Assembly: GCA_031254105.1 (NCBI GenBank)
Contig: JAIRVB010000049.1
Span: 1-64,000, forward strand
From: Chitinispirillales bacterium
GTDB lineage: Bacteria > Fibrobacterota > Chitinivibrionia > Chitinivibrionales > Chitinispirillaceae
Direction: 5' to 3'
Length of the DNA stretch: 64,000 bases
Part shown: positions 1 to 64,000 of the stretch, one piece after another
Numbering within the stretch: the first letter of the stretch is position 1
Layout of the letters: each line of letters begins with the position of its first letter
Position numbers and translations under genes: made by a program
The notes under the pieces: model-generated
Told to the model about the DNA's origin: nothing
Databases searched by the model: none
The model's input: the letters and a program-made list of their open reading frames with translations, nothing else

Positions 1-1032
1 CGCGGTTTTGCAACTTTCAATAATTCTGATTGTGCCTCGGCCCCAAGCATCAATTAATCCGCCTTTGAAACATACATCAGCAATGAGTAAATTACGCGGT
101 TTTGACGAATGAGACCGCTTTAACGATTCCAAACTTATTCCTTCAGGTAACATACCATCGTTCCAAATATTGATTTTATCATCATACACTCTGATTTGGG
201 TAAAACTCCCCATATAATTGCGGTGTACTAAAGCGTTGAGCAGCATTTCACGAAGTGCGGGAACTGGATATTCGCCTTTTTCGATGCGATACATTCCTTT
301 AAATTCAACAGGACGAATAAAAAATTTATGGTTTAACTGCGATAATACATTGTTTAGCAACATAATAACATTGCCCTCTTCTACTTCTTGAAATCGCAAA
401 TCGGCATCGTTATTAGCAAAACGTCCTATTTTAACAAATGCGTTAGGGTAGAAACGCCCTGTATCTTTACCAAATAAAATAATGGCAGCACGTTTTAGCT
501 GCCCATTTTCGGTAAGCCGCAGTTTATCAAAAATTTCTTCGTTTGTTAATTTTTCAATATCCGGCAAACGCCCCTTTTCTTTAGCCGTTTCCAAGTACGA
601 ATAAAAAGAGTTTTCATCAATATCACTGAAAGTTGCTCTGGGTTCAATCACTTCATCCCAAGTAAGTCCTGCACGTTTAAGCAAAAATTCATTGAGTGAA
701 AACCCTGTTAATTCCTGTTTCACGCTGCCACTACGGTAATAATACCGTCCGCGTAACGAAACAAGCACCGAATAGGGTTGTACTACTATTTCAATGAAAT
801 GCTTGTCATTGTCCTGCAAAAGATTGACTTCCGCAGTAATTCCCATCAGGTTTTTGATTTTGTTGGGAATCTCGTCCATTAGCTTTTTGTAATCTTCTAC
901 GCCAACGGCTTCTCCAGCATCGTTTTTGCCGATGTAGATTTTACCGCCTTGCGCGTTTGCAAAGCCGCATATCCATTTTAGATAGTCATCGTGCCATGAG
1001 GATTTGTATTCTATGTTTTGTGTTTCGGGCAT
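1..1032 (-). CDS. AlbA_2/Schlafen-type putative DNA-binding protein with RecG-like C-terminal region (partial)
   Basis: The gene is open from an ATG at 1032 down to the left window edge (344 codons), so its C-terminus is missing. The N-terminus reads MPETQNIEYKSSWHDDYLKW, then GGKIYIGKNDAGEAVG, the usual start of the AlbA_2 (Schlafen AlbA_2, formerly AAA_4) family. Further on come HRNY, NDGMLPEG and WGRGT, the hallmarks of the GHKL-like second half of proteins often labelled ATP-dependent DNA helicase RecG-like or transcriptional regulator. Family members are usually 400-550 residues and often end in a winged helix. They are thought to bind nucleic acid or regulate transcription, but the function is poorly defined. 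A palindrome lies about 50 bp upstream of the start. This is not true RecG, which is encoded at 22.3 kb. Confidence 0.85.
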   Translation of the reverse strand, partial: MPETQNIEYKSSWHDDYLKWICGFANAQGGKIYIGKNDAGEAVGVEDYKKLMDEIPNKIKNLMGITAEVNLLQDNDKHFIEIVVQPYSVLVSLRGRYYYRSGSVKQELTGFSLNEFLLKRAGLTWDEVIEPRATFSDIDENSFYSYLETAKEKGRLPDIEKLTNEEIFDKLRLTENGQLKRAAIILFGKDTGRFYPNAFVKIGRFANNDADLRFQEVEEGNVIMLLNNVLSQLNHKFFIRPVEFKGMYRIEKGEYPVPALREMLLNALVHRNYMGSFTQIRVYDDKINIWNDGMLPEGISLESLKRSHSSKPRNLLIADVCFKGGLIDAWGRGTIRIIESCKTA

Positions 1033-1385
1033 ATTTTCTTAATTTATCTGTTTAATGAAGACATTTGGGGCACTCTGTCATGTATGATACATAATGAGAC
1101 TTGATCATTTCCTAAAAAATAGAACGACACAATTTAACATTGAGAACACGTATAAAAAGGCTATTCGAAAATCTATTTGCTTCTCAAAAAATAAAATCAA
1201 TTCACACGTCAGTTGATAGAAAATTTAGCAACACTTTTTTCTTCGGAATAGCTTTTGATATATCAACTTATTTATGGGACTACCCCGCCTTTTTAGGGTA
1301 GTTCAGAAACTTCCACATAAGAACTTGCGAACAAAAATTAAATGCTTTACACATATAGTGTTATAATTTTCTATTACTTAGGGAG
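1033..1385. other. AT-rich intergenic stretch
   Basis: No coding frame or RNA gene was recognised here. The only structure seen is a short palindrome at 1080-1092 (atgtat g atacat), upstream of the leftward AlbA_2-type gene. Confidence 0.4.
1080..1092. promoter_or_regulatory. Palindrome, possible operator
   Basis: The sequence atgtat-g-atacat is a perfect 6-bp inverted repeat about 50 bp upstream of the ATG of the leftward AlbA_2-type gene. The position fits an operator, perhaps autoregulatory. No promoter boxes were assigned, so this rests on symmetry and location only. Confidence 0.3.
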
Positions 1386-1670
1386 TTAAAAATGGGTACG
1401 TTTTTCTAACTTATGATATCTAACATAAGTAGTTCCACATTTACCGAAATTCTTTATTTGTAATATTTCTTCAGTAGTGTATTCGGACTTTGGCTCTCCG
1501 TCCAATATCGTATACTTTTTATATAGAGGTGTTTTTTGCATAGTCACTTCATCATATACCATATTGCCACACCTGCAGGATGATTGTTTCGGACAACCAT
1601 CGCATGTGTTACCGGTTTTATATGCTCCATTTAATACACCTATCTTTTCTTCCTCCATCTCTAAATACAT
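1386..1670 (-). CDS. Small Cys-rich hypothetical protein
   Basis: A 94-residue ORF of unrecognised family. The centre holds a cysteine cluster (CDGCPKQSSCRCG, about residues 23-35) that could bind a metal, and a further Cys lies near residue 78. Translation may start at the first Met or at the internal MEEEK (Met5). A weak purine-rich stretch (gagaa) precedes the first ATG. It is isolated between an AlbA_2-type gene and a recombinase remnant, which suggests accessory DNA. The Cys spacing is the only argument that it is a real gene. Confidence 0.45.
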   Translation of the reverse strand: MYLEMEEEKIGVLNGAYKTGNTCDGCPKQSSCRCGNMVYDEVTMQKTPLYKKYTILDGEPKSEYTTEEILQIKNFGKCGTTYVRYHKLEKRTHF

Positions 1671-1849
1671 TTCTCATACATCTTCTCAAATATAATAAAA
1701 TATTACCAAAAGCATGATAAACTTCATCAAAAACCATATTTTTGTATGGTACGCATTTTATGTATATAAGCTGCGTATATACATCCGACAACATGAAATG
1801 CGCATATTATAAGGAACCGGTTTATTTATGTCTTTTTAAGGTAAAAGAA

Positions 1850-2243
1850 ATGGAGTATCAAATTTCTCTTGTCAATCAGGAGGCTCTCAAATGGATGCGG
1901 GAACTTTTGGTATTGAAATCGTATAGTAAAAACACAATGAAAACGTATTGTAATGAGTTTTCGCAATTCCTTTCCACACTCAACAACACGTTGGGATTCT
2001 CTTGCGCCGGAGTGGCTGCAGACGTACTCTTTGTATTACACACAAACGCTGAAACTTTCGGAAAACACTATCCACAGCAGGTTAAACGCTGTAAAATTTT
2101 ACTTTGAAAACAGGTGGCTGCATTGCGAAAAACTATTTTTTGAGGAGATTCCGCGCCCGAAAAAGGCGTCATCTCTGCTTAAAGTGACCGGTAAAACAAA
2201 TATAGCCCAAATTTTTTCAACAGTGAATAGTATTAATTTATAA
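1850..2243 (+). pseudogene. Frameshifted, truncated tyrosine recombinase (N-terminal SAM-like domain only)
   Basis: The first frame starts MEYQISLVNQEALKWMREL and carries YSKNTMKTYCNEFSQFL, the core-binding helix of phage-type integrases (YSxxTxxxYxxxxxxF). Near 1985-1995 the homologous reading moves to another frame: PEWLQTYSLYY, then SENTIHSRLNAVKFYFE, then EEIPRPKKASSLLKV. The last segment is the linker that normally leads into the catalytic domain. The gene stops at 2243, before any R-H-R-Y catalytic residues could occur. It therefore has at least one frameshift and lacks its C-terminal two thirds. It marks a former mobile element or a lost xerC-like paralogue. Confidence 0.75.
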
Positions 2244-2399
2244 GATTTTGTTGCGGAATTAGTGAAAATATAAACGAGTATATGGCAACTTTGCGACGGA
2301 TTTTTAGTATATTATAGTGATATATATAATCGCAGCCGCGGAAAATTCAAGACGTGTGAAATAACTAACCATTAACTACTAATCACTAAGGGCTTCTGC

Positions 2400-3221
2400 A
2401 TGGAACAGGTTTTCGACAAGATTCAAGAAACAAAAAAGTTTATTGAAAGTAAATCGCAGGTTAAACCGGTAGTTGGAATTATCCTTGGTACAGGGCTTGG
2501 GCGGTTGGCTGATAAAATTGAGGCCAAGGCTGTCATTCCTTACGAAGAGATTCCGCATTTTCCGGTTTCTACTGTCGAAGCTCACGCCGGTAAACTCATT
2601 TTAGGCTCTTTGGCCGGTAAAGAAGTTATCGCGATGCAGGGCCGCTTTCATTTCTATGAAGGTTACTCAATGCAGCAGATCGTTTTTCCGGTAAGAGTGA
2701 TGAAGTTTTTAGGGGTGAAGACGCTTATCGTATCAAACGCGTGCGGCGGGATAAATCCGCTTTACCCTCCAGGCACGATTATGGCTATTACTGACCATAT
2801 TAATCTCTTACCTGGAAATCCGCTTATCGGCCCTAATGACAACCGCGTTGGGATTCGCTTCCCCGACATGTCTGAACCGTATTCAAATGAACTTATTGAC
2901 TTAGCGGTAAAAATAGCTGTTGACAATAAGATAAAGCTTGAAAGAGGCGTTTACGCGGCTATGACAGGCCCCTGTCTCGAAACAAGAGCTGAGTACCGAA
3001 TGTTAAAAATTCTGGGAGCGGATGTTATAGGGATGAGTACAGTTCCGGAAGTTATAGCCGCGGTGCACGCGGGGCTTAAGGTTCTTGGGTTCTCGGTTAT
3101 TACGGATTCCTGTCTGCCCGATGCGCTTGAGCCTGCTGATATTAAAAAGATTATAGCGGTTGCGGATAAAGCGGAGCCTGTGCTTGTGAAATTGATTGAA
3201 AAGGTGTTGGCGGCGTTGTGA
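2400..3221 (+). CDS. Purine nucleoside phosphorylase (trimeric PNP/MTAP family)
   Basis: This 273-residue protein is full length for trimeric PNP, which cleaves purine nucleosides with phosphate to free base and ribose-1-phosphate in salvage. Visible motifs are GIILGTGLG (phosphate loop), QGRFHFYEGY, SNACGGIN, TGPCLETRAEYRML (the Glu that contacts the purine ring) and GMSTVPEVIAAVHAG. The segment after GFSVIT starts with Asp (ITDSC), where human PNP has Asn243 and most PNPs an Asn, so base preference may differ. No strong Shine-Dalgarno is seen before the ATG. The region upstream (2244-2399) carries a run of near-repeats (taacca, ttaacta, taatcac). It appears to be transcribed alone, ahead of the GC-rich repeat block. 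Confidence 0.93.
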   Translation: MEQVFDKIQETKKFIESKSQVKPVVGIILGTGLGRLADKIEAKAVIPYEEIPHFPVSTVEAHAGKLILGSLAGKEVIAMQGRFHFYEGYSMQQIVFPVRVMKFLGVKTLIVSNACGGINPLYPPGTIMAITDHINLLPGNPLIGPNDNRVGIRFPDMSEPYSNELIDLAVKIAVDNKIKLERGVYAAMTGPCLETRAEYRMLKILGADVIGMSTVPEVIAAVHAGLKVLGFSVITDSCLPDALEPADIKKIIAVADKAEPVLVKLIEKVLAAL

Positions 3222-3225
3222 GGCA

Positions 3226-3375
3226 TGAGGGCACCCGCAAGGGGTGCCCGTACAGGGCGCAATCATAATGCCGGGGCGCCTCTTGCGGGCGCCCGGGCTA
3301 CAGGGTGCGCAATCATATAATGCAGGGGTGCCCCTTGCGGGCGCCCCGGGCGCGGAATGATGATGCAGGGGTAGC
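3226..3375. repeat. Cluster of GC-rich palindromic intergenic repeats
   Basis: Three to four imperfect palindromes of the form GGGCnnCC-CGCAAGG-GGnGCCC lie in tandem, some followed by gtacaggg or ctacaggg, in an otherwise AT-richer genome. The same core ending GCCCGTACA occurs at 11.9-12.05 kb, and a similar palindrome lies inside the 5' end of lptB. This is a REP-like dispersed family. It lies between the PNP gene and ileS. Confidence 0.75.
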
Positions 3376-3453
3376 CCTATGTGGCCGCCCCGATTCACGC
3401 ATACGATTGCCCCGGATTCAAAAAATTTTTATTTTACGTTGATAAGGGATTCT

Positions 3454-6400
3454 ATGAAGCAAGAGTATTTTGAAAATGTAAATACCCAGATACGGTTTCC
3501 CGAAGTTGAATCGCAGATACTTGATATTTGGGCTAAGGAAGAGACGTTCAAGCGTTCGCTTGAGAAAACCGCTAAAAATCAAGCTTTTGTTTTTTACGAC
3601 GGCCCGCCTTTTGCGACAGGATTGCCGCACTACGGACATCTTTTAGCGGGAACGTTAAAAGATATTATTCCCCGTTACTGGACGATGCGCGGATACAATG
3701 TTGACCGGCGCTTTGGCTGGGATTGTCACGGATTGCCTGTTGAAAATGAGATGGAGAAGGAGTTTAAAATCTCATCAGGCAAGCGCGATATTGAGAAGCT
3801 GGGCATTCATGTATTCAACGAAGCTTGCCGTTCGATAGTGCTGCGGTATACGAATCAGTGGGAAAAAGTTGTAAACAGAATGGGGCGATGGGTTGATTTT
3901 GTAAATCAATACCGCACTATGGATCCCTCTTACATGGAGAGCATCTGGTGGGTGTTCCGGCAGATGTGGGATAAGGGGCTTATCTATCAAGGGTTTCGAG
4001 TGCAGCCTTATTGCCCGAGGTGCGCTACGCCGCTTTCTAATTTTGAGGTTAACGAAGGGTATAAAGATAAGAGCGGGCCTTCAATAACAGTCGCTTTTCC
4101 TTTGGCTGATGATCCTAATGTAAAGTTTTTAGTTTGGACTACTACGCCGTGGACTCTGCCGTCAAACGTTGCGCTTGCTGTGGGCGCGGATATCATATAT
4201 GTAAAAATAAAAGTTGGTGATGATATTTATATTTTGGCAAAAGACAGGCTTGGCGCTTATTACAAAGATATTTCGGCAGTAGAGATACTTGCCGAAGTAA
4301 AGGGCAGCGAGCTTGCCGGTTTACGTTATACGCCGATGTTTGATTACTTTAAGGATAGAAATCAGGGCTTTTTTACTGTTACGACTGCTGATTTTGTTTC
4401 TACCGAAGATGGCGCGGGAATTGTGCATATAGCTCCCGCTTTTGGTGAGGATGACTTTCAGGCCGGACAGAAATTAGGATTGCCCATTGTCTGTCCGGTA
4501 GATGATGAGGGCAAGTTTACTGATGAAGTGCCGGAATGGCAAGGACAGGTCGTATACGCTGCTGACGATGAGATTATCAAGACTATTAAAAAAGCGGGAA
4601 GATTGTTTTCAAAAGCAACGGTTGAACACAGGTATCCTCATTGTTACCGCTGTGACAGGCCGCTTATTTACAAAGCGATTACCACGTGGTTTATGAAGAT
4701 TGAGCCGCTCAAGAAAAATATGTTTGACAATAATCAACAAATCCATTGGGTTCCCCAGCATCTCCAGAACGGCCGGTTCGGTAAAGGCATAGAGAGCGCG
4801 CCCGATTGGAATATATCAAGAAACCGTTACTGGGGTACACCTATACCTGTTTGGATTTGTGAATGCGGACATAAAGATTGCGCAGGCGGGCTTAATGATC
4901 TGCATAAGCTTGCCGGAAACGGCGATGCTTCCGTTGGAGAACATCTTCACGCTCAGGCTGCCTCAAAAGTAAAGAAGAGCTTGAAGACGGAAGAGGTTGC
5001 AAAAAAGCTTATGGACGCGGGGATAGATAAATCTTGGGCTGAAACATTAAAAAACGCTGATATAAGCCCGGTTGACATTCACAGCCACATTGTCGATGAG
5101 CTCGAAATAAAATGCCCAAAGTGCGGCGGAGTTATGCGCCGCACAAGCGAGGTGCTTGACTGCTGGTTTGAGTCGGGGTCGATGCCTTATGCGCAAATGC
5201 ATTATCCTTTTGACAATAAAGAAAAGTTTGAAAAGAACTTCCCCGCGGATTTTATCGCCGAAGGTCTTGATCAAACACGCGGATGGTTCTATACGCTTAC
5301 TGTTTTGGCAAGCGCGCTTTTTGAAAGGTCGGCGTTTAAAAATGTAATTGTCAATGGGATCATTTTAGCCGCGGATGGAAAGAAGCTTTCTAAACGTTTG
5401 AAAAATTACGCTCCTCCCGAAGTGGTGCTTAATGAGCTTGGCGCGGACTCGCTTAGATTGTTCCTCATCAATTCACCAGCTGTAAAGGCTGATGACTTGC
5501 GTTTTTCTGAGGAAGGAGTCAGAGAAATGTCACGCGCCATACTCCTGCCTTTCTGGAACGCGTATTCGTTTTTTGTGACTTACGCTAATGTTGATAAATG
5601 GAAACCATCGGGAGAGAGCCTTCCGGATGGCGGCGCTGAACTTGATAAGTGGATAGTATCGCTGCTTAACGATATAATAGCCTCTGTCAATAAAGAAATG
5701 GAGCGTTATAATTTATATAAAGTAGTTCCGCTTTTAGTTGATTTTATAGATAACCTTACAAACTGGTACATCCGCCGCAGCCGCCGCCGCTTTTGGAAGA
5801 GCGAAAACGACAGCGATAAGGATGTAGCTTACGGTACGCTGTATTATGTTTTAGTTCAGTTCTCAAAGGTGATGGCTCCATTTTTGCCTTTCCTTACAGA
5901 GGCGATTTACAGGAACTTAGTCGTTGGTAAAATTGATGGAGCCGCGGGCAGCGTTCATTTAGCGGCTTATCCGGGCGCGGTTGAAGGTATTATCAATGAG
6001 AAGCTTGATCTTAAAATGAGACTTGTGCGTCAGGCGGTAACAATGGGCCGCGCGATGCGGAGCCGCTTTACTATAAAAACAAGGCAGCCGCTCAGCGAAT
6101 TTATGATAATTATTGCCGATAAGACGAAGCTTGACCTTATAATGGATATGGAAGCGCTCATAAAGGATGAGCTTAATGTCAAGAAAGTTGTTTTCGATTG
6201 TCATGAAGAGCGCGTGGTAAGCGTCAGCGCGAAACCAAACTTTAAAAAGCTTGGCAAAGTGTTTGGGCCGCGCATGAAAGAGGCTTCCGGTATTATTGAA
6301 AAGTTTACAGCGTTAGATATAAAAAATCTTGAATCCGGCGCAATGATTGACGTTCTTGGGACTGCGTTGACTTATGAAGATATAGAGATTCGCCGCACTA

Positions 6401-6783
6401 AGCATGAGGGCGTTGAGGTGCAAACCGAGGGTGAACTTACCGTAGGTCTTGAAACTACAATCACCCCGGAGCTCAGGAATGAGTGCGTGGCCAGAGAATT
6501 TATAAACCGTGTGCAGAATCAGCGTAAAACATCAGGACTCAATGTCACAGACCGTATTATTATTCACTGCAAGTGTCCGCCGGAACTTGAGCTTGCGCTC
6601 AGGGAATTTAGAGAGTACATTTGCGCTGAAACGCTGACTGTTGACATACGGTTTTTCTCTGATATAAAAGATGAAAATAACGCGGCGGGCTTTTGTGAAA
6701 AATGGACGGAGGCTCAGTGCGTAGACCTGGAAGGTGTTGAGGCGCTCATCTGTGTTGAAAAAACGGAAGGATTGGCAAGCTGA
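3454..6783 (+). CDS. ileS: Isoleucyl-tRNA synthetase, long (type 2) form
   Basis: This class I aminoacyl-tRNA synthetase charges tRNA-Ile and edits misactivated valine. From the ATG at 3454 (an aaggga ribosome site lies 5-6 bp upstream) it has 1109 residues. An in-frame ATG at 3379 would add sequence partly encoded by the repeat region. The HIGH motif is HYGH (residues 59-62) within PPFATGLPHYGH, and the KMSKS loop is KLSKR (about 644-648). The CP1 editing region and several Cys pairs (CYRC, CECG, CPKC) are present. The length and the PPFATGLPHYGH and KLSKR signatures are those of the eukaryote-like IleRS2 group, which is associated with lower mupirocin sensitivity. The HxGH form is canonical. 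The stop overlaps the probable start of the next gene. Confidence 0.97.
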   Translation: MKQEYFENVNTQIRFPEVESQILDIWAKEETFKRSLEKTAKNQAFVFYDGPPFATGLPHYGHLLAGTLKDIIPRYWTMRGYNVDRRFGWDCHGLPVENEMEKEFKISSGKRDIEKLGIHVFNEACRSIVLRYTNQWEKVVNRMGRWVDFVNQYRTMDPSYMESIWWVFRQMWDKGLIYQGFRVQPYCPRCATPLSNFEVNEGYKDKSGPSITVAFPLADDPNVKFLVWTTTPWTLPSNVALAVGADIIYVKIKVGDDIYILAKDRLGAYYKDISAVEILAEVKGSELAGLRYTPMFDYFKDRNQGFFTVTTADFVSTEDGAGIVHIAPAFGEDDFQAGQKLGLPIVCPVDDEGKFTDEVPEWQGQVVYAADDEIIKTIKKAGRLFSKATVEHRYPHCYRCDRPLIYKAITTWFMKIEPLKKNMFDNNQQIHWVPQHLQNGRFGKGIESAPDWNISRNRYWGTPIPVWICECGHKDCAGGLNDLHKLAGNGDASVGEHLHAQAASKVKKSLKTEEVAKKLMDAGIDKSWAETLKNADISPVDIHSHIVDELEIKCPKCGGVMRRTSEVLDCWFESGSMPYAQMHYPFDNKEKFEKNFPADFIAEGLDQTRGWFYTLTVLASALFERSAFKNVIVNGIILAADGKKLSKRLKNYAPPEVVLNELGADSLRLFLINSPAVKADDLRFSEEGVREMSRAILLPFWNAYSFFVTYANVDKWKPSGESLPDGGAELDKWIVSLLNDIIASVNKEMERYNLYKVVPLLVDFIDNLTNWYIRRSRRRFWKSENDSDKDVAYGTLYYVLVQFSKVMAPFLPFLTEAIYRNLVVGKIDGAAGSVHLAAYPGAVEGIINEKLDLKMRLVRQAVTMGRAMRSRFTIKTRQPLSEFMIIIADKTKLDLIMDMEALIKDELNVKKVVFDCHEERVVSVSAKPNFKKLGKVFGPRMKEASGIIEKFTALDIKNLESGAMIDVLGTALTYEDIEIRRTKHEGVEVQTEGELTVGLETTITPELRNECVAREFINRVQNQRKTSGLNVTDRIIIHCKCPPELELALREFREYICAETLTVDIRFFSDIKDENNAAGFCEKWTEAQCVDLEGVEALICVEKTEGLAS

Positions 6784-6875
6784 AGTTAACAAGGCGGATA
6801 AAAAAGCTGATTCCAAAGCGTTGGCAGCAGCTTTTTTTAGGATATGCGGCCAAGGTCGGTTTATTTGCGGGACGC

Positions 6876-7709
6876 ATGATGCCAAGAGGGCTTGGGCTTC
6901 CGTTGTTCTCTTTTTTAGGCACGCTTGTTTTCTATATTTCAGATAAAGAACGGCGCCGTACGATTGAGCATCTGGAATTTATCTATGGTAAGGAGTGGGA
7001 TGAGCGTAAAATAAAAAGGACCGCGCTTGCGGTTTTTAAGAATTCGGGGATGAACCTTTTTGATGGGGTTCACCTTGCCTGTTTAACTGATGACAAACTG
7101 AATAAAATCGTCACCCACGATAGTTTTGAGGAGGTAAAAAACGCTTACGCAAAAGGCAAAGGCGTAGTTGCCATAACCGCGCATGTGGGATGTTTTGAAA
7201 TGCAGCTTCATCTCTACAGCCGCAAAGGGTTTAAATGTTTTGCGATAGGAAGAAAGTTTGAAAATGAAATGGTAGATGACGTCGTACGGAAGATGAGAAG
7301 CGGACCTGATATGGAATACATGGACAAATCGGAAAATCCCCGAAATGTAATCCGTTCTCTCCAGAAGGGCAAGATGATGGGAGTATTGGTGGATCAGGAC
7401 ACTAAAGTTGAGGGTGTATTCGCAGGTTTTCTGGGCCATGAATCCTTTACCCCAAGCGGTCCCATCCGGCTTGCCATGAAACTTGATCTTCCCGCGTTTG
7501 TCGGAATCACCGCGCGTATGCCCGGTAACAAACATCATCTGTTTATCACACCGCCGCTTACTCTCGATAACACCGGAAATTTTGAAGCTGATCTCATATC
7601 CAATGTACAAAAAGTCAATGATATTATAAGTGAATACATCCACAAATTTCCCGAACAATGGGTATGGATGCACAAGCGATGGGCTACTAAGCAAAAAAGA
7701 AATGTATAA
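6876..7709 (+). CDS. LpxL/HtrB-type lysophospholipid (lipid A) acyltransferase
   Basis: This membrane-bound enzyme of the LpxL/LpxM family adds a secondary acyl chain to lipid A at the inner membrane. The catalytic H-x4-E/D motif appears as HVGCFE, with a later DQD and a FVGITAR segment. The first ATG gives 277 residues, shorter than the usual 290-310. The frame is open upstream to ileS and encodes a family-like N-terminus (TRRIKKLIPKRWQ, then GLFAGRM). Translation may therefore begin at a CTG at 6780 that overlaps the ileS stop, with GGAAGG 9 bp ahead, giving 309 residues. The gene is followed by lptC and lptA, a lipid A/LPS export context. Confidence 0.9.
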   Translation: MMPRGLGLPLFSFLGTLVFYISDKERRRTIEHLEFIYGKEWDERKIKRTALAVFKNSGMNLFDGVHLACLTDDKLNKIVTHDSFEEVKNAYAKGKGVVAITAHVGCFEMQLHLYSRKGFKCFAIGRKFENEMVDDVVRKMRSGPDMEYMDKSENPRNVIRSLQKGKMMGVLVDQDTKVEGVFAGFLGHESFTPSGPIRLAMKLDLPAFVGITARMPGNKHHLFITPPLTLDNTGNFEADLISNVQKVNDIISEYIHKFPEQWVWMHKRWATKQKRNV

Positions 7710-7857
7710 TGTAAGAATGTACAATGAAGAAATAAGAATAATGTAGAAATGAAAATACAGAGAACAGAAACATTAAAATCTACTATCGCACAAAGAGAAA
7801 TGACCTCACATCTCTCTTGTTTTATTTGTACATTGTACATTATAATTTCTACATTAG
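7701..7857. repeat. Heptamer-arm inverted repeat (aatgtac type) around the lptC start
   Basis: The left arm (about 7701-7750) repeats aatgtat, aatgta, aatgtac and aatgtag. The right arm (about 7824-7857) is its complement: gtacatt, gtacatt, ataattt, ctacatt. The arms could form a long imperfect hairpin. The left arm overlaps the last codons and stop of the acyltransferase. The right arm encodes part of the LptC signal peptide. It belongs to the same structural family as the hairpins at 8.4, 18.6, 32.6, 37.9, 45.7 and 63.0 kb, but with a different word. Confidence 0.65.
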
Positions 7858-8393
7858 TTTTACAAGGTTGCGGCCCTCAAAAAGACACCATCCCCGTAGC
7901 CGGTGAAGATGTCATCATGGAACCCAGCCAAATATTCAATGAAGCGTCGCTGTATTTTTATGAAAACGGGGTAAGACGCTGGTGGCTTGACGCCGATTAT
8001 ATGAGCAGGCCTCTCGCCGACACTGGAAGACTTGTTGTAGTTCCTGTACGCATAATGGTATATGACAGCATTGGCAGACCATCAACACGTATTGTGGCCG
8101 ACAGCGGCCGTACCGATTCCCGTATGGAAATATTTGACTTGTGGGGCAGGGTGTTTATCAGAACCGAAGAGGGAATGACAGTAAAAAGCGAACAGCTGCG
8201 CTGGCATAAAGAATTGCGAAAAGTAACCTCCGATACTTATGTTCAAATAGAAACTCCCAAAGGCGATCTCCTCAGAGGCAAAGGCCTCGATGCTTATGAT
8301 GACTTCTCCCGTTTCTCATTCAAAGCGGATGTAAGAGGAAAATTTCCGGACTTCAAACGCCGCGTAGAGGAGCAGGATGAATCTTTCTTTTAA
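7800..8393 (+). CDS. lptC: LPS export lipoprotein LptC-like
   Basis: This envelope protein is expected to pass LPS from the LptBFG transporter to the periplasmic LptA bridge. From the ATG at 7800 it has 197 residues. The N-terminus is a lipoprotein signal ending in LVLQGC, so the Cys near residue 24 would be acylated, unlike the membrane-anchored E. coli LptC. The body has SLYFYENGVRRWWLDAD, the usual start of the LptC/YrbK fold, and a beta-rich remainder. An upstream ATG at 7749 would lengthen the signal to about 42 residues and seems less likely. Part of the signal peptide is encoded by the arm of a repeat hairpin. The 3' end overlaps the next gene by 17 bp. Confidence 0.8.
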   Translation: MTSHLSCFICTLYIIISTLVLQGCGPQKDTIPVAGEDVIMEPSQIFNEASLYFYENGVRRWWLDADYMSRPLADTGRLVVVPVRIMVYDSIGRPSTRIVADSGRTDSRMEIFDLWGRVFIRTEEGMTVKSEQLRWHKELRKVTSDTYVQIETPKGDLLRGKGLDAYDDFSRFSFKADVRGKFPDFKRRVEEQDESFF

Positions 8394-9684
8394 TGCAGAT
8401 ATAAAAAATCAATGCAGAAATAAAAAGTCGAGGACAATTCTCAGGTTTTTAATATTTCTGCATTCCGCATTCTGCATTCTGCATTTATTTCCCGTCAACG
8501 TATGCGCAACCACAGACGGCGCCCTTATTCTGGAACGGGCTGACAGGAACGAAAATGTTTACTCGCGCGGAGAGCTTGTAAGTAACTTGAGCGGCAATGT
8601 GATTTTTCGTTATGAAAATATCCGCATATCATCCGATGAAGCTACATGGTGGAAAAATAAAGGCGTAATTAACTTTAGGAAAAAAGTCAAAGTAGAGCAT
8701 GATGGCCAGACCATGACCTGCGACAGACTCCATTTTGAAAGGGATAAAAATACCCTTACCGCCGCCGGAAATTTTTTATACCGCGACTCGGCGCAGGTAA
8801 CTTTTCTAAGCGGTAATGATGGACAGTATGTTATTGACACAAAACTTTTTACGCTCAGGGGAAAGCCGCAGCTTGTCAGAAAAGACAGCACCGATACCGA
8901 CACGCTTTTTATCAACGGACGTATTATGACTTATAACGATTCTCTTAAAATCGCGACTGTAACAGATAGTGTACGTATAAGAAGAGGGAGCCTTAAAGCT
9001 TCCTGCAAAAACGCCGAGTACTTCGCAAATACGAACATGGCGACCCTGCGGACATTGCCGGAAGTTTTTTATGAGAACCACAAAATAACCGGAGATTCGA
9101 TAGATCTTCACTTCGGCAAGGAAACGCTTAAGGCCGCGCGGGTGGTGGGTAATTCCTACGCTTTGTACATGGAATCGCCCGCCTCATCAAAAGACACCAA
9201 CATTACTCATATCTGGAGCGACAGCTTGTTTTTGGCGATGTCAGATTCAGGACGCATGGAGGATATACGGGCTTTTGGTAAAGTACATGGCAGGTATACA
9301 GAAGCTTCCCCTTCGTCAAAAGACACCTCCATTACTCATATCTGGAGTGACAGCCTGTTTGCTTTGATGTCTGATTCCGGACATCTTGATTCCATGCAGG
9401 CTTTTGGCAGGGTGCTCAGCAGGTATTTTCTTCAGGGAGATTCCACGCGCGCAAATGAGGCTTCGGGGCGCTCTATGACCTTGAGGTTTGGCGAAAACAG
9501 AAAAGTCGAAAAAGCTTTTATTCGGGGTAACGCCAGAAGTATTTATTATATAGAGGAATCTGACGGCGGCGGACGAAACGAAGCCAGCGGGGATCAAATT
9601 GTCGTAACTTTCGCTATGGGTAGAGCGCGGCTGCTGCATTTAAGAGGAAACGCGCGCGGGATCTATTTTCCGAATATTAACTGA
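8377..9684 (+). CDS. OstA/LptA-like periplasmic LPS transport protein
   Basis: A 435-residue secreted protein with a signal peptide ending about VNVCA. It consists of repeated beta segments of the OstA/LptA type (GNVIFRYENIRISSDEA, MTCDRLHFERDKNTLTAAG). LptA proteins form a periplasmic jelly-roll bridge for LPS. This one is about twice the usual size and resembles the long OstA-like proteins of Bacteroidetes-type bacteria. GAGGAG precedes the ATG, and the start overlaps lptC. Residues about 270-355 are a 43-residue tandem duplication (SSKDTxITHIWSDSLF). The signal peptide is encoded by a gcattctgcatt repeat hairpin. It could act as a bridge protein or as an LptA/LptD-N hybrid. Confidence 0.82.
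   Translation: MNLSFNADIKNQCRNKKSRTILRFLIFLHSAFCILHLFPVNVCATTDGALILERADRNENVYSRGELVSNLSGNVIFRYENIRISSDEATWWKNKGVINFRKKVKVEHDGQTMTCDRLHFERDKNTLTAAGNFLYRDSAQVTFLSGNDGQYVIDTKLFTLRGKPQLVRKDSTDTDTLFINGRIMTYNDSLKIATVTDSVRIRRGSLKASCKNAEYFANTNMATLRTLPEVFYENHKITGDSIDLHFGKETLKAARVVGNSYALYMESPASSKDTNITHIWSDSLFLAMSDSGRMEDIRAFGKVHGRYTEASPSSKDTSITHIWSDSLFALMSDSGHLDSMQAFGRVLSRYFLQGDSTRANEASGRSMTLRFGENRKVEKAFIRGNARSIYYIEESDGGGRNEASGDQIVVTFAMGRARLLHLRGNARGIYFPNIN
8392..8490. repeat. Heptamer-arm inverted repeat (aatgcag type) inside the lptA-like 5' end
   Basis: The left arm contains aatgcagatataaaaa and aatgcagaaataaaaa. The right arm contains atttctgcatt, ccgcatt, ctgcatt, ctgcatt. The whole element is within the coding frame and supplies the n-region and most of the hydrophobic core of the signal peptide (IFLHSAFCILHLF). 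The same words form intergenic hairpins at 32.65 and 45.7 kb. Confidence 0.7.
9184..9441 (+). repeat. 129-bp tandem duplication within the lptA-like gene
   Basis: Two adjacent 129-bp units (9184-9312 and 9313-9441) encode 43-residue copies. Both read SSKDT-x-ITHIWSDSLF, then MSDSG, then AFG-x-V, then RY. The second halves have diverged more than the first halves. It is in frame and extends the beta-rich repeat region by one unit. Confidence 0.85.
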
Positions 9685-9819
9685 AGGGTATATTGCGGGA
9701 TGATATATATTGATGCGGCCGCTTTTCGGTACAGACATCTTTTGAAAAAATAACACATTTTTCTTTATTGGCACTATTGTAGCTGTTAAAACTCTATTTG
9801 TTTGGATTGCGGTGTTTTG

Positions 9820-9886
9820 AAAAAGTAGAAAAAAATGAAAAAGTAGAAAAAAAAGTAGAAAAAGTAGAAAAAAAAGTAGAAAAAAC
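9820..9886 (+). repeat. A-rich tandem repeat (gtagaaaaa units)
   Basis: Five copies of gtagaaaaa with variable A-run length follow each other after the lptA-like gene. They occupy part of the gene-free stretch 9685-10044, in which nothing else was recognised. A frame through them yields a Lys/Glu/Val-rich peptide that is most likely a by-product of the repeat. Unlike the hairpin elements, no complementary arm is visible nearby. Confidence 0.7.
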
Positions 9887-10044
9887 TTGTTTTTTTGTAA
9901 AAGCATATTATATTTTTTTCGTTTGTGGAGAGAAACTCTTAAATTATGTGCCAAAAATTTGGAGAATGCATGTTGCCTTTTAATTATTAAGGATGATTTC
10001 TCAATTTTGTATTGATTAAAACCACAAGATAAGGGCGCTTACAC

Positions 10045-10290
10045 ATGGACACAAATAAAACGAGAGATATAAGTGAATTGTCTAAAGATCCTTCGAAGCC
10101 GCTTACGCAGGATCAATTGGATCATATTGAGGAGTATCTAACTCTCAAGAACCACGATGTGTCCGCAAAAGATGTGAGTATCTCCGGTGCGGTGGATCAT
10201 ATTCTCGAAAACTTGGATTACTATTTGGGTGCTCCGGAGACCAGAGGAGAAGATATCGTTTACGGAGCTAAAAAAATAGATGCAGTTTAG
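10045..10290 (+). CDS. Small acidic hypothetical protein
   Basis: An 81-residue protein of unrecognised family. It is hydrophilic and acidic, with no signal peptide, and has a run typical of a small helical protein (LTQDQLDHIEEYLTLKN, then AVDHILENLDYYLG). Its 3' end overlaps the next gene by 11 bp, so the two are probably translated together. The pair interrupts the lptA-like/lptB interval and is unlike the LPS genes in composition. The layout (small acidic first gene, larger basic second gene) resembles a two-component cassette, but no family was recognised. Confidence 0.6.
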   Translation: MDTNKTRDISELSKDPSKPLTQDQLDHIEEYLTLKNHDVSAKDVSISGAVDHILENLDYYLGAPETRGEDIVYGAKKIDAV

Positions 10291-10840
10291 GAACTCGGCA
10301 CATTGGATGCCTGACATAAAGACGCTATGCAACGGTTTTCGAGAAAAAAGACTCAGTAAAAATTTGCCATACAGAAAAAATAAGTTTTCAAAAATAGATA
10401 GTTATTGTGACACATTGGTTGAAGAGATAAAAAAAGATGTATTTCTCAATCATCCTAATCTGAGCGCTTGTTTGTTAGATCATCACAAAATAGCTGCTGT
10501 TCATATTTTGTCAATTCTTAAAAATCCACTATTTATTAGTGACAGTTACATCATTGGCTACACATTCTGTGACATAATGGCGAATGAATATTGTTGTTTT
10601 TTGGTATTACAGGCAATACTGCTTGAATGGCGTAAACATAATAACAAAAGCGCCATATTTCGTGTTAATATACCCAACAGATACAAGGATTGTTTATTGC
10701 TGTTGTTTCGCAAATATATGAAATCACGCCCGTCATCTCTAACAAACGATATAATATTTGCATATTCGTTCGCAAATATTATTTATATGATTGATACGTA
10801 TTTTGTAGTGGAAGCCGCTATTTCTCCTTCTGTCAATTAA
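10280..10840 (+). CDS. Hypothetical protein, overlaps the preceding small gene
   Basis: A 186-residue protein that I do not recognise. The N-terminal third is basic (REKRLSKNLPYRKNKFSK). The rest is largely helical with several Cys and aromatic residues (IIGYTFCDIMANEYCCFLVLQ) that are moderately hydrophobic but not clear membrane segments. The ATG at 10280 lies inside the previous gene, indicating translational coupling. The codon use is more AT-rich than in lptB and rpoN. It could be an effector or toxin partner of the acidic protein; that is inference from layout only. Confidence 0.6.
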   Translation: MQFRNSAHWMPDIKTLCNGFREKRLSKNLPYRKNKFSKIDSYCDTLVEEIKKDVFLNHPNLSACLLDHHKIAAVHILSILKNPLFISDSYIIGYTFCDIMANEYCCFLVLQAILLEWRKHNNKSAIFRVNIPNRYKDCLLLLFRKYMKSRPSSLTNDIIFAYSFANIIYMIDTYFVVEAAISPSVN

Positions 10841-10953
10841 TTAAAAAATACCTGCTAAAATGGGCTCTTCATAAGCGGAAGATATAAAAGAGTCATTCAT
10901 TCATACCCGCAAGCCGTGTATCAAAAACTATATTTGATTTAAAGGGTAAAAAT

Positions 10954-11835
10954 ATGGAAAACGAAATATCACCTTCAGACGAAACCAGCCCAAAAGCGTC
11001 TTTGGACGAATCGCTGTCGCAGCAGCATCATATCTCTTGTAAGGGCGGCAGTCTGCCGCCCGTGTCTCCCGCGCAATCACCAGGCAGCGTTAATATGCCG
11101 CCCGCTCCTGTCCCCAAAGAGATAAAAACTGAAAATTTAGTCAAAATCTACAACAAGCGCAAAGTCGTTAACGGCGCTTCTATTAATGTCAGACAAGGTG
11201 AAATAGTAGGACTCCTTGGCCCTAACGGGGCGGGTAAGACAACAACTTTTTATATGATTGTGGGTCTTATAAGGGCTAATAAGGGTAAAATCTTCCTTGA
11301 TAAAAAAAACATATCTCGCAAGCCCATGTTTAAGCGCGCGCGCATGGGGATCGGTTATCTGCCGCAGGAGGCTTCAATTTTTAGAAAGCTGTCGGTTGCT
11401 GATAATTTAATGGCTGTGCTTGAGTACAGGCGTATCAGCGCCAAAGAGCGTAAAAAAAAGATGAGGGGGCTTCTTGAGGAGCTCAATGTGGGGCATTTGG
11501 AGCGGAGCTTAGGGTACATGCTCAGCGGCGGAGAACGCCGCAGGGTTGAGATCGCGCGCACGCTTGCTATGAATCCAGATTTTATTCTGCTTGATGAGCC
11601 TTTTGCCGGCGTTGACCCGATTGCGGTGGAGGATATTCAAAGTATTGTCCACCAGCTCAAAGATAAGGGTTATGGGGTTCTTATAACCGATCATAATGTA
11701 CGGGAGACGCTTCGTATCACAGACCGCGCTTATATCATGTGTGAAGGACAAATTCTCATTTCCGGTACGGCGCAGGAGCTTGCAAATAATCCTGAGGCGC
11801 GCAGAGTATATCTGGGGCAAAATTTTAGGCTGTAG
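10954..11835 (+). CDS. lptB: LPS export ABC transporter ATP-binding protein LptB
   Basis: LptB drives LPS extraction from the inner membrane with LptFG. All ABC motifs are present: Walker [10 protein letters not shown] (about residues 89-97), YLPQEASIF (Q-loop), [13 protein letters not shown] (signature), [12 protein letters not shown] (Walker B) and ITDHNVRET (H-loop). The length is 293 residues against about 240 usually. The extra 50-55 N-terminal residues are Pro/Ser-rich and partly encoded by a GC palindrome (ggcggcagtctgccgcc at about 11043-11059). A later start is possible, but there is no other obvious ATG with a ribosome site before the ABC domain. rpoN follows, the common lptB-rpoN order. 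Confidence 0.95.
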
Positions 11836-11904
11836 TGAGTTCCACAAGCAGGTTTCCCACAATCTATATTTTGGTATAGGGATTGCTTCCTTTTTGTTGG
11901 GGCG

Positions 11905-12045
11905 CGAGATGATGAGGCAGCCGCGAGGGCTGCCCGTACAGATGCCCCATTGTTGGGTCAGGGCTTGCCCCTGCCCATTTCTTGCGCAGGATTTCGCCAG
12001 GGCGTGCAAAGGGCGTTGCGCGCAACGCCCGTACATGCAGAGGCG
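11905..12045. repeat. GC-rich palindromic repeats between lptB and rpoN
   Basis: Two palindromes end in the same tail: GGCAGCCGCGAGGGCTGCCCGTACA-like and GGGCGTTGCGCGCAACGCCCGTACA-like, separated by a third GC-rich segment (cagggcttgcccctg). They match the core of the cluster at 3.2-3.4 kb. Confidence 0.75.
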
Positions 12046-12105
12046 TTTTCTTGAGGTTTTTATCTGAGTTCTGATTTCTAAAAATCTTTGATTAGGAGTT
12101 GTTTT

Positions 12106-13530
12106 TTGAATCTTGGTCTTGATATATCACTAAAGCTGCAGCAGAAGCTGTCTTTTCAGATGATACAGTCCCTCAAGCTCTTACAAGTTAATACGCTTCA
12201 GCTTGAGCAGCTGCTCAAGACTGAACTGGAATTAAATCCGGTTCTTGAAGCCAGCGATGAGCTTGAAACTGAAACCGAAGAGGCTCAGGATCGTGAGGAG
12301 AAACTGGAGCAGGAGGAGGATTTAAAGGAACTTGATGGAAGTGAAGACAGTATAGATTGGGAGGAGTATCTTGAGGAGGGGTTTGATTTGGGTTACTCCT
12401 ACAATGAGGAGGTCGACCACAACGATGAACGTTATGAACCCACTCCGGTTTATCAGGAAACACTTGAGGAGCATCTGATAAATCAGCTCTCTGAGAAAAA
12501 AATAGATGAAAAATTAAAGCTTTTGGTTCAGTTTCTTATCGGCAGTCTTGATGACGATGGGTATTTGCGTATTCCGGAGCAGGATATCGCTGAATTCACC
12601 CAGACCACAGTTTATGAAGTAGAAGAGGCGCTCCATATACTCTTGAAGCTTGATCCTCCGGGAGTCGGCGCCCGCAACTTGCGTGAGTGCATGATTTTAC
12701 AGCTTCGCGCCCGCAGCATGCACAACTCTCTTACCATGAAAATAATCTCCGAAGCGTGGGATCTTTTTGAAAAGCTTAAAGTCCCTGAAATATCGCGTCA
12801 TTTCGGGGTAGAGCCCCGTCAGGTGCAGGAAGCGCTCGATATTATTAAGACTTTAAACCCTAAACCAGGTTATCAGTACAATCCGGATAAACCATCTACA
12901 ATTATTCCCGACCTTATTGTAGAAAAGATAGACGGCCGGTTTGTCGTCATGCTGAATGACCGCTCCGTGCCCTCTCTGCACATCAACAAGAATTACGCGA
13001 ATCTTATAAAACGGGGAAGTACGGCAAAAGGCGAGGTAAAAAAATATATTCGTGAGAAATTCAACAGCGCAACGTGGTTTATCCGGTCAATAGAACAGCG
13101 AAAAACCACAATGCTGAAAGTAATGTACGCTATTATCGACCGTCAGATGATCTTTTTCGAGAAAGGCCCGCCTAACCTCAGCCCCCTCAAGCTTCAGGAT
13201 GTCGCGGACATGGTTGAGATGCACATATCAACAGTGAGCCGTGTAACAAGCAACAAATATGTACAGACCCGTCACGGCATTTTCGAGCTCAAGTATTTCT
13301 TCACCGAAGCCGTAGGCCGCGATTCCGAAGGAGCCGATATCTCTTCGGAACGGATCAAAAACAGAATACGGCAGCTTGTTGACACTGAAGACGCAAAAAA
13401 ACCACTCTCCGACCAGAAAATTTCCGATATCCTCTCCAAAGAGGAACTTGCGGTCGCCCGCAGAACTGTCGCGAAATACAGGGAGCAGATGAAGATATTG
13501 CCTGCGCGGCTGAGGCAGAAGTATGATTAA
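12106..13530 (+). CDS. rpoN: RNA polymerase sigma-54 factor
   Basis: Sigma-54 directs RNA polymerase to -24/-12 promoters that need an AAA+ activator. Region I is Gln/Leu-rich (LKLQQKLSFQMIQSLKLLQVNTLQLEQLL). An acidic region II follows (EEAQDREEKLEQEED and on), then the core-binding domain (PPGVGARNLRECM). The RpoN box ARRTVAKYRE lies about residues 451-460. The TTG at 12106, with AGGAG 7 bp upstream, is the best start and gives 474 residues. An earlier TTG at 12088 lies before that ribosome site. Its position after lptB matches many Gram-negative genomes. Confidence 0.96.
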   Translation: MNLGLDISLKLQQKLSFQMIQSLKLLQVNTLQLEQLLKTELELNPVLEASDELETETEEAQDREEKLEQEEDLKELDGSEDSIDWEEYLEEGFDLGYSYNEEVDHNDERYEPTPVYQETLEEHLINQLSEKKIDEKLKLLVQFLIGSLDDDGYLRIPEQDIAEFTQTTVYEVEEALHILLKLDPPGVGARNLRECMILQLRARSMHNSLTMKIISEAWDLFEKLKVPEISRHFGVEPRQVQEALDIIKTLNPKPGYQYNPDKPSTIIPDLIVEKIDGRFVVMLNDRSVPSLHINKNYANLIKRGSTAKGEVKKYIREKFNSATWFIRSIEQRKTTMLKVMYAIIDRQMIFFEKGPPNLSPLKLQDVADMVEMHISTVSRVTSNKYVQTRHGIFELKYFFTEAVGRDSEGADISSERIKNRIRQLVDTEDAKKPLSDQKISDILSKEELAVARRTVAKYREQMKILPARLRQKYD

Positions 13531-13536
13531 GGCAGA

Positions 13537-14523
13537 CTACAAGATAATGTAAAGCCAAAACGGAATTGTTACAACGCTTAAAACCGTACTTACCGCAAGA
13601 ATTGATGACACGAACTGTTCATCAAGTTTAAACTTTGCGGCAACTACCGATGCCGCTACCGCCATTGGTGTAGCCATAAGCAATACCGCTGCACCGGTAA
13701 CCTCTTTTTGAGCGGAAGCGAAAAATGTACGCATGATTATAAGCGTTATCAGAGGAACTAAAATCAGCTTACCCGCCACAGCCAGTACCAGAGGCAGCCG
13801 TTTTTTCCCCAATGAGCTTAATCTCAGGTTACCTCCCACCGACAAAAGAGCCAAAGGCAATCCCATAGAGCCGATCATTTTCAAAATGGATTCGCAAATG
13901 GCAAAAGTTTCTTTTGCGGCAATGGGTATAGCGGCGTTCTCCCCATTAAATCCCAGCGCGTCAGCCGCCCAGGCGGCTGTAAGTCCGATTACCGAAGCAA
14001 GCACAACAGGGTTAATAAGCGCGCCGCGTAATGACGCAAAAATATTGTTTGACCGTTTGTCAGTGTAAAAACTTATCATTATAAATGTTACAGCTATGAA
14101 AGCTGGCATACTGACAGCATTAACAATTGCCGCCTGTACAAGCCCCTTATCTCCAAACGCCGATACTGAGAGCGGAAACCCCATATAAGCGACGTTCGCC
14201 CAGTAAGTACTGAATATCATGACAATTGCGGTTTTCCCTTTTATACGCAAAACCGCGGCTAAAGCCGCATAAAACAGGAATACCGCAAGCATTGATAGAA
14301 AAGTGCCGATGATAAGATCTATGCCGAACAAACTGCCGAATGGTTGAGCAACCAACGCGGTAAAAATCAGAACCGGAAGACAAATATAATAAACAAGCCA
14401 GTTTAGAAATGTGCGGTGCTCACCGGTCATTTTACCCGTTCGGGAAATGATATTGCCAACGCCCATAATGGCAAAAACCGGTAGTGTGATTTGAAGGATT
14501 TCTATAAGGCGGGTTGTATCCAT
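13537..14523 (-). CDS. AEC-family (auxin efflux carrier-like) transporter
   Basis: A 328-residue membrane protein with about ten hydrophobic segments in two five-helix halves separated by a polar centre, typical of the AEC/malonate transporter family. An early segment reads VFAIMGVGNIISRTGKM, and the central polar part contains the family-like FAICESILKMIGSMGLPLALLSVGGNL. The family carries small organic acids or other anions; the substrate cannot be read from the sequence. It is convergent with rpoN, with only 6 bp between stops. Confidence 0.88.
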   Translation of the reverse strand: MDTTRLIEILQITLPVFAIMGVGNIISRTGKMTGEHRTFLNWLVYYICLPVLIFTALVAQPFGSLFGIDLIIGTFLSMLAVFLFYAALAAVLRIKGKTAIVMIFSTYWANVAYMGFPLSVSAFGDKGLVQAAIVNAVSMPAFIAVTFIMISFYTDKRSNNIFASLRGALINPVVLASVIGLTAAWAADALGFNGENAAIPIAAKETFAICESILKMIGSMGLPLALLSVGGNLRLSSLGKKRLPLVLAVAGKLILVPLITLIIMRTFFASAQKEVTGAAVLLMATPMAVAASVVAAKFKLDEQFVSSILAVSTVLSVVTIPFWLYIIL

Positions 14524-14550
14524 GTTTTCTTAAATATATAATTTGGTTCA

Positions 14551-14585
14551 AAAAAGAAAAGCAAGCCTCTTGCGAGACTTGCTTC
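14551..14585 (-). terminator. Rho-independent terminator of the lipoprotein gene
   Basis: On the minus strand the stem aagcaagtctc / gaggcttgctt with a short gcaa loop is followed by a T-rich run (tttctttttt). It lies 31 bp after the stop of the lipoprotein gene at 14616. Confidence 0.75.
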
Positions 14586-14615
14586 TTTGTAAGAAATACT
14601 GCTATGGTCAGAGAA

Positions 14616-16454
14616 TTATTGTATTGCAATTCCTGGCAATCTGAAATCCAGCGTTGGCTTTGTTACTCTTTCTTCCGCTTTAGAAGTTGGAGAGTATTTG
14701 ATTTCAAACGGTCTGGCGGCACCGCCATTTTCAGGTCTCAAACCAGTGGCAGGAATGGAAATAACCGTACTTCCATGATTTCTTGGTGTAACAATGTCAC
14801 CTGCATTAACCTTAAGGATTAATGTCATAGTTTTTCCATCATCGCTCCAAGTGTAGGTTAGTTCTACTCTACTACGTATAGAGTTATGCCAATTTGAAGA
14901 TGAAGGAATTGTTATAGTACCTCCTCCTGTAGCATTTTCCATTGGTTCAGTAAATACAATGGAAAAAGAAGCTAATTCAGCCGCATCGGCATTTACAAGG
15001 GCGGTTTCCAGAAAGGATTTGATCTCATTTTCGGAATAATAGCCAAAGTTAACGACCGAATCACTGACTGCCCTCAGGCTCATATCAGCAATTGTCGGCT
15101 TAGCCTTAACTACCAGCACATTCGTACCATCCGCTAAACCTTCCAGACTGGTTTGTGAAGTAGAATTGTAAGCCTGAACGATGAAACGCAGCTCCTTGAA
15201 ACCGATTTTCATCAGCACACCATTCTTATCTCTCAGATTAATACCTGTGACAGTATCATCGTGAGCTAAAGTCTCTGCGGCAAGCCTGTAGTTATCGTTA
15301 CCGTCTTTAATATAGACTCTGTAACCATCGGCATCTTCAACACTGTTCCAACGGATTCTTACGCTTCCGGAGCTTGTGTCAATTGTTGTAGCGGTTGAAT
15401 CAACAAGTCCGGATACTTTTATGGCGCTTAAATCTGCATTTGCCACAAGTACATCTCTGAAAAAAGTACTCAGCGAAGTTCCATTAACAGAATATAAAGA
15501 AGTCGCAAAGATGATCCTAACCAGACCTGAAGCATTTGTTATCCAACGGCCCTGAGCTACAGGTTTGATTGTAACTTTATTTGCGTCCCAGACGATGTTC
15601 ACTGCCTGAGCCGGATTAATTGTTATTGTAGAGGGTGTAATCTGTGAAACATCTACTTCCTGACTGAACTCAAATTCCATCTCTTCAGAAATGCCGATAG
15701 GGCCTTTGGGGAAACCACGGAGTTCAATAGAATGAAGAATATTTGAGTATTTTTCAATGGCGGTTATAACAACGCTTGCATCCGCTTTCAATGTTACTGC
15801 GACTAAATTTATACCTTGATAAATGTTATCACCAACAGTAAAGTTTAAAGCTTCGATAGAATAAGGGGCGGCGGGCAGGTTTGTAAACACATACTCACCA
15901 TCAGCGTTTACTGGTACTTCAGGATATCTGTCAACAAATTCCGCGCTGGTAAGTGTAACACGAACTTTAGCGCCTTGCGCAGGAACGGTTTTGTTGGTAT
16001 TTCTATCTTCGTAGAACAATTTACCTTCAAGTCTTGCGTTAAGAGGATAGAGAGATACATTCCTTGTTGCTTCCTGAGCAATGTATACCTCTTTGTTCTC
16101 TATTCCGTCATCTGAGATATTGATTTGTCTTATTATAGACGCATAACCGCTCATTTCAACAAGAACTCTGTGCTCACCAACGTAAACATTGTCAAAACTT
16201 ACAGTTCCCGGAGTAGCGGCATCGGTTGTTTTTTCTTCCGCTCTTGTAAGCAGCGTTACTTTTGCGCCGTCCAGTATAGAGCCTGAAAGCGTATCGCGCA
16301 CAACGATATTAAGCCTTACCTCCGGTCGTATTTCATCCTTAATAGGCGCGGCAGGATCGGTCACATCAACAATAGTGTCTCCGCATCCGGCAAGCATAAC
16401 AGCAACACCTGCTGCGGCTAAGAGTAACGGCTTGAAAAACTTTCTGTTCATCAT
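14616..16454 (-). CDS. Large surface lipoprotein with carboxypeptidase-regulatory-like domains
   Basis: A 612-residue lipoprotein. The signal MNRKFFKPLLLAAAGVAVML ends in the lipobox LAGC. After it come two beta-sandwich modules of the carboxypeptidase regulatory-like/PEGA kind (DGAKVTLLT, then VYVGEHRVLVEMSGY; and AQGAKVRVTLTSAEF, then VFTNLPAAPYSIEAL), then Ig/fibronectin-like segments. A ribosome site (GAAGGAG) precedes two consecutive ATGs, and either could be used. It probably faces the periplasm or surface as an adhesive or structural protein. Downstream there is a clear terminator. The outer-membrane protein gene upstream on the same strand may be co-transcribed. Confidence 0.8.
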   Translation of the reverse strand: MMNRKFFKPLLLAAAGVAVMLAGCGDTIVDVTDPAAPIKDEIRPEVRLNIVVRDTLSGSILDGAKVTLLTRAEEKTTDAATPGTVSFDNVYVGEHRVLVEMSGYASIIRQINISDDGIENKEVYIAQEATRNVSLYPLNARLEGKLFYEDRNTNKTVPAQGAKVRVTLTSAEFVDRYPEVPVNADGEYVFTNLPAAPYSIEALNFTVGDNIYQGINLVAVTLKADASVVITAIEKYSNILHSIELRGFPKGPIGISEEMEFEFSQEVDVSQITPSTITINPAQAVNIVWDANKVTIKPVAQGRWITNASGLVRIIFATSLYSVNGTSLSTFFRDVLVANADLSAIKVSGLVDSTATTIDTSSGSVRIRWNSVEDADGYRVYIKDGNDNYRLAAETLAHDDTVTGINLRDKNGVLMKIGFKELRFIVQAYNSTSQTSLEGLADGTNVLVVKAKPTIADMSLRAVSDSVVNFGYYSENEIKSFLETALVNADAAELASFSIVFTEPMENATGGGTITIPSSSNWHNSIRSRVELTYTWSDDGKTMTLILKVNAGDIVTPRNHGSTVISIPATGLRPENGGAARPFEIKYSPTSKAEERVTKPTLDFRLPGIAIQ

Positions 16455-16540
16455 TTTCTCCTTCTAAAAAAGAAAAGTTATTGTAAATAAGTGAATTTTC
16501 TGTAAGGAACGGCAATCTGCCGTTCTGTGCTATATATACG

Positions 16541-17452
16541 TTAAAACAAAAATTTCGTTACGCTTGCCTGTACGCTCCACGGTACTCCGGCCGCTTCTTC
16601 GGCGTATTCAAGAAATCCGAAATTAGCGCGTACGCCAAGCAACGCGCAATTGTTGATTTTGATTCCGGTACCGACTGTAATACCAACCGCAAAACGGTTA
16701 AGGTACGGTTTTTTGAGATCGCTGTTTTTATACATCCGCGTATAAAAGTTGTAACCGAACAGAGGACCTAGTTCACTGTAGTAATTACCAACGTTGGCGC
16801 GGATTAAAACAGGGAATTCCAAAGCATGCAGACTTACTCCGGCTACATTAAGATCTCCGAAGTCCACACCCTCTTTTCTTACCGAGTATTCACCATGAGC
16901 GCTGTAATACGAGTACGAAACCTCAGCCCCAAGGGTGAAACGTTCGTTAAGATCGAATCCGTAAACAAGTCCTAATCCGGCGGCACAATTAGGTTTAAGT
17001 ATGATCGCGTAATTTCCCGATACAAAATCATCGGATTTGAGCGCTTTGTGTCCGCGCAGTGCGCTGACACCAGCACCAAAGCGGAAACCAATGTGGTGTT
17101 GGTATGACTTCCCATCCTTTAATATGGAAAGTTCTGTTTTGACGTTCTCAAGTTCTGTCCCGTTAGCTTCAAGCCCGGTTTTCGCGGCAGAAAGCTCTGT
17201 CTTTACAGTCTCAAGTTCGATCTTGACACTCTTAAGCTCGGCTTTCGCGGTATCAAGTTCTGTCTTAACCGCAGAAAGTTCGGTTGAAAGCGAATCCACT
17301 TTGGACGCTAACTGCTCCTCACCCGCTGTCTCTTCAACAGACGCTTCCTGTTCTATTCGCGCAGGTTCGGAAGCCTCATCATCATCCCAGGCAAAAGCCA
17401 GGCTTACGCAAACCACAGCTGTCAACGCGCATATTTTAAATGAATTTTTCAT
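16541..17452 (-). CDS. Outer-membrane beta-barrel protein with N-terminal coiled coil
   Basis: A 303-residue protein with a Sec signal (MKNSFKICALTAVVCVSLAFA) and an acidic linker (DDDEASEP). A coiled coil of heptads follows, based on K-T/S-E-L at about residues 45-115 (VDSLSTELSAVKTELDTAKA). The C-terminal ~180 residues look like an eight-strand barrel: alternating hydrophobic strands, many Gly/Tyr, and a C-terminal aromatic (KFLF). The architecture suggests an anchored coiled coil in the periplasm, like OmpA-type or S-layer-tethering proteins. A hairpin (aacggcaatctgccgtt, about 16506-16522) follows the gene. Confidence 0.78.
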   Translation of the reverse strand: MKNSFKICALTAVVCVSLAFAWDDDEASEPARIEQEASVEETAGEEQLASKVDSLSTELSAVKTELDTAKAELKSVKIELETVKTELSAAKTGLEANGTELENVKTELSILKDGKSYQHHIGFRFGAGVSALRGHKALKSDDFVSGNYAIILKPNCAAGLGLVYGFDLNERFTLGAEVSYSYYSAHGEYSVRKEGVDFGDLNVAGVSLHALEFPVLIRANVGNYYSELGPLFGYNFYTRMYKNSDLKKPYLNRFAVGITVGTGIKINNCALLGVRANFGFLEYAEEAAGVPWSVQASVTKFLF

Positions 17453-17692
17453 TTGAAAAACGCAACCTCCTCTGAAAACGGTTTATTGAAAGTATAATTG
17501 TTATCCACTCTTGACGGTTAGTGCCAAATGTTTAAGGTATATGTGCGCATAGTTGATATTGGGCTTAACCATTGTAATAAAAAATCACAATTGAGGTATC
17601 AATATAAATTGTTTGTTATGGAAAAACAAGAAAATAATTGCAAATTAAAATTAGCGTCAGGCAGCGGAGCGCTGAAATATTATTTTCTATTT

Positions 17693-18598
17693 ATGAATTG
17701 TGTAGTAGTTTGCGGCCCTACCGCCTCCGGAAAAACAAAGCTTGCCGTACAGATCGCAAACCGCTTGAACGGCGAAATCCTTTCCGCCGATTCGAGGCAG
17801 GTTTATCGCGGGATGGACATCGGTACAGGAAAAGACCTCTGCGAGTATGCCGCGGATGGTAAAGCTGTCCCATATCACCTTATTGACATTGCCGACCCGG
17901 CGCAAGTCTATACATTATATAATTACCAGGTGGATTTCTACAAAGCGTTTGAAGATGTATCAAGCCGCGGATGCCTGCCGGTAGTTGCCGGAGGCAGCGG
18001 TTTGTATATAGAAGCGGTTTTAAAAGGGTACCGCATCGCGCCTGTCCCTGAAAACACGGCTCTTAGAAAAACGCTGATGAACGAACCTTGTGAAACTCTC
18101 TTACAGATGCTCAAGGATGAAGATCCCCGCCTGTTTGCCAAAACGGATACCAGCACAAAAAAACGTATCGTGCGTGGTATCGAAATAGCGCGCGCGGGCT
18201 TAAGTAATACATCAGGCCGCGCGGTTGAGTTTCCGGCTATAGATCCTCTTATACTTTACGTTGTCTGGGATCGCTCTCTGCTGAGGGCGCGCATAGAAAA
18301 ACGTCTCTGCGAACGCCTTGAAAATGGCCTTGTCGAGGAAGCGGCCCGGCTGCTTGATACCGGAATATCACCTGAACGCTTTGATCTTTTTGGCATGGAG
18401 TATAAACACGCCGCCCGTTATTTAACCAAAAAAGTCAGTTACGAACATATGACCAAAGAACTTTTGCGGGACATTTTTCATCTGGCAAAGCGTCAGGACA
18501 CATGGTTCAGAGGTATGGCAAGGCGTGGAATGGAAGTGCGTCAAGTACGGGAAGCGGATCTCAAAGAAGCGTTAAACGCCATAGAAACGGTAGTGTGA
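17693..18598 (+). CDS. miaA: tRNA dimethylallyltransferase
   Basis: MiaA adds an isopentenyl group to A37 of tRNAs that read UNN codons. From the ATG at 17693 it has 301 residues, the family size, with the P-loop GPTASGKTKLA at residues 8-18. Then come SADSRQVYRGMDIGTGK, HLIDIADP, FPVVAGGSGLYIEA-like VVAGGSGLYIEA, and KRQDTWFRG. In-frame ATGs further upstream add an unrelated 55 residues and are unlikely. The ribosome site is weak. Upstream lies the divergent outer-membrane protein gene. Confidence 0.95.
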   Translation: MNCVVVCGPTASGKTKLAVQIANRLNGEILSADSRQVYRGMDIGTGKDLCEYAADGKAVPYHLIDIADPAQVYTLYNYQVDFYKAFEDVSSRGCLPVVAGGSGLYIEAVLKGYRIAPVPENTALRKTLMNEPCETLLQMLKDEDPRLFAKTDTSTKKRIVRGIEIARAGLSNTSGRAVEFPAIDPLILYVVWDRSLLRARIEKRLCERLENGLVEEAARLLDTGISPERFDLFGMEYKHAARYLTKKVSYEHMTKELLRDIFHLAKRQDTWFRGMARRGMEVRQVREADLKEALNAIETVV

Positions 18599-18610
18599 GT
18601 CTTTGCCGGT

Positions 18611-18687
18611 CAATGCGGAAATAAAAAATAAAGAGCTGATAAAGTTTTTGCTGTATTATTAAGTGGTTTTAACATTTCCGCATCTTT
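18611..18687. repeat. Heptamer-arm inverted repeat (aatgcgg type)
   Basis: The left arm is caatgcggaaataaaaaat and the right arm is acatttccgcatc, with about 45 bp between them. It lies after miaA and before the convergent FAD reductase and could act as a terminator-like hairpin. The word is aatgcgg, as at 63.0 kb, instead of the aatgcag found at 8.4, 32.6 and 45.7 kb. A short second word follows (aactggaaaccggtaactg). Confidence 0.65.
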
Positions 18688-18733
18688 TTTGATTGATTGA
18701 AAGATAACTGGAAACCGGTAACTGAAAACTTCC

Positions 18734-19915
18734 TCACATCAAGTGACGCAGCGCCCAGACAAGGCGGGGAAATCTGCCGAGGCTCATACCGAAAATTTTG
18801 GCCATAGAAACATTTTTTTGATCAACCGACTGCAAAGCTTGCGCGGCCCGGTTATAATCTTCATCCGGAACTTTAGCAAGTGAACCTTTAACTTTTGCTA
18901 ATTTCAGATGAGGTTCCCCTCGTTTTTCGTACCACGCTTTTTCGTAATCTTTGCAGATTTTTGTAAACACTTTTTCGCTTTCAGCCTCAAGCATATTCAG
19001 AGCCGCGTTCCCGGCAAGGCCGCCTGATATAAGCGCTTCGACAATTCCAGCCCTTGATATCGGGTTAGTGGCGTTTGCCGCGTCGCCGCATTTTATCAGA
19101 CCTGGCAGAGCGATAGCCTTACGCTTATACCCGCAGGGAATAGAACCCGCAAACCTGCTGATGATACGGGCGTCAGGAAAACGCTTCATTAAAAATATGT
19201 CAAGAAGCTCCTTGATATTAACGCCCTTTACAAAATTCTTACCCACTACAATTCCAATATTGGCTGCTCCATTACCACGCGGAAATACCCACGCGTATCC
19301 TCCGGGGGCTACACTTTGTCCGGCGTAAATGTTCACCGCATCCTCTTCGGTCCGCACATTGTCCGCGACAACGAAACACGCAGGCTCAAGGTCATAAGGC
19401 TTCCAGCAAATATTTTCCCCTTTTCCCAGAAGCGATACCGGGCCGGAGGCGTCAATAACAACACGTGATTCAAAAGCGGCGCCGTTGTCAAGGGTTACCT
19501 TGCGGCTGCCCTTTGAATCAGGGCAGGAGACATTAACCACTTTGAACCCAAGGCCAATCTCCACGCCGCGGCTTTGGAGCGCGCCAGCAAGGTCTCGCTG
19601 CATTTTGGCCCTGTCAATTATATATCCCTTATTACTGTCGGTATAGCTGACGCTTGATCCGTCAGGAGAGTGAAAAACCGCCCGGCTGATTATAAGGCGT
19701 ATCCAGGAGGGGTCAACCTTCAGAGCTTCCTCAAACCCAAGCCGTCCAAGTCCCTCAGCGCAGGGGATCGGCCTTTCCCACGGAGTAATCTTGTCAAGCA
19801 GAAGAACAGAGAGAGATGAAGCGGCGGAAGTCACATGCATACCGGCATTCAAACCCGCAGGGCCGGCCCCAATGATTACTATATCGTACTTTTCACGCAT
19901 GGGAGATGTCGGCAT
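18734..19915 (-). CDS. Geranylgeranyl reductase-family FAD-dependent oxidoreductase
   Basis: A 393-residue flavoprotein. The N-terminal dinucleotide fold reads DIVIIGAGPAGLNAG, followed by a family-like CAEGLGR. Later come VVIDASGPVSLLGK and the second FAD motif GDAANATNPISRAGIVEAL. The family reduces double bonds in isoprenoid chains or other lipids; some members are halogenase- or FixC-like, so the substrate is uncertain. Met6 (MREKYD) is a plausible alternative start, since no ribosome site distinguishes the two. It is convergent with miaA. Confidence 0.85.
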   Translation of the reverse strand: MPTSPMREKYDIVIIGAGPAGLNAGMHVTSAASSLSVLLLDKITPWERPIPCAEGLGRLGFEEALKVDPSWIRLIISRAVFHSPDGSSVSYTDSNKGYIIDRAKMQRDLAGALQSRGVEIGLGFKVVNVSCPDSKGSRKVTLDNGAAFESRVVIDASGPVSLLGKGENICWKPYDLEPACFVVADNVRTEEDAVNIYAGQSVAPGGYAWVFPRGNGAANIGIVVGKNFVKGVNIKELLDIFLMKRFPDARIISRFAGSIPCGYKRKAIALPGLIKCGDAANATNPISRAGIVEALISGGLAGNAALNMLEAESEKVFTKICKDYEKAWYEKRGEPHLKLAKVKGSLAKVPDEDYNRAAQALQSVDQKNVSMAKIFGMSLGRFPRLVWALRHLM

Positions 19916-20100
19916 AGTTTATTAAATGAAATTACAAAAGGATTTATGATTGCAAGCTGATTGATAAATATAAAACAAAGCAGCGAATGCTGTGTAGTTA
20001 ATTTTGAGGTAATATGTGAACCGGTTTGTCAGTGGTCTATATTTATACGGCTATATCCTACTCTTAAAAAGAATGCCGGTACCCCATCGGCAATACAATA

Positions 20101-20634
20101 CTATTTGCAGAAATCCTTGCGTGAAACTATTTCACCTTGAAGCGAATCCCTCCAATAGTACCACATTTCACTTCCGTAAATTGCTGAACGTAAATTAAAT
20201 CCGAAAGCCGACACTCTCGCCCCGGTTTCAGCGCTTGAGAGCTCTTTTATTGTAAGACCGTTGCCTACAGTAAATGTTTCATAGCTGTTGACGTGTAATT
20301 GCCAATTGAAAGGGCCGAGATTCTGCATACCGGAACTTAGCCGCAGTATCAAACCACCATCAAAAAAATACCATGAATTACGCCACCTCTCTACATTTAT
20401 AACTATCCCTGCTTCGATATAGTTTACCGTATCGCCGGTACGCTTTAGAGCAAGCGACGCCCGGTTAAAAGTTTCAATTGCGCCCCAGGAACTGCCGCTG
20501 TCTTGGGTTTCTGAAAATGTGTGTATTCCGTTGGAAATTTTTGTTTCGATATATGAAAAACCGGAAAATGCCGTTGCAAAAATGTAAAGGCAAATGAATT
20601 TTAATTGCGGAGTTAAACGGACATTAGGTTTCAT
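20101..20634 (-). CDS. Secreted hypothetical protein, last of a three-gene cluster
   Basis: A 177-residue protein with an N-terminal hydrophobic signal (LKFICLYIFATAFSGFS). The mature part is beta-rich with many Gly, Ser and aromatic residues (YFFDGGLILRLSSGMQNLGPF) and resembles a small beta-sandwich or barrel. I do not recognise the family. It follows the 386-residue gene by 2 bp, so the two are probably one operon. The region 19916-20100 ahead of the FAD reductase has no feature. Confidence 0.65.
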   Translation of the reverse strand: MKPNVRLTPQLKFICLYIFATAFSGFSYIETKISNGIHTFSETQDSGSSWGAIETFNRASLALKRTGDTVNYIEAGIVINVERWRNSWYFFDGGLILRLSSGMQNLGPFNWQLHVNSYETFTVGNGLTIKELSSAETGARVSAFGFNLRSAIYGSEMWYYWRDSLQGEIVSRKDFCK

Positions 20635-20636
20635 TT

Positions 20637-21797
20637 TTATTTCTTTTCAGAGTCGTTTTCATTCTGTTTTTTCTTATGGTAGATCTCATTATTCTGCTGG
20701 CCTGTAAACAAAAGATTACTTTCGAGTTTAAAATTCGTACCATACTCCTTGTTTGCCCAATTTATAAATTTTTCCATGTACTCAGTTATTTCCTCTTCAA
20801 GACCTTTGCGCTGCTGGCGCAAGAAAAGAGATAGTAAACTATCAAGTTCCTCATGTAACAAAGGCAGATGCGGATGATATTTTCTGAAACCGATAATAAT
20901 TGATTCTAGTGGGTTCAGCCTTCCTTGTGAACCATATTGGTCTTTATGTACACGTCCTTTCGAATCAAGCCGTGGTTGAAATTTCGCGAAAAAACCTAAT
21001 GCCGTTTTAAGACATTCATCTGTACCGCATAATAAAAGATTGTTAATAATACGTTCATAAAAGTCAGGTCGATATGTATTAGTAAAGCCATCAACATTAG
21101 CTTTCCACATGCTGTCAATAAAATTGTTCACCCTCTCTTCATTTCCAAATCTCTCTTTTACCCCAATACTTAATTTCAAGAGTGCGTCAATATGTGCTAT
21201 TAGTTCTCTTTCACTCTCCTTATCTCCAAGCCTTGCCTTTATCCCCATCTTGTAATGATCATTTTCGAATCTTCTTGAAGCAAATAACTGCTCTTTCATA
21301 CTCGCAGGAGGATCAATAGCTGCGACAAGGCGGCTGTGAAAGCTGATGTCATCAACCCGTTTTAATTTATCTATAATTTTTGCCCGGCGAGGAGGGGTTA
21401 GATATTGATAAGGAATGTCTTCAAGGTGCGATATAGCTGACCTATTTGCTCTTGGTGATAATTCTCCCAATGTCTCAATTAACAGGTTTATAAGTAAAGT
21501 ATCATCTAAATGATAATTTGGTAGTTCTGCCGAATAAAAACACATTCTTGTAAATGCACGACAAATTTTATCTTCATTTTTTTTCCATTCTTTTAAACTT
21601 TTGTGGCGCATTTCTATAAATAACTTATCTGCTATTGGATTACAATCATCTCCCAAAGGTGTTCTGCATGTTACCGCAAGTTTTTCAAAATATTCTCTAT
21701 GGTTAAATAGTTTTTTTATCGCACTGCAGTATGTAATCGAAAAACAGCAAAATAAAAGTGTTAATACTTTTAGAACAACATCCTTATTCTTAATCAT
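20637..21797 (-). CDS. Helical exported hypothetical protein
   Basis: A 386-residue protein whose N-terminus is a hydrophobic segment (VLTLLFCCFSITYCSA) that can be a signal peptide or anchor. The lipobox is poor (Tyr at -1). The rest is helical, hydrophilic and repeat-like (HEAT-like spacing), with a Lys/Asn/Glu-rich tail. Family unknown. Its ATG overlaps the stop of the preceding small gene (taATGA), and it is followed closely by the 177-residue gene. This suggests the three products act together at the cell envelope. Confidence 0.65.
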   Translation of the reverse strand: MIKNKDVVLKVLTLLFCCFSITYCSAIKKLFNHREYFEKLAVTCRTPLGDDCNPIADKLFIEMRHKSLKEWKKNEDKICRAFTRMCFYSAELPNYHLDDTLLINLLIETLGELSPRANRSAISHLEDIPYQYLTPPRRAKIIDKLKRVDDISFHSRLVAAIDPPASMKEQLFASRRFENDHYKMGIKARLGDKESERELIAHIDALLKLSIGVKERFGNEERVNNFIDSMWKANVDGFTNTYRPDFYERIINNLLLCGTDECLKTALGFFAKFQPRLDSKGRVHKDQYGSQGRLNPLESIIIGFRKYHPHLPLLHEELDSLLSLFLRQQRKGLEEEITEYMEKFINWANKEYGTNFKLESNLLFTGQQNNEIYHKKKQNENDSEKK

Positions 21798-22069
21798 TAT
21801 CTTCTGCTCCCATTAATAAGTTTCCATTGTGAATATGTTTTACTGGTAGTGTCATGCATTCGCAATTCTCTATATCTTAACTCGGTATCGCTGCCTAACA
21901 GTCTTGTTTCCGTTCCGGTATTTTCTACATAGATCCTTGGCCGTGAAACGTTTGAATCCTGTATCGACTCATGTTTTGAGTAAACGCGGACTGCGTACTG
22001 GGCGTTGGCGACGCAAAAAAGCGTTATCAGCATAAGAAGAGCTTTTAAACTAAGTTTAAACATTAACAT
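21797..22069 (-). CDS. Small secreted protein, possible CBM3-like fragment
   Basis: A 90-residue protein with a clear signal (LKALLMLITLFCVANAQ). The mature part contains RPRIYVENTGTETRLLGSD followed by LRYREL. This resembles the start of family 3 carbohydrate-binding modules (I-x-P-x-I-x-V-x-N-T-G, then L-x-Y). A full CBM3 needs about 140-150 residues, so this is either a truncated module or a chance likeness. It is the first gene of a three-gene leftward cluster. Confidence 0.6.
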   Translation of the reverse strand: MLMFKLSLKALLMLITLFCVANAQYAVRVYSKHESIQDSNVSRPRIYVENTGTETRLLGSDTELRYRELRMHDTTSKTYSQWKLINGSRR

Positions 22070-22255
22070 CCGTCCCTTCGCTTTTGTTTAATTTGCGGGT
22101 AAAAAAAGAATTTAATATGTCAAAAAGACATCAGGCTGTACAGCACGAATTTTTTAATTAATATAATAAATTTTCTGAGAAAGTCAATAGATATTTATTT
22201 TGACTTTTCAGCCGTATGCTTGCTGCCCTTACATACGCTGTTTCCGCAGTTTTGT

Positions 22256-22291
22256 TTGTAATTCGCGATTTGTAATTTGCAATTTGCTTTC
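22256..22291. repeat. Single-arm AT-rich heptamer run before recG
   Basis: The words gtaattc, gcgattt, gtaattt and gcaattt occur back to back just upstream of the recG start. No complementary arm was found within 200 bp. It resembles half of one of the hairpin elements. Confidence 0.5.
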
Positions 22292-22313
22292 TATTTACTA
22301 TATTCACTCCATC

Positions 22314-24338
22314 ATGTCCAAAGCCGGTGTTTCGCAATTAGATTTCCTCTCCTCCCTGAGCTTAATTCCCGGTTTGGGCCCCAGGCGTTTGCAGGCTTTA
22401 GACGCTGCCGGACTCAAGACCGTCGGGGACTTGCTGTATTATTATCCTGTAAAATATATCGACCGCTCAAAACAGGTTGCGCTCAAAGATGTGAGCATGT
22501 TCAGAGATTCTGTTGTAACTGTGAGCGGCACAGTGGAGAGAGTGCGGCTTGAACCCGGGCGAAAAATACGTTTCAGAATTATGATAAGGGATGAGAGCGG
22601 CAGTCTCGAAGTGATGTGGTTTGCGGGTGCGGTGTATCAGTCAAAGAACATAAAAACCGGGGACACTCTTTTTCTTACCGGTAAAATAAACCATTACGCC
22701 AAAGACCAGATGGTTCATCCGATTGTTGAAAAGGTTGGCACACAGAGCGGCATCAGTCCGGTTTTGGCAATTTATTCTATCAAAGAAACGATGCGGGAAG
22801 CTGGAATTAATCAAAAACAGCTTCACAAATCCATAGAATGGATATTTAAAAATCTTAAACACTATCCTCAAGTACTGCCGGCGGCCATAGAGCAAAAACA
22901 TGAGTTTGCGCCGCTGAAAGAGTGTCTTTACAATATCCATTTACCTGAGAATTTTTCTGATATTGACAAATACAAATTGAGGCTGAAGTATGAAGAGCTG
23001 TACAAGCTCGCTCTTGCCCTGCGCTGGAACAAGAGAAAGTTTGCGCTCCCGGGATATTCCATGACAGCCGGCGGTCTGGATAAAAAGCTGCGCGCCGCGC
23101 TTCCATTTACCTTGACAGATTCACAGGAACAGGCTGTAAAAATTTTATACGATGACGCCGCGAAATCTTCAAGAATGCATCGCCTTCTTCAGGGAGATGT
23201 GGGCAGCGGGAAAACAGTGACGGCGCTCATGGCTTCCCTTCCGGCCCTTAATACCGGACGGCAAGTTGCCTGGATGGCGCCTACCGATGTTTTGGCGAGG
23301 CAGACGCACGCAACTCTTCAGAAATACCTTGATCCGCTTGGGTTCGGCGTTGGTTATCTTGGCGGGGGCAGTTCACCTGAAAAAACGGAAATCTTAAAAA
23401 AACTCGCTTCCGGTGAATTACAATTTGTAGTTGGTACGCACGCTCTGTTTATGCCCTCTGTGCGGTTTTACAAACTTGGAATGATAGTAATTGACGAGCA
23501 GCATAAATTCGGCGCAAGCCAGCGTCTTTCTCTTCAGGAAAAGGGGCCTCAGAGTGATTTTTTGCTTATGTCCGCCACGCCTATTCCTCAGACGCTTGCA
23601 AAGACTCTTTACGGTGATCTTGACACTGTAGAGATACGTCAGCCGTCAAGCCGTATTCCCGTATCAACTCATATTGTTCCAACCAGCAAACGCGGCGATA
23701 TGGAAAATTTTCTTTTTGAGCGGATACAAAATAAGTCGCGTGTGTTTTATGTAGTTCCGCGTATAGAACAGGATGAAGATGAAGAGGGTTCATCAACGCT
23801 AAGGACAGTAGACTCCGTTGCCGAAAAGCTTAAAGCGGGGCCGCTTTCTTCTGTACCGGTTATTCGCCTGCATGGACAAATGTCAAGTGAAGAGCGCGAG
23901 GACGCGGTATCAATGTTTAAAAATGGAAAACATGGAATTTTAGTATCCACTACAATTATAGAAGTTGGAGTTGACGTAATCGACGCGAATGTAATGGTGA
24001 TTGAAAACCCTGAATTTTTCGGACTGGCACAGCTGCACCAGATCAGGGGGCGGGTTGGCAGAGGGGATGAGCAGTCTTACTGTTTTCTTTTACCCGGCGG
24101 TCTTAATAATGAAAAGTTTTTGGAGCGGTTAAATTTTCTTCGCGGCTGTCATGACGGTTTCGCAATTGCCGAATGGGACTTACTCAACCGCGGTCCAGGA
24201 GATGTATGCGGCAGCAGGCAATCTGGGTGGGATGACCTTAAAACAGCGAATATTCTTGAAGATGCGGAGCTGTTCCGTGAAATATTACAGGAAACAAACG
24301 CGCTTTTTGAGCAAACGGCACCTGCCTTAACCGCTTAA
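22314..24338 (+). CDS. recG: ATP-dependent DNA helicase RecG
   Basis: RecG remodels stalled forks and branched DNA. From ATG 22314 the protein has 674 residues, about the family norm. The N-terminal wedge/OB region contains IPGLGPRRLQALDAAGL. Helicase motifs are GDVGSGKTVTALMA (Walker A, near residue 296), DEQHKFGASQR (motif II), MSATPIPQTL, HGQMSSEER and QIRGRVGRG (motif VI). In-frame codons before 22314 translate the heptamer repeat and are not part of the family. The upstream gap 22070-22313 otherwise shows no gene. Confidence 0.96.
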   Translation: MSKAGVSQLDFLSSLSLIPGLGPRRLQALDAAGLKTVGDLLYYYPVKYIDRSKQVALKDVSMFRDSVVTVSGTVERVRLEPGRKIRFRIMIRDESGSLEVMWFAGAVYQSKNIKTGDTLFLTGKINHYAKDQMVHPIVEKVGTQSGISPVLAIYSIKETMREAGINQKQLHKSIEWIFKNLKHYPQVLPAAIEQKHEFAPLKECLYNIHLPENFSDIDKYKLRLKYEELYKLALALRWNKRKFALPGYSMTAGGLDKKLRAALPFTLTDSQEQAVKILYDDAAKSSRMHRLLQGDVGSGKTVTALMASLPALNTGRQVAWMAPTDVLARQTHATLQKYLDPLGFGVGYLGGGSSPEKTEILKKLASGELQFVVGTHALFMPSVRFYKLGMIVIDEQHKFGASQRLSLQEKGPQSDFLLMSATPIPQTLAKTLYGDLDTVEIRQPSSRIPVSTHIVPTSKRGDMENFLFERIQNKSRVFYVVPRIEQDEDEEGSSTLRTVDSVAEKLKAGPLSSVPVIRLHGQMSSEEREDAVSMFKNGKHGILVSTTIIEVGVDVIDANVMVIENPEFFGLAQLHQIRGRVGRGDEQSYCFLLPGGLNNEKFLERLNFLRGCHDGFAIAEWDLLNRGPGDVCGSRQSGWDDLKTANILEDAELFREILQETNALFEQTAPALTA

Positions 24339-24515
24339 AACCGGCACTGATATTCATATGGTATCAAAAAAGCATAAAAAAATCAATTTTTTACTTAACC
24401 CATATTTAACATAAATTATATTATTCAGCTCCCATAATAATAGAGAATACTGGGAAACTAAGCCGGTAATTCTAATCCAAAACTACTTGAAGTATACAAA
24501 GGTGAAAGTTTAAAA

Positions 24516-26069
24516 ATGATAGCACTCATTATTGTATGTTTTTTATATGCCCTTTGCTCGCTCCTTCTGCTTGGATACGGTTTGCAGTGTTATATACTGA
24601 CGTATCTTTTCCTGCGCAAAAGAAAAGATACGCTTGCCAGACAGAGCGCAACCATGCAGCATTACTATGGAGTTCACGATGAATCCATCTTCCCTAAAGT
24701 AGTCACTCAGCTGCCAATGTACAACGAAAAGCTTGTAGCGTGCCGGGTGATCGAAGCTGCCGCCGCAATGGACTACCCCGCTTCTCGTCACGAAATTCAG
24801 GTGCTCGACGACAGTACAGATGAAACAAAAGGTTACGTTGACCAGACAGTTGAGAAATTAAAAAGTCAGGGCGTGAACATAACAACCATCAGACGTACCG
24901 ACCGTACAGGTTTTAAGGCCGGCGCTCTTCAAAACGGGCTTAAATATACAGATGCTGAATTTGTCGCTATATTCGACGCCGATTTTGTACCCACAGTTGA
25001 CTTTCTCAAAAAAGCGGTTGCGTTCTTTGTTGACAGACCGGAATTAGGTCTTGTTCAAGGGCGTTGGACGCATCTTAACAAAAAGTCATCTCTCATAACA
25101 CGCGGCCAGGCGATGGGTATTGACGGTCATTTCATGATTGAACAGGCGGCCCGCAGCTGGAACGGCCTTTTTATGAATTTTAACGGTACCGCGGGTGTCT
25201 TCAGAAGAAAAGCTATTGAAACAAGCGGCGGTTGGCAGCATGATACATTAACAGAGGATATGGATCTTTCTTACCGCATGCAGTTGGCCGACTGGAAAAC
25301 CGAATATGTGCCTGATCTGGCAGTTCCGGCAGAGATTCCTGAGGACATTAACGCTTTTAAAAACCAGCAGTTCAGATGGGCCAAAGGTTCTATTCAAACC
25401 GCTATCAAAATTATCCCCTTGCTTATCCAAAAGAAGGTGTCGCCATTTAAATTTATGCAGGCGGTTTTACATCTTACTCACTATGTGGTACATCCGCTTA
25501 TGCTCATGATCGCGATACTCACGATGCCTGTGCTGTTTTTTGTAAAAGTAACACTTGCTCCGGTGTGGTTTGGCCTTGTAGTGGCAGCCATGATTTTAGC
25601 CACAAGCGGCCCCTCTACAATGTATATGGTTTCTCAGCATTTAATAGGAAATAGGGCAAGAAAACAATTTTTCCTTATTCCAGCCATGATGCTTATAGGT
25701 ACCGGTCTGGCAGTCAATAACGGAAAAGCCGTTATTGAAGCGCTTTTCAGAAAGGAATCACCTTTCCACCGCACTCCAAAAAAAGGGGAGGCAAAAGGCA
25801 GGGCAGGGTATAAACCTTTAAAAGATATCACATGTCTTGTGGAGATATTTTTGGGGATTTATTGCTTCATTGGACTAAAAATGTTCATTGGATATACCAA
25901 CTTTTTAGTCTCCCCGTTCCTTACACTATATGCCTCAGGTTTTATCTTTGTAGGAATGCTCTCCATTATTCACTTTCACCGCCCGGAAGCTATTGATATT
26001 AAACTAAAGCGGACACCAGCGATTCTTAAAACAATGTGTTTACTTTTGTCTCTCCTTTTTATTGTGTGA
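24516..26069 (+). CDS. Processive family 2 glycosyltransferase, cellulose synthase-like
   Basis: A 517-residue inner-membrane GT2 enzyme. One membrane helix precedes the catalytic domain, which shows QLPMYNEK, DDSTDET (about residue 98), FDADFVP (about 154), TEDMDLSYRM and QQFRWAKGS (about 284, the QxxRW processivity motif). Five or so helices follow. The pattern fits beta-glucan/mannan synthases of the CslA/CslC-like bacterial group, making a polysaccharide from UDP- or GDP-sugars. The product is not determinable. No PilZ domain or cellulose operon partner is adjacent. AAGGTGA precedes the ATG. A GC palindrome follows the gene. Confidence 0.9.
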   Translation: MIALIIVCFLYALCSLLLLGYGLQCYILTYLFLRKRKDTLARQSATMQHYYGVHDESIFPKVVTQLPMYNEKLVACRVIEAAAAMDYPASRHEIQVLDDSTDETKGYVDQTVEKLKSQGVNITTIRRTDRTGFKAGALQNGLKYTDAEFVAIFDADFVPTVDFLKKAVAFFVDRPELGLVQGRWTHLNKKSSLITRGQAMGIDGHFMIEQAARSWNGLFMNFNGTAGVFRRKAIETSGGWQHDTLTEDMDLSYRMQLADWKTEYVPDLAVPAEIPEDINAFKNQQFRWAKGSIQTAIKIIPLLIQKKVSPFKFMQAVLHLTHYVVHPLMLMIAILTMPVLFFVKVTLAPVWFGLVVAAMILATSGPSTMYMVSQHLIGNRARKQFFLIPAMMLIGTGLAVNNGKAVIEALFRKESPFHRTPKKGEAKGRAGYKPLKDITCLVEIFLGIYCFIGLKMFIGYTNFLVSPFLTLYASGFIFVGMLSIIHFHRPEAIDIKLKRTPAILKTMCLLLSLLFIV

Positions 26070-26092
26070 TAGTTGAATGTAAGTTGCCTTCA

Positions 26093-26115
26093 CGTCATCC
26101 CCGCGAAAGCGGGAA
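26093..26115. repeat. REP-like palindrome
   Basis: The sequence gtcatccccgcgaaagcggg carries a small GC stem with a gaaa loop, 24 bp after the glycosyltransferase. The same kind of element (TCATCCCCGCGAAAGCGGGG) is dispersed in many bacterial genomes. Confidence 0.55.
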
Positions 26116-26162
26116 GCACTGTTCTTATTTCGGTGAGTTTCATTTAATTTTACATAGATCAC

Positions 26163-26585
26163 CTATTTATTGACAAGAAGTTCCCTTAACCTGTTTAAAG
26201 CTCTGCGCCTGGTGTTATTAACCGCTTGACGTGTTATGCTCTTCATGCACGATATCTCCAAATCAGTTTTGTCGTAATAAAAATACAGTATTATTATCTC
26301 TGCCTGACCAGGTTCCAGCTGTTTAATCGCCCATTCAACATCGTTAGGCGGGTCGACGGCCGTAGTTGTTGTTTTAGAGTCAGACAGCAGACACAGCTCA
26401 TGCGGCGGTAAAAAACTCATGTTTAAGGCTGCGTTCCATTGCTTGATGCAGTAAGATTTGCGGGTACAACGCAGGGTAGTCTGAAGATATGCCTTAAATT
26501 TGAAATATGCATATATGTTTGACAAAACAGAAGACTCGTTTTCAGGATTTTCTCTCAAATATTCCAAAAGAATATAATGCCCCAT
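26163..26585 (-). CDS. Sigma region 4-like transcription factor
   Basis: From the ATG at 26585 (AAAGGGG 5 bp upstream) the protein has 140 residues. A further in-frame ATG at 26600 lies before that ribosome site. The C-terminal 55 residues form a sigma-70 region 4-like helix-turn-helix: a conserved LEPGQAEIIILYFYYDKT lead-in, then DLEISCMKSITRQAVNNTRR and a basic RRALNRLRELL. The N-terminal half is helical, with no convincing region 2. It sits head to head with the M15/DUF2589 operon. The complementary region 2-like protein is encoded at the far end of the locus (32.9 kb). I infer a two-part sigma factor; a plain DNA-binding regulator is the alternative. Confidence 0.72.
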   Translation of the reverse strand: MGHYILLEYLRENPENESSVLSNIYAYFKFKAYLQTTLRCTRKSYCIKQWNAALNMSFLPPHELCLLSDSKTTTTAVDPPNDVEWAIKQLEPGQAEIIILYFYYDKTDLEISCMKSITRQAVNNTRRRALNRLRELLVNK

Positions 26586-26675
26586 AGTTTCCCCTTTCAT
26601 GACGCAATAAAAGTGTGAATTCGATAGTTGTTGAAAATAAAATGAGATTCATACAACTTGTCGTTATTATATACA

Positions 26676-26760
26676 AAAAGATACTTTACAATAAAAACGC
26701 AACGCAGACTGAAAAAAAGATGAGAGTTGCGTTTTTTGTGTTTATGTTCTTTTTACAGTC
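26676..26760 (+). promoter_or_regulatory. Conserved hairpin element, copy 1
   Basis: This element reads AAAAAG, ctttaca (26684-26690), a run of A, CGCAAC (26698-26703), a loop, GTTGCGTTTTTTG (26726-26738), then gttctttttacagtc. The stem plus T-run looks like a Rho-independent terminator. It lies between the two divergent genes, ahead of the M15/DUF2589 operon. A second copy of the same layout is found at 31304-31380 and a half copy at 32549-32580. It may be a terminator-attenuator or the recognition region of the locus-specific sigma factor. Confidence 0.55.
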
Positions 26761-26799
26761 ATACAGCATTCATATGAAACCATAAAAGGAGGTAAATGT

Positions 26800-27420
26800 A
26801 TGAGGGGAGTAGAAAAATTGCACCCGGAGATGCGTGCCAAAGCGGAAAAACTTACCGCGTTATGCCGTGAGAATGGTCTGCCGCTGCTAATAACAGAAAC
26901 ACTGCGCAGCGAAGCCGAGCAGACGCAGTTATATGAAAAGGGGCGCAGCGCGCCTGGCAAGATTGTTACAAACTGCAAGTATCCGCAAAGTGCGCACTGT
27001 TGGGGAGTCGCGTTTGACTTTTGCCGTAATGTAAAAGGTAAAGAGTATGAGAACTGCGATGGTTTTTTTCAAAAAGTGGGACAGTTAGGTAAGAGCATCG
27101 GCCTGTTTTGGGGCGGTGATTTCAAAAGTTTTAAAGATATGCCTCACTTTGAACACCCGGTCTATGTAGTAAATAACAGTGTTAAAACGCTTATTGAAAA
27201 ATGGGGGGCGCCTGAAGTATTCATGAAAACCTGGGCACAGGAAAACTCTTTCGCCGCTAAAACAGACGCTCTGTCTCCTCCAGGGATAAACGATACGGAT
27301 GACGCATGGGAATGGGCGGTTCGCAGCGGGCTTGCCGGCGGAATCAGCTGTCAGGAGACTGTTACAGGTGAAATATTAGCAAAGATGCTGTATAGATATA
27401 ACGCGATGAAATCACTTTAA
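26800..27420 (+). CDS. M15-family peptidase (VanY/CwlK-like peptidoglycan hydrolase)
   Basis: A 206-residue zinc peptidase. SAHCWGVAFD (near residues 63-72) and PHFEH (near 114-118) are the metal-binding motifs of the M15 D-Ala-D-Ala carboxypeptidase/L-Ala-D-Glu endopeptidase group, common in phage endolysins. The upstream TETLRSEAEQTQLYEKGRS is also typical. The last 35 residues (WEWAVRSGLAGG to AKMLYRY) resemble an S-layer-homology-like half-repeat. There is no signal peptide, so export would need another route or lysis. An excellent ribosome site (AAAGGAGG) precedes it. It is the first gene of a rightward operon with the DUF2589-like genes. Confidence 0.88.
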   Translation: MRGVEKLHPEMRAKAEKLTALCRENGLPLLITETLRSEAEQTQLYEKGRSAPGKIVTNCKYPQSAHCWGVAFDFCRNVKGKEYENCDGFFQKVGQLGKSIGLFWGGDFKSFKDMPHFEHPVYVVNNSVKTLIEKWGAPEVFMKTWAQENSFAAKTDALSPPGINDTDDAWEWAVRSGLAGGISCQETVTGEILAKMLYRYNAMKSL

Positions 27421-27449
27421 AAATATCAATACAAGAAGGAGCGTTAGAT

Positions 27450-28382
27450 ATGGAAAGAAGAAACAAACGCAATAACCGGCATAATATGGTTGAGTTGAAG
27501 GAGCTGGTCTACGCGCCGCTGCATGCCGTGTCAGAAGCAAACATGCGGCTTAGCTCAAACATAGTGGATTTTTTAGCGTCAACCGGAGATATGAATGCCG
27601 ACAGCGCCGGTAATCCTACCGTACATCTTCACACAATACAAATGCAATACCAGCAGCTGCGCAACGACGCGGATGATAATACCGTAGCTGAGCGCATAGG
27701 TCTTGAAATACCGCTTTTGTCAATTTATCCGTTGAGCAGTTTGAAAGTATCCAAAACAAAAGTAGCATTTGACGTTGAGGTAAAAAACTTTGTAACTGTC
27801 GGCGACTCCGTAAAAATTTTTACGCAGGTTTGCTCAAAAAAACAGCGCGAAAGCGCAAATCAGGCAAGGTTCAGTTTCGAAGTGGAACTGGAGAGCGTTC
27901 CCATAAGCGAAGGGCTGGCGCGGTTCGTTGACACTCTCAATGCGCAGGCTGTTCCTAAACGTTTAAGCGCAAGGCCATTAGACGAATCGGGCAAAGCGCT
28001 CACCGGAAAAGAGCTTGAAGAGTACAACAGGCGTATGGAACTTATAGAGCGTGAGAAAGAACTTAACAGCAAGATCGAAGAGATAAAAGAGGTGATTCGC
28101 GGCAAAAACAATCTCCTGAACGCTAAAACAGGTATGAATTACGAAGAATACATCGAGAACCGAAACTATACGGATGAAGAACCGGAGGATGAAGAGACCG
28201 CCGATTTGTGTAAGTCAATCAAAGAGTATAAGGAAATAAGCCTTGATCTGGAAGTTCAGCTCGATGAATTGGAAAAGGAAAAAATCACGCAGGATTTTCA
28301 GAGCGAACCAGAAAGCGGCAGCGGGCATGATTCGCCGCAGCCTGTACGAAATCAACCGTCAAACGGCAGGGAGCGTAAATAG
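27450..28382 (+). CDS. DUF2589-like protein A
   Basis: A 310-residue protein. The first 190 residues are a DUF2589-like domain: LVYAPLHAVSEANMRLSSNI, EIPLLSIYPLSSLKVSKTKV and EGLARFVDTLNAQAVP, then RPLDESGKALTG. The same three blocks occur in the larger paralogue at 29183. The C-terminal 110 residues are a charged coiled coil (RRMELIEREKELNSKIEEIK) with a Ser/Pro tail. It has no signal peptide or membrane segment. The family has no established function that I know of. GAAGGAG precedes the ATG. It is second in the operon, 29 bp after the peptidase gene. Confidence 0.75.
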   Translation: MERRNKRNNRHNMVELKELVYAPLHAVSEANMRLSSNIVDFLASTGDMNADSAGNPTVHLHTIQMQYQQLRNDADDNTVAERIGLEIPLLSIYPLSSLKVSKTKVAFDVEVKNFVTVGDSVKIFTQVCSKKQRESANQARFSFEVELESVPISEGLARFVDTLNAQAVPKRLSARPLDESGKALTGKELEEYNRRMELIEREKELNSKIEEIKEVIRGKNNLLNAKTGMNYEEYIENRNYTDEEPEDEETADLCKSIKEYKEISLDLEVQLDELEKEKITQDFQSEPESGSGHDSPQPVRNQPSNGRERK

Positions 28383-28666
28383 TGAATAATCAGAAACGGC
28401 TTGATATATCGGAAGCAAAATTCATTAAGGAAGTAGCGGTAGGCAGTGTAAATCCCAACATCATTTTATCCGATGACGCGCGTCAGTCACAGGTGACGCT
28501 TCTAAACCGGTGCCTGAATGATTACCCAAAGGGTATTATTATCGGTAAAGATATCGCTATTGGACGTTATCTTATGGGAGAACATGAGCTTGTAATGCAA
28601 AAAACCATTTACCATGTCGGATTCGCGCGTAAACCAGCGTGGTTAGACGAAAAAGGAGCTGATTAA
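28382..28666 (+). CDS. Small conserved-looking protein within the DUF2589 operon
   Basis: A 94-residue protein starting with GTG at 28382, which shares its G with the TAG stop of the previous gene. GGGAG lies about 9 bp upstream. The sequence is soluble and mixed alpha/beta (VAVGSVNPNIILSDDARQSQ, then KGIIIGKDIAIGRYLMGEHE). Family not recognised. Tight coupling on both sides (1 bp overlap before, 1 bp gap after) says it is made with the DUF2589-like proteins and may bind them. Confidence 0.7.
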   Translation: MNNQKRLDISEAKFIKEVAVGSVNPNIILSDDARQSQVTLLNRCLNDYPKGIIIGKDIAIGRYLMGEHELVMQKTIYHVGFARKPAWLDEKGAD

Positions 28667-28667
28667 T

Positions 28668-29087
28668 ATGAGTGGACAAAAGTTATCGTTAAAAAATTTG
28701 GTTCAGGCGCTTACGGAGACGGCCTCTTACGCAAGCCAAATGCTGCGGCGCGACTACCTCAACGCGCTGAGGACATCGGAAAACAAGAGCTCACTGCCGC
28801 CTCAGCCTCTTTGTGTAACTGATATGCGGGTTGTTTTTACGGCAAATGTCACTGAAGATGAGCGTTCGGATTTTCAAAAAAACGGAGGAGATCTCCAATT
28901 GGAATTTAACGGTACAAACGGCAATTTCAAAGGAGAGATAGTTTTCAAACCTTATGATCCCGGAGCGGCATATGGCTATGAGACCTGTTCCGAAGAAGGC
29001 ATCGGCGAAGAGGAGATCGCCGAACCGGAAATTCCGCAGGAAGACACTCCGGTTATGGAAAATTATGAACAAAGTGAAATTTACTGA
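28668..29087 (+). CDS. Short DUF2589-like protein B
   Basis: A 139-residue protein with a reduced version of the DUF2589 pattern. LKNLVQALTETASYASQMLR matches the N-terminal helix of the paralogues. PLCVTDMRVVFTANV matches their strand PNLQIDEVNILFDMEV. The EGLAR block is lost. The tail is very acidic (EEGIGEEEIAEPEIP). AAAAGGAG precedes the ATG. It is co-transcribed with the genes around it, and a stem-loop follows. Confidence 0.65.
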   Translation: MSGQKLSLKNLVQALTETASYASQMLRRDYLNALRTSENKSSLPPQPLCVTDMRVVFTANVTEDERSDFQKNGGDLQLEFNGTNGNFKGEIVFKPYDPGAAYGYETCSEEGIGEEEIAEPEIPQEDTPVMENYEQSEIY

Positions 29088-29122
29088 TGATTTAACCCCA
29101 CCGGCCGGCGGGAAAACATAAC

Positions 29123-29154
29123 TTTTTCGGGCCGTCCTATAAACGCCCGAAAAA
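29123..29154 (+). other. Intercistronic stem-loop
   Basis: TTTTTCGGGC and GCCCGAAAAA form a stem with a 12-base loop between two DUF2589 genes. The T and A runs pair with each other, so there is no free U tail. This fits RNA processing or differential stability better than termination. Confidence 0.5.
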
Positions 29155-29182
29155 CCAATAACCTTAACAGGAGGCAGTGTAA

Positions 29183-30271
29183 ATGAGTATCGGAGAACAA
29201 TTTAAGGGACTTGACATGAAGAACCTGATCGGCGGGCCGTTAACCGCTGCAGCCGAATCCAGCATTCTTCTTGCGCGCAGCACGGCTAACTTTATTAACG
29301 AGGTTGGTTTCGATGCAAACCAACAAGCGCGTACTGTGGCGTTCAAGTTCACCAAACAGGATCCGGATCCGGATGGTAACCTGAACATGCAGGAGATGTC
29401 TATAGACGTGCCGCTGCTGGCTATTGTACCTATTCCAAACCTGCAGATCGATGAAGTCAACATTTTGTTTGACATGGAAGTCAAGCAGTGTGAAAAAAGC
29501 GAATCCTCCATGTCAGGCAGCGGTTCATTCAGCGCCAGGGTTGGCTGGGGGCCTGTATCTGTTTCGGTAAGCGGCAGTGTATCGGCTCACAGCTCCAACA
29601 CGCGCAGCTCGGACAACTCCGCAAAGTATCATGTTGACGTTCGCGCCACAAACCACGGTACGCCGGAAGGTCTCGCGCGGGTTCTTGACATGATGGCATC
29701 GGCGGTTTCACCCAACCTTATAGGCAGCCGTCCGGTTGACCCGTCCGGCGCGGAACTCACAGGCGCCCGCCGCGAACGCAGCCTGAAAATAAAGGAACTG
29801 CGTCAAAAGAGCATGCAGCTCGAAAATGCCGAAAACGCCGCGCGTGAAACACGCACTATCAAATTGGGCGCTCTTACAAAAAGGCTGCAAACTATTCAGA
29901 ACACCGCGCGGATGAGTTTTGAAGATAAGTTTAAAGCCGCGTCTGAAGATGAAAAGAAGAAGCTTAATGAGGACGCTGTAAACAACTTCTGGAATGACCT
30001 GCAGATAGGAGCGCACGACAAAGTCTCTTTGGCCGCGTCTTTGGATGGCAAAAATGCTTCTATCGAGAAAGTTTGCTCGGCTGCCAAGGGTTACGAAGAG
30101 TTTACAACAGCTAAAGTTAAGGATGCTGACGGTGAATTCAAACAGGCTGTGGAAGCGCATCTCACATGGGAAGAGAGCAATAAGGCCGTTCAGGAAAACA
30201 AAGTGGTGTACAATAATGTGTTGATGGGTGTTGCGGATACTAAAGCGGGTGCAGCTAAAACCGCAAGCTGA
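29183..30271 (+). CDS. DUF2589 protein C (large paralogue)
   Basis: A 362-residue protein that opens with the family signature MSIGEQFKGLDMKNLIGGPL followed by AAAESSILLARSTANFINEV. Then come IDVPLLAIVPIPNLQIDEV, a Ser/Gly-rich beta segment (SGSGSFSARVGWGPVSVSVS) and EGLARVLDMMASAVSP, then RPVDPSGAELTG. The last 160 residues are helical and charged. It lacks a signal peptide. It has the strongest ribosome site of the operon (AGGAGG). Its repeated pattern with protein A indicates duplication within the locus. The Ser-rich amphipathic strands suggest assembly or a surface-like structure, but that is inference. Confidence 0.8.
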   Translation: MSIGEQFKGLDMKNLIGGPLTAAAESSILLARSTANFINEVGFDANQQARTVAFKFTKQDPDPDGNLNMQEMSIDVPLLAIVPIPNLQIDEVNILFDMEVKQCEKSESSMSGSGSFSARVGWGPVSVSVSGSVSAHSSNTRSSDNSAKYHVDVRATNHGTPEGLARVLDMMASAVSPNLIGSRPVDPSGAELTGARRERSLKIKELRQKSMQLENAENAARETRTIKLGALTKRLQTIQNTARMSFEDKFKAASEDEKKKLNEDAVNNFWNDLQIGAHDKVSLAASLDGKNASIEKVCSAAKGYEEFTTAKVKDADGEFKQAVEAHLTWEESNKAVQENKVVYNNVLMGVADTKAGAAKTAS

Positions 30272-30275
30272 AAAA

Positions 30276-30304
30276 GCGAGGGGAGGGGGTAACTCCCTCT
30301 CCGC
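30276..30304 (+). terminator. GC hairpin after DUF2589 protein C
   Basis: GCGAGGGGAG and CTCCCTCTCCGC pair around ggggtaa, starting five bases after the stop. A T-run is missing, so this may be a partial terminator or a stability hairpin that sets a lower level for the next gene. Confidence 0.5.
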
Positions 30305-30365
30305 AATATTTAAAAGCAGTAGATTGTTTTTGTGAAAAAGCTAACTTAAAACAAAGGAGATTCTA

Positions 30366-31019
30366 ATGAACGGGCAGGAGTTTACTCAACAATATGGTGT
30401 TTTTTATTATCCAAATAATCCATGTCAGTGTAATCAATGTCAACAATGTCAGGAACGTCAACTTGCGTTTAATGTGTACATGAACGCAGCTGCGAATCGC
30501 AACAATTTTTGTCTGTTAGGCAGGATGGACGCATTAAATAATATTATCGGACGTCTGCCTAATCCACCAAATGCAGGTCAAGCGATGTTAGTAGATGATA
30601 ACGGCGCTGCTAATTTTTATGTTACAAATGGAAATCAACCCGGCAATGTCCTTAGAGAAAATCAATGGACCTTAGGTATTAATGATGCTTGGGTAGTTGG
30701 CGGAATAAACGGGCGAAGCACTTTTAATTTTGTTGGAGAAGCCGCGATACCTTTATTGGATTTTAATGCAATTTATCTTCGAGGCAACGGGAATTTTCCT
30801 GTTTCTGTCACTGCAAGGGAGATTTACGGACTAATGGCGGCAGGCTACATACCTAATATTGTAAACGGAATGTTAGTTTTTTCTCCGCCGCAAACCCGCG
30901 ATTTGACTTTATTTGATTTTGCGGAATACCATGACGCAATTAATAGTCGGATATTGAATGCAATATTTGCATATTTGGAACCGGTTTTTCAAGGGGCAGG
31001 ATTGGGATTGGGAGGATAA
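30366..31019 (+). CDS. Cys-rich, Asn/Gly-rich hypothetical protein
   Basis: A 217-residue protein that I do not recognise. The N-terminus contains CQCNQCQQCQ (residues 20-29), a possible metal-binding or cross-linking knot. The rest is Asn-, Gly- and Ala-rich with beta-like segments (FNFVGEAAIPLLDFNAIYLR) and ends in a glycine tail (GAGLGLGG). No signal peptide is seen. AAAGGAG precedes the ATG. It lies in the operon direction after DUF2589 protein C and before a perfect-palindrome terminator, so it is probably the last gene of this transcript. Its composition suggests a structural protein. Confidence 0.65.
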   Translation: MNGQEFTQQYGVFYYPNNPCQCNQCQQCQERQLAFNVYMNAAANRNNFCLLGRMDALNNIIGRLPNPPNAGQAMLVDDNGAANFYVTNGNQPGNVLRENQWTLGINDAWVVGGINGRSTFNFVGEAAIPLLDFNAIYLRGNGNFPVSVTAREIYGLMAAGYIPNIVNGMLVFSPPQTRDLTLFDFAEYHDAINSRILNAIFAYLEPVFQGAGLGLGG

Positions 31020-31029
31020 CAATCTGAAA

Positions 31030-31051
31030 AAGAGGGGGATATCCCCCTCTT
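31030..31051. terminator. Bidirectional terminator
   Basis: AAGAGGGGGATATCCCCCTCTT is a near-perfect GC palindrome between two convergent genes (stops at 31019 and 31052). It fits termination in both directions, though the T-run is short. Confidence 0.6.
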
Positions 31052-31258
31052 CTACATCAACCCGCCCTTAAGCTTATCTGCCAATCCCCCCTTAAGTTTG
31101 TCACTTAGACCGCTTTTCAAGTTGTCTGCTAAGCCTCCCTTAAGTTTGTCTGTCAAAGCGCCTTTTACTTTTGAGGTCAACTCATCTTTGAGCATATCCG
31201 CGCCGGGTATTCTATCAGACAAATCGCCGAGATAATCTTTGATTTTGCCGAAATCCAT
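31052..31258 (-). CDS. Amphipathic octapeptide-repeat small protein
   Basis: From the ATG at 31258 (AAAGGAGGTGAGAAC just ahead) the product has 68 residues. An ATG 18 bp further upstream precedes the ribosome site and is not the start. Residues 28-67 are five 8-residue repeats with consensus A/S-D-K-L-K-G-G-L, preceded by a Met/Asp-rich helix. Such a repeat would form a long amphipathic helix that could lie on a membrane or line an assembly. Family unknown. It is divergent from the membrane protein gene, with hairpin copy 2 in between. It is inside the DUF2589 locus but on the opposite strand. Confidence 0.72.
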   Translation of the reverse strand: MDFGKIKDYLGDLSDRIPGADMLKDELTSKVKGALTDKLKGGLADNLKSGLSDKLKGGLADKLKGGLM

Positions 31259-31303
31259 GTTCTCACCTCCTTTCATGATTTTAAGATAAGGTCACTTGAT
31301 CAT

Positions 31304-31380
31304 AAAAAGGGCTTTACAACCTTAAAGCGCAACATGGACCGGTTTTCTGCCGGCGTTGCTTTTTTGTCATTTTTCAGTCT
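31304..31380 (+). promoter_or_regulatory. Conserved hairpin element, copy 2
   Basis: The same layout as at 26676-26760: AAAAAG, gctttacaac (31311-31320), ttaaag, CGCAAC (31328-31333), an inner accgg/ccgg stem, GTTGCTTTTTTGTC (about 31355-31368), then tttttcagtc. It again lies in a divergent intergenic region, between the octapeptide-repeat gene and the membrane protein gene. The inner loop differs from copy 1 while the flanks are kept. Confidence 0.55.
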
Positions 31381-31429
31381 TGCTTTAATTATAGCCAGCA
31401 ACCGTTTTCCTGAAAGGTAATAACAAATC

Positions 31430-32488
31430 ATGAAGCGAGCCATTTTCAGTATAGCAGTTATTGTGTTAGCAGCAGCCACGTTTTCCCGCGCCTCTACCTT
31501 CGAGGGCAATGATGACAACGTTACAAGAGATTATTACGTTCAGCTATACAATTCAGAACCATACGTTTCGGATTTTAAACGCGTATTCAAAACAGAAAAC
31601 GACAAACGCGATTACAAAAAGCTGCGGCAATACATCAACTACAAGGAAGAGATATTAAGGATTCTCAAAATGGCCGGAGATGAGTATTACTACGGTTTGT
31701 CATACAGCAAACTGTTCGCTGTCGATTATCTGCAGAATTTGGAAGATGAATTAAAATCCCGCAAACCAGGGGACAAGATACTTTTACGGATAAGTTCGGT
31801 AAGACCCAGTTTCGATTACAATGGCGAATATACCGCTCAATATATCGAAACAGAAATACTGCCCCGTATAAAAGCGCGGCATGAAGAAACCGCAAGCAGG
31901 GATAGTCTTAACCAGATAGCCTACATGCAGATTCAAAAAAACATAGAAATTCTGATGCAGGATATTTTTCAGGCGGAGCAAGCTATGTATATGAGCCTTT
32001 CGCCTGAGTTTCGTGATCAGGATTTCAGGATATGGATAAGCCTCACGTTTTCGGGGCTTATAGGGATTTTATTGTTGGCGTTTTTTCTGATAATATTTAA
32101 ACGGTCTGATATTTCTCTTTCAAAGCAGCTCCTTAGCAGTTCGGGTTTGCAGTTTATCACGGTTTTTATCCTTATAATAGCGATAATTCTGTTTGGCATC
32201 CTCAATGTACTTGGCGGGAGCGAACTCGCGGCTATACTATCAGGAATTTCAGGATATATACTTGGTAAAGGCGGCGGTACCGGCTCTAACATCCTGAATG
32301 ATGAAAAACCAGAAAATGGGGCTTCTCAAAATGAGCAGCATTCATCATTAAAACAAATGGAAGTTCCCGCGCAGGAACCGTTTATTGTTAAGCCGCTTGA
32401 GCGGATCTCCGAAGAGGGTATGGATTTTACTGACCTGCCGGAAGAGAGTAATCTCACAAATGAGTTTGATGAAAAAAGTTACGGATGA
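31430..32488 (+). CDS. Exported protein with C-terminal membrane region
   Basis: A 352-residue protein. A signal peptide (MKRAIFSIAVIVLAAATFSR) is followed by about 180 helical, charged residues predicted outside the cytoplasm. Two to three membrane segments follow near residues 203-225, 240-262 and 264-282 (ILNVLGGSELAAILSGISGY is the last). A polar 70-residue tail ends it. I do not recognise a named family. Its place in the DUF2589 locus and the hairpin element upstream suggest it is the envelope-embedded partner of that system. Confidence 0.72.
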   Translation: MKRAIFSIAVIVLAAATFSRASTFEGNDDNVTRDYYVQLYNSEPYVSDFKRVFKTENDKRDYKKLRQYINYKEEILRILKMAGDEYYYGLSYSKLFAVDYLQNLEDELKSRKPGDKILLRISSVRPSFDYNGEYTAQYIETEILPRIKARHEETASRDSLNQIAYMQIQKNIEILMQDIFQAEQAMYMSLSPEFRDQDFRIWISLTFSGLIGILLLAFFLIIFKRSDISLSKQLLSSSGLQFITVFILIIAIILFGILNVLGGSELAAILSGISGYILGKGGGTGSNILNDEKPENGASQNEQHSSLKQMEVPAQEPFIVKPLERISEEGMDFTDLPEESNLTNEFDEKSYG

Positions 32489-32548
32489 TTCAAGCGTCCG
32501 GTTACCGGCTTACCTAACAAATAATATATGTAAAATTGATCGACCTAA

Positions 32549-32580
32549 GTTGCGTTTTTTGATATAACCGTTCTTTTTTA
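32549..32580 (+). promoter_or_regulatory. Half copy of the locus hairpin element
   Basis: GTTGCGTTTTTTG (32549-32561) followed after 8 bp by gttctttttta repeats the right half of copy 1 almost exactly. The left half (ctttacaa, CGCAAC) is not visible. It follows the membrane protein gene and could act as a remnant terminator. Confidence 0.4.
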
Positions 32581-32612
32581 AATAAGGTAAATCTTATGTG
32601 ATACATATGTTA

Positions 32613-32722
32613 TATAATAATTCAACTTCAAAATAGATGTCCGAATGCAGAAATAAAAGATCAGATCACCTCATTTCTGCATTCTGCATTAATAAAACTC
32701 TTTTTCAAGTTGAATGACTATA
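32613..32722. repeat. MITE-like repeat, copy 1
   Basis: About 110 bp, bounded by imperfect inverted ends (ataattcaacttcaaaa and tttttcaagttgaatgactat) and carrying an internal aatgcag/ctgcatt hairpin. It is clearly homologous to 45680-45803. The shared body reads aatagatgtccgaatgcaga, then aataaaagatc. It occupies much of the gene-free interval 32489-32857. A non-autonomous mobile element is likely. Confidence 0.75.
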
Positions 32723-32857
32723 ACATGGAGTTGCTAAGTATTATCTATGGCGTAATCTGTATACCATAGTTTATTTTGAAATGGATATGAACCGCCAGGG
32801 AATGTAATCGGCGGTATCCGACCCACAGTGCTATCAATCTGAGGAGACTTTTCAACA

Positions 32858-33139
32858 ATGCGTGTCAATGATATTTTTAAAAAAGAGCTGGAGTTGGCGC
32901 AGTCCGGCGATAGACAGGCTATAGAACGTATTTTACATGAATTTGACCCGCTTATACGCAAGTATCAGTATATCAAAAATAAACCTGATGACGATTTGTT
33001 AAGCAAACTGCGGCTTGCGGCTTATCAGTGTATTCTTCGCTTCCGCGCAGATGAAGATGATTTCAATGTATTCCTCAAAGAGGCTAAAAATATTTTACCT
33101 GATGAAGACGCTTTCAGTCCCGAAAATTATCTTAAATAG
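32858..33139 (+). CDS. Small HTH_16/sigma region 2-like protein
   Basis: A 93-residue protein. FKKELELAQSGDRQAIERIL, EFDPLIRKYQY and DDDLLSKLRLAAYQCILRF fit the HTH_16/sigma region 2-like pattern found in conjugative-element regulators and in RsoA, the small partner of Bacillus SigO. There is no region 4. GAGGAG lies upstream at good distance. It lies at the other end of the DUF2589 locus from the region 4-like gene, and together they could form a two-subunit sigma factor. The assignment is by eye. Confidence 0.7.
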   Translation: MRVNDIFKKELELAQSGDRQAIERILHEFDPLIRKYQYIKNKPDDDLLSKLRLAAYQCILRFRADEDDFNVFLKEAKNILPDEDAFSPENYLK

Positions 33140-33287
33140 AAATTTGCAAATGGGATGTATTGATAAATATTTGCATAGGCTAATTAATGTCTACTGAATG
33201 AAAGCCCCGTTTTTTTGCTGGCGATTCGTACAGCCGATTATAATAACACAATATTTAATCTTAAAAAGATATTTTATATTGACTTTT

Positions 33288-33482
33288 TTTGGCGCCACTG
33301 AGGTAAACGATATTGGCAGGGGGAATGCCTATAAGTGTAGCATGACTTGGTCCTCAGATCATACCAACTTAAGCTACTCATCCGAGATGACCTACTGGAA
33401 AGGTCTCAATAAGGCTTACGGCTACTCCGTTCGCTGCGTTAAGGATGAAGGTTCCAGTTCTGTGTTTGTCCGTGAAAGATAA
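33288..33482 (+). pseudogene. C-terminal remnant of a FISUMP-type domain
   Basis: The frame reads FFGATEVNDIGRGNAYKCSM, a WSSD stretch, then WKGLNKAYGYSVRCVKDE. The end YGxSVRCVKD is the closing signature of the Fibrobacter succinogenes major paralogous domain, a secreted beta-rich module common in Fibrobacterota. Only the last 60 or so residues remain. The sequence ahead (from ATG 33198) is unrelated and has no secretion signal of the expected kind. It is a gene fragment and points to the host lineage. Confidence 0.7.
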
Positions 33483-33510
33483 TAACTTCAAAAGTAAAAA
33501 AGGTGCTATA

Positions 33511-34000
33511 ATGGAAAAATTAATTAATAAATCGTGGTTGATGACCGCGTTGTTATTTACAATAAATAATGTTTACGCTTCAGAGAAAGCTGCCGCCGCT
33601 GTGACCAATATCAAAGCCGATACTTTGTGCATTTACAAGATGAGCAATTATTCCGGGCATACAGGAACAACATCTCTTTCGGGATGCCGCTCAATTAACC
33701 TCTTTTCTAAACTCTACCGGATATGATGAGAACAGTCGGACAACCATCAGAAAAAAAACACACCGGCCGAATTTCAAAAAATGGACATATTTTGTGTTTG
33801 CGGGGCCCGGCTGGCCGCGTAATACAGATATTTCATATGAAAGAGATACTATTACTGTGACCTTTACCAGTTTCATTCCTCCGGAAATTCCCGGCGGCCC
33901 CGATTATGCGCTTCCTGCTCCGTTTGTTTTCGTATATTTCATTCCTTTTACAGAAAAAACAATTAGATTCGCAGATATTATAAAACGGGAAGAGCAATAG
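33511..34000 (+). pseudogene. Frameshifted secreted protein gene
   Basis: The first part encodes a signal peptide (LINKSWLMTALLFTINNVYA) and about 35 mature residues in one frame. From about 33662 a second frame continues without stop to 34000: QEQHLFRDAAQLTSFLNSTG, WTYFVFAGPGWPRN, TVTFTSFIPPEIPGG. The two overlap near 33644-33720, so one indel joins them into a ~160-residue secreted protein. The family is unknown. It follows a FISUMP remnant, so the region is decaying. A sequencing error is the alternative. Confidence 0.6.
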
Positions 34001-34078
34001 ATACTGTATTTCATTCGGTTTACAGAAAAGACAGTTTAAGTAGATTTATATACGTTTGATATGGGTGCGCCCGGCAAT

Positions 34079-35467
34079 TTAATTAGTAACTTCTCTCCCC
34101 CTAACCATCGGTTTTGACAAAGAGAGCATTATAGTTCCGTTTTTAAAAATATTAACCATTCCGGTAGATTCCGAAATAGTAATTGCCAAGGCTTTGGTGC
34201 AGCTTGTTATTCCCGCGGCTGCGGCGTGTCTTGCCCCAAACCCGCCCGGCAGCATCTCATGCGAATCTGTAACCTGCGGGCGAAGGTAGCTGCCTGCGGA
34301 TAGAATAACGCCATCTCCTGTAATTATAAACGCTCCGTCAATCGAGGCGAATTCCTTGATTGTCTCTGTAAGTCCGGGGTCTATAATGTTGCGTTCCGCC
34401 TCGCTATAACCCCTAAATGGGTTTATTATAAGCTGGCGTACATGACCATTTACAGAATTAGTATCACCCAAAACAAAAATTGTCCCCAGAGGCTTGCCTT
34501 CCCTGCCCTCTACAGCCATCTCTCCGGCAAGTCCGATAACCCTTTCAAACACCTCCGGCTTAATGTCGGAAGGCAAAAGATTATGCGCGGTCAGAAAAAA
34601 GAAATCATATTCCATGGCTATGTCAACGCATACTATGGTATCAAAGATTGAGCCGCTTACGCCTCCTGAGACGCATACGATTTTATCTTCCTTTTTTACA
34701 AATCCCCGTGAAAGCGCCAGTAGAATACCTATTTTAAGCTGACTGGTTCTTGATACAGGTATGGGAGGAGCCTGCACAACTCCGATTACTTTTTTATCGC
34801 GGGTGAGATCAAACCGGGTCTTGTTGTTTGTGACAATTATCAGTTTGTTGCGCGCTCCGAGTTGTTCCAGGAAATCGTTGTCTTTTACTACATCCGCAAA
34901 TACCATAATAGCCCGGGCGTCAAAATCGCGGGCAAGATTCATCGCCGCTCCGAGAATTGGAGAGGCGGTTTTACGCACAGCGCGTCTGCGCTCCTTTTTC
35001 TCAAACAATCCTTTTTTAAGGGCAGCGCTCAATACTCTCAGATCTACTACCGCATCCTGCGACAGTATCTGCTCCCTGATCTCTTCTGATTTGAAAAACG
35101 CGGCTATCTCAGCAAGGATTTCGATTTGCCGGGTGTTCTCGGCATCTTCCCTGGAGACAAGCAAGATTACAATATGCGCCGAAGCGTTGCGGGCGGCGTC
35201 ATAGTTAATTCCCGCTATGCTGCGTCCGACCACGATTGCAAACTCTTCTTTTATCGGACAGCCTCTCGCGTGAGGCAAAGCCACCCCATTACCAATAAAG
35301 GTAGAAGAGCTCTCTTCCCGTTTAAGAATCTCTTCAAGTATCGGTTTTTGTTTGCTGATCTCAGCCGCCTTGCATAGCACCGAAGCCAGCTCACGAAATG
35401 AGCCTGTCTTATCCTCAGAAACGATATCAATAACCGCCGGTGTAGCAAGATACTGTTCAAAAGACAT
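34079..35467 (-). CDS. Diadenylate cyclase fused to PTS EIIA-like and PK_C-like domains
   Basis: A 462-residue protein with three domains. Residues 1-155 are a PTS EIIA type 2 domain with the phospho-accepting His66 in VALPHARG. Residues about 165-285 resemble the pyruvate kinase C-terminal domain (DARAIMVFADVV, then NKLIIVTNNKTRFD). Residues about 300-460 are a DAC (DisA_N-type) domain: GREGKPLGTIFVLGD, IDGAFIITGDGV, GFGARHAAAAGITSCTKALA and VSES-like ISESTGMV. DAC enzymes make c-di-AMP from two ATP. The catalytic motif reads RHA instead of the usual RHR. The PK_C-like + DAC order recalls archaeal DacZ. The EIIA fusion suggests control by carbon status. Confidence 0.85.
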   Translation of the reverse strand: MSFEQYLATPAVIDIVSEDKTGSFRELASVLCKAAEISKQKPILEEILKREESSSTFIGNGVALPHARGCPIKEEFAIVVGRSIAGINYDAARNASAHIVILLVSREDAENTRQIEILAEIAAFFKSEEIREQILSQDAVVDLRVLSAALKKGLFEKKERRRAVRKTASPILGAAMNLARDFDARAIMVFADVVKDNDFLEQLGARNKLIIVTNNKTRFDLTRDKKVIGVVQAPPIPVSRTSQLKIGILLALSRGFVKKEDKIVCVSGGVSGSIFDTIVCVDIAMEYDFFFLTAHNLLPSDIKPEVFERVIGLAGEMAVEGREGKPLGTIFVLGDTNSVNGHVRQLIINPFRGYSEAERNIIDPGLTETIKEFASIDGAFIITGDGVILSAGSYLRPQVTDSHEMLPGGFGARHAAAAGITSCTKALAITISESTGMVNIFKNGTIMLSLSKPMVRGREVTN

Positions 35468-35535
35468 TTTTAGTTAGATTCTCCGCTGCGAGATAGTTGA
35501 GCCTCGGCATGCCTCGGCTTTATAAATCTGATTTG

Positions 35536-36675
35536 CTATAGAAATGAGTTATTCTCTTCCTGTTGAATAATGGCTGCCGCGAAATAATCTATAACGTGCG
35601 GCTTGACCGCCGTAACTTTTCCGCGTTTGATATGTACAGCTTTGAGTTTGCGAAGTTGTTTCAAACCCTCTTTGACGATCTGTTCTTCAGTCAGGCTGTC
35701 AAGGGTTCTGGTATTTTGTTTTGCTTTGCGTACAGCAGCTTTAAGTTTCTGCGCTCTATTCTCCAGTTCCGCAACCCAGACAGCCATTTCACCGCTTGTT
35801 TTAAGAGCTGCGCAAACTATATGAACAGGCAAAATTCGATAAAGAGAGATAAACTTATTGTAAATCACTTCACTTACTTTATCAAGCGATGCTCTGTGAG
35901 CGGAGAACTCATCCCTTGCTTTTTGAACACGGTTGGTTTCCAGATCTACTATGGATTTAACCGGTATGGGAGAGTCATAGTCCATGTATATAGATCCGTA
36001 AGAGTACCATAACCGCTTGGCAAGAAAAAATCTGGCAAAAGCTATTATGTCAGCTCCAAAATAATAGATATCCCCCAGCATCCGTGTAAAAAACCTGTTT
36101 GACTTCTTTCTATATTTTTTGCCTTTGAGAAGCAAAGGAAAAAATGGCACATCCGGTGGGCAGTCATAAGATACCGCTACCGGCAGAAGGTAAACATCCC
36201 TGTTTAAATCTGACGCCTGAGAGAGCAGCGCTGCGTTTAAGACACCTCCCTTTATTTCAAGCATAGATCCGCTGTAGCTGCGTCCTCCCTCCGGAAAGAC
36301 AAGCACAACGTTCTGGTTTTCAAGCATTTTCACAACATCCGCACAGAGCTTGCGTACATAGTTTCGTTCAAAACCCTTGTCACGCGATACGGTAAACGCG
36401 CCAAACGCGCGAAAGCGCGGGCCGATCCAGGGAAGTTTCGTAAGGTTATCGCCTGCCGCAAAGCGCAAGTTTTTAAAGCCCATTTGAAAGAGGTTATTAC
36501 CCACGAAAAAATAATCCACATGGCTGCGGTGAGTACTTACTACCATAACCGGAGACTTTTGAATCTCCGCGGCGTCAAGCTCGGGCCCTTCAATATGTAC
36601 ATTGGAAAAAACATTATCGAAAAATTTTTTAATGCCCAGACTGACTTCAGCAACTTGATTGTGATGGTTTTCCAT
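35536..36675 (-). CDS. PlsB/PlsC-type glycerol-phosphate acyltransferase
   Basis: A 379-residue membrane-associated acyltransferase. Catalytic block I is THRSHVDYF (H49-x4-D54) and block III is FPEGGRSYSGSMLEIKGG (about residues 145-162). Together they match the GPAT (PlsB) subgroup more than LPA acyltransferases. It would place an acyl chain on glycerol-3-phosphate or a related acceptor for phospholipid synthesis. It is much shorter than E. coli PlsB (about 800), keeping the catalytic domain and a helical C-terminus. It follows the Wzz-like gene on the same strand and is possibly co-transcribed. Confidence 0.85.
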   Translation of the reverse strand: MENHHNQVAEVSLGIKKFFDNVFSNVHIEGPELDAAEIQKSPVMVVSTHRSHVDYFFVGNNLFQMGFKNLRFAAGDNLTKLPWIGPRFRAFGAFTVSRDKGFERNYVRKLCADVVKMLENQNVVLVFPEGGRSYSGSMLEIKGGVLNAALLSQASDLNRDVYLLPVAVSYDCPPDVPFFPLLLKGKKYRKKSNRFFTRMLGDIYYFGADIIAFARFFLAKRLWYSYGSIYMDYDSPIPVKSIVDLETNRVQKARDEFSAHRASLDKVSEVIYNKFISLYRILPVHIVCAALKTSGEMAVWVAELENRAQKLKAAVRKAKQNTRTLDSLTEEQIVKEGLKQLRKLKAVHIKRGKVTAVKPHVIDYFAAAIIQQEENNSFL

Positions 36676-36700
36676 TTTGCGGCTCTCCCAAACAGCTCTA

Positions 36701-37711
36701 TTAGATTATCTTTTTAAGCTCTTTGCGTATCATATCCACCCATTTGCGGCTTTCACTGTCGGTGTTGCCGGGGCCAAAAATATAATGTGCGAAAATAAGC
36801 ACTACGGAACTGATGAAAAACATCACAAAAAAACCGGCAACCGGATATAGTATCTTTTCCCTGCTACGCTGCTTGTAACAGAACGGCCGGTCAAGCACCT
36901 TGAATGCCTCTTTACTGACTACCATAGCTTTTTCTATCTCCGCTGCGATTTTTTCCTGTAGTTTTTCTCTAAGCAGAGGATCCGGGATAGTAAAAAGTTG
37001 TTTTTCGAGATAACTAACGTTCTCTTTTGCTTCTGTTTGGATATCTGTTCTGATGTAGTAGTCAAGATGCTCAAGAAATCTGTCCAAAACTTTGTAGCTG
37101 AAAAGGGAATCGCTGCTTTTAACCTCCAATATCAAAGTTCCCTCTTTTGTGACACTTTGTTTGAAGAACTCTTTATTGAAAACGTTCGTCAATTCTTTCG
37201 GTCTGCGTAATCTGAATTCTCCTTCGATTTCATTCCATACTCCGGTTGTTGTATCATAGTATTTCCGGTAGAGTTTTGGCATCGCCTTAGCGTAAATTTC
37301 ATTGGTTAAATCATACTTGTCAATAACCTGGGCATTGAACTCACGGCTGTTAAGGTAAAGTTGTATTTTATCAAGTCCGGGGTTGCCCGCAAGGTTAAGC
37401 TGACCTGCCAAACTCCCAAAAGCGCCGAGCGCACCAAGATTGGCAGATTGTCTTTCCGATTCTTTAGCTGTAACGACAGCTTCCGCGATAAAAGTGGGAG
37501 CCTTGAAACGCGCCGCAATGAACCCGCCGACAAATCCAATGCCGCAAAGTATGATTATAAGTGTTTTGTGCTTTATAAAAACGTACAAGAGTTCAAGGAT
37601 ATTTATTTCATCACCGGAACCGTCCGTTTCGGCAAGGTTTCTCTGAGGCGCTTGATTGATTCGGTCAACAGAAGATTTGGCTGTTTGTAGTGTGTCTATC
37701 ATACCTGTCAT
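36701..37711 (-). CDS. Wzz-family polysaccharide chain-length determinant
   Basis: From the ATG at 37711 the protein has 336 residues. It has an N-terminal membrane helix (TLIIILCGIGFVGGFIAARF), a periplasmic domain with coiled-coil parts, and a C-terminal helix (VAGFFVMFFISSVVLIFAHY). The proline- and Gly-containing motif before TM2 is present. Wzz proteins set O-antigen or capsule length. There is no tyrosine-kinase domain attached. Two ATGs follow closely (37711 and 37702), and an upstream one (37771) adds non-family residues. No O-antigen genes lie next to it. Confidence 0.85.
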   Translation of the reverse strand: MTGMIDTLQTAKSSVDRINQAPQRNLAETDGSGDEINILELLYVFIKHKTLIIILCGIGFVGGFIAARFKAPTFIAEAVVTAKESERQSANLGALGAFGSLAGQLNLAGNPGLDKIQLYLNSREFNAQVIDKYDLTNEIYAKAMPKLYRKYYDTTTGVWNEIEGEFRLRRPKELTNVFNKEFFKQSVTKEGTLILEVKSSDSLFSYKVLDRFLEHLDYYIRTDIQTEAKENVSYLEKQLFTIPDPLLREKLQEKIAAEIEKAMVVSKEAFKVLDRPFCYKQRSREKILYPVAGFFVMFFISSVVLIFAHYIFGPGNTDSESRKWVDMIRKELKKII

Positions 37712-37859
37712 ACAATTTTTGTTATATTGTTGATTTCTATATGGGAAAAGTACCGTTACTAATTTAGACAAAGGGTTTGCCTGAGTTTAATTAACCGGAG
37801 TTGAAATTTCCGGAGGTTACTTTAAAAATAGTACAGGTTTACGTTGGAATTCAAGAGAT

Positions 37860-37985
37860 AGAGCTCAGAACTCAAGACTCTCTGCTCAAAACTTATAATT
37901 TTAGAATTTAGAAAAGCTGTAACCTTGCAGCGCGTTCACGAAATTTCTACATGGAAGGACGACTCTCGTAGTCTGAGTTTTGAGC
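37860..37985. repeat. Heptamer-arm inverted repeat (gctcaaaac type)
   Basis: The left arm has gagctcagaactcaagactc, then gctcaaaac. The right arm has gagttttgagc. Spacing is about 70 bp. It sits in the gene-free interval 37712-38133 between the divergent Wzz-like gene and pgi. No other feature was recognised in that interval. Confidence 0.5.
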
Positions 37986-38133
37986 TACTCTGTGTCATCA
38001 GAACCGCAAAATATCTTCACCCGGCGGTCACAAATTACTATATTATCTTTCCCGCTTAAATAACAAAATGAGGCATATAACTTTAGTACTATACATTTAT
38101 AAAAATATTTACCTTCCAAAAGGAGCCGCTGTC

Positions 38134-39477
38134 ATGCAGAATATCTGGTACAATGACAAATTTTTGTCAAACTTTTTATCAGCTTCGGAACTTGACTGTT
38201 ATAACCCTTCCGTCGCTCACGCGGAAAAATTGCTCAAGGACAAAAGCGGCCCGGGTAATGACTTTTTAGGCTGGCTTGATCTGCCGAAGAAAACAGGCTG
38301 CGATGTAATAAAGTCACTTAACGACAAAGCTCAGGAAATCCGCTCAAAGGCGGATGTTCTTATCTGTATCGGCATAGGAGGGTCATACCTTGGGGCAAAG
38401 GCTGCCATAGAATTTTCGGCGCCTTCGTTTGAGGGTCTGCGTAAACCGCAGGTACTCTTTGCCGGACACACAATCAACAGCGATTATCTCTCCGATCTGC
38501 TTGAATTTGTAAAGGATAAAGAGGTAGCTGTAAACGTGATATCAAAAAGCGGAACAACCACAGAACCAGCTATAGCTTTCCGTGTGATACGCCAGTGGAT
38601 GGAACAGCGCTACGGCAAGAAAGAAGCCGCCAGCCGCATTGTCGCGACTACAGACGCGTCTAAAGGCGCTCTGCGCAAGCTTGCCAAAGAGGAAGGATAC
38701 GCGGCGTTTGAAATCCCCGATGATGTAGGCGGGCGTTTTTCTGTGCTTACTCCGGTAGGCCTTCTGCCCATCGCTGTGGCAGGTATTGACATCGGAAAAC
38801 TTATTGAGGGCGCTTCTCAGGCGTATGATTTTTGCAGCGGTGATAATATCGAAACCAACATCGCAGGACGCTACGCGGCAATAAGAAACATTCTGTTTAG
38901 AAAAGGTTATACAACAGAGGTGATGGCTACTTTCCAGCCTCAGCTCCACTATATAAATGAATGGTGGAAGCAGCTTGCCGGAGAGAGTGAAGGCAAAGAC
39001 GGTACAGGTATTTTCCCTGCCGGGCTTGACTACACTACAGATCTTCACTCTCTGGGCCAGTGGCTGCAGGAGGGTGTGCGCAACGTGTTTGAAACGTTCA
39101 TGATCCTCAAGAAAACAGCTAAAACCATGATAGTTCCAAAGTTCGATGATGACAGCGATGATCTCAACTATTTAGCGGGTAGAAGCTTTGAAGATATAAA
39201 CGAAAAAGCGTTTCAGGGAACAATGCTTGCCCACCTTGACGGCGGAGTGCCATCCGCAACCCTCATGCTTACTGACAGAAGCGAGACTACGTTAGGTCAG
39301 CTTTTCTATTTCTTCGAAAAAGCTGTGGCGCTTTCAGGCTATATCCTTCGCGTCAATCCTTTCGATCAGCCCGGGGTGGAAGCGTACAAAAAGAATATGT
39401 TCGCACTTTTGGGAAAGAAAGGCTTTGAGAAGCAGGCTGAGGCGCTTTCAAGCCGTACCAGGGATATCGCGATATAG
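38134..39477 (+). CDS. pgi: Glucose-6-phosphate isomerase
   Basis: PGI interconverts glucose-6-phosphate and fructose-6-phosphate. From the ATG at 38134 (AAAAGGAG upstream) it has 447 residues, the compact bacterial length. Visible blocks are CIGIGGSYLGAKAA, SKSGTTTEPAIAFRV, GGRFSVLTPVGLLP, QPQLHYINEWWKQLAGESEG, FPAGLDYTTDLHS and NPFDQPGVEAYK. Catalytic Glu and His positions are therefore kept. A strong terminator follows and separates it from the AT-rich defence module. Confidence 0.96.
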   Translation: MQNIWYNDKFLSNFLSASELDCYNPSVAHAEKLLKDKSGPGNDFLGWLDLPKKTGCDVIKSLNDKAQEIRSKADVLICIGIGGSYLGAKAAIEFSAPSFEGLRKPQVLFAGHTINSDYLSDLLEFVKDKEVAVNVISKSGTTTEPAIAFRVIRQWMEQRYGKKEAASRIVATTDASKGALRKLAKEEGYAAFEIPDDVGGRFSVLTPVGLLPIAVAGIDIGKLIEGASQAYDFCSGDNIETNIAGRYAAIRNILFRKGYTTEVMATFQPQLHYINEWWKQLAGESEGKDGTGIFPAGLDYTTDLHSLGQWLQEGVRNVFETFMILKKTAKTMIVPKFDDDSDDLNYLAGRSFEDINEKAFQGTMLAHLDGGVPSATLMLTDRSETTLGQLFYFFEKAVALSGYILRVNPFDQPGVEAYKKNMFALLGKKGFEKQAEALSSRTRDIAI

Positions 39478-39505
39478 TTTTGTAAAATATGCCATGATGA
39501 TATGG

Positions 39506-39537
39506 CGGCGCCCTATAGTTAAGGGCGCCGTTCTTTG
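39506..39537 (+). terminator. Terminator after pgi
   Basis: CGGCGCCC-tatagttaa-GGGCGCCG followed by ttctttg, 28 bp after the pgi stop. Confidence 0.8.
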
Positions 39538-39574
39538 ATTGAAGTATTCTATGGGAGTGGGGTTTAGAGTTTTT

Positions 39575-40846
39575 ATGGAAGCGAAAAACCTAAGGTTTGA
39601 AGATATAAAAATAGACCCAGAGTGGCATTTTAAAAATGTTCGCTCTATAGAACGATTTACTCATGGTTATCATCGGTATCCAGCTAAGTTTTTGCCTGAT
39701 TTAGTAAAGAAATTAATTGAAGAGCATACCAAGCTCAATGATACAATTGCGGATGTATTTGCAGGTTGTGGTACAACACTTGTTGAAGCTAAACTTCATG
39801 GCAGAAAATCCATTGGTGTAGATATTAATCCTGTGGCGGAACTTATTACAAAAGTAAAAACCAATCCAATAAAACCAACTATCTTACAAAAACAGTTTGA
39901 CCGTTTAACTGATAGGTTTAGCCAATTTAATTTAAATAGTTATTCAAAAATTTCAAAGCATGAGCGCATTGACTATTGGTTTGTCCCTGAAAATAAAAAT
40001 AAAATCGCTTTTTTATACGATAATATATTAAAAATTAGAAATAAAAGTGTGAAAGGATTTTTTCTTGTATCACTTTCTCATATCTTAAAAAACTGTTCTC
40101 GATGGTTACAGTCAAGTACCAAACCGCAGGTTGATCCTAAAAAACCTTTAATAGACCCGTTCAGTGCGTTTAATTACCATACTAAGCAAATGATAAAAAA
40201 GAATAAAGAATTTTATGGATATTTGGAAGAAAAAGACTTTTTAGATACGCGGTGTGAAATCAAATTGGAAGACGCGAGAAAAACCTCTATTGCAGCAGGT
40301 TCTGTTGCAGCCATTATTACATCACCGCCCTATGTTACGTCATACGAATATGCGGATATACACCAATTAACCGCTTATTGGTACGAATACGTTACAGATT
40401 TAGCCAGTTTTAGACGAAATTTTATAGGTACGTTTTATTCGCAGAATCAGAGTCTCAAATGTCATTCTATGCAAGCCCAAAAAATAGTTGATCAACTATT
40501 TTCCAAAGATGGTAGAGTCGCAAAAGAAGTCGCAAATTATTTTAAAAACATGCAAAATGTTGCAGAAGAGATGTATCGCATTTTGTGCAATAATGGGCAT
40601 GTTTGTGTTGTTATTGGTAATACAACTCTTCGTAATGTTAAAATAGAGTCTGCAGAGGTGTTTGTAGAACTGTTAGAGCAAACAGGATTTAAGATTAAAG
40701 ATGTAATTAAGCGAAGCATTCCAAATAAATTGATTCCTACTATTAGGGATAAAACTACGGGAAAGTTTGTGAAACTAAATAGTGCTAACAGCAAGTTAGT
40801 TTATCCTGAGGAATATATATTGATTGCAAGAAAGAGAGAAATATGA
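39575..40846 (+). CDS. DNA methyltransferase (N4-cytosine/N6-adenine class)
   Basis: From the ATG at 39575 the protein has 423 residues. ATG 39551 and TTG 39539 are other in-frame choices. It carries SAM motif I FAGCGTT (about residues 62-68) and catalytic motif IV TSPPYVTSYEY (about 249), so the target is a base amino group; SPPY favours N4-cytosine. The probable target-recognition part lies between motif I and motif IV. It overlaps the next gene by 4 bp (ATGA), so both are co-translated. The AT-rich composition differs from pgi and uvrC, a sign of transfer. It would protect the host from the partner nuclease. Confidence 0.88.
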   Translation: MEAKNLRFEDIKIDPEWHFKNVRSIERFTHGYHRYPAKFLPDLVKKLIEEHTKLNDTIADVFAGCGTTLVEAKLHGRKSIGVDINPVAELITKVKTNPIKPTILQKQFDRLTDRFSQFNLNSYSKISKHERIDYWFVPENKNKIAFLYDNILKIRNKSVKGFFLVSLSHILKNCSRWLQSSTKPQVDPKKPLIDPFSAFNYHTKQMIKKNKEFYGYLEEKDFLDTRCEIKLEDARKTSIAAGSVAAIITSPPYVTSYEYADIHQLTAYWYEYVTDLASFRRNFIGTFYSQNQSLKCHSMQAQKIVDQLFSKDGRVAKEVANYFKNMQNVAEEMYRILCNNGHVCVVIGNTTLRNVKIESAEVFVELLEQTGFKIKDVIKRSIPNKLIPTIRDKTTGKFVKLNSANSKLVYPEEYILIARKREI

Positions 40847-43314
40847 ATATTGAAAATATTGGGTCTAAAATTGACGTTATTCCTGTAACAATAAGCTATA
40901 GAATTATTGAGCTTTTTTCTGCCGGATTATATTCGAGTCCCAATAAAGCATTTGAAGAATTGGTAAGTAATTCTTATGATGCAGGAGCAACTCAAGTATC
41001 CGTTTACATTCCAACAGATAAAAGTCTCCCTGATTCGATTTTGTGGGTTGCGGATAATGGATGCTCTATGGATAAAGAAGGACTAAAGCAATTTTGGAAA
41101 ATAGGTGAATCACAAAAAAGACAATTGGAAAATACTTATAGACTACCTATAGGAAAATTTGGCATAGGTAAATTAGCAACTTATATCTTAACTCAAAAAC
41201 TTACTTTAATATGCAAATCAACCACAGGACAATATTTTGCAGTAGCAATGAACTATTCAATGATCAATAAAGATCAATCAAATGAAACGATCGAACTAGA
41301 TGAAAAAGAAATGACATTAAAGGAAGTCCAAACACTATTGTCTCCATTGATTAAGAAAGGTGAACAGAATCTACTATCTTTTAAACTTTGGGGAGACGAC
41401 TGTGAAAAAACTTGGACATTTGTTATCCTTTCTGAATTAAAACCCAAGGCAAGTGAGATTAAAGATGGTCGTTTAAAATGGATTTTAAGTACTGCGTTGC
41501 CATTAAATCCTAATTTTAACTTAACTTTTAATGGGGTACTTGTTCAATCTAATAAAATTAATATTTCCCCTTGGAAAACATGGATCATTGGTAAAGATGA
41601 TGATATTGCGAATAATACCAAATATAGTTATAAGGTAGATGAATATTTGGGACAACCATGTGTACACTTACCAAACCTTAAAAATGTTGTTGGACAAATT
41701 GATTTATACCGGGACACTCTTTTAACTGGTAAATCTCAAGATTTGGGTAGAAGTCATGGAATATTTTTGACTGTTAGAGGACGGTTGATAAATATTGATG
41801 ACCCTTTGCTTGGGATGGAAGCATTGTCGCATGGCGCATTTAATAGGATTAGAATAATGGTAAATGTAGATGAACTGGATGAATATATTACTTCGACAAG
41901 AGAATCAATCAAATCATCTCTAGCACTTGAAGATTTAAGAGAGTATATAAAAAGAAAATTTTTTCAAATAAAAGATTGGTATTATGAAACTGTGGCTGAT
42001 GAGGAAAAACAAAATAGAGCTTCCCATAAAATATCATATGCTTCTGCAAGTTTGTCCAGGAGGCCTATAATTGTAGCTGCAAAAAAATTTTTTGATGGAC
42101 AATTACAAGAATTAGTACTAACAGACATGCCTAAAAATCTTACGCCTCAAGAGAAAAAAGATTTTATTACAAAGCTTGAGGTAGATTTAACAACAGACGA
42201 AGGTATTATTAAAAATGTCCAATGGGTTACTTTAAACCCAGAGGACCCTATTGCTAAGTTTGATTTGATAACAGGTCTCGCCAAGATTAATTTAATGCAC
42301 CCTTTTTTTGCTAATTTTTTGGAAGAAGTTAGGTCTTTACTGCCATTTCAACTTATTGCATTAACAGAAATTCTAACGGAATGTTTTCTACTTGATAGTG
42401 GGATAGCTCAAGATGATGTAAGAGATATTATGTTTAAACGAGACGCTATTCTAAGAGAACTTACATTTAGTGATAAACCCAACGCTCCATTTGTTGCTTC
42501 CTTACTAAATGCAGCTTTAGGTAATTCGAATGGATTAGAAAAAGCTGTTTCTCAAGCATTCAATTCTTTAGGTTACGAGTCAACACCTATTGGCGGATCT
42601 GGAAAACCAGATGGGAAAGCAGTAGCTTATTTAGGCCCATTAAATTCTCAAGACAATTATTCATTAATATTCGATGCGAAAAGTACATCCAAAGATAAAA
42701 TTAAGGCTACAACATCTCACATATCAGGTGTTGATCGCCATAGGGATGATTATAATGCCACTTTCGCTTGCATTGTAGCAATTGATTTTGAAGGAGCCGA
42801 AAATCCAGAATCTGCTGTTAATAAAGAAGCTAAAAAACACAAAATTAATTTGATTAGAGCTAAAGATTTAATGACATTGGTTCTATTATCAAGCCCTAAG
42901 CAAATTGGATTAAAAGAGTTAAAATCGTTTTTTGGGAGTTACCATACTGTAATAGAAACATCACAATGGATTGAGGATTTAAAAAACAAAGAAGTCACGT
43001 TAGGCCCAGTTAAAGAGTTATTAGAAGAAGCATTCAACCTTATAAAATCAGATACTGAGCCAGCATATTTGAGTGCCTTGAGAATGAGCAACGCGACATT
43101 AAAGAAACATTCTCTTGACGAATTGAAGTCACTAGTTCAGAGTCTTGAACGATTGGCCCCTGGTTATATAACCATTTGCCATAATGACATCGTCAGCTTG
43201 AATGTGCCTCCAGAAAAAATATTAAGGGCAATAAATCACACATTTGATGCAGATGTTCCTGTTGAGTTCCGAGATATGTATATTGATGCCTTTACATCTA
43301 TAAAACCTTCATAA
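40843..43314 (+). CDS. GHKL (MutL/MORC-like) ATPase fused to PD-(D/E)XK restriction nuclease
   Basis: An 823-residue protein. The N-terminal 110 residues show the Bergerat ATP fold: [12 protein letters not shown] (E39, N43), VADNGCSMD (D71) and GKFGIGK (104-110). A transducer-like middle follows. Near residues 585-615 the nuclease core appears: [12 protein letters not shown] and SLIFDAKST, i.e. PD and DxK. Iyer, Abhiman and Aravind (2008) described MutL/MORC-like ATPases in restriction-modification operons, and this fits that class. The methyltransferase partner overlaps by 4 bp. A likely role is ATP-dependent cleavage of unmethylated DNA. The C-terminal 130 residues are unassigned. Confidence 0.85.
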
Positions 43315-43337
43315 TTGAAACAAATGGATTTCCTAAC

Positions 43338-43754
43338 ATGAAATCATACCGAAAAGAACTAATCTTCAAAACCCCTAACCGCCGCGACTACATAAACATC
43401 ACGCCGCAGGTAGAGGAAGCGCTACGGGAAAGCGGCATAAAAGAGGGTCTCTGCCTCGTCAACGCGATGCACATCACCGCAAGCGTATACATCAACGATG
43501 ATGAGAGGGGCTTACTAAAAGACTTTGACGACTGGCTTGACTCACTCGCTCCCCACGAACCGATCTCCCGCTACCGTCACAACGGAGCTGAAGACAACGG
43601 CGACGCTCATCTTAAACGTCAGGTAATGGGCAGAGAAGTTGTGGTTGCGGTAACAAACGGAAAACTTGATTTTGGCACTTGGGAACAAATATTTTATGGT
43701 GAATTTGACGGCAGAAGACCAAAGCGGGTGCTTATTAAAATAATCGGTGAATGA
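43338..43754 (+). CDS. YjbQ-family (UPF0047) protein
   Basis: A 138-residue single-domain protein with [32 protein letters not shown] and [16 protein letters not shown], the conserved blocks of UPF0047/YjbQ. Members have weak thiamine-phosphate synthase activity in vitro, but the physiological role is uncertain. It follows the nuclease gene by 23 bp on the same strand, yet its codon use is back to genome-like, so it is probably not part of the defence module. It may share a transcript with the ParB-like gene (18 bp gap). Confidence 0.9.
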
Positions 43755-43772
43755 CATTTAACAAAGGGGCAA

Positions 43773-44585
43773 ATGATGCTTACCACTAAACGCTATGAAT
43801 ATTTAGAATTCGAGCGCATCGCCATACATCCTACAGTAGGCAACCACCGTCAAATCAATCAATCCAAAGTCACCCATTTGGAAAGCGACATCCTTAAAAA
43901 CGGACTCCTTGAGCCGCTTGTCGTTTGGGAGCGTTCGCCCAATGAGTTCTATCTTGTGGGCGGATTTCACCGCGCGTCCGCTATCAAAGAGATAAGAAGT
44001 AAGAACCCCGGATATTTTGACCGTGTTGACGTACGCATTGTGGCTGGCGATCCTGATGAGATCCGCGCCCTTAACCTCAAGCTTAACGCCGACCGTCTTG
44101 ACATAAAAATCACCGACTATTTTGAAACTGTAGTTTATCTCAACAATGTAAACTGGTCGGCTCAGCGCATCGGAGATTTTCTTGATAAGAGCGCGGCTTG
44201 GATTGAGGAGATCATCAAATACGCGCCGATGATAAATGAGAGTTTGCGCGCCAAGCTTGAGGCGGGAGAACTTTCATGGAGCAGAGCCAAGGAAATTATA
44301 GGCCGCACCCTGGCAGCAGAACCGGGCAAGGAGAGAACGGTGATGGAGGAAGAACTCTCAAAGCAGCAGGCAAGGGTAGTAAAACCGCTTACATTTAAAT
44401 CGGTGTTCAGCCATTTTGGTAAGATAAAGCAAAGCAACCCCACAGCAACATATACTTTACGTGTTGATGACCTTTCATCGTTGTTAAAGGTATTGCAGGG
44501 TAAAGGTTACGATAAAAAGGATATTAAGACGGTAAGTTCGATTTTTCCTGAGCTGTTTGCTAAAAAGGGTAAGACTGCAAGCTGA
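43773..44585 (+). CDS. ParB-like nuclease-domain protein
   Basis: A 270-residue protein with a ParB/sulfiredoxin-like N-terminal domain: EFERIAIHPTVGNHRQINQS, LKNGLLEPLVVWE, and the nucleotide-binding GGFHR motif (GGxHR). A helical middle contains a helix-turn-helix-like region (WSAQRIGDFLDKSAAWIEEI), and there is a variable C-terminus. ParA is absent and no parS-like sites were seen, so this is not a chromosome partition system. Such orphan ParB-like proteins occur on mobile elements and in defence islands as regulators or nucleases. The start may be at either of the first two Met codons. Confidence 0.8.
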   Translation: MMLTTKRYEYLEFERIAIHPTVGNHRQINQSKVTHLESDILKNGLLEPLVVWERSPNEFYLVGGFHRASAIKEIRSKNPGYFDRVDVRIVAGDPDEIRALNLKLNADRLDIKITDYFETVVYLNNVNWSAQRIGDFLDKSAAWIEEIIKYAPMINESLRAKLEAGELSWSRAKEIIGRTLAAEPGKERTVMEEELSKQQARVVKPLTFKSVFSHFGKIKQSNPTATYTLRVDDLSSLLKVLQGKGYDKKDIKTVSSIFPELFAKKGKTAS

Positions 44586-44802
44586 AAAGGCAAATTACTT
44601 ATCAACTTTTTTGCTTTTTATAGCTTTTACGTACTCTTTTTGCAGTTGTGGTATTGATTTTTTAGGTGTAGGCAGGTTTTCGGGCATTGTGCCGCCGCCT
44701 GAAATTCCGGATTTTGCCTGTTCAGATTGCAAGGCATCATCGCCTTGTCTATAGCGTCACAAAAGCGCCGCCGCTGTTACCCAAACAAGGTTTTTTCTCC
44801 GT

Positions 44803-45129
44803 TCAGGCATGTGGCCTTTTGTACAATACTTTTCCGACTTCCTGAACATGGTGCGCAAAACTGTCGGATCCGTTGTCTAATTCCATAAGGTGCGGTTCTA
44901 TTTTTGTATCTTTCATCTCCCAGCGTATCATCTGCATGCGTGAAGCGGCTTTGAGCCAGTTTTCCGGTTCAGAATCTTTATCAAAAACAATAGCAATATC
45001 TATATCGCTGTTTTCACGGAATGTTCCGTTTAAATATGATCCGAAAAGCAGTATCTGCCTTGGATTAAACTCTTTTGCTACCCTCTCGGCAAATCGCTCT
45101 GCTGTTCGTATAGCTTGCTCTTTATCCAT
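44803..45129 (-). CDS. MNT-type nucleotidyltransferase antitoxin
   Basis: A 108-residue protein of the minimal nucleotidyltransferase group. GSYLNGTFRENSDIDIAIV contains the G-S (30-31) and D-x-D (42/44) motifs. It neutralises the HEPN partner in such pairs, in studied cases by adding AMP to it. The start lies inside the HEPN gene (52 bp overlap), typical of coupled toxin-antitoxin genes. The gap 44586-44802 to the ParB-like gene has no convincing gene. Confidence 0.88.
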   Translation of the reverse strand: MDKEQAIRTAERFAERVAKEFNPRQILLFGSYLNGTFRENSDIDIAIVFDKDSEPENWLKAASRMQMIRWEMKDTKIEPHLMELDNGSDSFAHHVQEVGKVLYKRPHA

Positions 45130-45503
45130 AATACAAACTCCTCTGTATTTAATACGTATTGATTACATATTTCCGGTACTAATTGCGATAATATTTTGGA
45201 CTGCTTGATTTCATATCTTGCTTCTGTACTTAACGGATTCAAATTATAAATAAACCCCAACATTTTTTCTGATATCTCTAATTCAGAAAAACGCGTCAGA
45301 GCAATCAAATCATGTATCCTATATTTTTTGTCCCTATCCGACTTTTGCAGAACAGAAAAAATGTATGCTTTAAGAGCCTTTTCTACCGCTTGTGAACAAT
45401 GGTAACATGCCAGTATACATTCCCCTGATTTTAGCAAAATTTGTGCGCCGCTTAAATCTCTGTCAGTAAGTTCGAGCCATTTTTCAGCCATTTGCGTATT
45501 CAT
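45078..45503 (-). CDS. HEPN-domain protein, toxin partner of the MNT protein
   Basis: A 141-residue helical protein. WLELTDRDLSGAQILL, then CYHCSQAVEKALKAYIF and RIHDLIALTRF match the HEPN family (COG2250-like), a group that includes RNases. The RX4HXY tail of HepT is not seen; instead STEARYE resembles the RYP segment of COG2250 members. It is first in a two-gene leftward operon with the MNT antitoxin. Compare the broken MNT/HEPN pair at 55.9-56.4 kb. Confidence 0.85.
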   Translation of the reverse strand: MNTQMAEKWLELTDRDLSGAQILLKSGECILACYHCSQAVEKALKAYIFSVLQKSDRDKKYRIHDLIALTRFSELEISEKMLGFIYNLNPLSTEARYEIKQSKILSQLVPEICNQYVLNTEEFVLWIKSKLYEQQSDLPRG

Positions 45504-45679
45504 AATTAAGATATCCTTTGCTTATGTCACTTATAAAATAACTGATGGCCATAGCGAAAGCCCGTGAATGTAAATATTCTAACCCCCTTTTCTGCAAATC
45601 GTAAATATGATCCTTGATTTCATACGCCACGGCCTATATCCATATTTTTTGCGCAGAGGGACGAAATTCGATACTTTAT

Positions 45680-45803
45680 GTTATAATAATTCAACTTTAA
45701 AATAGATGTCCGAATGCAGAAATAAAAGATCTGATCACCACATTTCTGTATTTGAACATCTATTTCTGCATTAATAAAACTTTTTTTCAAATTGAATGAC
45801 TAT
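45680..45803. repeat. MITE-like repeat, copy 2
   Basis: This element shares inverted ends (ttataataattcaacttt and tttcaaattgaatgactat) and the core aatagatgtccgaatgcaga with the copy at 32613-32722. It is slightly longer, with a duplicated hairpin right arm (atttctgta, then atttctgcatt). The rest of the gene-free interval 45504-46049 shows no gene or RNA; a G/T-rich patch (ggggtgggtgggtg) lies near 45907. Confidence 0.75.
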
Positions 45804-46049
45804 GATTTTTTATATATGCCGAGAATCAGAGATAGGAAATTAATAATTTCAGAAATAAGCTGGGAAAGGGATGGTGCGTGTGTTGCAGTTAATATAAATG
45901 TTTTTTTGGGGTGGGTGGGTGATTTTTTTAGCGGGGATGGGTAAAAATGTCAATTTTTCTTTAACTTGTTAAATTGTTCCATAATAAGCGCGGCGCAGCC
46001 ACTGTTTCGGTATGGTCTAAATGCACGACATCTCCTAATTCTTAATAAT

Positions 46050-47006
46050 TCAAAATGATAGATTGTACTGCATCTTGGCCTTAAGATCTCCGTTTTGGTT
46101 AGGAAGTACTGCAAAGTTGAAACCATCGGTGCAGCTTGATGCCGATTTTGGAACAGGTTTGTGATAGCTTGCGGAACGGTAAATGTTAAATCCAAAGTTA
46201 AAGAGCAGCAAACCATATCCAGTCCAAAGCCAACCGTTTGGTTCCGTATAAGTTTCCGTATAAGAGGTACCATAATATCCATAACGCTGTTCTTCATAAG
46301 TATCAAACCCATTAAACATCATTATATAGCCGCTAAGAGCGGATACTGCCTGAATCCAACCGCCAACATTATCTTTCATTATGGTAAAAGACCCTACACC
46401 CGGAATTAACCAATTTAACCCAAATGTTCCCCATCTTTGAATTCCTGTAAAATCTTTATACTTGGGTGCATATTGATTGTTAATAATTTGTTGCTGATGG
46501 GGCGTATTTGCCGTTGTTGGCAGTTTCGGTGTTATTTGCGTTTTAAACATGATTCCCACGACCTCATCCGAAACTTTTGAGAGGTCTTCCATTGATCTGA
46601 GTCGACTGGATGATTTACCCATGTAAACTACCTCCGCAGTCTCAACATCAACTATTCTGGCTGATATTTGATATGCTCCGAAAGCCGGTGTGATGTCTGC
46701 TATACATATGAATTCAACACCAAACTGTTTACCTAACCGTATGATTTGATTTTCATCGATGGCACCGCTGCGCTGTCTTTTTTGCTCCTCGTCGATCTTA
46801 GCGAGAAAAGCATTGGAGCGTTCTATGGTTACGTAACGTTCGCTATTGACAAGAGATGAAAGTATACTCGTACCAAGCGCCTTTTTTTCATTTTCGGCAA
46901 CATCTTCCGAGCTTGTTACATAAACAGCGATTTTTGATTTGTTTTGAGCGTAGACTGCCGCGTTTAAGAGCATAATCGCAATGATAAAAACCATGAGCTT
47001 TCTCAT
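46050..47006 (-). CDS. CsgG-like exported protein with C-terminal membrane segments
   Basis: A 318-residue protein with a signal peptide (MVFIIAIMLLNAAVYAQ). A CsgG/LpoB-like domain follows: KIAVYVTSSEDV, VTIERSNAFLAKIDEEQ, RSGAIDENQIIRLGKQFG and ISARIVDVETAEVVYMG. The C-terminal part has WGTFGLNWLIPGVGSF and other hydrophobic runs like small membrane-associated repeats. Such proteins sit in the periplasm or outer membrane, and the exact role is unknown. A paralogue without its N-terminus lies at 53.8 kb. It is divergent from the XRE regulator, with repeated ATCAAC sites between them. Confidence 0.75.
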   Translation of the reverse strand: MRKLMVFIIAIMLLNAAVYAQNKSKIAVYVTSSEDVAENEKKALGTSILSSLVNSERYVTIERSNAFLAKIDEEQKRQRSGAIDENQIIRLGKQFGVEFICIADITPAFGAYQISARIVDVETAEVVYMGKSSSRLRSMEDLSKVSDEVVGIMFKTQITPKLPTTANTPHQQQIINNQYAPKYKDFTGIQRWGTFGLNWLIPGVGSFTIMKDNVGGWIQAVSALSGYIMMFNGFDTYEEQRYGYYGTSYTETYTEPNGWLWTGYGLLLFNFGFNIYRSASYHKPVPKSASSCTDGFNFAVLPNQNGDLKAKMQYNLSF

Positions 47007-47124
47007 AAAAATTCCTTGTTATATAAGAAGTTGATATTATTAGATAAAAGCGTTTTCTATCTTTCCCACCCACACTTTTTATTATATTGAGAATATTTTG
47101 GCGCTTTTCGCCGTATTCATGGAT

Positions 47125-47207
47125 ATCAACATTTATTTAAATAAAATTAACATATTTTGCCAGGCAAATCAACTTTTATTTGATAAAATCAAAAAATTGT
47201 TGATTGC
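47125..47207. promoter_or_regulatory. Repeated ATCAAC sites, probable XRE operator region
   Basis: Two direct copies of ATCAAC-(a/t)-TTTATTT-nn-ATAAAAT start at 47125 and 47168, 43 bp apart (about four helical turns). An inverted copy, GTTGATTGC, is at 47199-47207, and GCAAATCAAC (47164-47173) forms its palindrome partner. The sites fill the divergent region between the CsgG-like gene and the XRE regulator. This suggests control of both genes by the regulator. Confidence 0.5.
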
Positions 47208-47227
47208 AAAGAATTTTAGGAGTTTCT

Positions 47228-47701
47228 ATGCGTATCAGTGAACGTATAATTGTGGTGGCAAAGCTAAGAGGCATCACCCAGGCGGAGATTGCCGAAAAGC
47301 TCAACATTACAGCCGCCGCTGTATCCGCATGGACAAAAGAGGGGCGCAATCCTCCGAGCAAACGTCTTTCTGAAATTGCAGGTATTTTAGGGGTATCGGC
47401 GGAGTTTCTTTTGACTGGTAAAGGCGGGCCGGCAGACCCGAATTTAGAGCCGGACTATACCGAAAGTCAGCCAGTTGAAAAAATGCCAGCTGCATCAATA
47501 AACCAATCAGACATATCAGAACGTTTGGTGGCAATCATTGAATCTCAACAGAACTCTATTACAAATCTATCAAATACAACTGTTAATCTGTCATGCGCAA
47601 CTGCTAATCAATCAAGTGCCATCGACAAACAATCCGACACTATCGCCTCCCAACACCATCTCATCGAAGTAATGGTCTTGGACAATAAAAAGGGTATCTA
47701 A
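47228..47701 (+). CDS. XRE-family transcriptional regulator
   Basis: From the ATG at 47228 (TTAGGAG upstream) it has 157 residues. The first 65 are a Cro/CI helix-turn-helix (KLRGITQAEIAEKLNITAAA, then VSAWTKEGRNPP). The rest is a Ser/Asn/Gln-rich helical tail with a heptad pattern (ERLVAIIESQQNSITNLSNT), probably for oligomerisation. Likely phage- or element-type repressor. Repeated ATCAAC sites occur just upstream, consistent with autoregulation and control of the divergent CsgG-like gene. Confidence 0.85.
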   Translation: MRISERIIVVAKLRGITQAEIAEKLNITAAAVSAWTKEGRNPPSKRLSEIAGILGVSAEFLLTGKGGPADPNLEPDYTESQPVEKMPAASINQSDISERLVAIIESQQNSITNLSNTTVNLSCATANQSSAIDKQSDTIASQHHLIEVMVLDNKKGI

Positions 47702-47740
47702 ATCCAAATTTTAAACAGACCGAATTCTCCATAATTTGGA

Positions 47741-47769
47741 TTGAAATTTGTATAAACATAGTATATACT
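47741..47769 (+). promoter_or_regulatory. Probable sigma-70 promoter of mazEF
   Basis: TTGAAA (47741-47746), a 17-bp spacer, then TATACT (47764-47769), 23 bp before the start of the antitoxin. A small palindrome (gtata/tatac) overlaps the -10 and could be the antitoxin operator. Confidence 0.6.
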
Positions 47770-47791
47770 TTATATAGAGGAGGAGATGTTT

Positions 47792-48028
47792 ATGGAAGCA
47801 GTGGTAAGAAAATGGGGAAATAGTTTGGGAATCAGGATACCTGCTGTCGTTATCCGTGATTTGTCATTGAAAGACGGTTCGCTGGTTGATATTAATGACA
47901 ATGGAAAAGAGATAATAGTTAAGCCGATAAAAAAGCACAAACTCTCTGAAATGTTAGATAAAATAAATGAGGACAACATTCACGGAGAGATAGAAACCGG
48001 CGTATCTGTTGGGAAAGAGATATGGTAA
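47792..48028 (+). CDS. mazE: MazE-like antitoxin (SpoVT/AbrB fold)
   Basis: From the ATG at 47792 the protein has 78 residues. The ATG at 47786 sits too close to the AGGAGGAG ribosome site. The AbrB-type DNA-binding half is EAVVRKWGNSLGIRIP, then VVIRDLSLKDGSLVDI. The acidic C-terminus (MLDKINEDNIHGEIETGV) should wrap the toxin. It binds MazF and represses its own promoter. The stop overlaps the toxin start. Confidence 0.92.
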   Translation: MEAVVRKWGNSLGIRIPAVVIRDLSLKDGSLVDINDNGKEIIVKPIKKHKLSEMLDKINEDNIHGEIETGVSVGKEIW

Positions 48029-48360
48029 GGAAAAAATATATACCTGAACGCGGCGACATCGTATGGTTGAATTTCAATCCTCAAGCCGGACATGAACAGA
48101 AGGGAAAAAGGCCTGCCATCGTTGTTTCTCCAAAAGAATATAATGAAAAAACTGGCTTGGGACTTTTTTGTCCCATAACAAGTACAATGAAGGGCTATCC
48201 TTTTGAGGTAGAAATTAAAAATAAAAAAATTACGGGTGTTGTATTATCCGATCAAATAAAAAGTCTTGATTGGAAGACAAGGGACGTAGAATTCGTCATC
48301 AAGGAAACAAATGAAAAAACGGATGAAATTATTGATAAAATCGGTGTTTTGCTGTATTAA
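48022..48360 (+). CDS. mazF: MazF-family mRNA interferase toxin
   Basis: A 112-residue ribosome-independent endoribonuclease. The family motifs ERGDIVWLNFNPQAGHEQKG (active loop) and RPAIVVSPKEYN, then CPITST and KSLDW are all present, so the toxin looks intact. Translation is coupled to mazE by a 7-bp overlap. It is expected to cut mRNA at a short motif under stress. Confidence 0.93.
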   Translation: MVRKKYIPERGDIVWLNFNPQAGHEQKGKRPAIVVSPKEYNEKTGLGLFCPITSTMKGYPFEVEIKNKKITGVVLSDQIKSLDWKTRDVEFVIKETNEKTDEIIDKIGVLLY

Positions 48361-48388
48361 TATAGCTTATTTTTTTACAAGACATTAA

Positions 48389-48571
48389 TCATTTTTCCTC
48401 CTCAGGATATTTATCGGTTATGGTGCCATCAGGCATTTCGTAGAACACCTTGCCGCTTCGTGAAAACGGTATCGGAATTCCGGCTTTTTTCCCCCGTTCG
48501 ATAGCTTTGCGTACACCACGGTTGCCAAGACGTGTGATTTTGGCTGATAATTCGTAATCTCTTTTATACAT
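48389..48571 (-). CDS. Small partner of the zeta-like kinase
   Basis: A 60-residue basic protein (RDYELSAKITRLGNRGVRKA, then GTITDKYPEEE). Its ATG overlaps the end of the zeta-like kinase gene by 8 bp. A small downstream gene coupled to a COG4185-type kinase is the common arrangement of this putative toxin-antitoxin group. No catalytic motif is seen. Confidence 0.72.
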   Translation of the reverse strand: MYKRDYELSAKITRLGNRGVRKAIERGKKAGIPIPFSRSGKVFYEMPDGTITDKYPEEEK

Positions 48572-49124
48572 TTTCTATCCATTCATTAAATTTTTTATAG
48601 ATATCGTTATTAAAAATTGTAGTATTATTACCACGGGCAGCGGCAATTTCTTCATAATCGTCACCACCATTATAATATAATTTCCAAACATCAGCAAGTT
48701 CAGCCGTTATCCAAAAATTTTTTATACTCTTATGAAATCGTCTGATAATATCCGCTTGCGGTACATTATGGCCGCCAATCTGAACACGATATTTTACCCT
48801 TGCAATATTCAATCCGGGAGCGTCCAAAAATACGTATATCAGGTTTACTTCGTATCCTCTCTCCTTAGCCGCCTTCAAAACACGCAAATGATGACTCCCG
48901 GAGATAGTAGATTCCAGTACAAATGACTTATGTGAATCAAGCATACGGCTGATTTCAGCCAATACAATTTTTCCTGAAGATATACCTATACTGTCACCAA
49001 TTTTAGCGGATACCTCATCCGCGTTCAGAAAGACTAAGTCCTTTTCTTCAAGCAACAATTCATGCGCCAAAGTAGTTTTACCGCTGCCGTTTGCGCCGGC
49101 TATAAGATATAGTTTTTTATCCAT
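48564..49124 (-). CDS. Zeta toxin-like P-loop kinase
   Basis: A 186-residue P-loop protein: LIAGANGSGKTTLA (Walker A), LNADEVSAKIG, FVLESTISG and RVQIGGHNVPQADIIRRF. This matches predicted zeta-type/COG4185 kinases, which may phosphorylate peptidoglycan precursors or other small targets. The basic small partner follows. It is divergent from uvrC. Confidence 0.85.
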   Translation of the reverse strand: MDKKLYLIAGANGSGKTTLAHELLLEEKDLVFLNADEVSAKIGDSIGISSGKIVLAEISRMLDSHKSFVLESTISGSHHLRVLKAAKERGYEVNLIYVFLDAPGLNIARVKYRVQIGGHNVPQADIIRRFHKSIKNFWITAELADVWKLYYNGGDDYEEIAAARGNNTTIFNNDIYKKFNEWIENV

Positions 49125-49178
49125 ACCTTTTTAATATATATTTTTGCTTTGATCATAATTAAAAACAGGACCGCGAAA

Positions 49179-50984
49179 ATGGACATAGAAAACCTCCTCG
49201 ACCAGATAAGCCGCTTCCCCGAAAAACCGGGAGTCTACCTGATGAAGGACAGCTCTGATGAATTGCTTTACATCGGCAAGGCGGTCAATCTCAGAAGCCG
49301 TGTACGCTCCTATTTTTTTGACACTCATAATGATAGAATTCAAATCCCCCTGATGCTTCGGCTGCTTGATCATATTGATCTGATTATCACAAACAATGAA
49401 GCGGAAGCTCTTATCCTTGAAGCTAATCTTATCCGTAAACATAAGCCGAAGTATAATATTGAGTTAAGGGATGATAAACATTATCCGTATCTCAAAGTTA
49501 CAATTCAGGAGCCTTTTCCAAGATTGCTTGTCGTGCGGCGTGTAGAAAAAGATGGAGCGGAGTATTTCGGGCCGTATACAGATGTAAGGGCCATGCGGGC
49601 TATGGCGGATTTTGCCAAACGCATTTTCAGACTGCGTGACTGTTCTAAAAATTTACCGTTACAAAACCCGATACGTCCCTGTATCAACTATTCCATGAAA
49701 CGCTGCAGCGGTCCGTGCGGGGCTAAAATAAGCGAAGAGGAATACCGCCGCAATATAAGCGACCTTATCCGGTTTCTTAAGGGTAAAAGAAATGATCTTG
49801 TAAGAGAACTTCAGGAGCGTATGGGCAGCGCTTCCGCCGAGCTTCATTTTGAGAAAGCGGCCCTTTACCGCGATCAGATCAGGCTTATAAAGGATGCTTC
49901 ACGATTGCAGCAGGTTGATTTGAAACTTGCGGATACCGACTGCGACGTATTCGGCATTGCGCAGGGAGACCGCGAAATATCGCTTGCTGTTCTTCACTTC
50001 AGAGACGGACTTTTAATGGCTGGCCGCAACTTTCTTTTCAAACGCGGCAACTGGGATTTTTCTTCTGAAAACCGTGATCATATTTTGCTTCAATTTTACA
50101 TGCAGGACGGGCAGGAGATTCCGCGGGAAGTTATTGTACCGGATCAATCCGGCTTTACGCAGTCGATCTTACAGGAGTGGTTTGATCAGCAGAAACCGCG
50201 CGCGGAAGTCATAATCCCGCAAAAGGGAACAAAACGGCTTTTGGTCATGATGGCTGAAAAAAACGCGCACGCGCATCTTATGCGAAAAGTTCCGCCCGAT
50301 GCTCTTAAAGATTTGGAAGATTTACAAAAGGTTCTTAATCTGCCGCAATTGCCTAATGTTATAGAGGCTTTTGACATATCGAATTTAGGCGAATCGTTTG
50401 CAGTGGCGGGGATGGTACAGTTTAAGGATGGGCTGCCCAACAAATCCGCTTACCGGCGATACAAAATTAAAACCGTAGAAGGGCAGAACGATTTTGCGAT
50501 GATGATGGAGATAGTTGGCAGACGGCTGCGGCGGCTTGAGGAGGAGGGTAGCCAATTTCCTGATCTTCTGTTGATTGACGGAGGAAAAGGGCAGCTCAAT
50601 GCCGCGATAGAAGCAATTCAAAACTTTGAAAATCCGCCTCTCATCGCTTCGCTTGCCGAAAAAGAGGAGACACTTTTTTCCCCATGTATAGATAAACCGC
50701 TCACTTTGCCCGCATCTCACCCTGCGCGAAAACTTGTCGTGCGCATACGTGATGAGGTTCACAGATACGCTCTTGGTTATCATCGTAAAATTCGTGGTAA
50801 GCAGTTCAGCCGCTCATCGCTTGAAAATTTACCGGGAATAGGAAAAAATAAAGCGAAACTTCTTCTTATCCATTTTGGGTCTCTCGCGAAACTAAAAAGC
50901 GCGTCTGTTGAAGAGATCGCTAAGGTGCGGGGATTTTCCGAAGAATCCGCAATAAAACTAAAAAAAGCGATGCTGGATGAATAG
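49179..50984 (+). CDS. uvrC: Excinuclease ABC subunit C
   Basis: UvrC makes both incisions in nucleotide excision repair. From the ATG at 49179 (CAGGA 8 bp upstream) it has 601 residues. The GIY-YIG nuclease comes first (KPGVYLMKDSSDELLYIGKA, then VNLRSRVRSYF). A cysteine segment (CINYSMKRCSGPCG), the UvrB-binding region, the RNase H-like endonuclease core (FDISNLGES, LLIDGGKGQLNAA) and a C-terminal HhH pair (LPGIGKNKAKLLL) follow. The stop overlaps the next gene by 8 bp. Confidence 0.97.
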   Translation: MDIENLLDQISRFPEKPGVYLMKDSSDELLYIGKAVNLRSRVRSYFFDTHNDRIQIPLMLRLLDHIDLIITNNEAEALILEANLIRKHKPKYNIELRDDKHYPYLKVTIQEPFPRLLVVRRVEKDGAEYFGPYTDVRAMRAMADFAKRIFRLRDCSKNLPLQNPIRPCINYSMKRCSGPCGAKISEEEYRRNISDLIRFLKGKRNDLVRELQERMGSASAELHFEKAALYRDQIRLIKDASRLQQVDLKLADTDCDVFGIAQGDREISLAVLHFRDGLLMAGRNFLFKRGNWDFSSENRDHILLQFYMQDGQEIPREVIVPDQSGFTQSILQEWFDQQKPRAEVIIPQKGTKRLLVMMAEKNAHAHLMRKVPPDALKDLEDLQKVLNLPQLPNVIEAFDISNLGESFAVAGMVQFKDGLPNKSAYRRYKIKTVEGQNDFAMMMEIVGRRLRRLEEEGSQFPDLLLIDGGKGQLNAAIEAIQNFENPPLIASLAEKEETLFSPCIDKPLTLPASHPARKLVVRIRDEVHRYALGYHRKIRGKQFSRSSLENLPGIGKNKAKLLLIHFGSLAKLKSASVEEIAKVRGFSEESAIKLKKAMLDE

Positions 50985-51930
50985 CGCTCACAATATGAAT
51001 AAAATTATTAATAAAACCATTACAAAACAAGAACATATTCAGTCGTTGTGGGGTGGCTATGGAGAACTCTTAAGATGTTATTTTCAAGATATTCCTAACT
51101 CTGTTGTAGTTAAAAGGATTCAAATCCCAAGCGTAAAAATCTTGCGCGGCAAAGCGGAAATTTTTTCGCATGAACGCAAATTGAGATCTTACCAGGTGGA
51201 ACTTTTTTGGTATCAGAATTACGCGGATCTGTGTAATGAATTTTGCAGAGTTCCGATATTGATTGAAAGCGATACTCAAAAAAATGAGATCTATTTTGTT
51301 TTAGAAGATTTGAACGCGGCAGGTTATTTATTACGAAAACGTTCTTTACAATTAGAAGAGGCAAAGAGCTGCCTTAAATGGCTTGCTAATTTTCATGCTC
51401 TATTTTTGGGCAAAAAACCGCAGGGACTTTGGAAAACCGGAACTTACTGGCACTTAAAAACGCGTCCGTTTGAATTGGAAAACTTAAAAGAAAAAGATTG
51501 GATTTCAGCCGCGCCTCTTATTGACAAAGCGTTATCGCAGGCTGAATTTCTAACTTTTGTACATGGAGACGCCAAGCTGTCGAATTTCTGTTTTTCCCCA
51601 AACGGCGCTGCAGCGGCAGTGGATTTTCAGTATGTTGGCGGCGGAGTGGGCGTTAAGGATGTAGCTTATTTTTTAGACAGCTGCTTTACAGAAGATTTTA
51701 TACAGCAAAATGAATCGAAGCTTTTGGATTTTTATTTCAATATGCTCAAAAATGTATTATGTAAATTACACCCGCAAGTGGATACAGACGCTATAGAGAG
51801 AGAGTGGCGCAGACTTTATGATTTTGCATGGGTTGATTTTTACCGGTTTTTAAAAGGTTGGACATTTGAGAGCAGCAGGATTTCAGATTATACAAAAAAC
51901 CTGACAAAAAAAGTGTTTTCTCAGATTTAA
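50977..51930 (+). CDS. Choline kinase/APH-like phosphotransferase
   Basis: A 317-residue kinase-fold protein. LEDLNAAGYLLRK (hinge-like), FVHGDAKLSNFCF (catalytic loop) and AAVDFQYVGGGVG (metal-binding DFG-like) mark the ecdysteroid kinase-like/choline kinase branch of the APH superfamily. The substrate is unknown. It overlaps uvrC by 8 bp (ATGAATAG); ATG 50995 is an alternative start. YihY follows by 51 bp. Confidence 0.8.
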   Translation: MNSAHNMNKIINKTITKQEHIQSLWGGYGELLRCYFQDIPNSVVVKRIQIPSVKILRGKAEIFSHERKLRSYQVELFWYQNYADLCNEFCRVPILIESDTQKNEIYFVLEDLNAAGYLLRKRSLQLEEAKSCLKWLANFHALFLGKKPQGLWKTGTYWHLKTRPFELENLKEKDWISAAPLIDKALSQAEFLTFVHGDAKLSNFCFSPNGAAAAVDFQYVGGGVGVKDVAYFLDSCFTEDFIQQNESKLLDFYFNMLKNVLCKLHPQVDTDAIEREWRRLYDFAWVDFYRFLKGWTFESSRISDYTKNLTKKVFSQI

Positions 51931-51981
51931 AAATTTTTCAAACTTTGAATAATATCCACTCAAAACATTTATATTAGTACA

Positions 51982-53313
51982 ATGAAAAATAAAATCTTAC
52001 ATAACATTTTTCACGACCCAAGCCTTGCGATTGAAGAAGCGCGGATTAGTAAAAATGTGTTGCTATACACCGCAGTAAAAGCAGCGGTGTTTTTTCGTAT
52101 CTGTTTTTCCGAATATGGCCGCAACCACTGTACAAGCCGCGCCTCAGGGATAGCGTTTGTGCTGCTTATAACCCTTATCCCGCTGATCACTACAGCTGCC
52201 ATTATATTCGCAAGCTTCACAGAGGTTCATCCGGAACAGGTTGAAAAAGTGATGTTATCACTCCTTCCGTTTGCGCCGCCTGCGGTAATGGAGCATATCA
52301 TTACATTTTTTGTCAACGCTCAAAAGCTGCGCGGAATAGGTATTGGGGTTCTTATCATCATGACGTTGGGTTTGTTTAACACGGTGGAACAGTCTGTAAA
52401 CACTATCTGGAAACTGCCGCGCTCCCGTTCTTTTTTCAGCCGTTTGCGTACCTTTACAATGGTACTTGTCTACAGCCCTATTTTGTTTTTTGCCTCCTTT
52501 CAACTCAGACACAGCGGCATTTTTGGTTTTGTTCCGGAAGATATCTTTCTTTTCAATTTTTTACCGATAATGCTAACGACATTAGCTTTTACCCTTTTGT
52601 TTCTGTTCATTCCAAACACACGGGTACGTTTCACCTCCGCTCTTCTTGGCGGAATTGCAGCCTGCCTGCTCTTTGAACTGGAGCGGCGGTGCTTTGGTTA
52701 TTATGTACATTTCTCTATACAGGCTCATACCATATATGGTACTCTTGGTCTTCTGCCCTTTTTTCTTCTATCGCTTTACTTTACTGCATTGTTGTTTTTA
52801 TTGGGTGCGCAAATCGCCTATGTCCATCAGAGCTTCCGGCCGCTTTTAAGATCAACGCGGCGTTGGGATAGACGGGTAGGAGACTATGGCAATTATATAA
52901 CTTTGCGTATGATAATTGATTGCGCGGGCGCTTTTATAAGAAAAGAGACGCCGCCTGACCTGGATTATTTCTGTAACAAATACGAACTCACTGATGCTCA
53001 GGCCACTGGTATACTCAACTGGCTTATCCACGAAAAATTTATTTATCAGGTACACAAAAGCGAACAATTTGTTCCTGCCAGAGATTTCTCTTCTATCTCT
53101 CTCAAATCTGTTTTCTCCGCTATTATAGATCAGCAATGCCGCGTTCCGCTTAATCCGCAGGATAATATCAAAGAGTATTTGTCCAAGTTCATAAAAGAAC
53201 AGAATTCGTATACGGATGAGAATGATATTACATTTAGCGAGCTTGTTGAGCTGCTTGATAATGAAAAGGAAAATGCCGGGGTAACTCAATTGGCTTTGGC
53301 GGGGACGAAATAA
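51982..53313 (+). CDS. YihY/virulence factor BrkB family membrane protein
   Basis: A 443-residue protein. The first 290 residues hold six membrane helices with the YihY pattern (ASGIAFVLLITLIPLITTAA, then GLFNTVEQSVNTIWK, and YGTLGLLPFFLLSLYFTALL). The remaining 150 are cytoplasmic and helical (winged-helix-like, as in long YihY forms). Once thought to be RNase BN; function unclear. It may be co-transcribed with uvrC. Confidence 0.9.
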   Translation: MKNKILHNIFHDPSLAIEEARISKNVLLYTAVKAAVFFRICFSEYGRNHCTSRASGIAFVLLITLIPLITTAAIIFASFTEVHPEQVEKVMLSLLPFAPPAVMEHIITFFVNAQKLRGIGIGVLIIMTLGLFNTVEQSVNTIWKLPRSRSFFSRLRTFTMVLVYSPILFFASFQLRHSGIFGFVPEDIFLFNFLPIMLTTLAFTLLFLFIPNTRVRFTSALLGGIAACLLFELERRCFGYYVHFSIQAHTIYGTLGLLPFFLLSLYFTALLFLLGAQIAYVHQSFRPLLRSTRRWDRRVGDYGNYITLRMIIDCAGAFIRKETPPDLDYFCNKYELTDAQATGILNWLIHEKFIYQVHKSEQFVPARDFSSISLKSVFSAIIDQQCRVPLNPQDNIKEYLSKFIKEQNSYTDENDITFSELVELLDNEKENAGVTQLALAGTK

Positions 53314-53383
53314 GCTTTTCTATTTTTGTAACCTGCCGCTTGTCTTTTTGTAAACGCTACGAGCCATTATCATAGTTTGTTTG

Positions 53384-53608
53384 ATGTATTCTTTTCCATT
53401 ATCATTCAACTTAAAGAAAATTCGTGACATTTGCGGAACACAGGCCGTTTTCGCGCAAAAATTAGGAATTTCGTCAGATTCAATGGCAAAAAGATTGAGT
53501 AACAAAGTACCCTTTACTCATATGGAAATAGAGAAAACATTACAACTTTTAGAAATTGATTGGAGGGAGTTAAGTCAATATTTTTTTCAGGAAATGTTCA
53601 CAAACTGA
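53384..53608 (+). CDS. Small Cro-like helix-turn-helix protein
   Basis: A 74-residue protein. FNLKKIRDICGTQAVFAQKL followed by GISSDSMAKRLSNK is a phage Cro/DUF739-like helix-turn-helix. A TTG at 53381 precedes the ATG, and no strong ribosome site is seen. It stands alone ahead of a truncated CsgG-like gene and is probably a relic of an element. Confidence 0.65.
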   Translation: MYSFPLSFNLKKIRDICGTQAVFAQKLGISSDSMAKRLSNKVPFTHMEIEKTLQLLEIDWRELSQYFFQEMFTN

Positions 53609-53803
53609 GAACTTATCTCATATAATATCAAACAATTGGTTTATTTGTGTATAGAATGGAGGTAAAGATAAGTACTGTTAAAATCAGAGGAAGAATTGAA
53701 GGTTATATTACTAACATGGGGTACACGTCTCAATCATCAATTTTTTAATAAACAAGAATAGAACAGATATCAGTGCGGTACTAAACGTTTCCGTGATCAT
53801 CAG

Positions 53804-54541
53804 GTGTCCGTCCGATTAATTGATGTCGAGACTGCGGAAGTGTTGGCGTTCGGTTTGAGAGAACAGAGTATCCAAACCGGAACGGAGATATCAATGGCCG
53901 TAGTCGGCGCCGTTAATACAATGTTAAGCGCGGTACAAAATCCAAAAGCTCCAAATGTACCAAAGATGGCGGTTTATGTCACAGGGGGGAGAACAGGACA
54001 AAGACCTGGCAATGCTCTGTATTCATACACGCTTGAAGCTCTCTTTACCAGAAGTAAAGCTCTAGGTAATTTTAAGGTGATTGAGCGTTCGGAAGCGTTT
54101 ACAAGACAAATAGACAGAGAACAAATTACACAACGTAGCGGTCACATTGATGACGGCCAGATCAGTCGCCTCGGTAGGCAATACGGGATAGAGTGGATTT
54201 TAATTGCCAATATGGATTACGCCATGAATAACTATAATATTTCAGCTCGAATAATTAATGTCGAAACCGCAACTGTGGAGAAAGCTTCAAAGTTGCATCA
54301 CGCTAACAATGAGTTGTCTGAACTCGGTTTTATCTCCGCCGCTATGGTAGAAGAGATGATGGGACTAACGAGAGCGGAAGAAACGCAAAGAGCGGAAGCG
54401 AGAGCGGCGGCGCAGGCAAGAGTGGCAAAGGAAAATAGAAATACTATAATAGGGGGATTGATTGGGTTAGCTGCGTTAGTGGGAATCCTTATTTATTTTA
54501 ATGCCAATGCTGAAAAAAAGAACGAGAAAAACAGAATCTGA
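53804..54541 (+). pseudogene. 5'-truncated CsgG-like gene, possibly still expressed
   Basis: 245 codons from a GTG. The reading begins inside one CsgG-like domain (SVRLIDVETAEVLAFGLREQ) and contains a complete second one (KMAVYVTGGRT, FKVIERSEAFTRQIDREQ, QRSGHIDDGQISRLGRQYG, ISARIINVETATV). It ends with one membrane helix (IIGGLIGLAALVGILIYF). It lacks a signal peptide, and the frame is closed by TAG just upstream (about 53759). It is a paralogue of the 46.05 kb gene. It seems to have lost its secretion signal and first half-domain. The preceding stretch 53609-53803 carries no gene. Confidence 0.6.
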
Positions 54542-54616
54542 AAATTACAATCAGATTGGCAGGAAAGCGATAGTTTCTGCCTTTAATTTTTCACTTCTGT
54601 TGCAAAGTTGTCTTAA

Positions 54617-55147
54617 ATGTCAAAAAAAGTACAAATGTTGTTGTATTTGCTTTTTATCTTACAGACTCATGCTGAAATTCCCAATCCTGCTTTTGGCGGC
54701 AATAATGACCAAATATCTGTGCGTTTCAGTCAAAGTATTCGGGATGCGGGTAAATTAGAAGATTTATTTATTTTCGAACTTTGCTATAGTCAGCCAAATA
54801 AATTTTTTCGGCTTCCCGGACGGCAAAATATGGAGTTTATAACCCAACGCGGAAACGGCGAACTTTCAAAGTATAATCAGGATATTATTTTTGGGCTGTC
54901 TCAAGATTTGATTTCTCCTGCAATTTGGCGGATGTATGCGGGAATTAATCTTGGTATATACATAAAATCACAAGTAACCGACAGAATAGATTCAAAGTTT
55001 ACTTTCGGCGAAAGGATTTTCTTGGGGGTCCGCATTTTGAATGAATTTAGATTGGAATTATCTGTACGGCATTTTTCCAATGGAAGCTTAACACACAAAA
55101 ATTCGGGACAAAATTTTGCCGGATTAAACACATCATTTAATTTTTGA
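54617..55147 (+). CDS. PagL-like lipid A 3-O-deacylase
   Basis: A 176-residue outer-membrane barrel with a signal peptide (VQMLLYLLFILQTHA). The C-terminus has ELSVRHFSNGSLTHKNSGQN followed by FAGLNTSFNF, matching the PagL catalytic block with the His and Ser in HFSNGS and the terminal aromatic. PagL removes the 3-O acyl chain of lipid A. It fits with the LPS genes elsewhere in the window. Confidence 0.82.
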   Translation: MSKKVQMLLYLLFILQTHAEIPNPAFGGNNDQISVRFSQSIRDAGKLEDLFIFELCYSQPNKFFRLPGRQNMEFITQRGNGELSKYNQDIIFGLSQDLISPAIWRMYAGINLGIYIKSQVTDRIDSKFTFGERIFLGVRILNEFRLELSVRHFSNGSLTHKNSGQNFAGLNTSFNF

Positions 55148-55268
55148 TCACGCCTTTGGGATTTTAAGCAGTATTTGCGTAACAAAAGAGAACTAAGCGC
55201 TACAAGCACAATAGTTGCTATTCCTAGACATAGTTATTGCATACAATAGCGTTAATATTAGTTTTACC

Positions 55269-55297
55269 TTGATTTGATGTATCGTATATGATACAAT
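55269..55297 (+). promoter_or_regulatory. Promoter with overlapping palindrome upstream of the orphan antitoxin
   Basis: TTGATT (55269-55274), a 17-bp spacer and TACAAT (55292-55297) lie 12 bp before the ATG. The spacer and -10 are covered by tgtatc-gtatat-gataca (55278-55295), a likely autorepression site. Confidence 0.55.
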
Positions 55298-55309
55298 CTG
55301 ATAAATCAT

Positions 55310-55627
55310 ATGAAAAGAAAAAAAACAAAACTTCAAGAACTTGATGTTGCCGAACTTCTTGATACCGAAGAAAAGTTGATTGCTTATTTAAGCGCGGAGT
55401 TCGAGGAAGGTGATCCGCACTATATTAAAATAGCGCTTTCGAACGTTGCTCGCGCCCGCAATATTACCGAACTCGCAAAAAAAGCCGGAATGCCCCGCGC
55501 CAGCATTTATCGCGCATTATCTGAAAATGGAAATCCTGAATATGAAACAATACAAAAAATTGTTAAGGCACTGGATATGCAGCTTGTCGTAGTTCCTAAA
55601 GGCGCACGGCTTGAGATTCGCGAGTAA
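55310..55627 (+). CDS. Orphan antitoxin of the HI1420 (addiction module antidote) type
   Basis: A 105-residue protein with LIAYLSAEFEEGDPHYIKIA, an XRE helix-turn-helix (ITELAKKAGMPRASIYRALS) and NPEYETIQKIVKALDMQL. These are typical of the TIGR02684-like antidote paired with a RelE-like Gp49 toxin. No toxin gene lies before or after it, so the toxin has been lost or the protein now works as a regulator. Its promoter carries a palindrome. Confidence 0.82.
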   Translation: MKRKKTKLQELDVAELLDTEEKLIAYLSAEFEEGDPHYIKIALSNVARARNITELAKKAGMPRASIYRALSENGNPEYETIQKIVKALDMQLVVVPKGARLEIRE

Positions 55628-55766
55628 TCCAAAAAAGCTTTACCGTGATGCTATCTATAACATAATATTTTAAGACCATAACATGCGCGTTTCATAGTAT
55701 AATAAAACTTCATTCCTTATACAGGAATCAGATTTGCCTCCCTGCGTATATAATAATCACCCTTTT

Positions 55767-55845
55767 TATCCGTATTATAATTCAAAGTTTTAAGCTATTA
55801 TCCAAACTCGAGGGAATGATGGATCACGCGTTGCATCTTGTTTAT
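55767..55845 (+). repeat. 79-bp direct repeat, left copy
   Basis: Matches 56486-56564 with about five mismatches (tatccgtattataattcaaa to gcatcttgtttat). It is left of the decayed MNT/HEPN pair. The gap 55628-55946 holds nothing else recognised. Confidence 0.85.
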
Positions 55846-55946
55846 CGCCATACCAAAATATTTAAAATACAGTATCAAATTTAAGTGGTAAAACGTATTT
55901 TATCTATAATAATGATGGTGTAAAATTTGCGTAATCCTTTACGAAA

Positions 55947-56291
55947 ATGATGGATGGCAATATGAACGAAACAGTGAAAATCGAACTTGAAAATATCGTG
56001 CGTACTTTGGTTGATACCGGTACAGTATCTCGAATATTTCTTTTTGGATCTTATGCTAAAGGTGAAGAAACGCCGGACAGCGATATTGATTTGTGTGTAT
56101 TGACGCCAATAAAGGGTAAACGTCCGATAGAGCTGATGGCAAATTATCGGAAAAAATTATTGAACGTTCAAACAATGCCGTTAGATTTATTAGCTTTTAA
56201 TCAAGATGAGTTTTACTCTTATACTGACTGTCCGGTTTCGTTTCAATACGAGATTGCAATAAATGGGGTGTTGCTGTATGAACACAAATGA
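55947..56291 (+). CDS. MNT-type nucleotidyltransferase
   Basis: A 114-residue minimal nucleotidyltransferase: FLFGSYAKGEETPDSDIDLC has the G-S (34-35) and D-x-D (46/48) motifs. Met6 (55962) is an alternative start. It overlaps the HEPN-like remnant by 14 bp, the usual layout of MNT-HEPN pairs. The partner is broken, so the module is probably inactive. Confidence 0.85.
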   Translation: MMDGNMNETVKIELENIVRTLVDTGTVSRIFLFGSYAKGEETPDSDIDLCVLTPIKGKRPIELMANYRKKLLNVQTMPLDLLAFNQDEFYSYTDCPVSFQYEIAINGVLLYEHK

Positions 56292-56448
56292 ACTTGTTAT
56301 TCGTGAGTGGATTGAGACGGCTTTAGATGATTTGGGCAGCGCCTCGGTATTGGCGAAAGTACCTTACTTATATGCCGGCAAATTATCACTGTCAACAAGC
56401 TGTCGAATGAAGTCGCTCACCCTCTTTGCAGTGGCAGCATACTCATAA
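56278..56448 (+). pseudogene. Frameshifted, truncated HEPN gene
   Basis: The start (MNTNELVIREWIETALDDLG, then SASVLAK) is a HEPN N-terminus. After VPYL the homologous reading moves to another frame, PANYHCQQAVE, followed by a stop, where an intact HEPN has the YHxxQAVEKxLKA helix. The rest is missing. It is a toxin gene lost by frameshift and deletion. Confidence 0.75.
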
Positions 56449-56485
56449 AAAAGAGAAAACATAAAGCGCAATAGTTGTCTTCCTC

Positions 56486-56564
56486 TATCCGTATTATAAT
56501 TCAAAGTTTTAAGGTATTATCCAAATTCGAGGCAATGATGGATCACGCGCCGCATCTTGTTTAT
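56486..56564 (+). repeat. 79-bp direct repeat, right copy
   Basis: The right partner of 55767-55845, placed after the HEPN remnant and before htpX. Together they bracket a 640-bp cargo. Confidence 0.85.
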
Positions 56565-56648
56565 TTTGTCAAAAAACAACAATCACTACCAAAAACAATG
56601 GGCGGCATTTATTTTATTAAGCTTAACTAATCATTTCCGGAGGAATGC

Positions 56649-57488
56649 ATGAACTCATTAAAGACCACCATTCTGCTTGCGTCGCTGACAGGCTTTTTAG
56701 TTGCCTTTGGCTACATGTTCGGCGGATCTCAGATGGCTACCGTGGCGCTTATCTGCGCCGGGGTGATGAATTTTATAATGTTCTGGTTTTCGGACAAAAT
56801 TGTTCTCAAAATGTACAAGGCTCAACAGATCGGTCCGCAGGATGCCCCAAAACTTTACGCTATAGTGGAAAGACTCGCGCAGCATGCCCGCATGCCTATG
56901 CCCAAGGTATATGTAATTAATACCGAAACGCCAAATGCCTTCGCGACGGGAAGAAGTCCCTCGCACGCTTCAGTTGCCGCGACAGTCGGTATAATGAGAC
57001 TTTTGAGTGATGAGGAACTTGAAGGCGTAATGGCGCACGAACTCGCGCATGTAAAAAACCGCGATACGCTTACAAGCACCGTAGCCGCTACTCTTGCGGG
57101 CGCGATTACCTGGCTTGCCTCAATGGCGAAGTGGGGAGCGGTGTTTGGCGGCAGAGGCGGCAGTGACAGAAACGGAAATATCTGGGGTGTTCTCGCAATG
57201 GCGATACTCGCGCCTATAGCGGCGATGATTATACAGATGGCCATATCCAGAAGCCGTGAATACGCGGCTGACAAGAGCGGAGCGCTTATGTGCGGCAAAC
57301 CAAACGCATTGGCAAGCGCGCTTGACAGACTGCAAAGCGGAGTAAGCGCGAGACCGCTGCAGGGAGGCGATCCGTCAACCGCTCACATGTTTATAATCAA
57401 TCCGTTCAGAGGCGGAGCAGCCTCTCTTTTCAGCACCCACCCGCCTATAGAAGAGCGTACCCGCCGACTTAGAAGTATGAAAGTTTAA
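56649..57488 (+). CDS. htpX: HtpX-family membrane zinc protease
   Basis: A 279-residue M48 protease of the inner membrane, involved in quality control of membrane proteins. Two N-terminal helices (TTILLASLTGFLVAFGYMFG; VALICAGVMNFIMFWF) come first. The HELAH zinc motif lies near residues 129-133, then a further membrane pair and SREYAADKSG with the third ligand. FSTHPPIEERTRRL closes the family. CGGAGGAATGC precedes the ATG. A strong terminator follows. Confidence 0.95.
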   Translation: MNSLKTTILLASLTGFLVAFGYMFGGSQMATVALICAGVMNFIMFWFSDKIVLKMYKAQQIGPQDAPKLYAIVERLAQHARMPMPKVYVINTETPNAFATGRSPSHASVAATVGIMRLLSDEELEGVMAHELAHVKNRDTLTSTVAATLAGAITWLASMAKWGAVFGGRGGSDRNGNIWGVLAMAILAPIAAMIIQMAISRSREYAADKSGALMCGKPNALASALDRLQSGVSARPLQGGDPSTAHMFIINPFRGGAASLFSTHPPIEERTRRLRSMKV

Positions 57489-57520
57489 AAAGCAAATTAC
57501 AAATAAAACAGGATATTATA

Positions 57521-57552
57521 GGGTGAACCTGTGCGTTCACCCTGTTTTATAC
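57521..57552 (+). terminator. Terminator after htpX
   Basis: AGGGTGAAC-ctgtgc-GTTCACCCT followed by gttttat, 32 bp after the stop. It may also act on the convergent metallo-hydrolase transcript. Confidence 0.85.
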
Positions 57553-57596
57553 ACGCCTAATCTTATCCTGTTCATATGAAGTGTAAATCAACATAA

Positions 57597-58436
57597 CTAA
57601 ATTGAGATTTGAAATTTAGAACTCACTCCAAAACACTCCATATCTGAACCGCTTTGATAAATAAGTTTCTGGGCGTGGGCTACAAGCTCATCCATTTGAT
57701 TGTCGGTGCGGCCGCTGTTTATGTGAAAGAGACCCATTCTTTTGACTCCCGATGAGAGCGCCAGATTTACCGCGTCGGTAAATTTTGAATGTCCCCACGC
57801 GGTGAAATGCGGATACTCCTCTTCGGTATACTCAGCATCGTGAAGCAAAAGATCGGCGTTGCGGCAGAATGACTCAAAGTATTCGGCAGGTTTACTTGTC
57901 GGTTCGTCATTCCCAAGTTCATTGTCGGTAAGGAATACAAATACGCGTCCGTTCTCTTCGATACGCAGCCCGCACCCCCCGTTTGGGTGGTTAAGCGTTA
58001 TCGGCGTTACTGAGAGTGAACCTATGGTAAAAGCTGTCTCTGAAATATTATGAAAAGTAATGTTAGCCTTAAGAGCGCCAAAATCTACAGGAAAATACGG
58101 ATCACGCATGATATTTTTTATAACGGTTTCAAACGCTCCGGTTGAGCACGGACAGCCATAGATCCGCAGAGTCGCTTTTTCATTGTAAATCGGCAAAAAA
58201 AACGGAAATCCCATAATGTGATCTAAGTGAGCGTGCGTAAAAATCAGGTGAATGGGCTCTTCGCACATCGCGCCAAGCTGATAGCCGAGATTACGGATAC
58301 CGGTTCCGGCATCAATAACAACGATATCCCCGCTTCCAGACCTGACCTCAACACATGTAGTGTCACCGCCATAGCGGTCAAATCCAGGCCCGCATACCGG
58401 AAAAGATCCTCTGGAACCCCAACAGCGAATGTTCAT
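57597..58436 (-). CDS. MBL-fold metallo-hydrolase (cyclic phosphodiesterase-like)
   Basis: From the ATG at 58436 it has 279 residues. The metal motif is FTHAHLDHIMG. The N-terminus has the MNIRCWGSRGSFPVCG pattern of the RNase Z/PhnP-like branch, with a later LNHPNGGCGLR and HDAEYTEEE, so two metals are expected. Members include cyclic nucleotide phosphodiesterases and PhnP; the substrate is open. It is convergent with htpX and separated from lipA by about 215 bp with no recognised feature. Confidence 0.87.
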   Translation of the reverse strand: MNIRCWGSRGSFPVCGPGFDRYGGDTTCVEVRSGSGDIVVIDAGTGIRNLGYQLGAMCEEPIHLIFTHAHLDHIMGFPFFLPIYNEKATLRIYGCPCSTGAFETVIKNIMRDPYFPVDFGALKANITFHNISETAFTIGSLSVTPITLNHPNGGCGLRIEENGRVFVFLTDNELGNDEPTSKPAEYFESFCRNADLLLHDAEYTEEEYPHFTAWGHSKFTDAVNLALSSGVKRMGLFHINSGRTDNQMDELVAHAQKLIYQSGSDMECFGVSSKFQISI

Positions 58437-58651
58437 AGAAAAATCACATTGATTGTTTAGTTGATTACTTTGTTTAGCAGTGATTACCGGTATGGGTGAC
58501 ATTATCATTCACTTTAGCAAAATGGATGAAATATGCGCATTGATAGTCACTACTGAAAGTGTATTATTTAAGTATAAGTTTTGCGCTGCGCGAATGGGAG
58601 ATTTTTTTGTCAGCGGAATTATCAGTAACGCGAATTCTACGGGCGGGGACG

Positions 58652-59536
58652 TCAATCTTTTAATTGCTTTCCGAATTGCTCACCCGCGCGGTAAGAACTT
58701 CTCACAAACGGCCCGCAAAAAGCCTGTTCAAATCCTAAGTCAAGGGCGTATTCCTCATATTCGGCAAACTGTTCCGGTGTGACAAACTCCGCAACCGGAA
58801 CCTGATTGCGGGATGGGCGCAGGTATTGTCCTATGGTAATGATGGAACAGTCCGTTTTTTTAAGGTCGGTCAAAAGGTTACGCACTTCCAAAACTGTTTC
58901 GCCGAGTCCAACCATAATTCCGGATTTAACTTTTGTTTTACCATCAGCGGCTGCATGTTCCAAAAGCGCGAGCGAGCGCGGATATATTGCCTGAGGCCGT
59001 ACCGCGGGGTAAAGTCTTGGGACAGTTTCTATATTGTGGTTAAGTACATTTGGTTTGCTGTCAAGGACAGTATTCAGCGCCTGAACAGATCCGTTAAAGT
59101 CGGGGATTAGTACCTCAAGAGTAGAATCGGGAATTTTTTCCCGCAGCAGCTTTATTACACCGGCGAATGCTCCCGCCCCGCCGTCAGGCAGGTCATCGCG
59201 GGTAACGGATGTTATAACAACATGTTTTAACCCCATAGCAGCCGCGGCTTCGGCAAGGCGTTGTCCTTCATCCGGATCTGCAACATGAGGCGTACCGTAT
59301 TCCACACCGCAAAACGCGCAGTTTCTTGTACACACAGACCCCAAAATAAGAAACGCGGCGCTCCCGCGGCTGAAGCATTCACTGCGGTTGGGACATTTAG
59401 CTTCAACGCATACAGTATTGAGATTTCCGGTGAAAATTAAATTATTTACTTCACCCTGACGCCCTGAATACGCCGCGGGACGTTTCAGCCATTTGGGGAA
59501 GCGGGCGAGGTTATGTGAAGATGGTTCATAGTTCAT
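58652..59536 (-). CDS. lipA: Lipoyl synthase
   Basis: A radical SAM enzyme that inserts two sulfurs into octanoyl groups on lipoyl domains. 294 residues. Auxiliary cluster Cys43, Cys48, Cys54 in CVEAKCPNRSEC; radical SAM Cys69, Cys73, Cys76 in CTRNCAFC; RSSYRAGEQ carries the final Ser ligand. All cluster ligands are present. Its ATG overlaps the mfd stop (ATGA), so it is co-transcribed with mfd. No lipB is seen nearby. Confidence 0.96.
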   Translation of the reverse strand: MNYEPSSHNLARFPKWLKRPAAYSGRQGEVNNLIFTGNLNTVCVEAKCPNRSECFSRGSAAFLILGSVCTRNCAFCGVEYGTPHVADPDEGQRLAEAAAAMGLKHVVITSVTRDDLPDGGAGAFAGVIKLLREKIPDSTLEVLIPDFNGSVQALNTVLDSKPNVLNHNIETVPRLYPAVRPQAIYPRSLALLEHAAADGKTKVKSGIMVGLGETVLEVRNLLTDLKKTDCSIITIGQYLRPSRNQVPVAEFVTPEQFAEYEEYALDLGFEQAFCGPFVRSSYRAGEQFGKQLKD

Positions 59537-62500
59537 TTTCCGGAAGCCTTCTCTAATATTACCGCCGCTTCAAGCGCTCTTTGCTGTATTGTTGTTGAGC
59601 TAAGTTCAGTACGCAGCTGCACCTGGACATCGTATAAAACTTCAAATTGATATTGCGAACTTTCAAATATGCGTTTTATCCGCTCTTTTGCCGTTTCCTG
59701 ATCACCATCAATGTAAAGATTCAGGGCGCCCTCCTTGTTTATCGAGACTCTTGCGCAGCCGCAGAGCTGACCTAAAATTTTCAGTTTCATCATTAAGATA
59801 AGCGCTCTCACGCTCTCAGGCAGCGGCCCGAAGCGGTCGGAAAGAGTACGCTCAGTTTCCGCAAGTTCATCTACCGTGCTGAGTGAAGACATCTCCTGAT
59901 AGATAGAGATACGTGTAGAACCATCGGCGATATATTCTGTGGGAATATAAGCCTGCAAAGGAATCTCAAGACGGGTTTCGGGAAGTTTTTGGCTGCCTTC
60001 CCGGCCGCCTTTGAGCTCATCCACAGCTTCCTGCAATAGTTTGCAGTAAAGATCAAATCCCACCGCCGCAATGAAGCCATGCTGACGGTTGCCGAGAATA
60101 TTACCCGCTCCCCGAATCTCCAAATCCCGCATCGCAATCTGAAAGCCGCTGCCTAAATCAGTATATTGTTCAAGGGCTTTTAGACGTTTAAGAGAGGCTT
60201 CGCTGACCTGCTTGAATGGCGGAGTGAGAAAATACGCGTAAGCCTGTTCTGAGGAGCGCCCCACACGGCCTCTTAATTGATACAACTGGGAAAGACCGAA
60301 CGTATCAGCGCGGTTTATTATTATAGTATTTACATTCGGTATATCAAGTCCGTTTTCGATAATGACTGTTGAAAGCAGTATATCGTAACGTCCCGCGATA
60401 AACTCTTTCATTATGAGCTCAAGCTCATCTTCATTCATCTGACCGTGAGCGCTTATGGATTTGCCCTTTGGCACAAGCTGCTCAAGTTTGTCTTGCAGTT
60501 GAGGAATATTTTTGATCCTGTTATTTACAAAATAAACCTGCCCGCCCCGTTCAAGCTCGTTCTCAATAGCGTTTTTGACAAGTTCATCATGATATTCGGC
60601 GACACTTGTCTCAATAGGCAAACGGTTTCGCGGAGGGGTGTTGATCGTTGACAAATCACGCGCGCCTATCAGAGACATGTGCAGTGTGCGCGGGATAGGC
60701 GTAGCTGTCATAGACAGCACGTCTACTTTGTAACGCAGGTGTTTAAGAGATTCTTTGTGTTTTACGCCAAAACGCTGCTCCTCATCAATAACAAGGAGTC
60801 CCAGGTTCTTAAACTTTATATCAGCCGAAAGAATCCTGTGAGTACCGATTAAAATATCGACTTCACCGGAAGCGAGTTTTCCCAAAGTTATCTTTTGCTC
60901 TTTACCTTTTTGAAACCGGCTCATGGCGCCGATGCGTACCGGAAAATTTGCCATTCGCTCGGAAAAAGTGGAGAAATGCTGCGCGGCAAGAATTGTTGTC
61001 GGCGCGAGTACCGCAACCTGGTATCCTGACATGACTGCTTTAAAAGCCGCCCGCATCGCTACTTCGGTTTTACCAAAACCAACATCACCGCATACAAGCC
61101 TGTCCATAGGCTTGCCTGATTCCATGTCAGCCTTAACATCTTTTATCGCAAGAAGCTGATCCGGCGTCTCATCGTAAATAAAAGAATCCTCAAACTCCTT
61201 TTGCCAGATATTATCGGGAGCGAATTTAATACCTTCCAGAAATTGGCGCCTCGCGTAAAGTTCAATAAGCTCCTGCGCCATTTCGCGCAAGCTCTCCCTT
61301 GTACGCGCCTTTAACTTGTCCCATGAAGCGGTGCCAAGTTTGGAAAGAGGCGGAGCAACTCCCTCCTTACCCACGTATTTTTGCACCTTATGAAAATCTT
61401 CAACCGGTACATAAACCTTTGCGTTGTCAGCATAAATTATAACCATACAATCCGAAAGGGTATCCCCAATCGTAATTCTCTCTATGCCGATAAAGCGGCC
61501 AATACCGTGGTCTTCATGTACAATAGTGTCTCCGGGCGCAAGCTGATCAAAGCTGCTCAGAGGAATCCCTGATTTCTGCTTGCGTGTTTTCACCGGACGG
61601 TATACGCGGTCAAAAAGCTGCGACTCTGTGTATACTAACAGCTTGAGATCATTAGAGATAAAGCCGCGGTGAAGCGTACCTGTGTAAATCTCAACAAAAG
61701 GCGCTGAGTCGGCTAAAAGCTCTGTCATCCGCTCAACATGACCCATATTTGGGGACACAATTATGCAGCGAAACCCCTCATTGTTATGAACACTCAAATT
61801 CTCGACTATTGACTCCATCTCTTTTTGCAACGGAGGCTGAGGAGCGAAATCAACGGAAACGACAGCCGTATCTTCAGGAAAATCAATTGTTTCTATATAA
61901 ATATTATTGTAAAAGCCAAGTTCTTCCGTTATTTGATGATTCTTAAAAAGGAGCATATCAGGAGGAGAAACTAATGGAGCGAACAATTCCGGAACTCGCT
62001 CAAGATGGCGGTTGTAATTTAGCCGCGTTTCGTCAAATCTTCGCTCAATTCCAACTAAATCATTCCAGATAATTATAGCGTCAGAGGGCAGGTAATCCAG
62101 AATAGATGTTGTTTTAACATCAAACCAGTGAAGAAACCACTCTATTCCCTCTAAATCACCCACACTTTTCCATTGATGTTCCAATTTATGGGCGGCTGCT
62201 TTATCTATACCTGCCTTTTCGCAATACTCAAACATTTTTTCAAGAGCATGCTCAATTTGTTCATCAGAGAAACAAAACTCACGCATTGGCATGATTTCTA
62301 TTGAGTTATGCGTACTTAAACTCTTCTGGCTGAAAACATCGAAACTGCGGATGGAATCTACCGTATCCCCCCAAAACTCAATACGGTACGGATTTTCCGA
62401 CAAAAATGGGTATACATCTACAATTCCGCCGCGTATAGAAAAAGCGCCCAAGTTTGTCGTCTGATTTTCCCGCTGAAATCCGCTGTCTGTAAGCCACTGC

Positions 62501-62967
62501 GCAAGCGTATCAATAGGCGCTTCATCGCCTGATTCCAAGTGGATAATTGAATTAAACAGAGTGCGCCCCGGAGTAAGTTTCTGCAAAAGTACCGGAGAGG
62601 GAGCGATAATAAGCTGCCGCCGTCCGGCCAAAAGTCCTGAAAGCACGTTAAAACGCGCTTCCACATTTGGGCCGAAAGGGGATTTCATGTTATAGGGAAC
62701 CGCGTCTCGCGAAGGCAGCAGCGTGACCGCTTCCTCATCTCCTAAAATCGCCCTGCACTCATCGCAAAGCATTTCCGCGGCCTTGTTATTTTCAACAAGC
62801 ACTAATATAGAGGAGGAAGAGCGGCGGTAGAGGTCTGCGGCTAAAAAAGCATCGCTTGAGCCTGCCATTCCCCTGAACAACGCGCTCTTTGGCCTTAATT
62901 CGCAATAGCGCGAAAGTTGAGGGAATTGAAATTGCGTTAAAGAATCGGATAATTTAGTTATTTTCAT
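59533..62967 (-). CDS. mfd: Transcription-repair coupling factor
   Basis: Mfd removes stalled RNA polymerase and recruits UvrA to lesions. 1144 residues, full length. It has a UvrB-homology N-terminus, an RNAP-interacting domain (PGDTIVHEDHGIGRFIGIER), a RecG-like translocase (GDVGFGKTEVAMRA near residue 626; DEEQRFGVKHKE near 725; QLRGRVGRSSEQAYAYF) and the TRCF C-terminal domain. It pairs with lipA by a 4-bp overlap. uvrC is 8.5 kb away. Confidence 0.97.
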   Translation of the reverse strand: MKITKLSDSLTQFQFPQLSRYCELRPKSALFRGMAGSSDAFLAADLYRRSSSSILVLVENNKAAEMLCDECRAILGDEEAVTLLPSRDAVPYNMKSPFGPNVEARFNVLSGLLAGRRQLIIAPSPVLLQKLTPGRTLFNSIIHLESGDEAPIDTLAQWLTDSGFQRENQTTNLGAFSIRGGIVDVYPFLSENPYRIEFWGDTVDSIRSFDVFSQKSLSTHNSIEIMPMREFCFSDEQIEHALEKMFEYCEKAGIDKAAAHKLEHQWKSVGDLEGIEWFLHWFDVKTTSILDYLPSDAIIIWNDLVGIERRFDETRLNYNRHLERVPELFAPLVSPPDMLLFKNHQITEELGFYNNIYIETIDFPEDTAVVSVDFAPQPPLQKEMESIVENLSVHNNEGFRCIIVSPNMGHVERMTELLADSAPFVEIYTGTLHRGFISNDLKLLVYTESQLFDRVYRPVKTRKQKSGIPLSSFDQLAPGDTIVHEDHGIGRFIGIERITIGDTLSDCMVIIYADNAKVYVPVEDFHKVQKYVGKEGVAPPLSKLGTASWDKLKARTRESLREMAQELIELYARRQFLEGIKFAPDNIWQKEFEDSFIYDETPDQLLAIKDVKADMESGKPMDRLVCGDVGFGKTEVAMRAAFKAVMSGYQVAVLAPTTILAAQHFSTFSERMANFPVRIGAMSRFQKGKEQKITLGKLASGEVDILIGTHRILSADIKFKNLGLLVIDEEQRFGVKHKESLKHLRYKVDVLSMTATPIPRTLHMSLIGARDLSTINTPPRNRLPIETSVAEYHDELVKNAIENELERGGQVYFVNNRIKNIPQLQDKLEQLVPKGKSISAHGQMNEDELELIMKEFIAGRYDILLSTVIIENGLDIPNVNTIIINRADTFGLSQLYQLRGRVGRSSEQAYAYFLTPPFKQVSEASLKRLKALEQYTDLGSGFQIAMRDLEIRGAGNILGNRQHGFIAAVGFDLYCKLLQEAVDELKGGREGSQKLPETRLEIPLQAYIPTEYIADGSTRISIYQEMSSLSTVDELAETERTLSDRFGPLPESVRALILMMKLKILGQLCGCARVSINKEGALNLYIDGDQETAKERIKRIFESSQYQFEVLYDVQVQLRTELSSTTIQQRALEAAVILEKASGK

Positions 62968-62998
62968 CTTTCTGATTGTAACTTATCTTAATATTTAA

Positions 62999-63078
62999 AT
63001 GCGGAAATAATAATGCGGAATGCGGAAATATAAAAACTCAATGCAATTGATGTTTTATTTCGGCATTCCGCGTTGATT
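62999..63078. repeat. Heptamer-arm inverted repeat (aatgcgg type)
   Basis: Left: aatgcggaaataataatgcg, then gaatgcggaaatata. Right: attt-cggcattccgcgtt. It lies between mfd and the next leftward gene, in a gap of about 140 bp. The word matches the element at 18.6 kb. Confidence 0.65.
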
Positions 63079-63107
63079 CGCTTAATTACAGAAAGCAATT
63101 TACATTC

Positions 63108-63668
63108 TCAAAAAAACGTTCTTATAATACTTAAACTGCCACGGGCGATCTGATTTGCAACGTAGTTAATACCCAATTTTGACGCGAACTCAAAATTATC
63201 CCAAATGTCAAGGCCGCAAAATACCCATGGCGTCAGGTGATTATTAATTTCCATTGAGAACGCGCCGTGCGTACTGCGGCGCAAAACATCGTATCCGGGT
63301 ATATAGCCGGGAGGCAATGGCGTCCAGTCCGCTAAATTTTTGTATGAGTCCGCATATTTAATTATACGAAAATAAATATTCTGCAGATCGCCAAAGTCTT
63401 CGCGTATTAATCTTTCCTGAGCCGCGGCCATCCAATTTACTTTTTTATCGTACCATATCTCAAAACCGTTATATTCCTGGCCGCCATCTTTAAACGTATA
63501 ATCAAATTTCACGGTTTTGCTGTTTGACAGGCTTAACTCAAGATCTTCGCGGCGAATTTTCTGTATTTCTGCACTATTTAGCTCTATTTGAAACGTTGTA
63601 TGCACATCATCGATCTCGTTTAAAATTCTCTCGAGCAGATTTTCGTCAAAATCATCTGTTTCCGACAT
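63108..63668 (-). CDS. Hypothetical acidic protein
   Basis: A 186-residue soluble protein with no recognised family. The N-terminus is acidic and helical (ETDDFDENLLERILNEIDDV). A beta-rich centre has FDYTFKDGGQEYNGFEIWYD, and the C-terminus has an amphipathic end (ANQIARGSLSIIRTFF). No signal peptide. It lies upstream of mfd on the same strand but separated by a repeat hairpin. Confidence 0.65.
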   Translation of the reverse strand: MSETDDFDENLLERILNEIDDVHTTFQIELNSAEIQKIRREDLELSLSNSKTVKFDYTFKDGGQEYNGFEIWYDKKVNWMAAAQERLIREDFGDLQNIYFRIIKYADSYKNLADWTPLPPGYIPGYDVLRRSTHGAFSMEINNHLTPWVFCGLDIWDNFEFASKLGINYVANQIARGSLSIIRTFF

Positions 63669-63755
63669 AGTTCCGTGCCTCAGGTTTAAAGCTGCCTAAA
63701 TATATATTAAAACACTGAAAACAGGATTTGTCAATGGTAACCGGAAATATACTGC

Positions 63756-63902
63756 TTAAACGACATGCAAATGTGCTGTTACAAAACCTATGTTGGCGCG
63801 ATTTTTAAAGCAGGTCTGCCATTTAACTGTTTGACTCTTTTCGATGCTCTCGGTGAAAGCGTAAACAAGTACGTTGGTATCAAGAAAGATTTTACCGCTC
63901 AT
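63756..63902 (-). pseudogene. Truncated PIN-domain (VapC-like) toxin
   Basis: The ATG at 63902 opens MSGKIFLDTNVLVYAFTESI, with the first catalytic Asp of the PIN fold in LDTN. The frame ends after 48 residues, whereas PIN toxins need about 130, so the other acidic residues are missing. It overlaps the upstream antitoxin-like gene. Confidence 0.65.
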
Positions 63903-64000
63903 TAAGCTTCTCCCGATTGAAACGTATGAAGCTATCAATCTTTATAGGAGTGATTATCTCGGATGGTGCGCTCTCAAAAAGCCCTTTCAAATTTAGCGTA
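63892..64000 (-). CDS. Partial antitoxin-like gene at the right edge
   Basis: The frame runs in from the right edge and ends LFESAPSEIITPIKIDSFIR, then FNREKLNER and TAA at 63892, overlapping the PIN start by 11 bp. The position before a VapC-like gene suggests a VapB-type antitoxin. The DNA-binding half lies outside the window. Confidence 0.5.
   Translation of the reverse strand, partial: TLNLKGLFESAPSEIITPIKIDSFIRFNREKLNER

What the first reader, a model, noticed from the sequence alone, without database searches (positions are those of the whole stretch)
26163..33139. Possible two-part sigma factor bracketing a DUF2589/M15 operon
A gene with sigma region 4-like helices (26163-26585) and a small HTH_16/region 2-like gene (32858-33139) lie at the two ends of a compact locus. 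Between them are an M15 peptidase, three DUF2589-type paralogues, a Cys-rich protein, an octapeptide-repeat protein and a membrane protein. Bacillus SigO/RsoA is a known case where regions 4 and 2 are on separate proteins. Neither protein here has the other half. I infer a dedicated split sigma factor controlling an uncharacterised envelope or lysis-linked system. I saw no phage structural genes, so it is not an ordinary prophage.
Basis: partly seen in the sequence, partly recalled or inferred. Interest (0 to 1): 0.85.

Follow-up and report, generated by a model that had tools for sequence, protein, structure and literature searches.

The report
Two-part sigma factor controlling DUF2589/endolysin operon
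In a gut bacterium of the Fibrobacter phylum, two small proteins look like the two halves of one gene switch (a sigma factor), and they appear to control themselves and a neighbouring, unstudied set of genes that pairs a cell-wall-cutting enzyme with DUF2589 proteins.

Summary
P1 (26163-26585, -) has sigma region 4 only. P2 (32858-33139, +) has a region-2-like domain only (HTH_16). P2's fold search and profile test both point to real sigma region 2.

The pair is real. Across 168 genomes of the phylum both genes occur in the same three. A fourth copy sits in a termite-gut Treponema. In two of the four they are adjacent, region-4 gene first, overlapping by 8 nt in Treponema: the SigO-RsoA layout.

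In all four, P1 is divergent from the DUF2589 operon. The region between holds two back-to-back copies of a bipartite element, RTT(G/A)CN-N15/16-NTCTT, one facing each gene. It is absent upstream of 30 DUF2589 operons that lack the pair. In the own genome the strict element also precedes P2 and an unlinked ricin-lectin gene. This supports an autoregulated two-subunit sigma factor with a small regulon.

The target is an undescribed module: DUF2589 paralogues, a conserved 94-aa protein and, in at least 25 of 37 loci, a peptidoglycan hydrolase from one of several unrelated families. It resembles a lysis-based release system, but no holin or spanin was identified.

No experiment was possible. P1-P2 contact and promoter use are inferred. 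New variant of a known kind.

The parts
26163..26585 (-). P1: sigma subunit with region 4, 140 aa (ORF can start at 26600)
   Evidence: Sigma70_r4 E=2e-7, region 2 absent; PDB profile hits FliA, WhiG and other sigma factors; full-length relatives only in G018, G020 and Treponema L053
32858..33139 (+). P2: sigma region-2-like subunit, 93 aa
   Evidence: HTH_16 E=8e-8; hhalign against real sigma factors beats 150 of 150 column shuffles, twice; AF2 model's first 11 PDB matches are all sigma region 2
26677..26703 (-). Bipartite promoter-like element facing P1: GTTGCG-N15-ATCTTT
   Evidence: counterpart present in L014, L015 and L053
26726..26752 (+). Bipartite promoter-like element facing the M15/DUF2589 operon: GTTGCG-N15-TTCTTT
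26800..27420 (+). M15 peptidoglycan peptidase, endolysin-like, no signal peptide by hydropathy
   Evidence: Peptidase_M15_4 E=1.6e-12; PHROG endolysin E=3e-30; SxHxxGxAxD and DxPHFE motifs intact; no TM-like stretch
27450..28382 (+). DUF2589 paralogue 1 (D1)
   Evidence: PF11655 E=5e-17
28382..28666 (+). s94: conserved 94-aa protein of unknown family
   Evidence: homologues in 37 of about 80 DUF2589 loci; no Pfam, NCBIfam or PHROG match
28668..29087 (+). Short DUF2589-like protein (third 'paralogue')
   Evidence: hhalign to DUF2589 E=0.0014
29183..30271 (+). DUF2589 paralogue 2 (D2): N-terminal helix, beta domain, C-terminal helical bundle
   Evidence: PF11655 E=1.5e-41; AF2 mean pLDDT 78; no PDB fold match
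30366..31019 (+). 217-aa protein of unknown family, Cys-rich N-terminus; orthologue in G018 at the same place
31052..31276 (-). 74-aa protein with octapeptide repeats (DKLKGGLA-like)
   Evidence: read directly
31306..31333 (-). Partial element facing the repeat protein: GTTGCG-N16-CCCTTT
   Evidence: second box departs from consensus
31355..31382 (+). Partial element facing the membrane protein: GTTGCT-N16-GTCTTG
   Evidence: second box departs from consensus
31430..32488 (+). Membrane protein: signal-like start, extracytoplasmic domain, two TM segments
   Evidence: relatives in DUF2589 loci L015, L053, L096, L102
32549..32576 (+). Bipartite promoter-like element upstream of P2: GTTGCG-N16-TTCTTT

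Best explanation
P1 and P2 are the two subunits of a two-subunit sigma factor that works like Bacillus SigO-RsoA. P2 supplies the region-2 part (core clamp binding and promoter opening). P1 supplies region 4 (-35 binding). Together they start transcription at promoters of the form RTTGCK-N15/16-YTCTTW. These face the P1 gene, the divergent M15-DUF2589-s94 operon, the displaced P2 gene and an unlinked lectin gene, so the factor drives itself and a small regulon, and both halves must be present. The target operon most likely makes an envelope-linked complex or cargo of DUF2589 proteins whose passage or release is helped by a co-expressed endolysin-type peptidoglycan hydrolase. Shown: domain content, fold-level match of P2, co-occurrence, layout, shared DNA element. 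Inferred: P1-P2 contact, RNA polymerase binding, promoter function, and the whole function of the DUF2589 module.
For: Domains over Pfam cut-offs on separate proteins (in the orthologue pair of L053 Sigma70_r4 passes, HTH_16 is just below its cut-off). P2 against genuine sigma factors: hhalign E=6e-5 and 3e-4, above all of 150 shuffles both times; its first 11 PDB fold matches are sigma region 2. Same 3 of 168 phylum genomes carry P1 and P2; fourth pair in Treponema L053. P1-P2 adjacent in G018 and overlapping 8 nt in L053, as in unrelated split pairs L134 and L138. P1 always divergent from the DUF2589 operon. Element on both strands of that intergenic region in 4 of 4 loci (loose form; 0 to 0.0005 in dinucleotide shuffles), strict form on the P1-facing strand in 2 loci although P1-facing sites were not used to define it. 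Absent upstream of 30 DUF2589 operons without the pair; strict background 5 per 1.29 Mb. GTTGCGTTTTTTG occurs 4 times in 3.68 Mb: before M15, before P2, before a lectin gene, and once inside an unrelated ORF.
Against: No direct evidence that P1 and P2 touch or bind RNA polymerase; no co-fold tool. Foldseek E-values for P2 are weak (0.19 at best) and the model is moderate (pLDDT 70). P1's N-terminal half has no statistically supported match to region 2.3/2.4. The element was derived partly from the same regions, and its two-box form genome-wide is hardly above control (33 against 24). P2 in G020 has no element upstream. Two of the four pairs are not adjacent. The mem/rep sites match only partly.
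Confidence: 0.75

Rival explanations
1. P1 is a DNA-binding activator with a sigma-4-like HTH and P2 an independent regulator or anti/co-factor; they co-occur because they regulate the same operon, but do not form a sigma factor.
For: P1's N-terminus is not demonstrably sigma-like. HTH_16 is named only as a helix-turn-helix domain in Pfam. The GCAAC...GTTGC inverted repeat could be an operator for an activator.
Against: P2 fits region 2 of real sigma factors by profile and by fold. Full-length sigma factors in these genomes score as HTH_16 in their region 2. The element has two boxes at promoter-like spacing and also occurs unpaired before P2 and the lectin gene.
Confidence: 0.15
2. The DUF2589-endolysin module is a lysis-based protein release system (works like a type 10 secretion system), with DUF2589 proteins as cargo or regulators.
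For: A peptidoglycan hydrolase sits in at least 25 of 37 s94 loci, from unrelated families: M15, Amidase_2 with or without phage lysozyme, M23; a muramidase sits in Alistipes L102. The M15 protein has no signal peptide-like segment and matches phage endolysins. A membrane protein recurs. T10SS are non-phage holin/endolysin/spanin clusters (PMC10847048).
Against: No holin or spanin family was matched. HlyD plus two ABC exporters accompany DUF2589 in G020, L058 and L059, and an HlyD/ABC exporter in a Vibrio plasmid, which points to type I-like export instead.
Confidence: 0.35
3. The hydrolase is a trans-envelope assembly helper: DUF2589 proteins form a sheath, pore or exporter-linked complex that needs local wall opening, without lysis.
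For: HlyD/ABC/solute-binding genes between P1 and P2 in G020 and next to DUF2589 in Treponema. DUF2589 D2 model: helix, beta domain, long helical bundle.
Against: Exporter genes are absent from the window copy and from most loci. No fold match for DUF2589.
Confidence: 0.3
4. The GCAAC...GTTGC hairpin between P1 and M15 is an intrinsic terminator or attenuator, not back-to-back promoters.
For: It folds well and is followed by a T tract (window z=-2.95, L015 z=-5.2).
Against: It lies between divergent starts. L014's copy does not fold better than shuffles. The right arm with its downstream box recurs without the left arm before P2 and the lectin gene.
Confidence: 0.15

Closest known systems
[quoted passage not shown]
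   Same: Region 4 and region 2 on separate small proteins; region-4 gene first with the region-2 gene right behind it in G018 and L053; divergent target operon and apparent autoregulation (the literature describes a divergent SigO-RsoA regulon and both proteins as required at PoxdC: PMC10028694, PMC8103513)
Unassigned split pairs in Bacillota: Tumebacillus L138, Lachnospiraceae L134
   Same: Sigma70_r4 ORF (147-197 aa) overlapped at its 3' end by an HTH_16 ORF (60-86 aa)
   Different: Not next to DUF2589; very low identity to P1 and P2
TcdR/BotR/UviA group V sigma factors
   Same: Dedicated sigma factor for a locus with a release protein (TcdR with the TcdE holin, PMC12150058)
   Different: Those are single proteins holding both sigma regions; no toxin gene is recognised here
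Type 10 secretion systems (holin/endolysin/spanin)
   Same: Non-phage locus with an endolysin-type peptidoglycan hydrolase and a membrane protein
   Different: No holin or spanin family match; regulated by a sigma pair, not by a RoeA/ChiR-type regulator

Membership tests
[quoted passage not shown]
   P1 Sigma70_r4 E=2e-7, no region 2 match; same in L053
[quoted passage not shown]
   HTH_16; region-2 fold matches; profile test
[quoted passage not shown]
   4 of 4 loci; same 3 of 168 genomes in the phylum
[quoted passage not shown]
   Yes in G018 and L053, no in the window and G020
[quoted passage not shown]
   Bipartite element on both strands in 4 of 4 loci, 0 of 30 controls; sequence evidence only
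[quoted passage not shown] they bind each other and core polymerase | not testable with these tools
   No co-fold tool; needs experiment
[quoted passage not shown] subtilis SigO and RsoA sequences | not testable with these tools
   Their sequences could not be fetched; HTH_16 does ring in the B. subtilis control genome
Type 10 secretion system | Endolysin | tested here: met
   M15, PHROG endolysin E=3e-30, motifs intact
Type 10 secretion system | Holin | tested here: inconclusive
   Membrane protein with 2 TM and a signal-like start, no family match
Type 10 secretion system | Spanin | tested here: not met
   No family match among the ten proteins
Prophage | Core proteins found in phages, structural genes nearby | tested here: not met
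   D2: one weak hit in 50,697 phage records and one in IMG/VR; P1 and s94: none in IMG/VR
DUF2589 (PF11655) | Match over the Pfam cut-off | tested here: met
   D1 and D2; not the 139-aa protein

The most novel reading that the evidence does not exclude
DUF2589-s94-peptidoglycan hydrolase is an undescribed, horizontally moving, non-phage delivery or release system spread over several phyla, and one lineage of it carries its own two-subunit sigma factor as an AND gate that commits cells to it.
Probability: 0.35. Interest if true: 0.82.

Novelty: new variant of a known kind. Interest (0 to 1): 0.64.

Why it matters
[quoted passage not shown] subtilis. A second one in Fibrobacterota and Spirochaetota, with a predicted promoter and a defined target operon, would show that splitting a sigma factor is a recurrent solution and would supply an orthogonal pair for study. 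It also gives the first lead on what DUF2589 proteins do; only one paper in the searched library mentions them.

Tried and rejected
(1) Region 2.3/2.4 in P1's N-terminus: by eye FKAYLQTTL...Y resembles it, but hhalign does not support it (26 of 80 shuffles as good against ECF, 1 of 80 against sigma70). (2) PDB sequence search with P2: designed helical bundles on top, uninformative. (3) DUF2589 fold: no PDB match. (4) Defence-system reading: no PADLOC hits. (5) Phage origin: rejected. (6) The TCTTTTTACARTCA 14-mer alone as the motif: replaced by the two-box form, which explains more sites. (7) Double-glycine leader on D2 (...LIGG|PL): considered; the GG is not conserved in other DUF2589 proteins, so not pursued. 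(8) P1 relatives in 394 genomes of the order of an Oscillospiraceae locus and 397 of a Lachnospiraceae family: only generic region-4 hits, none near full length at comparable score.

Full report
WHERE. The window lies in a 3.68-Mb genome of the Fibrobacter phylum.

THE TWO PROTEINS. P1 (26163-26585, -) passes the Pfam cut-off for Sigma70_r4 and has no region 2. P2 (32858-33139, +) passes for HTH_16 and has no region 4. In related DUF2589-bearing genomes HTH_16 also scores on region 2 of ordinary full-length sigma factors, so the match means 'sigma region 2' rather than a generic helix-turn-helix. hhalign of the P2 alignment against sigma factors pulled from these genomes aligns it end to end over regions 2.1-2.3 (E=6e-5 and 3e-4) and beats every one of 150 column shuffles in both tests, while the unrelated s94 profile scores at the level of shuffles. 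The AlphaFold2 model of P2 (pLDDT 70, four helices) has eleven sigma region-2 structures as its first eleven PDB matches, with weak E-values (0.19 and up) but probabilities up to 0.96. P1's N-terminal 80 residues could not be assigned.

THE PAIR. Profiles of P1 and P2 were searched over 168 genomes of the phylum. Each finds a strong full-length match in the same three genomes. A scan of 85,000 species with D2 brought a fourth pair, in a termite-gut Treponema (L053); among 200 genomes of that family no other has P2. In G018 P2 lies directly behind P1; in L053 the two overlap by 8 nt and are followed by an N-acetylmuramoyl-L-alanine amidase. In G020 P1 and P2 enclose a same-strand run of solute-binding, HlyD and two ABC genes. 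In the window they enclose the DUF2589 operon. So the pair keeps together within 10 kb although its position drifts. The adjacent, overlapping form equals that of two unrelated split pairs met by chance in Tumebacillus and Lachnospiraceae; SigO and RsoA are likewise encoded by one operon (PMC10028694, PMC8103513).

THE DNA ELEMENT. Comparing upstream regions gave a block shared by the M15 operon and, in the own genome, an unlinked ricin-lectin gene; G018 has the same core before its M15 operon and before a lectin gene inside the cassette. GTTGCGTTTTTTG occurs four times in the 3.68-Mb genome: before M15, before P2, before the lectin gene, and inside one unrelated ORF. Set up as two boxes, RTTGCK-N15/16-YTCTTW, the element appears in L014 and L053 on both strands of the P1/operon intergenic region, although only operon-facing, P2 and lectin sites had been used to define it. 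With a looser first and second box all four loci have exactly one site facing each way; shuffles give both in 0 to 0.05% of cases. None of 30 DUF2589 operons without P1/P2 has the strict form or both loose forms upstream; background is 5 strict sites in 1.29 Mb. The GCAAC...GTTGC inverted repeat is thus best read as two back-to-back -35-like boxes. The rep/mem intergenic region has the same inverted first boxes with imperfect second boxes. Caveats: partial circularity; the two-box pattern genome-wide is barely above control (33 against 24); P2 of G020 has no site.

THE TARGET MODULE. Core: two DUF2589 genes plus s94, a 94-aa protein without any family match. s94 is found in 37 loci from Treponema, Lachnospiraceae, Oscillospiraceae, Flavobacteriales, Fulvivirga and others. 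A peptidoglycan hydrolase accompanies it in at least 25 of these 37, some of the others being cut by contig ends: M15 (3), Amidase_2 with or without phage lysozyme, M23 (Pfam was run on representatives, the rest assigned by clustering). The Bacteroidales locus L102, with DUF2589 but without an s94 match, has a muramidase. Non-homologous replacement argues that wall cutting is part of the function. The window's M15 is endolysin-like with intact motifs and no signal-like segment. Recurrent extras: membrane protein 'mem' (window, G020, Treponema, Bacteroidales), HlyD/ABC exporters, and in Lachnospiraceae STAS plus SpoIIE-like sensors (reading of the sequence), i.e. another way of regulating the module. 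D2 of the window is closer to Treponema L053 (69%) than to its family member G018 (63%), so the cassette probably moves between phyla. It is essentially absent from phages.

VERDICT. It works like SigO-RsoA; functional membership cannot be tested here. The role of the DUF2589 module stays open between lysis-based release and wall-crossing assembly.

Noticed in passing
window 28382-28666 and L014, L015, L053, L055-L090: s94, a 94-aa family with strongly conserved residues (NRC, GEHEL, YHxxFxRKP) and no match in Pfam, NCBIfam or PHROGs, is a regular companion of DUF2589 in gut bacteria.
   Followed up: partly
L015 (G020) 2234-10384: Between P1 and P2 lies a same-strand run: SBP_bac_3, dicarboxylate symporter, Peripla_BP_6, HlyD, two ABC exporters; a like HlyD/ABC set follows DUF2589 in Treponema L058 and L059.
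   Followed up: partly
L061, L066, L068, L073-L084: Lachnospiraceae DUF2589 loci carry a STAS protein, a SpoIIE-like sensor phosphatase (some fused to a symporter-like domain) and a GNAT-like protein downstream, suggesting partner-switch control of the same module.
   Followed up: partly
G000 contig C5:4783 (L159): Unlinked ricin-type lectin gene under a near copy of the M15 operon's upstream region; lectin genes also sit inside the G018 and G020 cassettes.
   Followed up: yes
L134 (Lachnospiraceae), L138 (Tumebacillus): Further split sigma-like pairs (Sigma70_r4 ORF overlapped by HTH_16 ORF) away from DUF2589; the configuration may be widespread.
   Followed up: partly
window 33198-34000: Short ORFs resembling fragments of Fibrobacter paralogous (FISUMP-like) domains just after P2, looking degenerate.
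   Followed up: no
Vibrio sp. 16 plasmid pVDT1 (L156): DUF2589 genes beside an HlyD/peptidase-ABC exporter; a gene annotated as a TcdA/TcdB catalytic glycosyltransferase domain protein lies about 5 kb away.
   Followed up: no
L017, L018 (G040, G047, same phylum): Two other genomes of the phylum carry a different DUF2589 set (two DUF2589 plus one other protein) with no sigma pair and no adjacent peptidoglycan hydrolase recognised by eye.
   Followed up: no
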